Shown: one piece after another, positions 1 through 64,000 of the stretch
Layout of the letters: the number at the start of each line of letters is the position of its first letter
Position numbering within the stretch: the stretch's first letter is position 1
NCBI GenBank assembly: GCA_019843655.1
Contig: JACDQD010000007.1
Span: 12,449,846 to 12,513,845, forward strand
Origin: Lethocerus indicus
Taxonomy: Eukaryota; Arthropoda; Insecta; Hemiptera; Belostomatidae
DNA: 64,000 nt
Reading direction: 5' to 3'
Notes under the pieces: generated by a model
What the model was told of the DNA's origin: nothing
Databases searched by the model: none
The model's input: the letters and a program-made list of their open reading frames with translations, nothing else
Position numbers and translations under genes: made by a program

Positions 1-1466
1 CTCTCGATGTTTAAATGGAGTGTTAAACTTCCTCTACTAGTGGGCTATCAATGGGCTTCATGCTCTAAATTTACACAGTATAGTTTTTTTATTTGATTCC
101 ATTACAGTTTATAGAAATATCTAAAAAAGTATAACGTGTTGTACCTAATTCTAGAAGACATGCTGGCACACATTGTGTCTACATTTCCTATATTTTCAAA
201 TGTTTCCACAAAAAGATTTTCTCCAAGATGGGAATAAAATTACAATTCAAGAATTCAATTCTTTGTTGTCAAATATACAATAAAATATTAACTTAACTAA
301 TATAAATAACAGAGTAGATTGATGGAAAAGAACGTTGAGTCATTTGGAAAGGGAATAATTTGATTTTGATTTTATTAATACAGTATTGTTTTTTGAGGGG
401 CCTTAAGCTTCTATAATTTTTGCTGATTTATAATAATTAACCAAAATATCCATTTATTATAACAGTATTATTTTTTGGATAATTGTACACTTTCATCCAT
501 AGATAAGCGAAATCTTATCTTAGTTTACTACTTTCCGTTAAAATCTCTCTTGAATCGTGAACGTGATTGGTTTATTATATCTCTTGAATAAAATATGGAA
601 ACTGAAACAGATTTCTAAAAATATAAATCTGGTTTATATGACCAAAAGAAGTAGAAGCTAAAATATTTTGTGATAAATTTTGAGTCCTCCGTAGTCCCGA
701 TCATTTTAGTAAGTATATTAATTTACAGGTATAGAAAATATTAATTATATGTTATATAAAGAAAATAATGGAAAGATAAAAGTGAATGGAAGATACTCAT
801 TTTAATACAATTCATTTATTATTATTACATAATTTTTTACAGGTTTCTATAAATGAAAGTTACCCTATTATTTTCATTTATAATTATTAACCTAAATATC
901 GTTATTTATTATGACTACAGTTATAGAATGTCAATAATTATAATTAGGATATTAAAATATTGCAAACTTGGTGACCAACATTTATTTCAAGTTCATTTAC
1001 ATTTAACATTTAGAGTTAATTAACATTTATTTTCCTGAAGTTGATATAAGGTAAAACAATTTTGGTCTGTATTTGAGTCCGATTGGATGCTCCAGTAGTG
1101 TTATTCTTCGGGTTATGTGGATTGTCGAATAGGTCTCTCGATGTTTAAATGGAGTGTTAAACTTCCTCTACTAGTGGGCTATCAATCTTGCAATGCGTTA
1201 ATTTCTTCATGCTCTAAATTTACACTGTATAGTTTTTTTATTTGATTCCATTACATGGTTGAGAAGATATAAGTAAAGCATATGATATCAAAGCATCTAA
1301 GAATAAACTATTAATATAATATATAATCATACATACGTAATTATATCCATATATAATATGTGATTGGGATGGAAGTTTACCATATAATAAAAAATATATC
1401 ATTAAACAATGAATATGAAAGATAGTTTGATGTTATTATTTAAAGTAACAATTTATTAATAATTAT
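1..1466 (-). repeat. Array A, inverted partial copies left of the gap
   Basis: This segment is the reverse complement of the units that follow the gap. It opens with the complement of the conserved block seen at 2813-2870 and reads back through the unit to about 1062. There it jumps, inside the block matching AAATTGTTTTACC, to the complement of the block GGAGCATCCAATCGGACTC. A second partial copy follows from about 1080 to the gap. The segment lacks the 16-bp palindrome found in the direct copies (near 490 it reads directly from the GGATGAAAGT block into the next one). No coding sequence is visible. Confidence 0.85.
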
Positions 1467-1566
1467 NNNNNNNNNNNNNNNNNNNNNNNNNNNNNNNNNN
1501 NNNNNNNNNNNNNNNNNNNNNNNNNNNNNNNNNNNNNNNNNNNNNNNNNNNNNNNNNNNNNNNNNN
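1467..1566. other. Assembly gap of 100 N
   Basis: Exactly 100 unresolved bases, the usual placeholder for a gap of unknown size. Orientation of array A flips across it: inverted copies to the left, direct copies to the right. Confidence 0.98.
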
Positions 1567-3330
1567 TTAGATTTCTACACCTACTGATATATTGTAATTA
1601 TGCTAGATATAATATTAGGATGATTACAAAAATTTAAAAGTTCCAGCACTGGAACTATGTCCTGTATTTGTATGAAATGTATGTTAAATTGTTTTACTTA
1701 TATCAACTTCAGGAAAATAAATGTTAATTAACTCTAAATGTTAAATGAAAATGAACTTGAAATAAATGTTATCACCAAGTTTGAATATTTTAATATCCTA
1801 ATTATAATTATTGACATTCTATAACTGTAGTCATAATAAATAACGATATTTATTAATAATTATGAATGAAAATAATAGGGTAACTTTCATTTATAGAAAC
1901 CTGTAAAAATTATAATAATAATAAATGAATTGTATTAAAATGAGTATCTTCATTCACTTTTATCTTTCCATTATTTTCTTTATATAAAATATAATTAATA
2001 TTTTTCTTTCGACCTGTAAATTAATATACTTACTGCAAGTATGTGATATTGCAAGTAAAAATAGTTCCGGGACTACACGGGAGGACTCAAAAATTTATCA
2101 CAAAATATTTTAGCTTCTGAAAAGGACTTTTTGGTCATTCCAAAACGATTAAACCAGATTTATATATTTTTAGAAATCTGTTCAGTTTCCATATTTTATT
2201 CCAAGAGATATAAAACCAATCACGTTTACGATTCAAGAGAGGATTTTATTATTTCGGAAAGAAATAATCAATTCAAATAATAAACTAAGATAAGATTTCT
2301 GCTTATTCTATGGATGAAAGTAGCAAATTGCATTTAAATGCAAACACCAGTGCAATTTATCAAAAAAAAATACTTCTATGACTCTTGTTATAATAAATCT
2401 GGATATTTGGTTAATTATTATCCAAAAGAATTTCAGCAAAATTATAGATTGTGAGCTTAAGGCCCTCAAAAACAAGACCGTACAAACCTCAAAATCTAAT
2501 TATTCCTTTCCAAATGACTCAACGTTCTTTCCATCAATCTACTTGTTATTTATATTAGTTAAGTTAATATTTTATTGTATATTTGACAACAAAGAATTGA
2601 ATTCTTGAATTGTAATTTTATTCCATCTTGAAAATCTTTTGTGGAAACATTTGAAAATATAGGAAATGTAGACACAATGTGCCAGCATGTTCTAGAATTA
2701 GGTAACACGTTATACTTTTTAGATATTTCTATAAACTGTAATGGAATCAAATAAAAACTATACAGTGTAAATTTAGAGCATGAAGAAATTAACGCATTGC
2801 AAGATTGATAGCCCACTAGTAGAGGAAGTTTAACACTCCATTTAAACATCGAGACCTATTCGACAATCCACATAACCTGAAGAATAACACTACTGGAGCA
2901 TCCAATCGGACTCAAATGTCTGAACAAAAAATTGTAATAAAAGTCCTAGTTATTACTAATGAAGAAACTTATTTTGAGAATTGCAAAACCAGCCTTATAT
3001 ATTAAAATGATAAAGGACTAATATAATTTACATTAAAGCTTATTTATTATAACCCAAAGTAGATGTGACACGTGATAATACTGTATTAATAAATTGTTAC
3101 TTTAAATATTAACATCAAACTATCTTTCATATTCATTATTTAATGTTATAATTTTGTAATTATTATTTGACTTCACATCCTAACACACAAGAGAACTTAT
3201 ACCGGTCATATAATTACGTATGTATGATTATGTATTATATTAATATTTTATTCTTAGCGCTTTCGCTGTTATTCTTAGATATCATATGCTTTACTTATAT
3301 CTTTCTCAACCCCTTGTTGGCCTAACCTCG
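1567..3330 (+). repeat. Array A unit 1
   Basis: First direct copy of the noncoding AT-rich unit, beginning at the block TTAGATTTCTACACCTACTG. In order it holds the palindrome AGTTCCAGCACTGGAACT (about 1640), an AT-rich middle, the palindrome TTGCATTTAAATGCAA (about 2325), the strongly conserved block around 2813-2900, and the tail ending in a TCTCAACCCCTTGTTG motif. Short open frames inside it are interrupted differently in each copy and look incidental. Confidence 0.85.
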
Positions 3331-5073
3331 GGACATAGATTTCTACACCTACTGATATATTGTAATTATGCTAGATATAATATTAGATGATTACAAAAAA
3401 ATTAAAAAAAGTTCCAGCACTGGAACTATGTCCTGTATTTGTATGAAATGTATGTTAAATTGTTTTACCTTATATCAACTTCAGGAAAATAAATGTTAAT
3501 TAACTCTAAATGTTAAATGTAAATGAACTTGAAATAAATGTTGGTCACCAAGTTTGGAATATTTTAATATCCTAATTATAATTATTGACATTCTATAACT
3601 GTAGTCATAATAAATAACGATATTTAGGTTAATAATTATGAATGAAAATAATAGGGTAACTTTCATTTATAGAAACCTGTAAAAAATTATGTAATAATAA
3701 TAAATGAATTGTATTAAAATGAGTATCTTCCATTTACTTTTATCTTTCCATTATTTTCTTTATATAAAATATAATTAATATTTTTCTTCGACCTGTAAAT
3801 TAATATACTTACTGCAAGTATGTAGAGCATGTAAGTAAAAATAAGTTCGGGACTACACGGGAGGACTCAAAAATTTATCACAAAATATTTTAGCTTCTGA
3901 AAAGGACTTCTTTTTGGTCATTCCAAAACGATTAAACCAGATTTATATATTTTTAGAAATCTGTTCAGTTTCCATATTTTATTCCAAGAGATATAATAAA
4001 CCAATCACGTTCACGATTCAAGAGAGGATTTTATTATTTCCGGAAAGAAATAATCAATTCAAATAGTAAACTAAGATAAGATTTCGCTTATTCTATGGAT
4101 GAAAGTAGCAAATTGCATTTAAATGCAACACCAGTGCAATTTATCCAAAAAAAATACTTCTATGACTCTTGTTATAATAAATCTGGATATTTTGGTTAAT
4201 TATTATCCAAAAAGAATTTCAGCAAAAATTATAGATTGTGAGCTTAAGGCCCCTCAAAAACAAGATCGTACAAACCTCAAAATCTAATTATTCCCTTTCC
4301 AAATGACTCAACGTTCTTTTCCATCAATCTACTCTGTTATTTATATTAGTTAAGTTAATATTTTATTGTATATTTGACAACAAAGAATTGAATTCTTGAA
4401 TTGTAATTTTATTCCCATCTTGGAGAAAATCTTTTTGTGGAAACATTTGAAAATATAGGAAATGTAGACACAATGTGTGCCAGCATGTCTTCTAGAATTA
4501 GGTACAACACGTTATACTGTTAGATATTCTGTAAACTGTAATGGAATCAAATAAAAAACTATACAGTGTAAATTTAGAGCATGAAATTAACGCATTGCAA
4601 GATTGATAGCCCACTAGTAGAGGAAGTTTAACACTCCATTTAAACATCGAGAGACCTATTCGACAATCCACATAACCCGAAGAATAACACTACTGGAGCA
4701 TCCAATCGGACTCAAATGTCTGAACCAAAAATTGTAACAAAAGTCCTAGTTATTACTAGTGAAGAAACTTATTTTGAGAATTGCAAAACCGCCTTAGTGA
4801 AGGACTAATATAATTTACATTAAAGCTTATTTATTATAACCCAACAGTAGATGGATACGTGTGATAATACTGTATTAATAAATTGTTACTTTAAATATTA
4901 ACATCAAACTATCTTTCATATTCATTATTTAATGATATATTTTTGTAATTATTATTTGACTTCACATCCCAATCACATATTATATATGGATATAATTACG
5001 TATGTATGATTATATATTATATAATATTTTATTCTTAGATGCTTTGATATCATATGCTTTACTTATATCTTCT
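3331..5073 (+). repeat. Array A unit 2
   Basis: Near-identical to unit 1 in block order. Many differences are run-length changes, for example a longer A run before the AGTTCCAGCACTGGAACT palindrome. No coding sequence seen. Confidence 0.85.
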
Positions 5074-5625
5074 CAACCATGTAATGGAATCAATTAAAAA
5101 AACTATACAGTGTAAATTTAGAGCATGAAGAAATTAACGCATTGCAAGATTGATAGCCCACTAGTAGAGGAAGTTTAACACTCCATTTAAACATCGAGAG
5201 ACCTATTCGACAATCAACATAACCCGAAGGATAACACTACTGGAGCATCCAATCGGACTCAAATGTCTGAACCAAAAATTGTAACAAAAATCCTAGTTAT
5301 TTTTAACTAAGGTAGTCCTGGTGAAAAAACTTATGTTGGAGAATTGCAAAACCAGCCTTATATATTAAAATGAGAAAAGACTAATATAATTTACATTAAA
5401 GCTTATTTATTATAACCAACAGTAGATGGATACGTGTGATAATACTGTATTAATAAATTGTTACTTTAAATATTAACATCAAACTATCTTTCATATTCAT
5501 TATTTAATGATATATTTTTGTAATTATTATTCGACTTCACATCCCAATAGATATCACATCCCAATTATATATGGATATAATTACGTATGTATGATTATAT
5601 ATTATATTAATATTTTATTCTTAGA
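5074..5625 (+). repeat. Array A right-half duplication after unit 2
   Basis: A second copy of the right part of the unit (the block from GTAATGGAATCAA onward), joined after a TTCTCAACCATG junction. It carries the longer variant with AACTAAGGTAGTCC near 5300, otherwise seen only near 13340, 14110 and 14890. The same kind of half-unit duplication follows unit 4. Confidence 0.8.
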
Positions 5626-5955
5626 TTCTATATCACTGTAATTACCTTAAGTATCTTCTATTCGAACTTCTAATTTAAATTTTGAAAAACGAAACGACCG
5701 ATTTCGATGTAGCGCGTATTTCGCTGTTAATTACTTACGTCCCTGTAATGAACCATTTATAGAATATTAAATGTCATAAATGTGGAATATTACATATACA
5801 TATTACAAGAAAAATTAATGAATAGAAGAAAACATGATTAATTAATTAATTAAATAAAATATTTCCAGGTTAAGAGGACAGAAAAATTTATCACAAAATA
5901 TTTCAGCTTCTGAAAAGGACTTATTTTCGGTCATTCCAAAACGTTAAACCAGATA
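5626..5955 (+). repeat. Array A segment related to the right flank of the array
   Basis: This stretch does not match the main unit. Positions about 5640-5790 match, with deletions, the sequence at about 15400-15710 that borders the far end of the array: shared blocks are TAATTACCTTAAGT, AACGAAACGACCGATTTCGA, GCGCGTATTTCGCTGTTA and ACTTACGTCCCT. The array has therefore captured a shortened copy of its own flank. About 5875-5950 returns to unit sequence (the AGCTTCTGAAAAGGACTT block). Confidence 0.7.
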
Positions 5956-7760
5956 TCATAGGCTTTACTTATATCTTCAACCCTTGTTGAGCCTAAGCAC
6001 CATAGATTGATATATTGTAATTATGCTAGATATAATATTAGGATGATTACAAAAATTAAAAAGTTCCAGCACTGGAACTATGTCCTGTATTTGTATGAAA
6101 TGTATGTTAAATTGTTTTACCTTATATCAACTTCAGGAAAATAAATGTTAATTAACTCTAAATGTTAAATGTAAATGAACTTGAAATAAATGTTGGTCAC
6201 CAAGTTTAGCTATTTTAATATCCTAATTATAATTATTGACATTCTATAACTGTAGTCATAATAAATAACGATATTTAGGTTAATAATTATGAATGAAAAT
6301 AATAGGGTAACTTTCATTTATAGAAACCTGTAAAAAATTATGTAATAATAATAAATGAATTGTATTAAAATGAGTATCTTCCATTCACTTTTATCTTTCC
6401 ATTATTTTCTTTATATAAAATATAATTAATATTTTTCTTCGACCTGTAAATTAATATACTTACTGCAAGTATGTAGAGCATTGCAAGTAAAAAATAGTTC
6501 CGGGACTACACGGAGGACTCAAAAATTTATCACAAAATATTTTAGCTTCTGAAAAGGACTTCTTTTTGGTCATTCCAAAACGATTAAACCAGATTTATAT
6601 ATTTTTAGAAATCTGTTCAGTTTCCATATTTTATTCCAAGAGATATAATAAACCAATCACGTTCACGATTCAAGAGAGGATTTTATTATTTCCGGAAAGA
6701 AATAATCAATTCAAATAGTAAACTAAGATAAGATTTCGCTTATTCTATGGATGAAAGTAGCAAATTGCATTTAAATGCAACACCAGTGCAATTTATCCAA
6801 AAAATACTTCTATGACTCTTGTTATAATAAATCTGGATATTTTGTTAATTATTATCCAAAAGAATTTCAGCAAAAATTATAGATTGTGAGCTTAAGGCCC
6901 CTCAAAAACAAGACCGTACAAACCTCAAAATCTAATTATTCCCTTTCCAAATGACTCAACGTTCTTTTCCATCAATCTACTCTGTTATTTATATTAGTTA
7001 AGTTAATATTTTATTGTATATTTGACAACAAAGAATTGAATTCTTGAATTGTAATTTTATTCCCATCTTGGAGAAAATCTTTTTGTGGAAACATTTGAAA
7101 ATATAGGAAATGTAGACACAATGTGTGCCAGCATGTCTTCTAGAATTAGGTACAACACGTTATACTTTTTTAGATATTTCTATAAACTGTAATGGAATCA
7201 AATAAAAACTATACAGTGTAAATTTAGAGCATGAAGAAATTAACGCATTGCAAGATTGATAGCCCACTAGTAGAGGAAGTTTAACACTCCATTTAAACAT
7301 CGAGAGACCTATTCGACAATCCACATAACCCGAAGAATAAGACACTGGAGCATCCAATCGGACTCAAATGTCTGAACCAAAAATTGTAACAAAAGTCCTA
7401 GTTATTACTAGTGTAAACTTATTTGAAGAATTGCCAAACCAGCCTTATATATTAAAATGATAAAGGACTAATATAATTTACATTAAAGCTTATTTATTGT
7501 AACCCAACAGTAGATGGATACGTGTGATAATACTGTATTAATAAATTGTTACTTTAAATATTAACATCAAACTATCTTTCATATTCATTATTTAATGTTA
7601 TGTTTTTGTAATTATTATTTGACTTCACATCCCAATCACACATTATATATGGATATAATTACGTATGTATGATTATGTATTATATTAATATTTTATTCTT
7701 AGATTCTTAGATATCATATGCTTTACTTATATCTTCTCAACCCTTGTTGAGCCTAAGCGC
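5956..7760 (+). repeat. Array A unit 3
   Basis: A full copy except for its first bases, where the start block is shortened (CACCATAGATTGATATATTG near 6000). The remaining blocks are in the standard order. Noncoding. Confidence 0.85.
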
Positions 7761-9537
7761 TCGGGACATAGATTTCTACACCTACTGATATATTGTAATT
7801 ATGCTAGATATAATATTAGGATGATTACAAAAATTAAAAAGTTCCAGCACTGGAACTATGTCCTGTATTTGTATGAAATGTATGTTAAATTGTTTTACCT
7901 TATATCAACTTCAGGAAAATAAATGTTAATTAACTCTAAATGTTAAATGTAAATGAACTTGAAATAAATTTTGGTCACCAAGTTTGGAATATTTTAATAT
8001 CCTAATTATAATTATTGACATTCTATAACTGTAGTCATAATAAATAACGATATTTAGGTTAATAATTATGAATGAAAATAATAGGGTAACTTTCATTTAT
8101 AGAAACCTGTAAAAATTATGTAATAATAATAAATGAATTGTATTAAAATGAGTACCTTCCATTCAATTTTATCTTTCCATTATTTTCTTTATATAACATA
8201 TAATTAATATTTTTCGTCGGCCTGTAAATTAATATACTTACTGTAACTATGTAGAGCATTGCAATTAAAAAATAGTTATTGGACTACACGGGAGGACACA
8301 AAAATTTATCACAAAATATTTCAGCTTCTGAAAAGGACTTCTTTTTGGTCATTCCAAAACGATTAAAACATATTTATATATTTTTAGAAATCTGTTCAGT
8401 TTCCTTTTTTTTATTCCAAGAGATATAATAAACCAATCACGTTCACGATTCCAGAGAGGATTTTATTATTTCCGGAAAGAAATAATCAATTCAAATAATA
8501 AACTAAGATAAGATTTCGCTTATTCTATGGATGAAAGTAGCAAATTGCATTTAAATGTAACACCAGTGCAATTAATCCAAAAAAAATTACTTCTATGATT
8601 GTTGTTATAATAAATCTGGATATTTTGGTTAATTATTATCCAAAAAGAATTTCAGCAAAAATTATAGATTGTGAGCTTAAGGCCCCTCAAAAAACAAGAT
8701 CGTACAAACCTCAAAATCTAATTATTCCCTTTCCAAATGACTCAACGTTCTTTTCCATCAATCTACTCTGTTATTTATATTAGTTAAGTTAATATTTTAT
8801 TGTATATTTGACAACAAAGAATTGAATTCTTGAATTGTAATTTTATTCCCATCTTGGAGAAAATCTTTTTGTGGAAACATTTGAAAATATAGGAAATGTA
8901 GACACAATGTGTGCCAGCATGTCTTCTAGAATTAGGTACAACACATTATACTTTTTTAGATATTTCTATAAACTGTAATGGAATCAAATAAAAAAACTAT
9001 ACAGTGTAAATTTAGAGCATGAAGAAATTAACGCATTGCAAGATTGATAGCCCACTAGTAGAGGAAGTTTAACACTCCATTTAAATATCGAGAGACCTAT
9101 TCGACAATCCACATAACTCGAAGAATAACACTACTGGAGCATCCGATCAGACTCAAATATCAGAACCAGAAATTGTAACAAAAGTCCCAGTTATTACTAG
9201 TGAACAAACTTATTTTGAAGAATTCCAAAACCTGCCTTATATATTAAAATGATAAAAGACTATATATAATATAATTTACATTAAAGCTTATTTATTATAA
9301 CCCAACAGTAGATGGATACGTGTGATAATACTGTATTAATAAATTGTTACTTTAAATATTAACATCAAACTATCTTTCATATTCACTATTTAATGATATA
9401 TTTTTGTAATTATTATTTGACTTCACATCCCAATCACATATTATATATGGATATAATTACGTATGTATGATTATATATTATATTAATATTTTATTCTTAG
9501 ATGCTTTGATATCATATGCTTTACTTATATCTTCTCA
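7761..9537 (+). repeat. Array A unit 4
   Basis: Full copy beginning with the GGGACATAGATTTCTACACC block. One arm of the 16-bp palindrome is altered here (TTGCATTTAAATGTAA near 8543). Shares several substitutions with units 5 and 6, such as TTTTTCGTCGGCC near 8212, so these copies form a subfamily. Confidence 0.85.
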
Positions 9538-10118
9538 ACCATGTAATGGAATCAAATAAAAAAACTATACAGTGTAAATTTAGAGCATGAAGAAATTAAC
9601 GCATTGCAAGATTGATAGCCCACTAGTAGAGGAAGTTTAACACTCCATTTAAACATCGAGAGACTTATTCGACCATCCACATAACCCGAAGAATAAGACT
9701 ACTGGAGCGTCCAATCGGACTCAAATGTCTGAACCAAAAATTCTAACAAAAGTCCTAGTTATTACTAGTGAAAAATCTTATTTTGGAGAATTGCAAAACC
9801 AGCCTTATATATTAAAATGATAAAGGACTAATATAATTTACATTAAAGCTTATTTATTATAACCCAACAGTAGATGGATACGTGTGATAATACTGTATTA
9901 ATAAATTGTTACTTTAAATATTAACATCAAACTATCTTTCATATTCATTATTTAATGTTATATTTTTGTAATTATTATTTGACTTCACATCCCAATCACA
10001 CATTATATATGGATATAATTACGTATGTATGATTATGTATTATATTAATATTTTATTCTTAGATTCTTAGATATCATATGCTTTACTTATATCTTCTCAA
10101 CCCTTGTTGAGCCTAAGC
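9538..10118 (+). repeat. Array A right-half duplication after unit 4
   Basis: A second copy of the right part of the unit, with the same junction type as at 5074. Together with unit 4 it makes a 2.36-kb repeat, against about 1.79 kb for units without it. Confidence 0.8.
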
Positions 10119-11910
10119 GCTCGGGACATAGATTTCTACACCTACTGATATATTGTAATTATGCTAGATATAATATTAGGATGATTACAAAAAAATTAAA
10201 AAAAGTTCCAGCACTGGAACTATGTCCTGTATTTGTATGAAATGTATGTTAAATTGTTTTACCTTATATCAACTTCAGGAAAATAAATGTTAATTAACTC
10301 TAAATGTTAAATGTAAATGAACTTGAAATAAATTTTGGTCACCAAGTTTGGAATATTTTAATATCCTAATTATAATTATTGACATTCTATAACTGTAGTC
10401 ATAATAAATAACGATATTTAGGTTAATAATTATGAATGAAAATAATAGGGTAACTTTCATTTATAGAAACCTGTAAAAAATTATGTAATAATAATAAACG
10501 AATTGTATTAAAATGAGTACCTTCCATTCAATTTTATCTTTCCATTATTTTCTTTATATAACATATAATTAATATTTTTCGTCGGCCTGTAAATTAATAT
10601 ACTTACTGTAACTATGTAGAGCATTGCAATTAAAAAATAGTTATTGGACTACACGGGAGGACACAAAAATTTATCACAAAATATTTCAGCTTCTGAAAAG
10701 GACTTCTTTTTGGTCATTCCAAAACGATTAAACCAGATTTATATATTTTTAGAAATCTGTTCAGTTTCCATATTTTATTCCAAGAGATATAATAAACCAA
10801 TCACGTTCACGATTCCAGAGAGGATTTTATTATTTCTGGAAAGAAATAATCAATTCAAATAATAAACTAAGATAAGATTTTGCTTATTCTATGGATGAAA
10901 GTAGCAAATTGAATTTAAATGCAACACCAGTGCAATTTATCAAAAAAAATATACTTCTATGATTGTTGTTATAATAAATCTGGATATTTTGGTTAATTAT
11001 TATCCAAAAAAAAATTCAGCATAAATTATAGATTGTGAGTTTAAGGCCCCTCAAAAAACAAGATCGTACAAACCTCAAAATCTAATTATTCCCTTTCCAA
11101 ATGACTCAACGTTCTTTTCCATCAATCTACTCTGTTATTTATATTAGTTAAGTTAATATTTTATTGTATATTTGACAACAAAGAATTGAATTCTTGAATT
11201 GTAATTTTATTCCCATCTTGGAGAAAATCTTTTTGTGGAAACATTTGAAAATATAGGAAATGTAGACACAATGTGTGCCAGCATGTCTTCTAGAATTAGG
11301 TACAACACGTTATACATTTTTAGATATTTCTATAAACTGTAATGGAATCAAATAAAAAAACTATACAGTGTAAATTTAGAGCATGAAGAAATTAACGCAT
11401 TGCAAGATTGATAGCCCACTAGTAGAGGAAGTTTAACACTCCATTTAAACATCGAGAGACCTATTCGACAATCCACATAACCCGAAGAATAACACTACTG
11501 GAGCATCCAATCGGACTCAAATGTCTGAACCAAAAATTGTAACAAAAGTCCTAGTTATTACTAGTGAAAAACTTATTTTGGAGAATTGCAAAACCAGCCT
11601 TATATATTAAAATGAGAAAAGACTAATATAATTTACATTAAAGCTTATTTATAATAACCCAACAGTAGATGGATACGTGTGATAATACTGTATTAATAAA
11701 TTGTTACTTTAAATATTAACATCAAACTATCTTTCATATTCATTATTTAATGTTATATTTTTGTAATTATTATTTGACTTCACATCCCAATCACACATTA
11801 TATATGGATATAATTACGTATGTATGATTATGTATTATATTAATATTTTATTCTTAGATTCTTAGATATCATATGCTTTACTTATATCTTCTCAACCCTT
11901 GTTGAGCCTA
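10119..11910 (+). repeat. Array A unit 5
   Basis: Full-length copy of about 1.79 kb, of the same subfamily as unit 4. The palindrome is altered in its other arm (TTGAATTTAAATGCAA near 10911). Noncoding. Confidence 0.85.
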
Positions 11911-13650
11911 AGCACTGGGACATAGATTTCTACACCTACTGATATATTGTAATTATGCTAGATATAATATTAGGATGATTACAAAAAAATTAAAAAAAGT
12001 TCCAGCACTGGAACTATGTCCTGTATTTGTATGAAATGTATGTTAAATTGTTTTACCTTATATCAACTTCAGGAAAATAAATGTTAATTAACTCTAAATG
12101 TTAAATGTAAATGAACTTGAAATAAATGTTGGTCACCAAGTTTGGAATATTTTAATATCCTAATTATAATTATTGACATTCTATAACTGTAGTCATAATA
12201 AATAACGATATTTAGGTTAATAATTATGAATGAAAATAATAGGTAACTTTCATTTATAGAAACCTGTAAAAATTATGTAATAATAATAAATGAATTGTAT
12301 TAAAATGAGTATCTTCCATTCAATTTTATCTTTCCATTATTTTCTTTATATAACATATAATTAATATGTTTCGTCGGCCTGTAAATTAATATACTTACTG
12401 TAACTATGTAGAGCATTGCAATTAAAAAATAGTTCGGACTACACGGGAGGACACAAAAATTTATCACAAAATATTTCAGCTTCTGAAAGGACTTCTTTTG
12501 GTCATTCCAAACGATTAACATATTATATATTTTAGAAATCTGTTCAGTTTCCTTTTATTCCAAGAGATATAATAAACCAATCACGTTCACGATTCAAGAG
12601 AGGATTTTATTATTTCCGGAAAGAAATAATCAATTCAAATAATAAACTAAGATAAGATTTCGCTTATTCTATGGATGAAAGTAGCAAATTGAATTTAAAT
12701 GCAACACCAGTGCAATTTATCAAAAAAAATACTTCTATGATTGTTGTTATAATAAATCTGGATATTTTGGGTTAATTATCACCCAAAAAAGAATTTCAGC
12801 ATAAATTATAGATTGTGAGTGCAAGGCCCCTCAAAAACAAGACCGTACAAACCTCAAAATCTAATTATTCCCTTTCCAAATGACTCAACGTTCTTTTCCA
12901 TCAATCTACTCTGTTATTTATATTAGTTAAGTTAATATTTTATTGTATATTTGACAACAAAGAATTGAATTTTGAATTGTAATTTTATTCCCATCTTGAG
13001 AAAATCTTTTGTGGAAACATTTGAAAATATAGGAAATGTAGACACAATGTGTGCCAGCATGTCTTCTAGAATTAGGTACAACACGTTATACATTTTTAGA
13101 TATTTCTATAAACTGTAATGGAATCAAATAAAAAAACTATACAGTGTAAATTTAGAGCATGAAGAAATTAACGCATTGCAAGATTGATAGCCCACTAGTA
13201 GAGGAAGTTTAACACTCCATTTAAACATCGAGAGACCTATTCGACAATCCACATAACCCGAAGAATAAGACTACTGGAGCATCCAATCGGACTCAAATGT
13301 CTGAACCAAAAATTGTAACAAAAATCCTAGTTATTTTTAACTAAGGTAGTCCTGGTGAAAAAACTTATGTTGGAGAATTGCAAAACCAGCCTTATATATT
13401 AAAATGAGAAAAGACTAATATAATTTACATTAAAGCTTATTTATAATAACCCAATAGTAGATGCATACGTGTGATACTATATTAATAAATTATTACTTTA
13501 AATATTAACAACTATATTTCATATTCATTATTTAATGTTATGTTTCTGTAATTATTATTTGACCTACATGCACGTATAGATATCACATCCCAATTACGCA
13601 TTATATATGGATATAATTACGTATGTATGATTATATATTATATTAATATT
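11911..13650 (+). repeat. Array A unit 6
   Basis: Full-length copy with many single-base run-length losses, for example around 12480-12560. It ends in the longer AACTAAGGTAGTCC variant near 13340, which leads into the 778-bp units. Confidence 0.85.
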
Positions 13651-15510
13651 TTCTATTATATATGATATATATTATTACAGATTACATCTTGCTAGTCACA
13701 GTGGTCTGGTATCGTGAATTATAAAGTAAAATCTAATTACTGACAAAGAGGGAACTTGGTATACTGAGGAAATTATGAAGTTAATTACTGTGCCATTTTC
13801 TCAGTTCTCTACCCTCTATAATTTTATCGTCAACTATCCAAAAACATAAATTGTAATTACCTTAAGTTTCCGGAAGAACATTTCTTCACGTTTTGAACTT
13901 GTTAACGCCAATATTCGAACTTCTACATTTAAATTTTGATAAAAAACGAAACGACCAGATTGATAGGCCACTAGTAAAGGAAGTTTAACACTCCATTTAA
14001 ACATCGAGAGACCTATTCGACAATCCACATTACCCGAAGAATATCACTACCGGAGCATCCAATCGAACTCAAATGTCTGAACCAAAAATTGTAACAAAAG
14101 TCCTAGTTATTCTTAACTAAGGTAGTCCTAGTGAAAAAACTTATTTTGGAGAATTGCAAAACCAGCCTTATATATTAAAATGAGAAAAGACTAATATAAT
14201 TTACATTAAAGCTTATTTATAATAACCCAATAGTAGATGCATACGTGTGTGATACTATATTAATAAATTATTACTTTAAATATTATCATCAAACTATCTT
14301 CATATCTGTTTAATGTTATGTTTCTGTAATTATTATTTAAACTCATGCAAGTATAGATATCACATTCCAATTACACATTATATATGGATATAATTACGTA
14401 TGTATGATTATATATTATATTAATATTTTCTATTATATATGATATATATTATTATATATTACATATTGCTAGTTACAGTGGTCTGGCATCGTGAATTATA
14501 AAGTAAAATCTAATTACTGACAAAGAGGGAACTTGGTATACTGAGGAAATTATGAAGTTAATTACTGTGCCATTTTCTCAGTTCTCTACCCTCTATAATT
14601 TTATCGTCAACTATCCAAAACATAAATTGTAATTACCTTAAGTTTCCGGAAGAACATTTCTTCACGTTTTGAACTTGTTAACGCCAATATTCGAACTTCT
14701 ACATTTAAATTTTGATAAAAAACGAAACGACCAGATTGATAGGCCACTAGTAAAGGAAGTTTAACACTCCATTTAAACATCGAGAGACCTATTCGACAAT
14801 CCACATTACCCGAAGAATATCACTACCGGAGCATCCAATCGAACTCAAATGTCTGAACCAAAAATTGTAACAAAAGTCCTAGTTATTCTTAACTAAGGTA
14901 TTCCTAGTGAAAAAACTTATTTTGGAGAATTGCAAAACCAGCCTTATATATTAAAATGAGAAAAGACTAATATAATTTACATTAAAGCTTATTTATAATA
15001 ACTCAACGGTAGATGAATACGTGTGATACTATATTAATAAATTATTACTTTAAATATTATCATCAAACTATCTTCCATAATCATTATTTAATGTTATGTT
15101 TCTGTAATTATTATTTGACCTACATGCACGTATAGATATCACATTCCAATTACACATTTTATATGGATATAATTACGTATGTATGATTATATATTATATT
15201 AATATTTTCTATTATATATGATATATATTATTATATATTACATATTGCTAGTTACAGTGGTCTGGCATCGTGAATTATAAAGTAAAATCTAATTACTGAC
15301 AAAGAGGGAACTTGGTATACTGAGGAAATTATGTAGTTAATTACTGTGCCATTTTCTCAGTTCTCTACCCTCTATAATTTTATCGTCAACTATCGAAAAA
15401 CATAAATTGTAATTACCTTAAGTTTCCGGAAGAACATTTCTTCACGTTTTAAATTTGTTATCGCCAATATTCGAACTTCTACATTTAAATGTAGAAAAAA
15501 AACGAAACGA
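13651..15510 (+). repeat. Array A variant units, 778-bp period (2.4 copies)
   Basis: The repeat changes here to a shorter unit. The block CAGTGGTCTGG recurs at 13699, 14476 and 15255, a spacing of 777 and 779. Each unit joins a new segment (CAGTGGTCTGG through AACGAAACGACC) to the conserved block of the main unit (GATTGATAGGCCACTAGTA) and its right half. The third copy stops at about 15510, where unique sequence begins. Minus-strand open frames of 64-65 codons at 13834-14028 and 14607-14804 repeat with the unit and are not convincing genes. Confidence 0.85.
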
Positions 15511-16562
15511 CCGATTTCGATTTACTGAACGGTGAACTGAAACTATGGCGGACGGATATTTGATCTGCGGTGGTGTATTAATATCTACAAATATATATCT
15601 AATAAATTGCGCGTATTTCGCTGTTATTTACTTACGTCCCTTTAATGAACAATTTATAAACATTTATATCACTAGAAATATATTAATACCAAATATTAAA
15701 TGTCAAAAATTTGGAACTACTTTTTTGGGTGTAGTAGCGTTGCGGCATCGCTCCGCCATATTAGATTATCCCCACCCCTTAACCACATCTAAAATATATC
15801 TAAAATATAATTCTAAAAAAAATGAAAATATCTCTTAAAAATAGATTGCTCAACACACAGCTACTAACAGGCGATAAGCGCTCTAGAAGCAGGTGTAACT
15901 AGGGGACCCTGAAAGTTTATTTAAGATTGGTGCATGCAAAATAGATAAAATGGAAGGACTCACCGAAGGAACTTGAGTGATGCTGTCCTCCGGAGCTCTG
16001 CCTTCAGCGGTAGACTCCAACTCCTGCCGCAACCACCAACAAAACCACTAAATCCCTCGCGCACAACTCACTACAGCAACCTCCACCGTTCACTAACACC
16101 ACCTTATTTCTCTCCATATCACCTGAGCCTAATAACAATTACATAATATGTATTATTGATTGAAATACATAAATAAAAGTTACACAATATTTTTTCAACT
16201 ATGCTTGTGTTGCCCATTTGGCAATTTTGGTAAAGTTGTAGTAATGCACCCTGGTGGTGTTCCCCCACTTTTCACTATGGAGGTTCCTCACCGTGCTCTA
16301 TATTTCTCAGCTATCCTTAATTTGTTGTGGGGGGGGGGTCATCGGAGAAATGGTGATCGATCGAAATCGTATGCTTTGCTTTTGAGAAAATCTGACGCAT
16401 TTTACCTCTTTATACCTTAAACCAGGCCAGTGCGCTTTAACTACAACTTTACCGGCAACATTGGCCATTATGAGCGTATGATATGGAGTGAGCTGTAATT
16501 TCTCTGATCACTGTCTACTGGCACAACTTGCGTAAAAAAGTAAGGTTCCGGCGGATTTTAAA
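15511..16562. other. Unique spacer right of array A
   Basis: Mostly single-copy sequence; part of 15511-15710 reappears shortened at about 5690-5790. It contains an open frame at 15545-15838 and a ten-G run at 16329-16338. I see no recognisable protein, and neither reading frame present (15545-15838, 16160-16420) resembles a known family. Confidence 0.5.
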
Positions 16563-16658
16563 CGCCGGCAAAACGAGAGTCGGGATGTTTTACATCCTTA
16601 AGAAGCTTATCAAAATTTCTTAAAGATATAAAACATCCCGATTCTCGTTTTGCTGGCG
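16563..16658 (+). other. Long foldback (hairpin) with G:U-compatible arms
   Basis: Two 30-base arms, 16563-16592 and 16629-16658, are inverted repeats. They differ at only two positions, and both differences become G:U pairs if the plus strand is transcribed, so the RNA stem would be uninterrupted. A 7-bp inner stem (16598-16604 with 16617-16623) continues it, leaving a 12-base loop. A GC-rich 6-bp inverted repeat (CCGGCG 16548-16553 with CGCCGG 16563-16568) competes at the base. It could be a small RNA precursor, a MITE-like foldback or a structured element; the sequence alone does not decide. Confidence 0.6.
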
Positions 16659-17937
16659 GTTCGAATCAAAATTTCATTTTTGTCTTTTTCTCGTCATGAC
16701 ACTTCTCATACTGGATCAGGACGGGAATTGAGAATACACTAAAGCTCTTACCTGCCTAATATCACATGAATTTATGATGGAACTTGTTAGTCGTACAAGG
16801 TGAGCCACCGAAACCCTGGAGTTAAATAAATTTGCACTTAATTGTGTAAATTAACGTAAGGACCCGAATTTATTGAATAAAGATTCAAAAAACTTAAAAG
16901 GTATTTTGGAATGTTAGTTATTTTATGAACGGGGGCCCTGGTCTCTTATTTGGGAATCATTTATTTCTTTGAACCCTAAAATCATGTCTATGGTTTATAA
17001 AGCCTCCCAACGACCGGGATTTTAGCAAGTCGCTAAAATAAACTAACATATAAATTTTTCTACAAAATAATTGATACGTATTTTATACATGAAAAGAAGC
17101 TAGCAAGGTAAAGTCAATATAAGAGAAAAAACAATGTTTTAAAAAAGAATAATGAAAAAAAGATTAAGACAACAAGAAAGGTACTTACCCTAAGAAGACT
17201 CGTCAGGAAGAGATGATGAGTAGCCTCATCCCCCCCCCCCCCTTTATATAAGTTCGGACAAAGGAAACGGCGGATGCAAGATTTTCAACCAATCATATTA
17301 ATCCCTGCCTGTAATCACGTGATTCCTCCCCACCACACTTTCTCACGCCACCACCTTTTCTAGCCCCAAGTGGACAGTTTCTTGAATAATATATTACATC
17401 TAAAACAGGCAAATTTTTACATTTTGTGTTTTACTCAAAAATAATTATTTTTACTGAATAATTAATTATACTTTATAATTAGTACTGAATAAGAAGAGTA
17501 CACTATGAAAAATTAAATGATTAAATTAAATGACACTGAAAATATTCGTATAATTTTGTTTATAGAATTTCCAATTTTAAGTTCCGGTGAAACAACCAGT
17601 TCACTGGTGGTGATTATCACTCCTGCGGTTAATCGACAGGAAATTAACCATTTCTGAACCGGGGTCTGCAACTTGGCGTAGCGTCGGGTAAGTGACCTCG
17701 GAGTAGTGAACCCTTTCTACACTCACGCAGTGCCTCGTATATTATTAAATACAGTATATTATTAAATAACCAGTCTAGTTGATGCAGGCCATTATGCTGA
17801 TCGTCCGTCTTCAGTTACAGGGCAGGAGGTTTTCGGAAAAAAGGTCTCTTCGACCTTAATTGTTCCCGCTATGTTCCTCAAAAAATTTACGTTATTTAAA
17901 GCTGTTCTGTCCTGTTCGCCTCTACGTGTTCTCTCCG
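16659..17937. other. Spacer with candidate minus-strand promoter
   Basis: Single-copy sequence with no recognisable coding region. The only structured part is around 17170-17250 (listed separately). A 13-C run lies at 17230-17242. Confidence 0.45.
17183..17250 (-). promoter_or_regulatory. Candidate TATA box and first-exon splice donor
   Basis: On the minus strand TATATAAA lies at 17250-17243. It is followed by a G run and then by a CTCATC-containing stretch about 30 bases downstream, where a start site would fall. A good 5' splice site, AGG|GTAAGTAC, has its GT at 17188-17187. A possible acceptor TTTATTTTAG lies further down near 17030. The spacing fits a small noncoding first exon, but I find no coding exon to attach to it. 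Confidence 0.3.
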
Positions 17938-19640
17938 TTACACGGTTGGAGTCGCCGGGGAGAACATTAAATCCCAGGGAGTAGGTCCTTTCGCGGAATA
18001 TATTGATTTATCATATTCTACGACAAGACTGGCTGCGCCATCCCGCTGGGCTTCTACTTAATTAATCTAACTAATATCAATCGCTATTTGATACAAGATA
18101 TGTACATATACACACGCGCTCGTTAACTATTAATTTAACAGGCTCGATGGAAGACTCCATTTGTACAATACGATAATTAACATTTCTAACTAAACAGAAA
18201 TAAACCGAGGTAGTTTGTCAGGAATGACAGGACAAATTTATTGCACTGTCTATGTCAATTTTAGTATCGATTTTCAAACGGACAATTTTCAGTTTCTGTG
18301 CAGTATCAAGGAACACTTTCTAATTAAGTTAGTCTTCACAAGTCTAAGTTGGATAGAAATATTGGACACCACAACATTCGGATTTCGGAAGCGGTTAGAT
18401 GTGGGCGAGAAAAGGAATGGTCTAAGAGAACTAATAATTCAAAACAGTAAATAAATAGTAAATAAACACTCAAGTAGAGAGATTTAAACCCAGTTTAACT
18501 GCTACTCATGCCAATTCGAGAAAACGTTATGACACTCCCTTCTTATAATTCCGATTTTTATCCTGCATGTCTGAGTTGGTTTAGAATACGACAGTGATCC
18601 AAAGCAAGGAGTCATAGAATTAAGGAGTCCTCGCCTTTAATGAAACCATTACTTTCAATTATCTGATATGAAAACAATTCGAAGTTGATACAGTTATTTG
18701 AATGTCGGAAAAGGCACATATTAACGATTATGACAATAGATTGCAGTGGCATTATTAGTGCAGGAATACGTAGTTATGCTACGTCACATCTGAAATTATT
18801 TATTAAATTGTTATTAAATTTTCAGTGATTGGTTCATAACTAATTAACTAGGCTGACTAATTAATTAATTGCTAGTTAGTGTTAGATTTATTATTATTAA
18901 GAAGCATTCCTTCCAGTTCAAGTTATCTGAAGAAAAATATGAAGATTTTTATGGAAAATGCGTATACGGGTAATATTATTTGAATAAGTTTAACAAGCCA
19001 GTTGAAATACGAACATTGGTATCTGGAAACGCACACTGTCATTATCTATCTCTCTTGGTGTCTCGCTCCTCTTTCTCTCTATTATACTTTTCCCGATACT
19101 GTACCCGCACCACTCATCCCTCCACATTTTTCTCAGTATGTCAACAAAAAAAATCAATATACTGGACTATTCCTTTAACCTCATTTGAAATATTCAACAC
19201 ACACTCTACCTTCTCAATTGCTATACTTTTACTTTAATATTTACTATATTTCTCCACCCGAATACTAATGTAATTTGTATAAACTTTTTCTTAAATTGAG
19301 GGGGGTTATCTGTATACATGTAATTCCTTACCTTCCTGTACCTTAATTAATATTTAAATGTATTAAGGAAGTATTTTTAACCAATCGCCTTATTTTAAAC
19401 TTATTTACAGTTTAAGAGCTCAGCTCTGTTCTGATGACAATTTTCGAATGAATTCGAATAAATACACATGCCAGATTATTGTTCCATCCGTATTTAAGAT
19501 ACAATTAATTAGAACTATGTCCTGAAATTTCAATTGTTTATTGGTATTTTATTGCAGTGCAATGAGTGGTACTTGAGAAGTACCCACGGCGGATATGCGT
19601 TACTTCGTTTGGCAATTTCTTTTAATGGTAATGTTATAAC
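17938..19640 (+). repeat. Dispersed segment R, copy A (direct)
   Basis: Reference copy of a segment that recurs three more times nearby. Its left part (17938-18620) reappears diverged at 19648-20254 and inverted at 20261-21083. Its right part (18412-19640) reappears directly at 21084-22270. Short frames such as 18215-18454 repeat with the DNA but match no protein I know. No terminal repeats or transposase are visible. Confidence 0.7.
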
Positions 19641-19647
19641 GTTATAA

Positions 19648-20254
19648 CATCCCACTGGGTTTCTACATCGTGTATGATCATTAATCTAAATAATATTAAT
19701 CGCTATTTGGTACAAGATATGTACATATACACACGCGCTCGTTAACAATTACTTTAACAGGCTTGATTGAAGAATCCAGTTGTACAATATGATAATTAAT
19801 ATTTCTAACTATAAGTAAGATAAGTAATATTTCGTACAGTTAGAAATAAACAGAGGTTGTTAAGTGTAGTAACAGGGCAAATTTATTACAGTGTCTATGT
19901 ATCGATTTTCAAAAGGACAATTTTCAGTTTCATTGCAGTATCAAGGAACACTTTCTAATTAAGCTTATATTGGGCACCACAAATCCGGATTTCGAAACCA
20001 GTTAGATGTGGGCGAGAAAAGGGAATGTTCTAAGAGAACTAATAATTCGAAACAGTAAAGAAATAGGGAATAAACAATCAAACTATATCCGGTAATCCAT
20101 TTACACAGAGAGAATTGAACCCAGGTTAACTGCTGAACTCGTGCCAATTCGAGGATACGTTATGATATTCCTTTCTTATAATTCTGATTGTTATCCTGCC
20201 TATATGAGTTGGTTTAGAATAAGACAGTGATCCAAAGCAACGAGTCATGGAATT
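19648..20254 (+). repeat. Segment R, copy B (direct, diverged; left arm of palindrome)
   Basis: Diverged direct copy of 18040-18620, recognisable by blocks such as CAAGATATGTACATATACAC and GTGATCCAAAGCAA. It forms the left arm of a large inverted repeat with copy C; the arms meet at AATT|ATTTTG|AATT (20251-20264). Confidence 0.7.
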
Positions 20255-20260
20255 ATTTTG

Positions 20261-21083
20261 AATTCCATGACTCTTGCTTTGGATCACTGTCGTATTCTAA
20301 ACCAACTCAGAGATGCAGGATAAAAATCGGAATTATAAGAAGGGAGTGTCATAACGTTTTCTCGAATTGGCATGAGTAGCAGTTAAACTGGGTTTAAATC
20401 TCTCTACTTGAGTGTTTATTTACTATTTATTTACTGTTTTGAATTATTAGTTCTCTTAGACCATTCCTTTTCTCGCCCACATCTAACCGCTTCCGAAATC
20501 CGAATGTTGTGGTGTCCAATATTTCTATCCAACTTAGACTTGTGAAGACTAACTTAATTAGAAAGTGTTCCTTGATACTGTACAGAAACTGAAAATTGTC
20601 CTTTTGAAAATCGATACTAAAATTGACATAATGATAGCTACCCCTGACATTTGCCATGGGTGTTAGCCTGTAAGCTAGTTTATAAGAAGGGTGCAGTGAT
20701 CGTAAGTCGCCCCTGCGGTCACAAGTGCAATATAGTCTGAGTAACTCGCTGCACTATAAGCATAAACAAAATTGACATAGTGTAATAAGTTTGCCCTGTT
20801 ACTACAAACTACCTCGGTTTATTTCTGTTTAGTTAGAAATATTAATTACCGTATTGTACAACTGGAGTCTTCCATCAAGCCTGTTAAATTAGTACTTAAC
20901 GAGCGCATGTGTACATATACATATCTTGTATCAAATAGCGGTTGATATTAGTTTTATGACGTAGGAGCCCAGCGGGATGGCGCAGCCAGTCTTCTCGTAT
21001 AAAATAATAAATCAATATATTCCGCGAAAGGACCGATTCACTGAGATTTAATGTTCTCCCCGGCGACTCTAACCTTGTAGGAA
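20261..21083 (-). repeat. Segment R, copy C (inverted; right arm of palindrome)
   Basis: Inverted copy of 17938-18620. It is much closer to copy A than to its palindrome partner copy B, so it is a younger inverted duplication placed head-to-head with an older direct one. It is interrupted by a 137-base insertion at 20631-20767. Confidence 0.75.
20619..20779. mobile_element. 137-bp insertion with 12-bp flanking duplication
   Basis: Copy C is interrupted relative to copy A. AAAATTGACATA occurs at 20619-20630 and again at 20768-20779, with 137 foreign bases (20631-20767) between them. Copy A (about 18244-18255, complement) has this site once and uninterrupted. A 12-bp duplication suits target-primed retroposition or a cut-and-paste event. 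The insert has no A tail and no clear polymerase III boxes, so its class is unknown. It contains short complementary arms (AGTGCA and TGCACT). Confidence 0.6.
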
Positions 21084-22270
21084 TTGTTTAAGAGAACTAA
21101 TAATTCGAAACAGTAAAGAAATAGTAAATAAACAATCAAGTAGAGAGATTTGAACCCAGCTTAACTGCTACTCATGCCAATTCGAGAAAACGTTCTGATA
21201 TTCCCTTCTTATAATCCTGGTTGTTATCCTACATCTCTGGGTTGGTCTAGAATACGACAATGATCCAAAGCAAGGAGTCATAGAATTAAGGAGTCCTCGC
21301 CTTTAATGAAACCATTACTTTCAATTATCTGATGTGAAAAACGATTCGAAGTTGATACAGTTATTTGAATGTCGGAAAAGGCACATATTAACGATTATGA
21401 CAATAGATTGCAGTGGCATTATTAGTGCAGGAATACGTAGTTATGCTACGTCACATCTGAAATTATTTATTAAATTGTTATTAAATTTTCAGTGATTGGT
21501 TCATAACTAATTAACTAGGCTGACTAATTAATTAATTGCTAGTTAGTGTTAGATTTATTATTATTAAGAAGCATTCCTTCCAGTTCAAGTTATCTGAAGA
21601 AAAATATGAAGATTTTTATGGAAAATGCGTATACGGGTAATATTATTTGAATAAGTTTAACAAGCCAGTTGAAATACGAACATTGGTATCTGGAAACGCA
21701 CACTGTCATTATCTATCTCTCTTGGTGTCTCGCTCCCTCTTTCTCTCTATTATACTTTTTCCCGATACTGTACACGCACCACTCATCCCTCCACATTTTC
21801 TCAGTATGTCAACAAAAGAATACTGGACTATTCCTTTAACCTCATCTGAAATATTCAACACACGCTCTACCTTCTCAATTGCTAAACTTTTACTTTAATA
21901 TTTACTATATTTCTCCATCTGAATACTACTGAATACTGATGTAATTTGTACAATCTTTTCTTAAATTGAGGGGAAGATTTCTGAATACACGTAATTCTAC
22001 CTTCATTAATATTAATAATGTATTAAGGAAGTGCCTGGAAAATAGTATTTCTAAACAATCGCTTTATTTTAAGCTTATTTACAGTTTCAGAGTTCAGCTC
22101 TATTCTGATGACAATTTTCGAATAAATAAAATAAATTGTTGCATCCGTATTTCTGATACCGTTAATTAGAATCATGCCCTGAAATTTCAATCGTTTAGTG
22201 GTACTTTCTTGCAGTGCAATGAGTGGCACTTGAGAAATACCCACGGTGGATATACGTTATTTCTTTTGGG
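21084..22270 (+). repeat. Segment R, copy D (direct)
   Basis: Direct copy of 18412-19640. From about 21290 onward it is almost identical to copy A, including an ATTAATTAATTAATT-type stretch. The similarity ends in the block around GTAATGTT. The open frame at 21647-21898 is the counterpart of 18980-19237 in copy A, with frame-changing indels between them, which argues against coding. Confidence 0.75.
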
Positions 22271-23859
22271 TTTTCTTTTAATAGTAATGTTGTAACGTAT
22301 GGGGAGATGAAGAAATACTTAGGTTATTTACGCCGCTAATAAATCTAATAAATACATAACTAATAAATCGAGCGATAGCCGTGATTAATTCACTATACCG
22401 ACCGATACCATTCGCAATGGAATTGAGAGCTCGGCCCTGACAAGGCACTTTCCGGAGGAGCTTCATATAGATTCCACATTCTAATCTGACACAAAGGTTT
22501 GGGATAGCCGACTTAATTTAGTTCTAGAGATCAAAAGGCACTCCGGCAAACTGGCTACTCAAATATATCAAGTAACGCTTCCCCCTACAATCCCACACCG
22601 AAACCACAGATTTAATCATCATTTAAAATAATTAGATTTTAAATATTCCTCTTCCAGTGCTCACTATGGGAAGTGATATTTTAACAATAATTACTAGGGC
22701 GACGGTACTGAGCAAGTCTCCTCCTCGTCCCTCAAACTGTATCTCCTTCATGTGCCTGTCCCGACAGGTGTGCGCTGATTCATCCGCTATTGTCTAGCTC
22801 GAAAAAATACGGAGACACAAAACGCTTACTAAATAACGCTTCATATTCATAAAATATTAATCCAATTATATGCATTCAACTAATAATTTATTACCTTATT
22901 TCATAACTAAATAATGAAACAGAAATGATGCAGTTATATTCATATTGGCGACGGATTATTTAAGTACTGTGGTTATCTTGGCTTAAGAATTAATTTTCCT
23001 GATATTTTAGGCTTCAATATAAATACATGAAAGAAGCTTATCATACAAATTACTTGAGGGAAGTACCACCTTTATAATTGAGTACCCAAAATGTTTAATT
23101 TTATTTCAATTATGGTTGTTCGGATTTAGTTATACAGTAGAATATCCTACTATCCTAATTACATATACTGTACGGACCTAAATCAGTTACGATGATCTGT
23201 TACAATTGAGAATGTCCTTATAATGTGTTATGATGCTGCGAAGCTAAAGACGGATAAAATATACATTAGCTAAAATAAATGCTGACACCCAAAAGGCCCT
23301 TTTTATTAATTAAACCTCGAGGAGAGAATATTATTTTCCCTAAGTGAAAGGTTGTTGCTAAGAGTGTAGAGTTTGAGATACAATGAGAGGGAATTAGTAG
23401 GGACGCAGGAGTATTGAGTTTAGGCAATAAACAAGGCCCAGCGATGGCAACAAAATTATAAACTGGCCTCAAAAATCTCAAACAGTTAATATTTTACACC
23501 CAACATTTTCCTCTCGCTTCAGTGTAAAGCTGATACATAAATAACATAAATATCATCATAGCATAAATAACAAATTAGCCCTCCATTAGTTTCAAAATTT
23601 ATCCCTTATTACTTACAGTTGCCAAACAGTTTGTTGGATTTGAATAAAACTCCCACCTCCTTAAAAATCACACAGAGAACAAGATGTCGAACCACTCACT
23701 GGCTACACTAGACTGCTTGGTCCCAGGCGGGTCCTGCTGAGTGTTTAGACTTAAAAAGTGGAAAAGGGATTATTCGATGTTCTTATTTATACTTCTGAGA
23801 AACGTTCTAATACCCTAGCCTGTAAAAGGGGCCTGGCTTAACTGTGCTTAGCTTTTACA
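22271..23859. other. Unique spacer with no recognised feature
   Basis: I see no gene, repeat or RNA here. Minus-strand open frames at 22278-22466 and 23266-23481 (62 and 71 codons) match nothing I recognise and lack supporting splice or start context. Confidence 0.5.
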
Positions 23860-24235
23860 TAATTGACTAGGGTTTCACCCTTATATTTGAAATTTTTTAA
23901 AAATTTGTACAGCGCAAATTTGGTCTTGCTAATATGCGCTTTGAATATTTATCTGACAGTCAAAATATTAAGGACAATAACCAACGCACCCTACTATGTC
24001 TTCAACCTCACCCCACACACAGATCTTAAGTCCCCTTTGTCCGAGACCTAGCCATACAACGATACAGCAATTTCCACTCACGACTCAACCATCACCCTAA
24101 TCCACTAGTCCAAACCCTACCATCTCCCGACATCCCAAACGTTCCTTACTGAAAAGGAAGTGGCCACGCGACCTAAATGTTTAAATAAATAAAAGTAATT
24201 TAATTAAATTTAAAAAATTAAAATAAAATAAATAA
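23860..24235 (+). pseudogene. 3' end of a Jockey-clade non-LTR retrotransposon, decayed
   Basis: At 23962-24000 the plus strand encodes KILRTITNAPYYV, and the frame continues through NLTPHTDLKSPLSE to a stop at 24049-24051. This is the characteristic C-terminal part of the reverse-transcriptase ORF of Jockey-clade LINEs. After frameshifts the usual ending can still be seen: HPNPLVQTLP near 24090, then KRKWPRDLN near 24155. A short 3' trailer and an AAATAAATAAAAG-type tail (24184 onward) follow. Only about the last 300 bases resemble the element, so it is a 5'-truncated insertion with stops and frameshifts and cannot be active. Flanking target duplications were not identified. The assignment rests on recalled family motifs. 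Confidence 0.75.
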
Positions 24236-24596
24236 AAAAAAATTTTGTTTAAGTTAAAAAAGTAATAAAAAAGGGGGGGGGGGAAACCAGTGGGTTTCTC
24301 CCCGAATTGTTGTCTATTGTGCTGGTATCAATATTGCTTATTGTATTAACTTCTTAACACCAATGTTTGAACATGCACATTTCAATTTAGAGAATAACGA
24401 AACAGAACCACCTGCAACAAAATACTTGAAATGAATAGTTTAATATCTCAAAATATTATTAGGGAAGTCCAAGTTTTGCTATTTTTAACAAGTCAAACTT
24501 CTCAATAATAATTTTCCCAATAATATATTATATATATATATACCATGGATCTACAATTCATGTAGATTCACATATATCAGTTTGCAGGCATTCCTA
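24236..24596. other. Spacer before array C, with a diverged array A fragment
   Basis: Contains an A/T-rich stretch, an 11-G run at 24273-24283 and a TA microsatellite at about 24523-24543. Positions about 24348-24410 resemble the 3' part of the array A variant unit (14666-14730) at roughly three bases in four: shared words are TTAAC, CCAAT, ACATTT and AACGAAAC in the same order. Confidence 0.5.
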
Positions 24597-27500
24597 TGTA
24601 TTTGTGATTTTGATTATATTATATTTTAACAATTATATTTCTATTATCTTTATAAAACGATGTATATTTACACATAGGATTCTATTAAATATTTTATATT
24701 AATTAAACTGAATGATTGCAGTACTATGTCTACTTAATTAATTTAGTAATGAATGAAATAAATGGGTAATCGATCAATTAATCTTTCTTAAAAATATTTA
24801 TTGATAACAAACTGTTTCACAAAAATCACTCTTATACTTGGCATTAGCTGAAATGATTGTTACTTGTAGAGGTTTATTTAAAAGAAAGAGATGTTTATCC
24901 CAAAATATACTTTTTACGGTTTTTAGTATAACCTGAGAAACACCATAAAAAGGTGAATAAAGCAAAGAACTCCGCAACTAAATAATGAACATTGAAATGG
25001 TTCATTGTTGAAATGAACATTCAACATTACTTAAAAAGAAACACCTATACTTTTCTATATTGGGCCTAAAAATAAACATAAGATCTGTGACAAAAGTTTT
25101 TTTTCACCTCTCTTTGGTGTTTCCTGCGTGAGAATTAAAAATATTTTTTATTAACGTATATACTCCTTTTTATCAAACCCATGTGAAAAATGATAATTTC
25201 AGCTAAACTTGTATATTAGGAAAATGTATAAATAAATGAAAATAACACCAATTGCATCAAGTATTCTAATTGTAGAATGGATTGTAGGTAACCCAGTGAG
25301 CTTTCATTTGGTTCTTTGCTTTGTCACTTGACGTAAACAAGGATTTGTAAGCACTGGAAGCTTCTGGATCTTTCGATATTTTATAGTTGTTGGGTTTGAT
25401 CTTTTTTGAATCGCTGACCGTATGTAAACTTGCTACAACTCCCACGGTTGTAGGTGGCCTTTTAGCACCATCTAAAAAAATAACGTTAGAACATTTTACA
25501 GATTTGATACACTAAACAAATTTTGGACATCACTGGCATTTATTTTTTTGTTTGCCAGGCTTCATATCTCTTGGAATATTTTATCTGTTGACATCTCAAT
25601 AGATCTTACCCAACCTTATTTCAACAGAAACACCCAGGATATCTTATAACAACAGGAAAATCAAACTCTCAACCTTGTGGTATAGAGAGCAAAACCTACA
25701 GATTCCTACATTTTTATGCATATAAATTGAAATGTAGAATAGAATGGAAATATTACTTTTAGATAATTTATCGGTGTTTAAGCTGTGCTGTGGTTTGTTA
25801 GAAGTTGAAGGACCCGGGTTCTGTTGTTGTTCTGGGTCTGAATTAGAGGCTGAACTGGAGGCTGAAGGAGCAGAAGCCTGCTGTTTGTTAGCTTTTTTCT
25901 GCGCCTTGGCCCTTGCTTGCCTCGCTTCAAGTCTAGTTGTCATCAAATCAAGATCATTGTCGGCTGCATTCAGTATGACTATGTCACTTTCCTCAATTTC
26001 TATTTGGCACTGCAAAAGATAATATTGTACTTTAATCAAAATTAATATTCAGTTAATCAAAACTATTATTTAGTTAATCAAAACTAATATTCAGTTAATC
26101 AAAATAAATATTCAGGTAATCAAACTATTATTCTGTTAATCAAAACTAATATTCAGTTAGTCAAAATAAATATTCAGGTAATCAAAACCATTATTCAGTT
26201 AATCAAAACTAATATTCAGTTAGTCAAAACTCATAATCAGTTAATCAAAACTATTATTCAGTTAATTAAAACTATTATTGAGTTAATCAAAATTAATATT
26301 CAGAATATCAAAATAAATATTCAGGTAATCATAACTATTATTCAGTTAATCAAAATTAATATTCAGGTTATCAAAACTATTATTCAGTTAATCAATATTA
26401 ATATTCAGTTAATCAAAATAAATATTCAGTTAATCAAAACTATTATTCGGTTAATAGTTCGGTTAATAGCAAAGATTCCTGATTTAAAATATCTGTTGAA
26501 TAGATGTATATTATTTTATAATAATTACTTAATTTAACTGATCTTTAATTAATAAATGTTTAATTTCAAAAGTATAATTGTGATGACAAAATCTAAAACT
26601 GGAAAATGTATAATTAAAATTAGAGCCTGTATTTTATGAAGAAGTAAATTAACTTAATTAAAGTCTTAAAACATTAATTAAGTGGAATTTTTGCATTTAC
26701 AAGAATCATTTTTGTGCCAATTTATTACAGCTGTCCTTAATGCACAAAGTTTACATAAATATTTAATATTTAAAAAAATAATATAACTGTCTCCTTCCTA
26801 TCTTAATGTGTTTGACCCTAAACAGAAAAATAGCATTCAAAATAGTACCAACATAGTACAAATAGTATCAATAGAAACAAAAATTAACCAGGATATCTAC
26901 TGGACAACAAATTACAACAACAATAAACAAATCTAGTGACAACAGTTTACATTAGCTCATTAAACCTTCGAACAAATCAACAGAATTACAGTGCTTAATT
27001 ATTATAAAAATAAATATCTATTTGTTATTTATATTAAAACTGCGCATTATGAATTATCAATTCCAAATATGGTCTCAATATGGTGAAGTTAATTACACAA
27101 ACAGAGTCTGCTTGCTGTTTTTCTGATGAATAATATAATTAACAAGTAATATAATTTAATTATTAATTTTCTTCTCACTTTGTGACAAAGATTACCCTTC
27201 AGTTGTTTCATGGCTCGTTCAGAAATTACACACCCACATTTCCATGAAAAACAAAACTTGAATTTGCCATTCATTTCAAGCCCAATTATGGGACATATGT
27301 AGGCGGCAGTCTGGTGGTCAACATAAATGTCACTCTTTCCTTCTCTAGGAGTGAATGCTGGATTCGGAGTCAAATTCAATTCTTTAATGTCCTATAAACA
27401 AAAGAAAAAGATTTAACATAAATAATACATTGCAGTATAAAAAACTCAACACTTTCAATTCCACTCAGAATGTTTTTCAGAATGGAAAGAGTAATTTTTA

Positions 27501-27801
27501 GCTGACCAGAATACAAGCCAGTAATTTCAATAAGACAATATATTTCAGCACCTAAAGTAACATAAAATTTTCAACTTCTTCAGTCATAAAATGATAGCTA
27601 GTTTACATTATTAGTAAATAATGTCATTCATAAAGCAATAGAAGAAAGATATCTTTAGTGTAGATACATAGTGCAATAACAATTTTACACTGTTATATGA
27701 ATACACTGATTATATTGACACAGAAGATAGAATCAAAATATTAACTTTATTAATTAATAATAAGTCTAATTATCTAGCCGGTCGGGGTATACAAGTGATA
27801 T
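24597..27801 (-). pseudogene. RTF2 3' exons, array C copy 1 (intact but orphaned)
   Basis: Exon 3 is at 27179-27391, exon 4 at 25757-26009 and exon 5 at 25266-25471, with stop at 25268-25266. All have the same lengths and phases as in copy 7, and all three reading frames are undamaged. The copy is separated from exons 1-2 by more than 21 kb and six other terminal exons, each with its own polyadenylation signal, and no promoter is evident, so it is probably not used. It is the farthest copy from the promoter. Like copy 8, its intron minisatellite has an extra unit that copies 2-7 lack. Confidence 0.85.
26040..26470 (-). repeat. 21-bp AT-rich minisatellite in RTF2 intron 3
   Basis: About 20 imperfect copies of a 21-bp unit built on AATCAAAACTATTATTCAG, between exons 3 and 4. 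Equivalent stretches lie at about 29232-29637, 32416-32820, 35602-36007, 38781-39186, 41952-42358 and 45130-45537. Copy 1 carries an extra AAATAAATATTCAGGTAATC module near 26103 that copies 2-7 lack. Confidence 0.9.
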
Positions 27802-30800
27802 TGTATTTGTGATTTTGATTATATTATATTTTAACAATTATATTTCTATTATCTTTATAAAACGATGTATATTTACACATAGGATTCTATTAAATATTTT
27901 ATATTAATTAAACTGAATGATTGCAGTACTATGTCTACTTAATTAATTTAGTAATGAATGAAATAAATGGGTAATCGATCAATTAATCTTTCTTAAAAAT
28001 ATTTATTGATAACAAACTGTTTCACAAAAATCACTCTTATACTTGGCATTAGCTGAAATGATTGTTACTTGTAGAGGTTTATTTAAAAGAAAGAGATGTT
28101 TATCCCAAAATATACTTTTACGGTTTTAGTATAACCTGAGAAACACCATAAAAGGTGAATAAAGCAAAGAACTCCGCAACTAAATAATGAACATTGAAAT
28201 GGTTCATTGTTGAAATGAACATTCAACATTACTTAAAAAGAAACACCTATACTTTTCTATATTGGGCCTAAAATAAACATAAGATCTGTGACAAAAGTTT
28301 TTTCACCTCTCTTTGGTGTTTCCTGCGTGAGAATTAAAAATATTTTTTATTAACGTATATACTCCTTTTATCAAACCCATGTGAAAATGATAATTTCAGC
28401 TAAACTTGTATATTAGGAAAATGTATAAATAAATGAAAATAACACCAATTGCATCAAGTATTCTAATTGTAGAATGGATTGTAGGTAACCCAGTGAGCTT
28501 TCATTTGGTTCTTTGCTTTGTCACTTGACGTAAACAAGGATTTGTAAGCACTGGAAGCTTCTGGATCTTTCGATATTTTATAGTTGTTGGGTTTGATCTT
28601 TTTGAATCGCTGACCGTATGTAAACTTGCTACAACTCCCACGGTTGTAGGTGGCCTTTAGCACCATCTAAAAATAACGTTAGAACATTTTACAGATTTGA
28701 TACACTAAACAAATTTTGGACATCACTGGCATTTATTTTTTGTTTGCCAGGCTTCATATCTCTTGGAATATTTTATCTGTTGACATCTCAATAGATCTTA
28801 CCCAACCTTATTTCAACAGAAACACCCAGGATATCTTATAACAACAGGAAAAATCAAACTCTCAACCTTGTGGTATAGAGAGCAAAACCTACAGATTCCT
28901 ACATTTTTATGCATATAAATTGAAATGTAGAATAGAATGGAAATATTACTTTTAGATAATTTATCGGTGTTTAAGCTGTGCTGTGGTTTGTTAGAAGTTG
29001 AAGGACCGGGTTCTGTTGTTGTTCTGGGTCTGAATTAGAGGCTGAACTGGAGGCTGAAGGAGCAGAAGCCTGCTGTTTGTTAGCTTTTTTCTGCGCCTTG
29101 GCCCTTGCTTGCCTCGCTTCAAGTCTAGTTGTCATCAAATCAAGATCATTGTCGGCTGCATTCAGTATGACTATGTCACTTTCCTCAATTTCTATTTGGC
29201 ACTGCAAAAGATAATATTGTACTTTAATCAAAATTAATATTCAGTTAATCAAAACTATTATTTAGTTAATCAAAACTAATATTCAGTTAATCAAACTATT
29301 ATTCTGTTAATCAAAACTAATATTCAGTTAGTCAAAATAAATATTCAGGTAATCAAAACCATTATTCAGTTAATCAAAACTAATATTCAGTTAGTCAAAA
29401 CTCATAATCAGTTAATCAAAACTATTATTCAGTTAATTAAAACTATTATTGAGTTAATCAAAATTAATATTCAGAATATCAAAATAAATATTCAGGTAAT
29501 CATAACTATTATTCAGTTAATCAAAATTAATATTCAGGTTATCAAAACTATTATTCAGTTAATCAATATTAATATTCAGTTAATCAAAATAAATATTCAG
29601 TTAATCAAAACTATTATTCGGTTAATAGTTCGGTTAATAGCAAAGATTCCTGATTTAAAATATCTGTTGAATAGATGTATATTATTTTATAATAATTACT
29701 TAATTTAACTGATCTTTAATTAATAAATGTTTAATTTCAAAAGTATAATTGTGATGACAAAATCTAAAACTGGAAAATGTATAATTAAAATTAGAGCCTG
29801 TATTTTATGAAGAAGTAAATTAACTTAATTAAAGTCTTAAAACATTAATTAAGTGGAATTTTTGCATTTACAAGAATCATTTTTGTGCCAATTTATTACA
29901 GCTGTCCTTAATGCACAAAGTTTACATAAATATTTAATATTTAAAAAAATAATATAACTGTCTCCTTCCTATCTTAATGTGTTTGACCCTAAACAGAAAA
30001 ATAGCATTCAAAATAGTACCAACATAGTACAAATAGTATCAATAGAAACAAAAATTAACCAGGATATCTACTGGACAACAAATTACAACAACAATAAACA
30101 AATCTAGTGACAACAGTTTACATTAGCTCATTAAACCTTCGGAACAAATCAACAGAATTACAGTGCTTAATTATTATAAAAAATAAATATCTATTTGTTA
30201 TTTATATTAAAACTGCGCATTATGAATTATCAATTCCAAATATGGTCTCAATATGGTGAAGTTAATTACACAAACAGAGTCTGCTTGCTGTTTTTCTGAT
30301 GAATAATATAATTAACAAGTAATATAATTTAATTATTAATTTTCTTCTCACTTTGTGACAAAGATTACCCTTCAGTTGTTTCATGGCTCGTTCAGAAATT
30401 ACACACCCACATTTCCATGAAAAACAAAACTTGAATTTGCCATTCATTTCAAGCCCAATTATGGGACATATGTAGGCGGCAGTCTGGTGGTCAACATAAA
30501 TGTCACTCTTTCCTTCTCTAGGAGTGAATGCTGGATTCGGAGTCAAATTCAATTCTTTAATGTCCTATAAACAAAAGAAAAAGATTTAACATAAATAATA
30601 CATTGCAGTATAAAAAACTCAACACTTTCAATTCCACTCAGAATGTTTTTCAGAATGGAAAGAGTAATTTTAGCTGACCAGAATACAAGCCAGTAATTTC
30701 AATAAGACAATATATTTCAGCACCTAAAGTAACATAAAATTTTCAACTTCTTCAGTCATAAAATGATAGCTAGTTTACATTATTAGTAAATAATGTCATT

Positions 30801-30976
30801 CATAAAGCAATAGAAGAAAGATATCTTTAGTGTAGATACATAGTGCAATAACAATTTTACACTGTTATATGAATACACTGATTATATTGACACAGAAGAT
30901 AGAATCAAAATATTAACTTTATTAATTAATAATAAGTCTAATTATCTAGCCCGGTCCGGAGTATACCAAGTGATAT
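27802..30976 (-). pseudogene. RTF2 3' exons, array C copy 2 (frameshifted)
   Basis: Exon 3 at 30352-30564 is intact. Exon 4 at 28950-29201 is one base short (a C lost in the CCCGGG run), which shifts the frame after the glutamine run. Exon 5 at 28463-28666 is two bases short (one A lost from each of two A runs); in the true frame this gives an early stop, although an ATG frame runs open across it. All losses are in homopolymers. Confidence 0.85.
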
Positions 30977-33900
30977 TGTATTTGTGATTTTGATTATATT
31001 ATATTTTAACAATTATATTTCTATTATCTTTATAAAACGATGTATATTTACACATAGGATTCTATTAAATATTTTATATTAATTAAACTGAATGATTGCA
31101 GTACTATGTCTACTTAATTAATTTAGTAATGAATGAAATAAATGGGTAATCGATCAATTAATCTTTCTTAAAAATATTTATTGATAACAAACTGTTTCAC
31201 AAAAATCACTCTTATACTTGGCATTAGCTGAAATGATTGTTACTTGTAGAGGTTTATTTAAAAGAAAGAGATGTTTATCCCAAAATATACTTTTTACGGT
31301 TTTTAGTATAACCTGAGAAACACCATAAAAAGGTGAATAAAGCAAAGAACTCCGCAACTAAATAATGAACATTGAAATGGTTCATTGTTGAAATGAACAT
31401 TCAACATTACTTAAAAAGAAACACCTATACTTTTCTATATTGGGCCTAAAAATAAACATAAGATCTGTGACAAAAGTTTTTTTTCACCTCTCTTTGGTGT
31501 TTCCTGCGTGAGAATTAAAAATATTTTTTTATTAACGTATATACTCCTTTTATCAAACCCATGTGAAAATGATAATTTCAGCTAAACTTGTATATTAGGA
31601 AAATGTATAAATAAATGAAAATAACACCAATTGCATCAAGTATTCTAATTGTAGAATGGATTGTAGGTAACCCAGTGAGCTTTCATTTGGTTCTTTGCTA
31701 TCCTTGGCGTAAACAAGGATTTGTAAGCACTGGAAGCTTCTGGATCTTTCGATATTTTATAGTTGTTGGGTTTGATCTTTTTGAATCGCTGACCGTATGT
31801 AAACTTGCTACAACTCCCACGGTTGTAGGTGGCCTTTTAGCACCATCTAAAAAAATAACGTTAGAACATTTTACAGATTTGATACACTAAACAAATTTTG
31901 GACATCACTGGCATTTATTTTTTTGTTTGCCAGGCTTCATATCTCTTGGAATATTTTATCTGTTGACATCTCAATAGATCTTACCCAACCTTATTTCAAC
32001 AGAAACACCCAGGATATCTTATAACAACAGGAAAAATCAAACTCTCAACCTTGTGGTATAGAGAGCAAAACCTACAGATTCCTACATTTTTATGCATATA
32101 AATTGAAATGTAGAATAGAATGGAAATATTACTTTTAGATAATTTATCGGTGTTTAAGCTGTGCTGTGGTTTGTTAGAAGTTGAAGGACCCAGGTTCTGT
32201 TATTGTTCTGGGGTCTGAATTAGAGGCTGAACTGGAGGCTGAAGGAGCAGAAGCCTGCTGTTTGTTAGCTTTTTCTGCGCCTTGGCCCTTGCTTGCCTCG
32301 CTTCAAGTCTAGTTGTCATCAAATCAAGATCATTGTCGGCTGCATTCAGTATGACTATGTCACTTTCCTCAATTTCTATTTGGCACTGCAAAAGATAATA
32401 TTGTACTTTAATCAAAATTAATATTCAGTTAATCAAAACTATTATTTAGTTAATCAAAACTAATATTCAGTTAATCAAACTATTATTCTGTTAATCAAAA
32501 CTAATATTCAGTTAGTCAAAATAAATATTCAGGTAATCAAAACCATTATTCAGTTAATCAAAACTAATATTCAGTTAGTCAAAACTCATAATCAGTTAAT
32601 CAAAACTATTATTCAGTTAATTAAAACTATTATTGAGTTAATCAAAATTAATATTCAGAATATCAAAATAAATATTCAGGTAATCATAACTATTATTCAG
32701 TTAATCAAAATTAATATTCAGGTTATCAAAACTATTATTCAGTTAATCAATATTAATATTCAGTTAATCAAAATAAATATTCAGTTAATCAAAACTATTA
32801 TTCGGTTAATAGTTCAGTTAATAGCAAAGATTCCTGATTTAAAATATCTGTTGAATAGATGTATATTATTTTATAATAATTACTTAATTTAACTGATCTT
32901 TAATTAATAAATGTTTAATTTCAAAAGTATAATTGTGATGACAAAATCTAAAACTGGAAAATGTATAATTAAAATTAGAGCCTGTATTTTATGAAGAAGT
33001 AAATTAACTTAATTAAAGTCTTAAAACATTAATTAAGTGGAATTTTTGCATTTACAAGAATCATTTTTGTGCCAATTTATTACAGCTGTCCTTAATGCAC
33101 AAAGTTTACATAAATATTTAATATTTAAAAAAATAATATAACTGTCTCCTTCCTATCTTAATGTGTTTGACCCTAAACAGAAAAATAGCATTCAAAATAG
33201 TACCAACATAGTACAAATAGTATCAATAGAAACAAAAATTAACCAGGATATCTACTGGACAACAAATTACAACAACAATAAACAAATCTAGTGACAACAG
33301 TTTACATTAGCTCATTAAACCTTCGGAACAAATCAACAGAATTACAGTGCTTAATTATTATAAAAAATAAATATCTATTTGTTATTTATATTAAAACTGC
33401 GCATTATGAATTATCAATTCCAAATATGGTCTCAATATGGTGAAGTTAATTACACAAACAGAGTCTGCTTGCTGTTTTTCTGATGAATAATATAATTAAC
33501 AAGTAATATAATTTAATTATTAATTTTCTTCTCACTTTGTGACAAAGATTACCCTTCAGTTGTTTCATGGCTCGTTCAGAAATTACACACCCACATTTCC
33601 ATGAAAACAAAACTTGAATTTGCCATTCATTTCAAGCCCAATTATGGGACATATGTAGGCGGCAGTCTGGTGGTCAACATAAATGTCACTCTTTCCTTCT
33701 CTAGGAGTGAATGCTGGATTCGGAGTCAAATTCAATTCTTTAATGTCCTATAAACAAAAGAAAAAGATTTAACATAAATAATACATTGCAGTATAAAAAC
33801 TCAACACTTTCAATTCCACTCAGAATGTTTTTCAGAATGGAAAGAGTAATTTTAGCTGACCAGAATACAAGCCAGTAATTTCAATAAGACAATATATTTC

Positions 33901-34154
33901 AGCACCTAAAGTAACATAAAATTTTCAACTTCTTCAGTCATAAAATGATAGCTAGTTTACATTATTAGTAAATAATGTCATTCATAAAGCAATAGAAGAA
34001 AGATATCTTTAGTGTAGATACATAGTGCAATAACAATTTTACACTGTTATATGAATACACTGATTATATTGACACAGAAGATAGAATCAAAATATTAACT
34101 TTATTAATTAATAATAAGTCTAATTATCTAGCCGGTCGGCGATACAAGTGATAT
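30977..34154 (-). pseudogene. RTF2 3' exons, array C copy 3 (frameshifted)
   Basis: Exon 3 at 33536-33747 is one base short (AAAA for AAAAA). Exon 4 at 32133-32385 loses one T-run base and gains a G, so its frame is wrong between the two. Exon 5 at 31645-31846 is four bases short and includes a real local rearrangement: the CTTTGTCACTTGACG block is replaced by a shorter CTATCCTTGGCG. This is the most damaged complete copy. Confidence 0.85.
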
Positions 34155-37100
34155 TGTATTTGTGATTTTGATTATATTATATTTTAACAATTATATTTCC
34201 TTATCTTTTATAAAGCGATGTATACTTTACACATGAGGATTTCTATTAAATATTTTATATTAATTAAACTGAATGATTGCAGTACTATGTCTACTTAATT
34301 AATTTAGTAATGAATGAAATAAATGGGTAATCGATCAATTAATCTTTCTTAAAAATATTTATTGATAACAAACTGTTTCACAAAAATCACTCTTATACTT
34401 GGCATTAGCTGAAATGATTGTTACTTGTAGAGGTTTATTTAAAAGAAAGAGATGTTTATCCCAAAATATACTTTTTACGGTTTTTAGTATAACCTGAGAA
34501 ACACCATAAAAAGGTGAATAAAGCAAAGAACTCCGCAACTAAATAATGAACATTGAAATGGTTCATTGTTGAAATGAACATTCAACATTACTTAAAAAGA
34601 AACACCTATACTTTTCTATATTGGGCCTAAAAATAAACATAAGATCTGTGACAAAAGTTTTTTTTCACCTCTCTTTGGTGTTTCCTGCGTGAGAATTAAA
34701 AATATTTTTTTATTAACGTATATACTCCTTTTTATCAAACCCATGTGAAAAATGATAATTTCAGCTAAACTTGTATATTAGGAAAATGTATAAATAAATG
34801 AAAATAACACCAATTGCATCAAGTATTCTAATTGTAGAATGGATTGTAGGTAACCCAGTGAGCTTTCATTTGGTTCTTTGCTTTGTCACTTGACGTAAAC
34901 AAGGATTTGTAAGCACTGGAAGCTTCTGGATCTTTCGATATTTTATAGTTGTTGGGTTTGATCTTTTTTGAATCGCTGACCGTATGTAAACTTGCTACAA
35001 CTCCCACGGTTGTAGGTGGCCTTTTAGCACCATCTAAAAAAATAACGTTAGAACATTTTACAGATTTGATACACTAAACAAATTTTGGACATCACTGGCA
35101 TTTATTTTTTTGTTTGCCAGGCTTCATATCTCTTGGAATATTTTATCTGTTGACATCTCAATAGATCTTACCCAACCTTATTTCAACAGAAACACCCAGG
35201 ATATCTTATAACAACAGGAAAAATCAAACTCTCAACCTTGTGGTATAGAGAGCAAAACCTACAGATTCCTACATTTTTATGCATATAAATTGAAATGTAG
35301 AATAGAATGGAAATATTACTTTTAGATAATTTATCGGTGTTTAAGCTGTGCTGTGGTTTGTTAGAAGTTGAAGGACCCGGTTCTGTTGTTGTTCTGGGTC
35401 TGAATTAGAGGCTGAACTGGAGGCTGAAGGAGCAGAAGCCTGCTGTTTGTTAGCTTTTTTCTGCGCCTTGGCCCTTGCTTGCCTCGCTTCAAGTCTAGTT
35501 GTCATCAAATCAAGATCATTGTCGGCTGCATTCAGTATGACTATGTCACTTTCCTCAATTTCTATTTGGCACTGCAAAAGATAATATTGTACTTTAATCA
35601 AAATTAATATTCAGTTAATCAAAACTATTATTTAGTTAATCAAAACTAATATTCAGTTAATCAAACTATTATTCTGTTAATCAAAACTAATATTCAGTTA
35701 GTCAAAATAAATATTCAGGTAATCAAAACCATTATTCAGTTAATCAAAACTAATATTCAGTTAGTCAAAACTCATAATCAGTTAATCAAAACTATTATTC
35801 AGTTAATTAAAACTATTATTGAGTTAATCAAAATTAATATTCAGAATATCAAAATAAATATTCAGGTAATCATAACTATTATTCAGTTAATCAAAATTAA
35901 TATTCAGGTTATCAAAACTATTATTCAGTTAATCAATATTAATATTCAGTTAATCAAAATAAATATTCAGTTAATCAAAACTATTATTCGGTTAATAGTT
36001 CGGTTAATAGCAAAGATTCCTGATTTAAAATATCTGTTGAATAGATGTATATTATTTTATAATAATTACTTAATTTAACTGATCTTTAATTAATAAATGT
36101 TTAATTTCAAAAGTATAATTGTGATGACAAAATCTAAAACTGGAAAATGTATAATTAAAATTAGAGCCTGTATTTTATGAAGAAGTAAATTAACTTAATT
36201 AAAGTCTTAAAACATTAATTAAGTGGAATTTTGCATTTACAAGAATCATTTTGTGCCAATTTATTACAGCTGTCCTTAATGCACAAAGTTTACATAAATA
36301 TTTAATATTTAAAAAATAATATAACTGTCTCCTTCCTATCTTAATGTGTTTGACCCTAAACAGAAAAATAGCATTCAAAATAGTACCAACATAGTACAAA
36401 TAGTATCAATAGAAACAAAAATTAACCAGGATATCTACTGGACAACAAATTACAACAACAATAAACAAATCTAGTGACAACAGTTTACATTAGCTCATTA
36501 AACCTTCGAACAAATCAACAGAATTACAGTGCTTAATTATTATAAAAATAAATATCTATTTGTTATTTATATTAAAACTGCGCATTATGAATTATCAATT
36601 CCAAATATGGTCTCAATATGGTGAAGTTAATTACACAAACAGAGTCTGCTTGCTGTTTTTCTGATGAATAATATAATTAACAAGTAATATAATTTAATTA
36701 TTAATTTTCTTCTCACTTTGTGACAAAGATTACCCTTCAGTTGTTTCATGGCTCGTTCAGAAATTACACACCCACATTTCCATGAAAACAAAACTTGAAT
36801 TTGCCATTCATTTCAAGCCCAATTATGGGACATATGTAGGCGGCAGTCTGGTGGTCAACATAAATGTCACTCTTTCCTTCTCTAGGAGTGAATGCTGGAT
36901 TCGAGTCAAATTCAATTCTTTAATGTCCTATAAACAAAAGAAAAGATTTAACATAAATAATACATTGCAGTATAAAAACTCAACACTTTCAATTCCACTC
37001 AGAATGTTTTTCAGAATGGAAAGAGTAATTTTAGCTGACCAGAATACAAGCCAGTAATTTCAATAAGACAATATATTTCAGCACCTAAAGTAACATAAAA

Positions 37101-37337
37101 TTTTCAACTTCTTCAGTCATAAAATGATAGCTAGTTTACATTATTAGTAAATAATGTCATTCATAAAGCAATAGAAGAAAGATATCTTTAGTGTAGATAC
37201 ATAGTGCAATAACAATTTTACACTGTTATATGAATACACTGATTATATTGACACAGAAGATAGAATCAAAATATTAACTTTATTAATTAATAATAAGTCT
37301 AATTATCTAGCCGGTCGGGGGCGTATACAAGTGATAT
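34155..37337 (-). pseudogene. RTF2 3' exons, array C copy 4 (frameshifted)
   Basis: Exon 5 at 34828-35033 is intact. Exon 4 at 35320-35571 is one base short in the CCCGGG run. Exon 3 at 36717-36927 is two bases short (one A, and one G in TCGGAG). The unit start (about 34196-34245) also has several run-length gains not seen elsewhere. Confidence 0.85.
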
Positions 37338-40300
37338 TGTATTTGTGATTTTGATTATATTATATTTTAACAATTATATTTCTATTATCTTTATAAAACG
37401 ATGTATATTTACACATAGGATTCTATTAAATATTTTATATTAATTAAACTGAATGATTGCAGTACTATGTCTACTTAATTAATTTAGTAATGAATGAAAT
37501 AAATGGGTAATCGATCAATTAATCTTTCTTAAAAATATTTATTGATAACAAACTGTTTCACAAAAATCACTCTTATACTTGGCATTAGCTGAAATGATTG
37601 TTACTTGTAGAGGTTTATTTAAAAGAAAGAGATGTTTATCCCAAAATATACTTTTTACGGTTTTTAGTATAACCTGAGAAACACCATAAAAAGGTGAATA
37701 AAGCAAAGAACTCCGCAACTAAATAATGAACATTGAAATGGTTCATTGTTGAAATGAACATTCAACATTACTTAAAAAGAAACACCTATACTTTTCTATA
37801 TTGGGCCTAAAAATAAACATAAGATCTGTGACAAAAGTTTTTTTTCACCTCTCTTTGGTGTTTCCTGCGTGAGAATTAAAAATATTTTTTTATTAACGTA
37901 TATACTCCTTTTTATCAAACCCATGTGAAAAATGATAATTTCAGCTAAACTTGTATATTAGGAAAATGTATAAATAAATGAAAATAACACCAATTGCATC
38001 AAGTATTCTAATTGTAGAATGGATTGTAGGTAACCCAGTGAGCTTTCATTTGGTTCTTTGCTTTGTCACTTGACGTAAACAAGGATTTGTAAGCACTGGA
38101 AGCTTCTGGATCTTTCGATATTTTATAGTTGTTGGGTTTGATCTTTTTTGAATCGCTGACCGTATGTAAACTTGCTACAACTCCCACGGTTGTAGGTGGC
38201 CTTTTAGCACCATCTAAAAAAATAACGTTAGAACATTTTACAGATTTGATACACTAAACAAATTTTGGACATCACTGGCATTTATTTTTTTGTTTGCCAG
38301 GCTTCATATCTCTTGGAATATTTTATCTGTTGACATCTCAATAGATCTTACCCAACCTTATTTCAACAGAAACACCCAGGATATCTTATAACAACAGGAA
38401 AAATCAAACTCTCAACCTTGTGGTATAGAGAGCAAAACCTACAGATTCCTACATTTTTATGCATATAAATTGAAATGTAGAATAGAATGGAAATATTACT
38501 TTTAGATAATTTATCGGTGTTTAAGCTGTGCTGTGGTTTGTTAGAAGTTGAAGGACCCGGTTCTGTTGTTGTTCTGGGTCTGAATTAGAGGCTGAACTGG
38601 AGGCTGAAGGAGCAGAAGCCTGCTGTTTGTTAGCTTTTTCTGCGCCTTGGCCCTTGCTTGCCTCGCTTCAAGTCTAGTTGTCATCAAATCAAGATCATTG
38701 TCGGCTGCATTCAGTATGACTATGTCACTTTCCTCAATTTCTATTTGGCACTGCAAAAGATAATATTGTACTTTAATCAAAATTAATATTCAGTTAATCA
38801 AAACTATTATTTAGTTAATCAAAACTAATATTCAGTTAATCAAACTATTATTCTGTTAATCAAAACTAATATTCAGTTAGTCAAAATAAATATTCAGGTA
38901 ATCAAAACCATTATTCAGTTAATCAAAACTAATATTCAGTTAGTCAAAACTCATAATCAGTTAATCAAAACTATTATTCAGTTAATTAAAACTATTATTG
39001 AGTTAATCAAAATTAATATTCAGAATATCAAAATAAATATTCAGGTAATCATAACTATTATTCAGTTAATCAAAATTAATATTCAGGTTATCAAAACTAT
39101 TATTCAGTTAATCAATATTAATATTCAGTTAATCAAAATAAATATTCAGTTAATCAAAACTATTATTCGGTTAATAGTTCGGTTAATAGCAAAGATTCCT
39201 GATTTAAAATATCTGTTGAATAGATGTATATTATTTTATAATAATTACTTAATTTAACTGATCTTTAATTAATAAATGTTTAATTTCAAAAGTATAATTG
39301 TGATGACAAAATCTAAAACTGGAAAATGTATAATTAAAATTAGAGCCTGTATTTTATGAAGAAGTAAATTAACTTAATTAAAGTCTTAAAACATTAATTA
39401 AGTGGAATTTTGCATTTACAAGAATCATTTTGTGCCAATTTATTACAGCTGTCCTTAATGCACAAAGTTTACATAAATATTTAATATTTAAAAAATAATA
39501 TAACTGTCTCCTTCCTATCTTAATGTGTTTGACCCTAAACAGAAAAATAGCATTCAAAATAGTACCAACATAGTACAAATAGTATCAATAGAAACAAAAA
39601 TTAACCAGGATATCTACTGGACAACAAATTACAACAACAATAAACAAATCTAGTGACAACAGTTTACATTAGCTCATTAAACCTTCGAACAAATCAACAG
39701 AATTACAGTGCTTAATTATTATAAAAATAAATATCTATTTGTTATTTATATTAAAACTGCGCATTATGAATTATCAATTCCAAATATGGTCTCAATATGG
39801 TGAAGTTAATTACACAAACAGAGTCTGCTTGCTGTTTTTCTGATGAATAATATAATTAACAAGTAATATAATTTAATTATTAATTTTCTTCTCACTTTGT
39901 GACAAAGATTACCCTTCAGTTGTTTCATGGCTCGTTCAGAAATTACACACCCACATTTCCATGAAAACAAAACTTGAATTTGCCATTCATTTCAAGCCCA
40001 ATTATGGGACATATGTAGGCGGCAGTCTGGTGGTCAACATAAATGTCACTCTTTCCTTCTCTAGGAGTGAATGCTGGATTCGAGTCAAATTCAATTCTTT
40101 AATGTCCTATAAACAAAAGAAAAGATTTAACATAAATAATACATTGCAGTATAAAAACTCAACACTTTCAATTCCACTCAGAATGTTTTTCAGAATGGAA
40201 AGAGTAATTTTAGCTGACCAGAATACAAGCCAGTAATTTCAATAAGACAATATATTTCAGCACCTAAAGTAACATAAAATTTTCAACTTCTTCAGTCATA

Positions 40301-40511
40301 AAATGATAGCTAGTTTACATTATTAGTAAATAATGTCATTCATAAAGCAATAGAAGAAAGATATCTTTAGTGTAGATACATAGTGCAATAACAATTTTAC
40401 ACTGTTATATGAATACACTGATTATATTGACACAGAAGATAGAATCAAAATATTAACTTTATTAATTAATAATAAGTCTAATTATCTAGCCGGTCGGTAT
40501 ACAAGTGATAT
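37338..40511 (-). pseudogene. RTF2 3' exons, array C copy 5 (frameshifted)
   Basis: Exon 5 at 38008-38213 is intact. Exon 4 at 38500-38750 is two bases short (T run and G run). Exon 3 at 39896-40106 is two bases short, with the same two losses as copy 4, so copies 4 and 5 are the closest pair by exon 3. Confidence 0.85.
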
Positions 40512-43500
40512 TGTATTTGTGATTTTGATTATATTATATTTTAACAATTATATTTCTATTATCTTTATAAAACGATGTATATTTACACATAGGATTCTAT
40601 TAAATATTTTATATTAATTAAACTGAATGATTGCAGTACTATGTCTACTTAATTAATTTAGTAATGAATGAAATAAATGGGTAATCGATCAATTAATCTT
40701 TCTTAAAAATATTTATTGATAACAAACTGTTTCACAAAAATCACTCTTATACTTGGCATTAGCTGAAATGATTGTTACTTGTAGAGGTTTATTTAAAAGA
40801 AAGAGATGTTTATCCCAAAATATACTTTTACGGTTTTAGTATAACCTGAGAAACACCATAAAAGGTGAATAAAGCAAAGAACTCCGCAACTAAATAATGA
40901 ACATTGAAATGGTTCATTGTTGAAATGAACATTCAACATTACTTAAAAAGAAACACCTATACTTTTCTATATTGGGCCTAAAATAAACATAAGATCTGTG
41001 ACAAAAGTTTTTTTTCACCTCTCTTTGGTGTTTCCTGCGTGAGAATTAAAAATATTTTTTTATTAACGTATATACTCCTTTTTATCAAACCCATGTGAAA
41101 AATGATAATTTCAGCTAAACTTGTATATTAGGAAAAATGTATAAATAAATGAAAATAACACCAATTGCATCAAGTATTCTAATTGTAGAATGGATTGTAG
41201 GTAACCCAGTGAGCTTTCATTTGGTTCTTTGCTTTGTCACTTGACGTAAACAAGGATTTGTAAGCACTGGAAGCTTCTGGATCTTTCGATATTTTATAGT
41301 TGTTGGGTTTGATCTTTTTTGAATCGCTGACCGTATGTAAACTTGCTACAACTCCCACGGTTGTAGGTGGCCTTTTAGCACCATCTAAAAAAATAACGTT
41401 AGAACATTTTACAGATTTGATACACTAAACAAATTTTGGACATCACTGGCATTTATTTTTTTGTTTGCCAGGCTTCATATCTCTTGGAATATTTTATCTG
41501 TTGACATCTCAATAGATCTTACCCAACCTTATTTCAACAGAAACACCCAGGATATCTTATAACAACAGGAAAAATCAAACTCTCAACCTTGTGGTATAGA
41601 GAGCAAAACCTACAGATTCCTACATTTTTATGCATATAAATTGAAATGTAGAATAGAATGGAAATATTACTTTTAGATAATTTATCGGTGTTTAAGCTGT
41701 GCTGTGGTTTGTTAGAAGTTGAAGGACCGGGTTCTGTTGTTGTTCTGGGTCTGAATTAGAGGCTGAACTGGAGGCTGAAGGAGCAGAAGCCTGCTGTTTG
41801 TTAGCTTTTTCTGCGCCTTGGCCCTTGCTTGCCTCGCTTCAAGTCTAGTTGTCATCAAATCAAGATCATTGTCGGCTGCATTCAGTATGACTATGTCACT
41901 TTCCTCAATTTCTATTTGGCACTGCAAAAGATAATATTGTACTTTAATCAAAATTAATATTCAGTTAATCAAAACTATTATTTAGTTAATCAAAACTAAT
42001 ATTCAGTTAATCAAACTATTATTCTGTTAATCAAAACTAATATTCAGTTAGTCAAAATAAATATTCAGGTAATCAAAACCATTATTCAGTTAATCAAAAC
42101 TAATATTCAGTTAGTCAAAACTCATAATCAGTTAATCAAAACTATTATTCAGTTAATTAAAACTATTATTGAGTTAATCAAAATTAATATTCAGAATATC
42201 AAAATAAATATTCAGGTAATCATAACTATTATTCAGTTAATCAAAATTAATATTCAGGTTATCAAAACTATTATTCAGTTAATCAATATTAATATTCAGT
42301 TAATCAAAATAAATATTCAGTTAATCAAAACTATTATTCGGTTAATAGTTCGGTTAATAGCAAAGATTCCTGATTTAAAATATCTGTTGAATAGATGTAT
42401 ATTATTTTATAATAATTACTTAATTTAACTGATCTTTAATTAATAAATGTTTAATTTCAAAAGTATAATTGTGATGACAAAATCTAAAACTGGAAAATGT
42501 ATAATTAAAATTAGAGCCTGTATTTTATGAAGAAGTAAATTAACTTAATTAAAGTCTTAAAACATTAATTAAGTGGAATTTTTGCATTTACAAGAATCAT
42601 TTTTGTGCCAATTTATTACAGCTGTCCTTAATGCACAAAGTTTACATAAATATTTAATATTTAAAAAAATAATATAACTGTCTCCTTCCTATCTTAATGT
42701 GTTTGACCCTAAACAGAAAAATAGCATTCAAAATAGTACCAACATAGTACAAATAGTATCAATAGAAACAAAAATTAACCAGGATATCTACTGGACAACA
42801 AATTACAACAACAATAAACAAATCTAGTGACAACAGTTTACATTAGCTCATTAAACCTTCGGAACAAATCAACAGAATTACAGTGCTTAATTATTATAAA
42901 AAATAAATATCTATTTGTTATTTATATTAAAACTGCGCATTATGAATTATCAATTCCAAATATGGTCTCAATATGGTGAAGTTAATTACACAAACAGAGT
43001 CTGCTTGCTGTTTTTCTGATGAATAATATAATTAACAAGTAATATAATTTAATTATTAATTTTCTTCTCACTTTGTGACAAAGATTACCCTTCAGTTGTT
43101 TCATGGCTCGTTCAGAAATTACACACCCACATTTCCATGAAAACAAAACTTGAATTTGCCATTCATTTCAAGCCCAATTATGGGACATATGTAGGCGGCA
43201 GTCTGGTGGTCAACATAAATGTCACTCTTTCCTTCTCTAGGAGTGAATGCTGGATTCGGAGTCAAATTCAATTCTTTAATGTCCTATAAACAAAAGAAAA
43301 AGATTTAACATAAATAATACATTGCAGTATAAAAACTCAACACTTTCAATTCCACTCAGAATGTTTTTCAGAATGGAAAGAGTAATTTTAGCTGACCAGA
43401 ATACAAGCCAGTAATTTCAATAAGACAATATATTTCAGCACCTAAAGTAACATAAAATTTTCAACTTCTTCAGTCATAAAATGATAGCTAGTTTACATTA

Positions 43501-43694
43501 TTAGTAAATAATGTCATTCATAAAGCAATAGAAGAAAGATATCTTTAGTGTAGATACATAGTGCAATAACAATTTTACACTGTTATATGAATACACTGAT
43601 TATATTGACACAGAAGATAGAATCAAAATATTAACTTTATTAATTAATAATAAGTCTAATTATCTAGCCGGTCGGGGGCGTATACAAGTGATAT
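40512..43694 (-). pseudogene. RTF2 3' exons, array C copy 6 (frameshifted)
   Basis: Exon 5 at 41179-41384 is intact. Exon 4 at 41671-41921 is two bases short. Exon 3 at 43072-43283 is one base short in the AAAAA run. Otherwise near-identical to copy 7. Confidence 0.85.
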
Positions 43695-44236
43695 TGTATT
43701 TGTGATTTTGATTATATTATATTTTAACAATTATATTTCTATTATCTTTATAAAACGATGTATATTTACACATAGGATTCTATTAAATATTTTATATTAA
43801 TTAAACTGAATGATTGCAGTACTATGTCTACTTAATTAATTTAGTAATGAATGAAATAAATGGGTAATCGATCAATTAATCTTTCTTAAAAATATTTATT
43901 GATAACAAACTGTTTCACAAAAATCACTCTTATACTTGGCATTAGCTGAAATGATTGTTACTTGTAGAGGTTTATTTAAAAGAAAGAGATGTTTATCCCA
44001 AAATATACTTTTACGGTTTTAGTATAACCTGAGAAACACCATAAAAGGTGAATAAAGCAAAGAACTCCGCAACTAAATAATGAACATTGAAATGGTTCAT
44101 TGTTGAAATGAACATTCAACATTACTTAAAAAGAAACACCTATACTTTTCTATATTGGGCCTAAAATAAACATAAGATCTGTGACAAAAGTTTTTTCACC
44201 TCTCTTTGGTGTTTCCTGTGAGAATTAAAAATATTT

Positions 44237-44242
44237 TTTATT
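44237..44242 (-). promoter_or_regulatory. Candidate RTF2 polyadenylation signal
   Basis: AATAAA on the minus strand about 113 bases after the stop codon of exon 5, copy 7. The same hexamer is present at the same place in the other units, so each unit would end a transcript that enters it. Confidence 0.5.
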
Positions 44243-44354
44243 AACGTATATACTCCTTTTATCAAACCCATGTGAAAAATGATAATTTCAGCTAAACTTG
44301 TATATTAGGAAAATGTATAAATAAATGAAAATAACACCAATTGCATCAAGTATT

Positions 44355-44560
44355 CTAATTGTAGAATGGATTGTAGGTAACCCAGTGAGCTTTCATTTGG
44401 TTCTTTGCTTTGTCACTTGACGTAAACAAGGATTTGTAAGCACTGGAAGCTTCTGGATCTTTCGATATTTTATAGTTGTTGGGTTTGATCTTTTTTGAAT
44501 CGCTGACCGTATGTAAACTTGCTACAACTCCCACGGTTGTAGGTGGCCTTTTAGCACCAT
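44355..44560 (-). CDS. RTF2: RTF2 exon 5 (copy 7)
   Basis: Begins after a T-run acceptor ending TTTTAG, completes the split codon, and encodes NGAKRPP through YNPFYN to a TAG stop at 44357-44355. The correct frame depends on the four-A and six-A runs being called fully; copy 2 shows what happens when one A is lost from each. Confidence 0.88.
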
Positions 44561-47500
44561 CTAAAAAAATAACGTTAGAACATTTTACAGATTTGATACA
44601 CTAAACAAATTTTGGACATCACTGGCATTTATTTTTTTGTTTGCCAGGCTTCATATCTCTTGGAATATTTTATCTGTTGACATCTCAATAGATCTTACCC
44701 AACCTTATTTCAACAGAAACACCCAGGATATCTTATAACAACAGGAAAAATCAAACTCTCAACCTTGTGGTATAGAGAGCAAAACCTACAGATTCCTACA
44801 TTTTTATGCATATAAATTGAAATGTAGAATAGAATGGAAATATTACTTTTAGATAATTTATCGGTGTTTAAGCTGTGCTGTGGTTTGTTAGAAGTTGAAG
44901 GACCCGGGTTCTGTTGTTGTTCTGGGTCTGAATTAGAGGCTGAACTGGAGGCTGAAGGAGCAGAAGCCTGCTGTTTGTTAGCTTTTTTCTGCGCCTTGGC
45001 CCTTGCTTGCCTCGCTTCAAGTCTAGTTGTCATCAAATCAAGATCATTGTCGGCTGCATTCAGTATGACTATGTCACTTTCCTCAATTTCTATTTGGCAC
45101 TGCAAAAGATAATATTGTACTTTAATCAAAATTAATATTCAGTTAATCAAAACTATTATTTAGTTAATCAAAACTAATATTCAGTTAATCAAACTATTAT
45201 TCTGTTAATCAAAACTAATATTCAGTTAGTCAAAATAAATATTCAGGTAATCAAAACCATTATTCAGTTAATCAAAACTAATATTCAGTTAGTCAAAACT
45301 CATAATCAGTTAATCAAAACTATTATTCAGTTAATTAAAACTATTATTGAGTTAATCAAAATTAATATTCAGAATATCAAAATAAATATTCAGGTAATCA
45401 TAACTATTATTCAGTTAATCAAAATTAATATTCAGGTTATCAAAACTATTATTCAGTTAATCAATATTAATATTCAGTTAATCAAAATAAATATTCAGTT
45501 AATCAAAACTATTATTCGGTTAATAGTTCGGTTAATAGCAAAGATTCCTGATTTAAAATATCTGTTGAATAGATGTATATTATTTTATAATAATTACTTA
45601 ATTTAACTGATCTTTAATTAATAAATGTTTAATTTCAAAAGTATAATTGTGATGACAAAATCTAAAACTGGAAAATGTATAATTAAAATTAGAGCCTGTA
45701 TTTTATGAAGAAGTAAATTAACTTAATTAAAGTCTTAAAACATTAATTAAGTGGAATTTTTGCATTTACAAGAATCATTTTTGTGCCAATTTATTACAGC
45801 TGTCCTTAATGCACAAAGTTTACATAAATATTTAATATTTAAAAAAATAATATAACTGTCTCCTTCCTATCTTAATGTGTTTGACCCTAAACAGAAAAAT
45901 AGCATTCAAAATAGTACCAACATAGTACAAATAGTATCAATAGAAACAAAAATTAACCAGGATATCTACTGGACAACAAATTACAACAACAATAAACAAA
46001 TCTAGTGACAACAGTTTACATTAGCTCATTAAACCTTCGAACAAATCAACAGAATTACAGTGCTTAATTATTATAAAAATAAATATCTATTTGTTATTTA
46101 TATTAAAACTGCGCATTATGAATTATCAATTCCAAATATGGTCTCAATATGGTGAAGTTAATTACACAAACAGAGTCTGCTTGCTGTTTTTCTGATGAAT
46201 AATATAATTAACAAGTAATATAATTTAATTATTAATTTTCTTCTCACTTTGTGACAAAGATTACCCTTCAGTTGTTTCATGGCTCGTTCAGAAATTACAC
46301 ACCCACATTTCCATGAAAAACAAAACTTGAATTTGCCATTCATTTCAAGCCCAATTATGGGACATATGTAGGCGGCAGTCTGGTGGTCAACATAAATGTC
46401 ACTCTTTCCTTCTCTAGGAGTGAATGCTGGATTCGGAGTCAAATTCAATTCTTTAATGTCCTATAAACAAAAGAAAAAGATTTAACATAAATAATACATT
46501 GCAGTATAAAAACTCAACACTTTCAATTCCACTCAGAATCTTTTCCAGGAATGGGAAGAGTAATTTTTTAACTGACCAGAATACAAGCCAGTAATTTCAA
46601 TAAGACAATATATTTCAGCACCTAAAGTAACATAAAATTTTCAACTTCTTCAGTCATAAAATGATAGCTAGTTTACATTATTAGTAAATAATGTCATTCA
46701 TAAAGCAATAGAAGAAAGATATCTTTAGTGTAGATACATAGTGCAATAACAATTTTACACTGTTATATGAATACACTGATTATATTGACACAGAAGATAG
46801 AATCAAAATATTAACTTTATTAATTAATAATAAGTCTAATTATCCTAGCCGGTCCGGGGAAGTATACAAGTGATATTGTATTTGTGATTTTGATTATATT
46901 ATATTTTAACAATTATATTTCTATTATCTTTATAAAACGATGTATATTTACACATAGGATTCTATTAAATATTTTATATTAATTAAACTGAATGATTGCA
47001 GTACTATGTCTACTTAATTAATTTAGTAATGAATGAAATAAATGGGTAATCGATCAATTAATCTTTCTTAAAAATATTTATTGATAACAAACTGTTTCAC
47101 AAAAATCACTCTTATACTTGGCATTAGCTGAAATGATTGTTACTTGTAGAGGTTTATTTAAAAGAAAGAGATGTTTATCCCAAAATATACTTTTACGGTT
47201 TTAGTATAACCTGAGAAACACCATAAAAAGGTGAATAAGCCAAGAACTCGCAACTAAATAATGAACATTGAAATGGTTCATTGTTGAAATGAACATTCAA
47301 CATTACTTAAAAAGAAACACCTATACTTTTCTATATTGGGCCTAAAATAAACATAAGATCTGTGACAAAGTTTTTTCACCTCTCTTTGGTGTTTCCTGCG
47401 TGAGAATTAAAAATATTTTTTATTAACGTATATACTCCTTTTATCAAACCCATGTGAAAATGATAATTTCAGCTAAACTTGTATATTAGGAAAAATGTAT

Positions 47501-49433
47501 AAATAAATGAAAATAACACCAATTGCATCAAGTATTCTAATTGTAGAATGGATTGTAGGTAACCCAGTGAGCTTTCATTTGGTTCTTTGCTTTGTCACTT
47601 GACGTAAACAAGGATTTGTAAGCACTGGAAGCTTCTGGATCTTTCGATATTTTATAGTTGTTGGGTTTGATCTTTTTTGAATCGCTGACCGTATGTAAAC
47701 TTGCTACAACTCCCACGGTTGTAGGTGGCCTTTTAGCACCATCTAAAAAAATAACGTTAGAACATTTTACAGATTTGATACACTAAACAAATTTTGGACA
47801 TCACTGGCATTTATTTTTTGTTTGCCAGGCTTCATATCTCTTGGAATATTTTATCTGTTGACATCTCAATAGATCTTACCCAACCTTATTTCAACAGAAA
47901 CACCCAGGATATCTTATAACAACAGGAAAAATCAAACTCTCAACCTTGTGGTATAGAGAGCAAAACCTACAGATTCCTACATTTTATGCATATAAATTGA
48001 AATGTAGAATAGAATGGAAATATTACTTTTAGATAATTTATCGGTGTTTAAGCTGTGCTGTGGTTTGTTAGAAGTTGAAGGACCGGGTTCTGTTGTTGTT
48101 CTGGGTCTGAATTAGAGGCTGAACTGGAGGCTGAAGGAGCAGAAGCCTGCTGTTTGTTAACTTTTTCTCGCCTTGGGCCTTGCTTGCCTCGCTTCAAGTC
48201 TAGTTGTCATCAAATCAAGATCATTGTCGGCTGCATTCAGTATGACTATGTCACTTTCCTCAATTTCTATTTGGCACTGCAAAAGATAATATTGTACTTT
48301 AATCAAAATTAATATTCAGTTAATCAAAACTATTATTTAGTTAATCAAAACTAATATTCAGTTAATCAAAATAAATATTCAGGTAATCAAACTATTATTC
48401 TGTTAATCAAAACTAATATTCAGTTAGTCAAAATAAATATTCAGGTAATCAAAACCATTATTCAGTTAATCAAAACTAATATTCAGTTAGTCAAAACTCA
48501 TAATCAGTTAATCAAAACTATTATTCAGTTAATTAAAACTATTATTGAGTTAATCAAAATTAATATTCAGAATATCAAAATAAATATTCAGGTAATCATA
48601 ACTATTATTCAGTTAATCAAAATTAATATTCAGGTTATCAAAACTATTATTCAGTTAATCAATATTAATATTCAGTTAATCAAAATAAATATTCAGTTAA
48701 TCAAAACTATTATTCAGTTAATCAATATTAATATTCAGTTAATCAAAATAAATATTCAGTTAATCAAAACTATTATTCGGTTAATAGTTCGGTTAATAGC
48801 AAAGATTCCTGATTTAAAATATCTGTTGAATAGATGTATATTATTTTATAATAATTACTTAATTTAACTGATCTTTAATTAATAAATGTTTAATTTCAAA
48901 AAGTATAATTGTGATGACAAAATCTAAAACTTAGTGTCTAATTAATAAGTCTAATTAATCTAGCCAAGCTTCAGATACAAATATGGTGGTTATATTTTTT
49001 GAAATAGAGAAGCACAATCTTTACTTTCAGTGATTTAATGTGTTTAGCAGATTCTGGCAATGTAGATTTGTCGAGGATGCCCATAATAACTGAATCCTTG
49101 TTGTAGAGTCTGCCCAATCCACAAGCTACAATAGGTGGGACCAGAGGAGCCTGAGATATGTTACAACATCTCCATTTAAAATTTAAATCTGACTGTTTAT
49201 CTTTCTGAAACAAAGTAAATTATCATCGAATTAGAATTTCCAATTACACATATATGTGGCATCAGGTTTTCAGAGGTAATAGTCTACTGATCAAAGAACA
49301 CATATTAATGTAACAATTCAAGTTGTTGTAAATCATAATCAGATACAATGAACTTTGAACATACAGTCTCTGCTTTTTTCTTGGTCCTCACCAACTCGTC
49401 GCGTTTGGGGATTGTACCACCGTCGCAACCCAT
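44355..49433 (-). CDS. RTF2: RTF2, replication termination factor 2 (five exons, using array C copy 7)
   Basis: Exons (minus strand): 49433-49365, 49204-49025, 46460-46248, 45099-44847, 44560-44355 including the stop. Phases match at every junction (0, 0, 0, 1) and the joined protein has 306 residues, about the usual family length. Exon 1 begins MGCDGGTIPKR, the invariant RTF2 start. Residues 47-60 read PIVACGLGRLYNKD, 116-126 CPIIGLEMNGK, and the RING-like cysteines are at 36/37, 51, 116, 130, 135, 137, 152 and 155. The last pair (CHKC) is split by the exon 3/4 junction. A charged helix (about 176-198) leads into a Ser/Ala/Gln-rich stretch, and the end (about 279-306) carries the conserved AYKSLF and AHWVTYNPFYN. 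RTF2 is a nuclear factor at stalled or terminating replication forks, removed by proteasome shuttles in vertebrates, and is also linked to splicing. Exon recognition is strong; use of copy 7 rather than another copy is inferred from position and intactness. Confidence 0.9.
44847..45099 (-). CDS. RTF2: RTF2 exon 4 (copy 7)
   Basis: Encodes residues 155-238 plus one base, between acceptor CTTTTGCAG and donor AAAA|GTAATA. It begins with the last cysteine of the domain and ends in the low-complexity Ser/Ala/Gln/Pro stretch. The plus-strand open frame over the same bases (44834-45112) is its shadow. Confidence 0.9.
46248..46460 (-). CDS. RTF2: RTF2 exon 3 (copy 7)
   Basis: Encodes residues 84-154 between acceptor TTTGTTTATAG and donor AAA|GTGAGA. 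It holds six of the domain's cysteines counting the final CH. It is the exon 3 nearest to exon 2, because copy 8 lacks this exon. Intron 2 is thereby stretched to 2,564 bp and contains all of copy 8. Confidence 0.9.
46877..48965 (-). pseudogene. RTF2 3' exons, array C copy 8 (exon 3 deleted, exon 4 with stop)
   Basis: This unit lies inside intron 2 of the working gene. Exon 5 (47537-47742) keeps its full length. Exon 4 (48027-48276) is three bases short from separate indels and stops at a TAA after ARKS, about 45 codons in. Its G-to-A change (TTAACTTTTTC for TTAGCTTTTTTC) is a true substitution. At about 48930 the sequence jumps from AATCTAAAAC to TAATAAGTCTAATTAATC, removing about 1.16 kb that includes exon 3. 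Splice sites of exons 4 and 5 remain, so it may compete in splicing. Confidence 0.85.
48301..48800 (-). repeat. 21-bp minisatellite, expanded allele in copy 8
   Basis: The same repeat as at 26040, but longer. It has the extra module shared with copy 1 and a further duplicated stretch (ATTAATATTCAGTTAATC block repeated near 48660 and 48725). Confidence 0.85.
49025..49204 (-). CDS. RTF2: RTF2 exon 2
   Basis: Encodes residues 24-83 between acceptor TTTGTTTCAG and donor AAA|GTAAAG, phase 0 at both ends. It contains the first part of the RING-like domain, with the very conserved GRLYNKD. Exons 1 and 2 are outside the array and occur once. Confidence 0.93.
49365..49433 (-). CDS. RTF2: RTF2 exon 1
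   Basis: Encodes residues 1-23, starting at ATG 49433-49431. The start is fixed by the family-invariant N terminus MGCDGGTIPKR. Donor ACT|GTATGT; intron 1 is 160 bp. Confidence 0.92.
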
Positions 49434-49700
49434 ATCGCTTGAGATAAGTATAAGATTATAACAGTTTTGCGCTAAATAATTCCGAAATTCAGTCTAGCTC
49501 ACTAATGACAGTAAACAGATTTCACAAATAGTCAGTACAACAGCTGCCATTTTGAATTACAGTATAACCTTCCATCCAACACTGCTAACAAAAGCAATAG
49601 GAACTGAAATGACATTTTCATCTCGTATATCGTTTATAAGATATAGAATAATCTTTAAAAATATTGACCTAATAATAAAGATAATATCTATTTATATTTT
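49434..49700 (-). promoter_or_regulatory. RTF2 5' leader and promoter region
   Basis: Upstream of the ATG lies AAAATGGCAGC (minus strand, start codon 49550-49548). It resembles a YY1-type initiator element and also begins an 18-codon upstream frame ending at TAG 49496-49494. No TATA box stands out. The true start site is unknown: a start downstream of 49550 would leave the element in the promoter, one upstream would put the small frame in the leader. Confidence 0.4.
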
Positions 49701-50680
49701 GTTTGTATATAAATATGCAATATAACTGTTACGGCTCCAACGTTGCTAAAATTGCATTTTTGGTTTTTGTATTGTCCAGAAAACATTAATTCTGGAAATA
49801 AATGAGAGGCGATGAGGAATGATGATGGTTAAATGGAATAGCGCACAAAAATCAGTGGGAATGTGATAGTTAATTAAGTTTCCGCGCGAGTGTACCAGGA
49901 ATTGAGATTAATCATAGAAATCAGACACGTCATAATTATAATATTATAATTGCTTGTTCAAAACAAGCAGAAAAAAAATTGAAAATATAATGACCCTGGG
50001 GGCAATTGATGCAAACCCGACGATATCGTGATCCCGCGAGACCCAAGAGAGTGGAAACATATTTCCAGGAAAATGTTATCATAACGAACATTACGTGTAC
50101 TCCGCATACTTGGATAAATTTTGAGTCGTAATAACAGCGTGTAAAAGAAAACAACGAAGTAGCGGAAGGCGAGGTTCGGGTTAATGTTTCTGTTTTCTTA
50201 TGTCTATGCCTTCTGAATAAATATTAACTTTTTAATGAAAGGATTTATAGTTTGTTTAGTAGAAATAGGATTGCTCAACTTTCCCTGCAGAGTTTTATTA
50301 AGTAAATTTAATTTCTCATAAATATTAGCTAAATAATATACATATTTTGTTAGTTATTATATTTCATAGAATTTTTGTTCTTATTTGTCTTATTTTTATT
50401 GTTTTGTTTTAATCTGTTGTATTTTCTGCCTTGTATTTGTAAAAGTTTATTTGTTGTCTTCTTTTTGTAACAAAGCTGTCGTATTTGTGTCTCGCCTCTG
50501 AACGTTAGAAATATGTTTGGATGCGTAGAATTGCTTCTTCTTCGTTCTTTATTCTACTTAAATGACTTATATTGTCTTCTACCCCGAGGGATGTAGTGTT
50601 AAGACTCGGTAGGTATTTGGTAACAAATCTCCTAAAGCCGCAAATCAGAATGAATTTTTTTAGTTCTAAAGCATAAGTTG
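49701..50680. other. Spacer upstream of RTF2, no gene recognised
   Basis: No recognisable coding sequence; the minus-strand frame at 49936-50154 has no family features. A short AT palindrome (ATAATTATAATATTATAAT) lies near 49932. The region becomes T-rich from about 50340. Confidence 0.45.
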
Positions 50681-50860
50681 AACCATTTTAAGTGGAAATT
50701 AAGAAAATTGAAGGTCCAATATTGAAGGTCTGATGCCAACGCTCGTTTTGAGAGGAAATTAAGAAAATCGCAGGTCAAAATCCAACAATGAAGAAATATA
50801 GCCTAGGCTGTTTTGAGTGGAAATAACGAAATTTAAATCCAAAGGCCAAAATTAATGGGG
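50681..50860. repeat. Degenerate tandem repeat, about 60-67 bp
   Basis: Three imperfect copies of a motif like TTTTGAGTGGAAATTAAGAA begin near 50686, 50744 and 50811. Too diverged for an exact period. Confidence 0.5.
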
Positions 50861-50893
50861 AGGGCTTCACCCCATGTAGTTCAGTACACTTCC

Positions 50894-51150
50894 GGGGGCG
50901 CTAGCGTCTCGGTGCTGATGTACCCATTGAACTTTAGTTAAGTACACCGCCACACCACCCTCAGGGGGCGCTATCGTCTCGGTGAAGATTCACCTATTGA
51001 ACTTTCGTTAAGTACACCGCCGCACCACCCTCAGGGGGCGCTATCGTCTCGGTGAAGATTCACCTATTGAACTTTAGTTAAGTACACCGCCGCACCACCC
51101 TCGGGGGGCGCTAGCGTCTCCGTGCATGTTTACCCCTTCAACAATGGTTC
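50894..51150 (+). repeat. 70-bp GC-rich minisatellite with CTCF-like cores
   Basis: The block GGGGGCGCTA recurs at 50894, 50964, 51034 and 51104, exactly 70 bp apart, followed by an incomplete copy. Units 2 and 3 read CCCTCAGGGGGCGCTA, which matches the core of the conserved CTCF recognition sequence (YAGRKGGCRC). A degenerate further copy (CTAGCGCCTCGGTGA) lies near 51167. Confidence 0.85.
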
Positions 51151-51211
51151 AGAATACCACCATCTTCTAGCGCCTCGGTGAAATTATCCAAGGACACGTA
51201 GAACGTACACG

Positions 51212-51685
51212 ATTTTATTATGGCCATTAAAATTAAAAGCCATATTTTCTTCTTATATATCTATACCTTCATTTTTGTGAAATCTTGTCTATGGTCATTA
51301 CCTTAGCAGAACAACTAAACTTATAACTATACAGAGTTTGTGTATACATATGTAAAGTACGATAACTAATAAAACATAATCTGTATATATTGGGTGTGTG
51401 CGCACACTACACCACCATGCACCATGCAACATGCAAACAGTACCATGCACCATGCAAAAAATACCATGCACCATGCCTTGTGTGTGTGTGTGGGTGTAGT
51501 AAAAATGAGCTAGGGCCGTGGGGGCGCTAATCCCCATACGCCAGTACACCTCTGGCGTCCCTTGCGGAATATTTCATCAGAACCTGTTACATAATTAAGG
51601 AGTTTCGCTAAAAGAGATTATAATACACTGCCAAGGTATATAATGGAGCAATCAAATCATTCGTATCTGTAGAAGATGCCGAAGG
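51212..51685 (+). repeat. Array D leader, copy L1
   Basis: Matches 57656-58134 almost base for base. It contains a cluster of ACCATGC heptamers (51414-51477), a GT microsatellite (about 51478-51492), a lone GGGGGCGCTA (51520-51529) and a diverged first repeat unit. That unit has TATATAA at 51637-51643, then ATG CCG AAG at 51676-51684, directly followed by a good splice donor GTGAGT. Confidence 0.8.
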
Positions 51686-54600
51686 TGAGTCCATAAATGT
51701 GTCTTAACCTAAATAGGAGAACAAATCGATAAAGAAACTGCAGCTATCAGTATATAAGTTGCGCGTACTCGTTGTGTGGTATACATATAAATTCATGTTT
51801 GTGACACCCTCTTGACGTTTATAAGGACCTTACATAGTAGTATAGATATATGTGCTGGGTATTCCCAGTTTTAATAACCTTCAGGGAAGAGGAATATCAG
51901 TAGCGTATTGTTGTTGTCATAAATAATAACCATTGTTCATTTTCATACAACCTGATAGAGACGATATGTTTTAAATACCATAATTTTCGGCGTGCATAAA
52001 TAAAAACCGACGTGCATTGTCCCTACACATTTTTATACATACATATAATAAATACCTTTTCTCTTGCTTATAATAAGAGGGTCTGTCACAAAGAATATAA
52101 TACCATGACTTAATCTATAATGGCGCCATCAAATCATTTCCGTCATTTGAGGAAATCATAGTAGACATATACTTATAATCTAAGACGACGAAGGTGAGCC
52201 CATACATGTGTCTTAACCTAAATAAGAGAAAAAAAAACCTAGTACCAGAGTATTAGATTCGAGTACTCGTTATGTAGTATACCTATACATTCATATTTGT
52301 GACACCCTCTTGACGTTTATAAGGACCTTACATAGTAGTATAGATATATGTGCTGTGTATTCCCTGTGTTAATAACCTTCAGGGAACAAGAATAAGAGTA
52401 GCGTGTTGTTGTTGTCATAAATAATACCCATTGTTCTTGTTCATAAAACGTGATGGAGACAATATGTTTTAAATACCATAATTTTCGGCGTGCATAAATA
52501 AAAACCGACGTGCATTGTCCCTACACATTTTTATACATACATATAATAAATACCTTGTCTCTTGCTTATAATAAGAGGGTCTGTCACAAGAATATAATAC
52601 CATGACTTAATCTATAATGGCGCCATCAAATCATTTCCATCATTTGAGGAAATCATAGTAGACATATACTTATAATCTAAGACGACGAAGGTGAGCCCAT
52701 ACATGTGTCTTAACCTAAATAAGAGAAAAAAAACCTGGTACCAGAGTATTAGATTCGAGTACTCGTTATGTAGTATACCTATACATTCATATTTGTGACA
52801 CCCTCTTGACGTTTATAAGACCTTACATAGTAGTATAGATATATGTGCTGTGTATTCCCTGTGTTAATAACCTTCAGGGAACAAGAATATCAGTAGCGTG
52901 TTGCTGATGAAATAAATAATACCCATTGTTCTTGTTCATAAAACGTGATGGAGACAATATGTTTTAAATACCATAATTTTCGGCGTGCATAAATAAAACC
53001 GACGTGCATTGTCCCTACACATTTTTATACATACATATAATAAATACCTTTTCTCTTGCTTATAATAAGAGGGTCTGTCACAAAGAATATAATACCATGA
53101 CTTAATCTATAATGGCGCCATCAAATCATTTCCATCATTTGAGGAAATCATAGTAAACATATACTTATAATCTAAGACGACGAAGGTGAGCCCATACATG
53201 TGTCTTAACCTAAATAAGAGAAAAAAAACCTGGTACCAGAGTATTAGATTCGAGTACTCGTTATATAGTATACCTATACATTCATATTTGTGACACCCTC
53301 TTGACGTTTATAAGGACCTTACATAGTAGTATAGATATATGTGCTGTGTATTCCCTGTGATAATAACCTTCAGGGAACAAGAATATCAGTAGCGTGTTGC
53401 TGATGTCATAAATAATACCCAATGTTCTTGTTCATAAAACGTGACGGAGACAATATGTTTTAAATACCATAATTTTCGGCGTGCATAAATAAAAACCGAC
53501 GTGCATTGTCCCTACACATTTTTATACATACATATAATAAATACCTTTTCTCTTGCTTATAATAAGAGGGTCTGTCACAAAGAATATAATACCATGACTT
53601 AATCTATAATGGCGCCATCAAATCATTTCCATCATTTGAGGAAATCATAGTAGACATATACTTATAATCTAAGACGACGAAGGTGAGCCCATACATGTGT
53701 CTTAACCTAAATAAGAGAAAAAAAAACCTGGTACCAGAGTATTAGATTCGAGTACTCGTTATATAGTATACCTATACATTCATATTTGTGACACCCTCTT
53801 GACGTTTATAAGGACCTTACATAGTAGTATAGATATATGTGCTGTGTATTCCCTGTGTTAATAACCTTCAGGGAACAAGAATATCAGTAGCGTGTTGCTG
53901 ATGTCATAAATAATACCCATTGTTCTTGTTCATAAAACGTGATGGAGACAATATGTTTTAAATACCATAATTTTCGGCGTGCATAAAAAAACGATGTGCA
54001 TTGTCCCTACACACTTTTATACATACATATAATAAATACCTTTTCTCTTGCTTATAATAAGAGGGTCTGTCACAAAGAATATAATACCATGACTTAATCT
54101 ATAATGGCGCCATCAAATCATTTCCATCATTTGAGGAAATCATAGTAAACATATACTTATAATCTAAGACGACGAAGGTGAGCCCATACATGTGTCTTAA
54201 CCTAAATAAGAGAAAAAAAACCTGGTACCAGAGTATTAGTTTCGAGTACTCGTTATGTAGTATACCTATACATTCATATTTGTGACACCCTCTTGACGTT
54301 TATAAGGACCTTACATAGTAGTATAGATATATGTGCTGTGTATTCCCTGTGTTAATAACCTTCAGGGAACAAGAATATCAGTAGCGTGTTGTTGTTGTCA
54401 TAAATAATACCCATTGTTCTTGTTCATAAAACGTGATGGAGACAATATGTTTTAAATACCATAATTTTCGGCGTGCATAAATAAAAACCGATGTGCATTG
54501 TCCCTACACATTTGTATACATACATATAATAAATACCTTTTCTCTTGCTTATAATAAGAGGGTCTGTCACAAAGAATATAATACCATGACTTAATCTATA

Positions 54601-57075
54601 ATGGCGCCATCAAATCATTTCCATCATTTGAGGAAATCATAGTAAACATATACTTATAATCTAAGACGACGAAGGTGAGCCCATACATGTGTCTTAACCT
54701 AAATAAGAGAAAAAAAAACCTGGTACCAGAGTATTAGATTCGAGTACTCGTTATGTAGTATACCTATACATTCATATTTGTGACACCCTCTTGACGTTTA
54801 TAAGGACCTTACATAGTAGTATAGATATATGTGCTGTGTATTCCCTGTGATAATAACCTTCAGGGAACAAGAATATCAGTAGCGTGTTGTTGATGTCATA
54901 AATAATACCCATTGTTCTTGTTCATAAAACGTGATGGAGACAATATGTTTTAAATACCATAATTTTCGGCGTGCATAAATAAAAACCGACGTGCATTGTC
55001 CCTACACATTTTTATACATACATATAATAAATACCTTTTCTCTTGCTTATAATAAGAGGGTCTGTCACAAAGAATATAATACCATGACTTAATCTATAAT
55101 GGCGCCATCAAATCATTTCCATCATTTGAGGAAATCATAGTAGACATATACTTATAATCTAAGACGACGAAGGTGAGCCCATACATGTGTCTTAACCTAA
55201 ATAAGAGAAAAAAAAACCTGGTACCAGAGTATTAGATTCGAGTACTCGTTATGTAGTATACCTATACATTCATATTTGTGACACCCTCTTGACGTTTATA
55301 AGGACCTTACATAGTAGTATAGATATATGTGCTGTGTATTCCCTGTGTTAATAACCTTCAGGGAACAAGAATATCAGTAGCGTGTTGCTGATGTCATAAA
55401 TAATACCCATTGTTCTTGTTCATAAAACGTGATGGAGACAATATGTTTTAAATACCATAATTTTCGGCGTGCATAAATAAAAACCGACGTGCATTGTCCC
55501 TACACATTTTTATACATACATATAATAAATACCTTTTCTCTTGCTTATAATAAGAGGGTCTGTCACAAAGAATATAATACCATGACTTAATCTATAATGG
55601 CGCCATCAAATCATTTCCATCATTTGAGGAAATCATAGTAGACATATACTTATAATCTAAGACGACGAAGGTGAGCCCATACATGTGTCTTAACCTAAAT
55701 AAGAGAAAAAAAAACCTGGTACCAGAGTATTAGATTCGAGTACTCGTTATGTAGTATACCTATACATTCATATTTGTGACACCCTCTTGACGTTTATAAG
55801 GACCTTACATAGTAGTATAGATATATGTGCTGTGTATTCCCTGTGTTAATAACCTTCAGGGAACAAGAATATCAGTAGCGTGTTGTTGTTGTCATAAATA
55901 ATACCCATTGTTCTTGTTCATAAAACGTGATGGAGACAATATGTTTTAAATACCATAATTTTCGGCGTGCATAAAAAAAACCGACGTGCATTGTCCCTAC
56001 ACATTGTTATACATACATATAATAAATACCTTTTCTCTTGCTTATAATAAGAGGGTCTGTCACAAAGAATATAATACCATGACTTAATCTATAATGGCGC
56101 CATCAAATCATTTCCATCATTTGAGGAAATCATAGTAGACATATACTTATAATCTAAGACGACGAAGGTGAGCCCATACATGTGTCTTAACCTAAATAAG
56201 AGAAAAAAAAACCTGGTACCAGAGTATTAGATTCGAGTACTCGTTATGTAGTATACCTATACATTCATATTTGTGACACCCTCTTGACGTTTATAAGGAC
56301 CTTACATAGTAGTATAGATATATGTGCTGTGTATTCCCTGTGTTAATAACCTTCAGGGAACAAGAATATCAGTAGCGTGTTGTTGTTGTCATAAATAATA
56401 CCCATTGTTCTTGTTCATAAAACGTGATGGAGACAATATGTTTTAAATACCATAATTTTCGGCGTGCATAAATAAAAACCGACGTGAATTGTCCCTACAC
56501 ATTTTATACATAAATACCTTTTTCTTTGCTTATATTAAGAGGGTCTGTCATAAAGATGATAATACCATAACAATCTATAATGGCGCCATCAAATCATTTC
56601 CATCATTTGAGGAAATCATAGTAGACATATACTTATAATCTAAGACGACGAAGGTGAGCCCATACATGTGTCTTAACCTAAATAAGAGAAAAAAAAACCT
56701 GGTACCAGAGTATTAGATTCGAGTACTCGTTATGTAGTATACCTATACATTCATATTTGTGACACCCTCTTGACGTTTATAAGGACCTTACATAGTAGTA
56801 TAGATATATGTGCTGTGTATTCCCTGTGATAATAACCTTCAGGGAACAAGAATATCAGTAGCGTGTTGTTGATGTCATAAATAATACCCATTGTTCTTGT
56901 TCATAAAACGTGATGGAGACAATATGTTTTAAATACCATAATTTTCGGCGCATGCTTAAAAAAACGATGTGCATTGTCCCTACACACTTTTATACATACA
57001 TATAAAAAATACCTTTTCTTTTGCTTATACTAAGAGGGTCACTAACAAGGAATATAATACCATGACTTAATCTAT
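51640..57075 (+). repeat. Array D block 1, ~497-bp tandem repeat (about 10 units)
   Basis: The block GGCGCCATCAAATC starts at 52122, 52619, 53114, 53611, 54106, 54603, 55101, 55599, 56096 and 56582, mostly 495-498 bp apart. Each unit holds TAATGGCGCCATC, CGACGAAG|GTGAGC (donor-like), GGTACCAGAGTATTAG, the palindrome CGAGTACTCG and AATTTTCGGCGTGC. Units are nearly identical, noncoding, and differ by run lengths and a few recurring substitutions (GTTGTTGTC or GCTGATG). The block decays at 56940-57075. Confidence 0.95.
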
Positions 57076-57169
57076 ATGAGTGCAACCAAATCATTTGAAT
57101 TTTTGGAAAATTATACATTATTTTGCTTCTTTATAAGTATACTGGAATCCAGGTTCCACAGACCAGCTT

Positions 57170-57255
57170 ACACAGAAAAAGACAGACACACAGACACAGA
57201 CACAAAAGACAGACACACAGACACAGACACACACACACACAAACACAAACACACA

Positions 57256-57342
<87 letters not shown>
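57170..57342. repeat. CA microsatellite
   Basis: Imperfect CAGACA/CACAAA sequence passing into 42 uninterrupted AC dinucleotides (57259-57342). Long open frames across it on both strands come from the repeat. Confidence 0.97.
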
Positions 57343-57344
<2 letters not shown>

Positions 57345-57590
57345 CACTTATCCGGGACGTGCAGGGACTACTCAGCTGCCCTATTCTAGGAAGCGGTGGC
57401 CCCAACCAGCACCTACCCGGTGGCCGTGGGGGCGACTCAGCTGCCCTTGCGGACGCGGTCGACACCGGACGGCACTTATCCGGGACGTGCAGGGACTACT
57501 CAGCTGCCCTATTCGAGGACGCGGTGGCCCCAACCAGCACCTACCCGGTGGCCGTGGCTGGACTCATCTGCCTTGCGAACCCCGTTCATA
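57343..57590. repeat. GC-rich 128-bp tandem duplication
   Basis: Two copies of a strongly GC-rich sequence begin CGGCACTTATCCGGGACGTG at 57342 and 57470. Composition is sharply unlike the AT-rich surroundings. Frames are open in several phases because of the composition; no family is recognised. Confidence 0.85.
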
Positions 57591-57655
57591 CATTCATAAA
57601 AAAAAATTATTACTACATCAATATATAAATGAAAACCAATATTAATGCCCTATAA

Positions 57656-58134
57656 ATTTTATTATGGCCATTAAAATTAAAAGCCATATTTTCTTCTTAT
57701 ATATCTATACCTTCATTGTGAAATCTTGTCTATGGTCATTACCTTAGCAGAACAACTAAACTTATAACTATACAGAGTTCGTGTATACATATGTAAAGTA
57801 CGATAACTAATAAAACATAATCTGTATATATTGGGTGTGTGCGCACACTACACCACCATGCACCATGCAACATGCAAACAGTACCATGCACCATGCAAAA
57901 AATACCATGCACCATGCCTTGTGTGTGTGTGTGTGTGTGTGGGTGTAGTAAAAATGAGCTAGGGCCGTGGGGGCGCTAATCCCCATACGCCAGTACACCT
58001 CTGGCGTCCCTTGCGGAATATTTCATCAGAACCTGTTACATAATTAAGGAGTTTCGCTAAAAGAGATTATAATACACTGCCAAGGTATATAATGGAGCAA
58101 TCAAATCATTCGTATCTGTAGAAGATGCCGAAGG
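57656..58134 (+). repeat. Array D leader, copy L2
   Basis: Second copy of the leader, 6,444 bp after L1, with a longer GT run and the same heptamers, GGGGGCGCTA (57969-57978) and TATATAA...ATG CCG AAG|GTGAGT (ATG at 58125, donor GT at 58134). Confidence 0.85.
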
Positions 58135-61100
58135 TGAGTCCATAAATGTGTCTTAACCTAAATAGGAGAACAAATCGATAAAGAAACTGCAGCTATCAGT
58201 ATATAAGTTGCGCGTACTCGTTGTGTGGTATACCTATACATTCATATTTGTGACACCCTCTTGACGTTTATAAGGACCTTACATAGTAGTATAGATATAT
58301 GTGCTGGGTATTCCCAGTTTAATAACCTTCAGGGAAGAGGAATATCAGTAGCGTATTGTTGTTGTCATAAATAATAACCATTGTTCATTTTCATACAACC
58401 TGATAGAGACGATATGTTTTAAATACCATAATTTTCGGCGTGCATAAATAAAAACCGACGTGCATTGTCCCTACACATTTTTATACATACATATAATAAA
58501 TACCTTTTCTCTTGCTTATAATAAGAGGGTCTGTCACAAAGAATATAATACCATGACTTAATCTATAATGGCGCCATCAAATCATTTCCATCATTTGAGG
58601 AAATCATAGTAGACATATACTTATAATCTAAGACGACGAAGGTGAGCCCATACATGTGTCTTAACCTAAATAAGAGAAAAAAAACCTGGTACTCGTTATG
58701 TAGTATACCTATACATTCATATTTGTGACACCCTCTTGACGTTTATAAGGACCTTACATAGTAGTATAGATATATGTGCTGTGTATTCCCTGTGTTAATA
58801 ACCTTCAGGGAACAAGAATATCAGTAGCGTGTTGCTGATGAAATAAATAATACCCATTGTTCTTGTTCATAAAACGTGATGGAGACAATATGTTTTAAAT
58901 ACCATAATTTTCGGCGTGCATAAATAAAAACCGACGTGCATTGTCCCTACACATTTTTATACATACATATAATAAATACCTTTTCTTGCTTATAATAAGA
59001 GGGTCTGTCACAAGAATATAATACCATGACTTAATCTATAATGGCGCCATCAAATCATTTCCATCATTTGAGGAAATCATAGTAGACATATACTTATAAT
59101 CTAAGACGACGAAGGTGAGCCCATACATGTGTCTTAACCTAAATAAGAGAAAAAAAACCTGGTACCAGAGTATTAGTTTCGAGTACTCGTTATGTAGTAT
59201 ACCTATACATTCATATTTGTGACACCCTCTTGACGTTTATAAGGACCTTACATAGTAGTATAGATATATGTGCTGTGTATTCCTGTGTTAATAACCTTCA
59301 GGGAACAAGAATATCAGTAGCGTGTTGTTGTTGTCGACAAATAATACCCATTGTTCTTGTTCATAAAACGTGAAGGAGACAATATGTTTTAAATACCATA
59401 ATTTTCGGCGTGCATAAATAAAAACCGACGTGCATTGTCCCTACACATTTTATACATACATATAAAAATACCTTTTCTCTTATACCTTTTCTCTTGCTTA
59501 TAATAAGAGGGTCTGTCACAAGAATATAATACCATGACTTAATCTATAATGGCGCCATCAAATCATTTCCATCATTTGAAATCATAGTAACATATACTTA
59601 TAATCTAAGACGACGAAGGTGAGCCCATACATGTGTCTTAACCTAAATAAGAGAAAAACCTGGTACCAGAGTATTAGATTCGAGTACTCGTTATGTAGTA
59701 TACCTATACATTCATATTTGTGACACCCTCTTGAGGACGCGGTTTATAAGGACCTTACATAGTAGTGTATAGATATATGTGCTGTGTATTCCCTGTGTTA
59801 ATAACCTTCAGGGAACAAGAATATCAGTAGCGTGTTGTTGTCATAAATAATACCCATTGTTCTTGTTCATAAAACGTGATGGAGACAATATGTTTTAAAT
59901 ACCATAATTTTCGGCGTGCATAAATAAAAACCGCCCTATAAACCGCATTGTTCTTGTCCCTACCTTAGCAGAACACATTTTTATACATATACATATAAAT
60001 ACGATACCTTTTCTCTTGCTTATAGGGTCTGTAACAAGCCTTAATACCCGTTAATCTATACATGGCGCCATCAATCATTTCATCATTTGGCGCCATCAAA
60101 TCATTTTCGTATCTGTGAATACATAAATAACCTAAATAGGAGAACAAATCGATAAAGAAACATGTATATACCTATACATTCATATTTGTGACACCCTCTT
60201 GACGTTTATAAGGACCTTACATAGTAGTATAGATATATGTGCTGTGTATTCCCTGTGTTAATAACCTTCAGGGAACAAGAATATCAGTAGCGTGTTGCTG
60301 ATGTCATAAATAATACCCATTGTTCTTGTTCATACAACGTGATGGAGACAATATGTTTTAAATACCATAATTTTCGGCGTGCATAAATAAAACCGACGTG
60401 CATTGTCCCTACACATTTATACATACATATAATAAATACCTTTCTCTTGCTTATAATAAGGAGGGTCTGTCACAAAGAATATAATACCATGACTTAATCT
60501 ATAATGGCGCCATCAAATCATTTCCATCATTTGAGGAAATCATAGTAGACATATACTTATAATCTAAGACGACGAAGGTGAGCCCATACATGTGTCTTAA
60601 CCTAAATAAGAGAAAAAAAACCTGGTACCAGAGTATTAGATTCGAGTACTCGTTATGTAGTATACCTATACATTCATATTTGTGACACCCTCTTGACGTT
60701 TATAAGGACCTTACATAGTAGTATAGATATATGTGCTGTGTATTCCCTGTGTTAATAACCTTCAGGGAACAAGAATAAGAGTAGCGTGTTGTTGTTGTCA
60801 TAAATAATACCCATTGCTCTTGTTCATAAAACGTGACGGAGACAATATGTTTTAAATTCCATAATTTTCGGCGTGCATAAAAAAACGATGTGCATTGTCC
60901 CTACACACTTTTATACATACATATAAAAAATACCTTTTCTTTTGCTTATACTAAGAGGGTCAGTAACAAGGAATATAATACCATGACTTAATCTATAATG
61001 GCGCCATCAAATCATTTCCATCATTTGAGGAAATCATAGTAAACATATACTTATAATCTAAGACGACGAAGGTGAGCCCATACATGTGTCTTAACCTAAA

Positions 61101-64000
61101 TAAGAGAAAAAAAAACCTGGTACCAGAGTATTAGATTCGAGTACTCGTTATGTAGTATACCTATACATTCATATTTGTGACACCCTCTTGACGTTTATAA
61201 GGACCTTACATAGTAGTATAGATAAATACCCATATCAGTAGCGTGTTGCTGATGTCATTCTTGTTCATAAAACGTGATGGAGACAATATGTTTTAAATAC
61301 CATAATTTTCGGCGTGCATAAAAAAACCGACGTGCATTGTCCCTACACATTTTTATACATACATATAATAAATACCTTTTCTTTTGCTTATAATAAGAGG
61401 GTCTGTCACAAAGAATATAATACCATGACTTAATCTATAATGGCGCCATCAAATCATTTCCATCATTTGAGGAAATCATAGTAGACATATACTTATAATC
61501 TAAGACGACGAAGGTGAGCCCATACATGTGTCTTAACCTAAATAAGAGAAAAAAAAACCTGGTACCAGAGTATTAGATTCGAGTACTCGTTATGTAGTAT
61601 ACCTATACATTCATATTTGTGACACCCTCTTGACGTTTATAAGGACCTTACATAGTAGTATAGATATATGTGCTGTGTATTCCCTGTGTTAATAACCTTC
61701 AGGGAACAAGAATATCAGTAGCGTGTTGTTGTTGTCATAAATAATACCCATTGTTCTTGTTCATAAAACGTGATGGAGACAATATGTTTTAAATACCATA
61801 ATTTTCGGCGTGCATAAAAAAAACGATGTGCATTGTCCCTACACACTTTTATACATACATATAAAAAATACCTTTTTTTGCTTATAATAAGAGGGTCTGT
61901 CACAAGAATATAATACCATGACTTAATCTATAATGGCGCCATCAAATCATTTCCATCATTTGAGGAAATCATAGTAAACATATACTTATAATCTAAGACG
62001 ACGAAGGTGAGCCCATACATGTGTCTTAACCTAAATAAGAAAAAAAAACCTGGTACCAGAGTATTAGATTCGAGTACTCGTTATGTAGTATACCTATACA
62101 TTCATATTTGTGACACCCTCTTGACGTTTATAAGGACCTTACATAGTAGTATAGATATATGTGCTGTGTATTCCCTGTGTTAATAACCTTCAGGGAACAA
62201 GAATATCAGTAGCGTGTTGCTGATGAAATAAATAATACCCATTGTTCTTGTTCATAAAACGTGATGGAGACAATATGTTTTAAATACCATAATTTTCGGC
62301 GTGCTTAAAAAAAACGATGTGCATTGTCCCTACACATTTTTATACATACATATAATAAATACCTTTTCTCTTGCTTATAATAAGAGGGTCTGTCACAAAG
62401 AATATAATACCATGACTTAATCTATAATGGCGCCATCAAATCATTTCCATCATTTGAGGAAATCATAGTAGACATATACTTATAATCTAAGACGACGAAG
62501 GTGAGCCCATACATGTGTCTTAACCTAAATAAGAGAAAAAAAAACCTGGTACCAGAGTATTAGATTCGAGTACTCGTTATGTAGTATACCTATACATTCA
62601 TATTTGTGACACCCTCTTGACGTTTATAAGGACCTTACATAGTAGTATAGATATATAAATGTGTATTCCTGTGTTAATAACCTTCAGGGAACAAGAATAA
62701 GAGTAGCGTGTTGTTGTTGTCATAAATAATACCCATTGCTCTTGTTCATAAAACGTGACGGAGACAATATGTTTTAAATTCCATAATTTTCGGCGTGCAT
62801 AAAAAAACGATGTGCATTGTCCCTACACACTTTTATACATACATATAAAAAATACCTTTTCTTTTGCTTATACTAAGAGGGTCACTAACAAGGAATATAA
62901 TACCATGACTTAATCTATAATGGCGCCATCAAATCATTTCCATCATTTGAGGAAATCATAGTAAACATATACTTATAATGTAAGACGACGAAGGTGAGCC
63001 CATACATGTGTCTTAACCTAAATAAGAGAAAAAAAACCTTGTACCAGAGTATTAGTTTCGAGTACTCGTTATGTAGTATACCTATACATTCATATTTGTG
63101 ACACCCTCTTGACGTTTATAAGGACCTTACATAGTAGTATAGATATATGTGCTGTGTATTCCCTGTGTTAATAACCTTCAGGGAACAAGAATATCAGTAG
63201 CGTGTTGCTGATGAAATAAATAATACCCATTGTTCTTGTTCATAAAACGTGATGGAGACAATATGTTTTAAATACCATAATTTTCGGCGTGCATAAATAA
63301 AAACCGATGTGCATTGTCCCTACACATTTGTATACATACATATAATAAATACCTTTTCTTTGCTTATATAAGAGAGGGTCTGTCACAAAGAAAATAATAC
63401 CATGACTTAATCTATAATGGCGCCATCAAATCATTTCCGTCATTTGAGGAAATCATAGTAGACATATACTTATAATCTAAGACGACGAAAGTGAGCCCAT
63501 ACATGTGTCTTAACCTAAATAAGAAAAAACCTAGTACCCAGAGTATAGTTCGGAGTACTCGTTATGTAGTATACCTATACATTCATATTTGTGACACCCT
63601 CTTGACGTTTATAAGGACCTTACATAGTAGTATAGATATATGTGCTGTGTATTCCCTGTGTTAATAACCTTCAGGGAACAAGAATAAGAGTAAGTGTTGT
63701 TGTTGTCATAAATACACCATTGCTCTTGTTCATAAAACGACGGAGACAATATGTTTTAAATTCCATAATTTTCGTGCGTATAAAAAACGATGTGCATTGT
63801 CCCTACATTAATTTTTATACATACATATAATAAATACCTTTCTCTTGCTTATAATAGGAGGTCTGTCACAAAGAATATAATACCATGACTTAATCCTATA
63901 ATGGCATATCAAATCACTTTCCCGTCATTTGGGAAATCCCATAGTAGTATATACCTATAATCTAAGACGACAAAGTGAGCCCATACATGTGTCTTAACCC
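58090..64000 (+). repeat. Array D block 2, ~497-bp tandem repeat (about 12 units, to the window end)
   Basis: GGCGCCATCAAATC blocks start at 58570, 59043, 59551, 60089, 60506, 61010, 61442, 61934, 62429, 62922 and 63419. Spacing is less even than in block 1 because of internal deletions (61230-61260) and a scrambled part (59330-60180). The sequence becomes more irregular after about 63700, next to the window edge. Confidence 0.93.

What the first reader, a model, noticed from the sequence alone, without database searches (positions are those of the whole stretch)
24597..49433. Seven-and-a-half-fold tandem amplification of the 3' half of RTF2
Exons 1-2 of RTF2 are single-copy, but exons 3-5 with introns and the polyadenylation signal occur in seven complete 3.18-kb units plus one shortened unit, all in gene orientation. 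Exons 1, 2 and those of copy 7 join in phase into a complete 306-residue protein. Amplifying only the terminal exons of an essential-type replication-fork gene, leaving a functional path, is unusual. Seen directly: units, splice sites, phases. From family knowledge: the RTF2 identity. Inferred: that copy 7 is used.
Basis: partly seen in the sequence, partly recalled or inferred. Interest (0 to 1): 0.88.

Follow-up and report, generated by a model that had tools for sequence, protein, structure and literature searches.

The report
Young partial RTF2 gene array
In what is probably a water-bug genome, the last exons of RTF2, a DNA-replication gene, appear eight times in a row in the assembly; the copies are almost identical and their broken reading frames look like sequencing errors, so this is probably a very young partial-gene duplication whose copy number cannot be trusted without raw reads.

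Summary
The layout is in the sequence as described: RTF2 exons 1-2 once, then eight head-to-tail copies of the 3' half (minus strand, 24597-49433). RTF2 identity is confirmed (Pfam Rtf2, E 1.6e-85). The best protein hit is the water scorpion Ranatra chinensis, so the host is probably a nepomorph true bug.

Three corrections. (1) The unit nearest exon 2 has no exon 3, so exons 4-5 and polyA signals stand between exon 2 and the first exon 3. (3) The frameshifts in the other units are mostly one-base homopolymer losses with almost no isolated substitutions, unlike most other repeats in the window, so they look like consensus error, not decay.

A 22-28 bp filler at all seven internal junctions, and minisatellite lengths that separate end from core units, argue for a real array of at least three units. 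The number eight is unproven. Most likely: a young partial-gene amplification without new function. Read depth could not be tested and the whole-genome tool did not complete.

The parts
49365..49433 (-). RTF2 exon 1 (coding part, from ATG)
49025..49204 (-). RTF2 exon 2, ends in phase 0
48939..48963 (-). Sequence in intron 2 resembling the 5' boundary of the units (CTAG...), left edge of the exon 3 deletion in the short unit
46877..48930 (-). U1, shortened unit next to exon 2: no exon 3; exon 4 48276-48027 (three one-base losses), exon 5 47742-47537, AATAAA at 47424, 47158, 47082
43695..46876 (-).
46849..46876 (-). Junction filler, here 28 bp; 22-28 bp versions at the other six internal junctions (unit starts at 43694, 40511, 37337, 34154, 30976, 27801)
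40512..43694 (-). U3, full unit: exons 43283-43072, 41921-41671, 41384-41179; three coding one-base losses
37338..40511 (-). U4, full unit: exons 40106-39896, 38750-38500, 38213-38008; four coding one-base losses
34155..37337 (-). U5, full unit: exons 36927-36717, 35571-35320, 35033-34828; three coding one-base losses
30977..34154 (-). U6, full unit: exons 33747-33536, 32385-32133, 31846-31645; six coding indels and four coding substitutions
27802..30976 (-). U7, full unit: exons 30564-30352, 29201-28950, 28666-28463; three coding one-base losses
24597..27801 (-). U8, full unit at the far end: exons 27391-27179, 26009-25757, 25471-25266; CDS identical to the U2 path; ends in unique sequence without filler
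48299..48785 (.). 21-bp minisatellite of intron 3 in U1, 487 bp; 424 bp in U8 (26032-26455) and 403 bp in each of U2-U7

Best explanation
A very recent head-to-tail duplication in an insect RTF2 gene, with breakpoints in intron 2 and about 670 bp past the stop codon, was expanded by unequal exchange into at least three, and as assembled eight, near-identical units. The end unit next to exon 2 lost exon 3. The frameshifts in the middle units are mostly uncorrected homopolymer errors of the consensus, not pseudogene decay. Full-length RTF2, if made from this allele, must come from exon 2 joined to an exon 3 beyond the short unit (nearest: 46460), skipping that unit's exons 4-5 and polyA signals; otherwise it comes from another allele or copy. 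Shown: units, splice sites, phases, error signature, junction filler. Inferred: at least three units in the genome, the order of events and mechanism, the splice route. No new function is proposed.
For: RTF2 identity. Array. Errors: across U2-U8, 39 indel columns outside one 21-bp block (27 of 39 in runs of 4 or more) against 21 substitution columns, 20 of which have other differences within 15 columns. Six adjacent unit pairs: 18 substitutions, 83 indels, 70 of them 1-2 bp changes in runs of 2 or more; 13 control comparisons from other repeats of the window: 452 substitutions, 225 indels, 98 of that kind. Homopolymer changes are thus about as frequent as in the controls, but the substitutions that accompany them there are missing. 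Coding indels against the intact frame: 22 events in six of seven other units (21 losses, 1 gain; by my count 19 of 22 are single bases in a run), none in U8. A real tandem state: 7 of 7 internal junctions carry related filler, found nowhere else in the window; U1 and U8 share a 21-bp minisatellite block that all of U2-U7 lack and U1 is longer still. Short-read polishing is unreliable in repeats and homopolymer errors remain (PMC8812927, abstract and passages).
Against: No reads, depth or second assembly, so copy number is untested; core units could be over-counted or two haplotypes chained. Homopolymer states shared by U4 and U5 could be real variants. The filler differs in its middle from junction to junction by more than run length. 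One of 13 controls, beside the N gap, is also indel-rich (29 substitutions, 50 indels), and controls overlap one another. Indels per kb are not higher in this array than in the controls. The missing exon 3 in U1 makes the literal allele awkward for a gene essential in mouse (PMC10908796, passages).
Confidence: 0.62

Rival explanations
1. Assembly artefact: the genome has one RTF2 gene, or at most a two-unit duplication, and the assembler repeated or chained the 3' half from the same reads or from two haplotypes.
For: Core units nearly free of isolated substitutions; identical minisatellite length in all six core units; noisy consensus patches; false exon duplications within one gene on one scaffold are documented (PMC9516828, passages).
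Against: A junction joining the gene's downstream end to intron 2, with filler, needs molecules that hold it; three unit types differ by whole 21-bp repeats.
Confidence: 0.25
2. Real array with only copy 7 functional, the other units being decayed pseudogene copies.
For: Frames in U3-U7 are broken as written; U2 holds the exon 3 nearest to exon 2.
Against: U8 is identical to U2 over exons 3-5; 21 of 22 coding indels are losses, mostly in runs, without matching substitutions.
Confidence: 0.06
3. Real array with a role: repeated terminal exon sets tune RTF2 level or give an exon 3-less form of 235 residues made from exons 1-2 and the short unit.
For: Exon 3 is phase 0 on both sides and the short unit offers the first exon 4-5 and polyA signals.
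Against: As written the short unit's exon 4 runs into a stop; units are not diversified; no expression data.
Confidence: 0.07

Closest known systems
RTF2 (Pfam PF04641, replication termination factor 2)
   Same: The 306-residue product matches the whole model (1-258 of 258) and Ranatra chinensis RTF2 over its full length.
   Different: Exons 3-5 are repeated in the assembly and the first repeat lacks exon 3.
Tandem duplications with breakpoints inside genes, as surveyed in Drosophila yakuba and D. simulans (PMC4503668, passages)
   Same: Head-to-tail duplication with a breakpoint inside a gene.
   Different: Here several near-identical units of terminal exons only; the passages I saw describe no such multi-unit array.
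False exon gain in genome assemblies (PMC9516828, passages)
   Same: Repeated exons of one gene on one scaffold with signs of sequence error.
   Different: A recurring junction filler and end-versus-core length types argue for at least one real duplication.

Membership tests
RTF2 (PF04641) | Scores above the Pfam cut-off over the model | tested here: met
   287 bits against 27.4, model 1-258 of 258
RTF2 (PF04641) | Start MGCDGGTIP and cysteines shared with other insect RTF2 | tested here: met
   Invariant columns among 6 sequences
RTF2 (PF04641) | Acts at replication forks | not testable with these tools
   Function known in mammals (PMC10908796, passages)
Genomic tandem duplication | Head-to-tail copies with a shared novel junction | tested here: met
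   7 of 7 internal junctions with related filler, as assembled
Genomic tandem duplication | Raised depth or reads across junctions | not testable with these tools
   No reads available
Diverged pseudogene array | Substitutions accumulate between copies | tested here: not met
   Of 21 substitution columns in U2-U8 one is isolated
Assembly false duplication | Depth gap, low depth or discordant reads between copies | not testable with these tools
   No reads available
Alternative terminal-exon array | Diversified and expressed alternative exons | tested here: inconclusive
   Units are not diversified; expression not testable

The most novel reading that the evidence does not exclude
A fixed, very young array of eight promoterless terminal-exon sets sits inside an essential replication-fork gene. 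RTF2 is expressed only because splicing skips a complete terminal exon set and its polyA signals, with an exon 3-less RTF2 of 235 residues made as a second product.
Probability: 0.1. Interest if true: 0.7.

Novelty: new member of a known kind. Interest (0 to 1): 0.35.

Why it matters
If real, it is a young natural case of a partial-gene array in which an important gene must splice past a whole terminal exon set, which would allow a direct test of terminal-exon skipping and polyA read-through. If not, it shows how uncorrected homopolymer errors in repeats can pass for pseudogene decay and single out a false working copy.

Tried and rejected
Pseudogene decay and age by divergence: rejected as the main account, because differences are mostly homopolymer indels and the substitutions cluster.

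Copy 7 as the only usable copy: rejected, U8 is identical over exons 3-5.

Source of the filler in the window: a 20-base pattern with up to 3 mismatches gave 5 matches, all at unit junctions; the junctions at 34154 and 30976 differ too much to match but are read directly.

Surroundings: no Rfam match at gathering threshold, no tRNA by ARAGORN, no Pfam match at E 0.1 for 10 flanking open frames chosen from those listed. The solved-structure search gave two insignificant matches, E 0.61 and 0.8.

A second RTF2 in the genome: nine identical requests to the genome search did not complete, so presence or absence is unknown.

Literature: eight searches. In the rows listed, no title or abstract start reports a partial RTF2 array; one search asked for RTF2 with duplication terms, 1,451 papers held three of four terms, 8 were listed and none of the 8 holds RTF2; one search found no paper. 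This is a thin search, not proof of absence in print.

Full report
OBSERVATION. Self-comparison shows a direct array from 24597 with unit offsets of 3174-3205 bp and a shorter last piece reaching about 48.93 kb. Exons 1, 2 and U2's exons 3-5 give 306 residues. The product scores 287 bits for Pfam Rtf2. Its best hit is Ranatra chinensis RTF2, 73% identical by BLASTP over the whole query (1,843 proteins found, 120 listed) and 76% in a six-sequence alignment. The next named hits include the bugs Rhynocoris and Halyomorpha. The source is probably a nepomorph bug; the species is not established. Identity to Ranatra by exon is 76 of 83 residues (exons 1-2), 59 of 71 (exon 3), 39 of 75 aligned (exon 4) and 49 of 63 aligned (exon 5), so the repeated exons look like coding sequence that was under constraint until recently.

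U1 has no exon 3. About 1.15 kb is missing against a full unit, between a stretch at 48939-48963 that resembles the unit's 5' boundary and a point just upstream of the intron 3 minisatellite. U1 keeps exon 4, exon 5, the stop and AATAAA at 47424, 47158 and 47082. So the first terminal exon set a transcript meets lacks exon 3. Exon 2 ends in phase 0 and exon 3 begins and ends in phase 0, so exon 2 to exon 4 keeps frame in principle and, with U2's exon letters, gives 235 residues; with U1's own letters exon 4 runs into a stop.

COPY 7 IS NOT SPECIAL. U8, at the far end, has exons 3-5 letter-identical to U2. Against that frame the other six units carry 22 coding indel events, 21 losses and one gain; 19 of the 22 are, by my count, a single base in a run of two or more. 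The two intact units are the far-end unit and the first full unit at the near end, which would fit better correction near unique sequence; that last step is inference.

THE DIFFERENCES ARE MOSTLY ERRORS. Over the alignment of U2-U8 beyond the junction there are 81 variable columns: 21 from one minisatellite block, 39 other indel columns, 21 substitution columns. Of the 39 indel columns, 27 lie in runs of four or more. Of the 21 substitution columns, 20 have other variable columns within 15 positions; they fall in U5 (10), U6 (6), U2 (4) and one column split between units. Taking every substitution as real gives about 0.1% per unit (21 in some 22 kb). Controls: 13 comparisons of other repeats in the window gave 452 substitutions and 225 indels, the six adjacent RTF2 pairs 18 and 83 (Fisher P about 8e-21, indicative only because comparisons overlap). 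Twelve of the 13 controls have more substitutions than indels; one, beside the N gap, has 29 against 50. Against a simple 'more errors here' reading: indels per kb are not higher in this array than in the controls (83 in 18.7 kb against 225 in 17.1 kb). What sets the array apart is the near absence of the substitutions that should accompany homopolymer changes if these were old mutations. Polishing work describes such a residue: long-read errors are mostly homopolymer-length errors and often remain in repeats after short-read polishing (PMC8812927, abstract and passages). The sequencing platform behind this window is unknown to me.

IS THE ARRAY REAL? Two structural facts are hard to get from base-calling noise. 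First, all seven internal junctions carry a related filler of 22-28 bp between the unit end and the CTAG of the next unit, while U8 runs into a different, unique sequence; a window search finds the filler only at unit junctions. Its middle varies between junctions by more than run length, which may be noise in a C/G-rich stretch. Second, the intron 3 minisatellite is 487 bp in U1, 424 bp in U8 and 403 bp in each of U2-U7, and U1 and U8 share a 21-bp block that the core lacks. The simplest history is a first duplication whose edge units kept the older length, expansion of a shortened core unit by unequal exchange, and loss of exon 3 in U1. This needs at least three units; the six core units may be over- or under-counted. 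For the artefact view: the core units are almost identical, false exon duplications in one gene on one scaffold are documented (PMC9516828, passages), and haplotype chaining could mimic length types. I put a real array of three or more units at about 0.6-0.7.

FUNCTION. RTF2 is essential for mouse embryonic development while heterozygous mice are viable (PMC10908796, passages). If the allele is homozygous as written, full-length RTF2 needs exon 2 joined to an exon 3 at 46460 or beyond, past U1's terminal exons. If it is heterozygous, or if the U1 deletion is an error, no unusual splicing is needed. No expression evidence was available, and the full units are not diversified, so I see no sign of a new function.

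COMPARISON. It belongs to the known kind 'young tandem duplication with a breakpoint inside a gene' (surveyed in Drosophila; PMC4503668, passages), here with several units.

LIMITS. The whole-genome tool did not complete, so a second RTF2 was not sought, and no reads were available.

Noticed in passing
window 51673-63999: Satellite array with a unit of about 494-498 bp, interrupted by an AC-rich run near 57182-57342; copies differ mainly by substitutions.
   Followed up: partly
window 1568-15516: Nested tandem repeats with offsets of about 0.55, 0.78, 1.8, 2.4 and 4.1-4.4 kb and an inverted relative at 1-1062.
   Followed up: partly
window 1467-1566: A run of exactly 100 N, probably a scaffold gap beside the first repeat array; the control pair next to it is indel-rich.
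   Followed up: no
window 50894-51124: A 70-bp tandem repeat, 3.3 copies, about 1.5 kb upstream of RTF2 exon 1.
   Followed up: no
window 18061-22298: Direct copies (18413-19642 and 21079-22298, 89%) with inverted copies (18251-18621 and 20261-20630, 98.7%); looks like mobile-element debris, but the open frames tried gave no Pfam match.
   Followed up: partly
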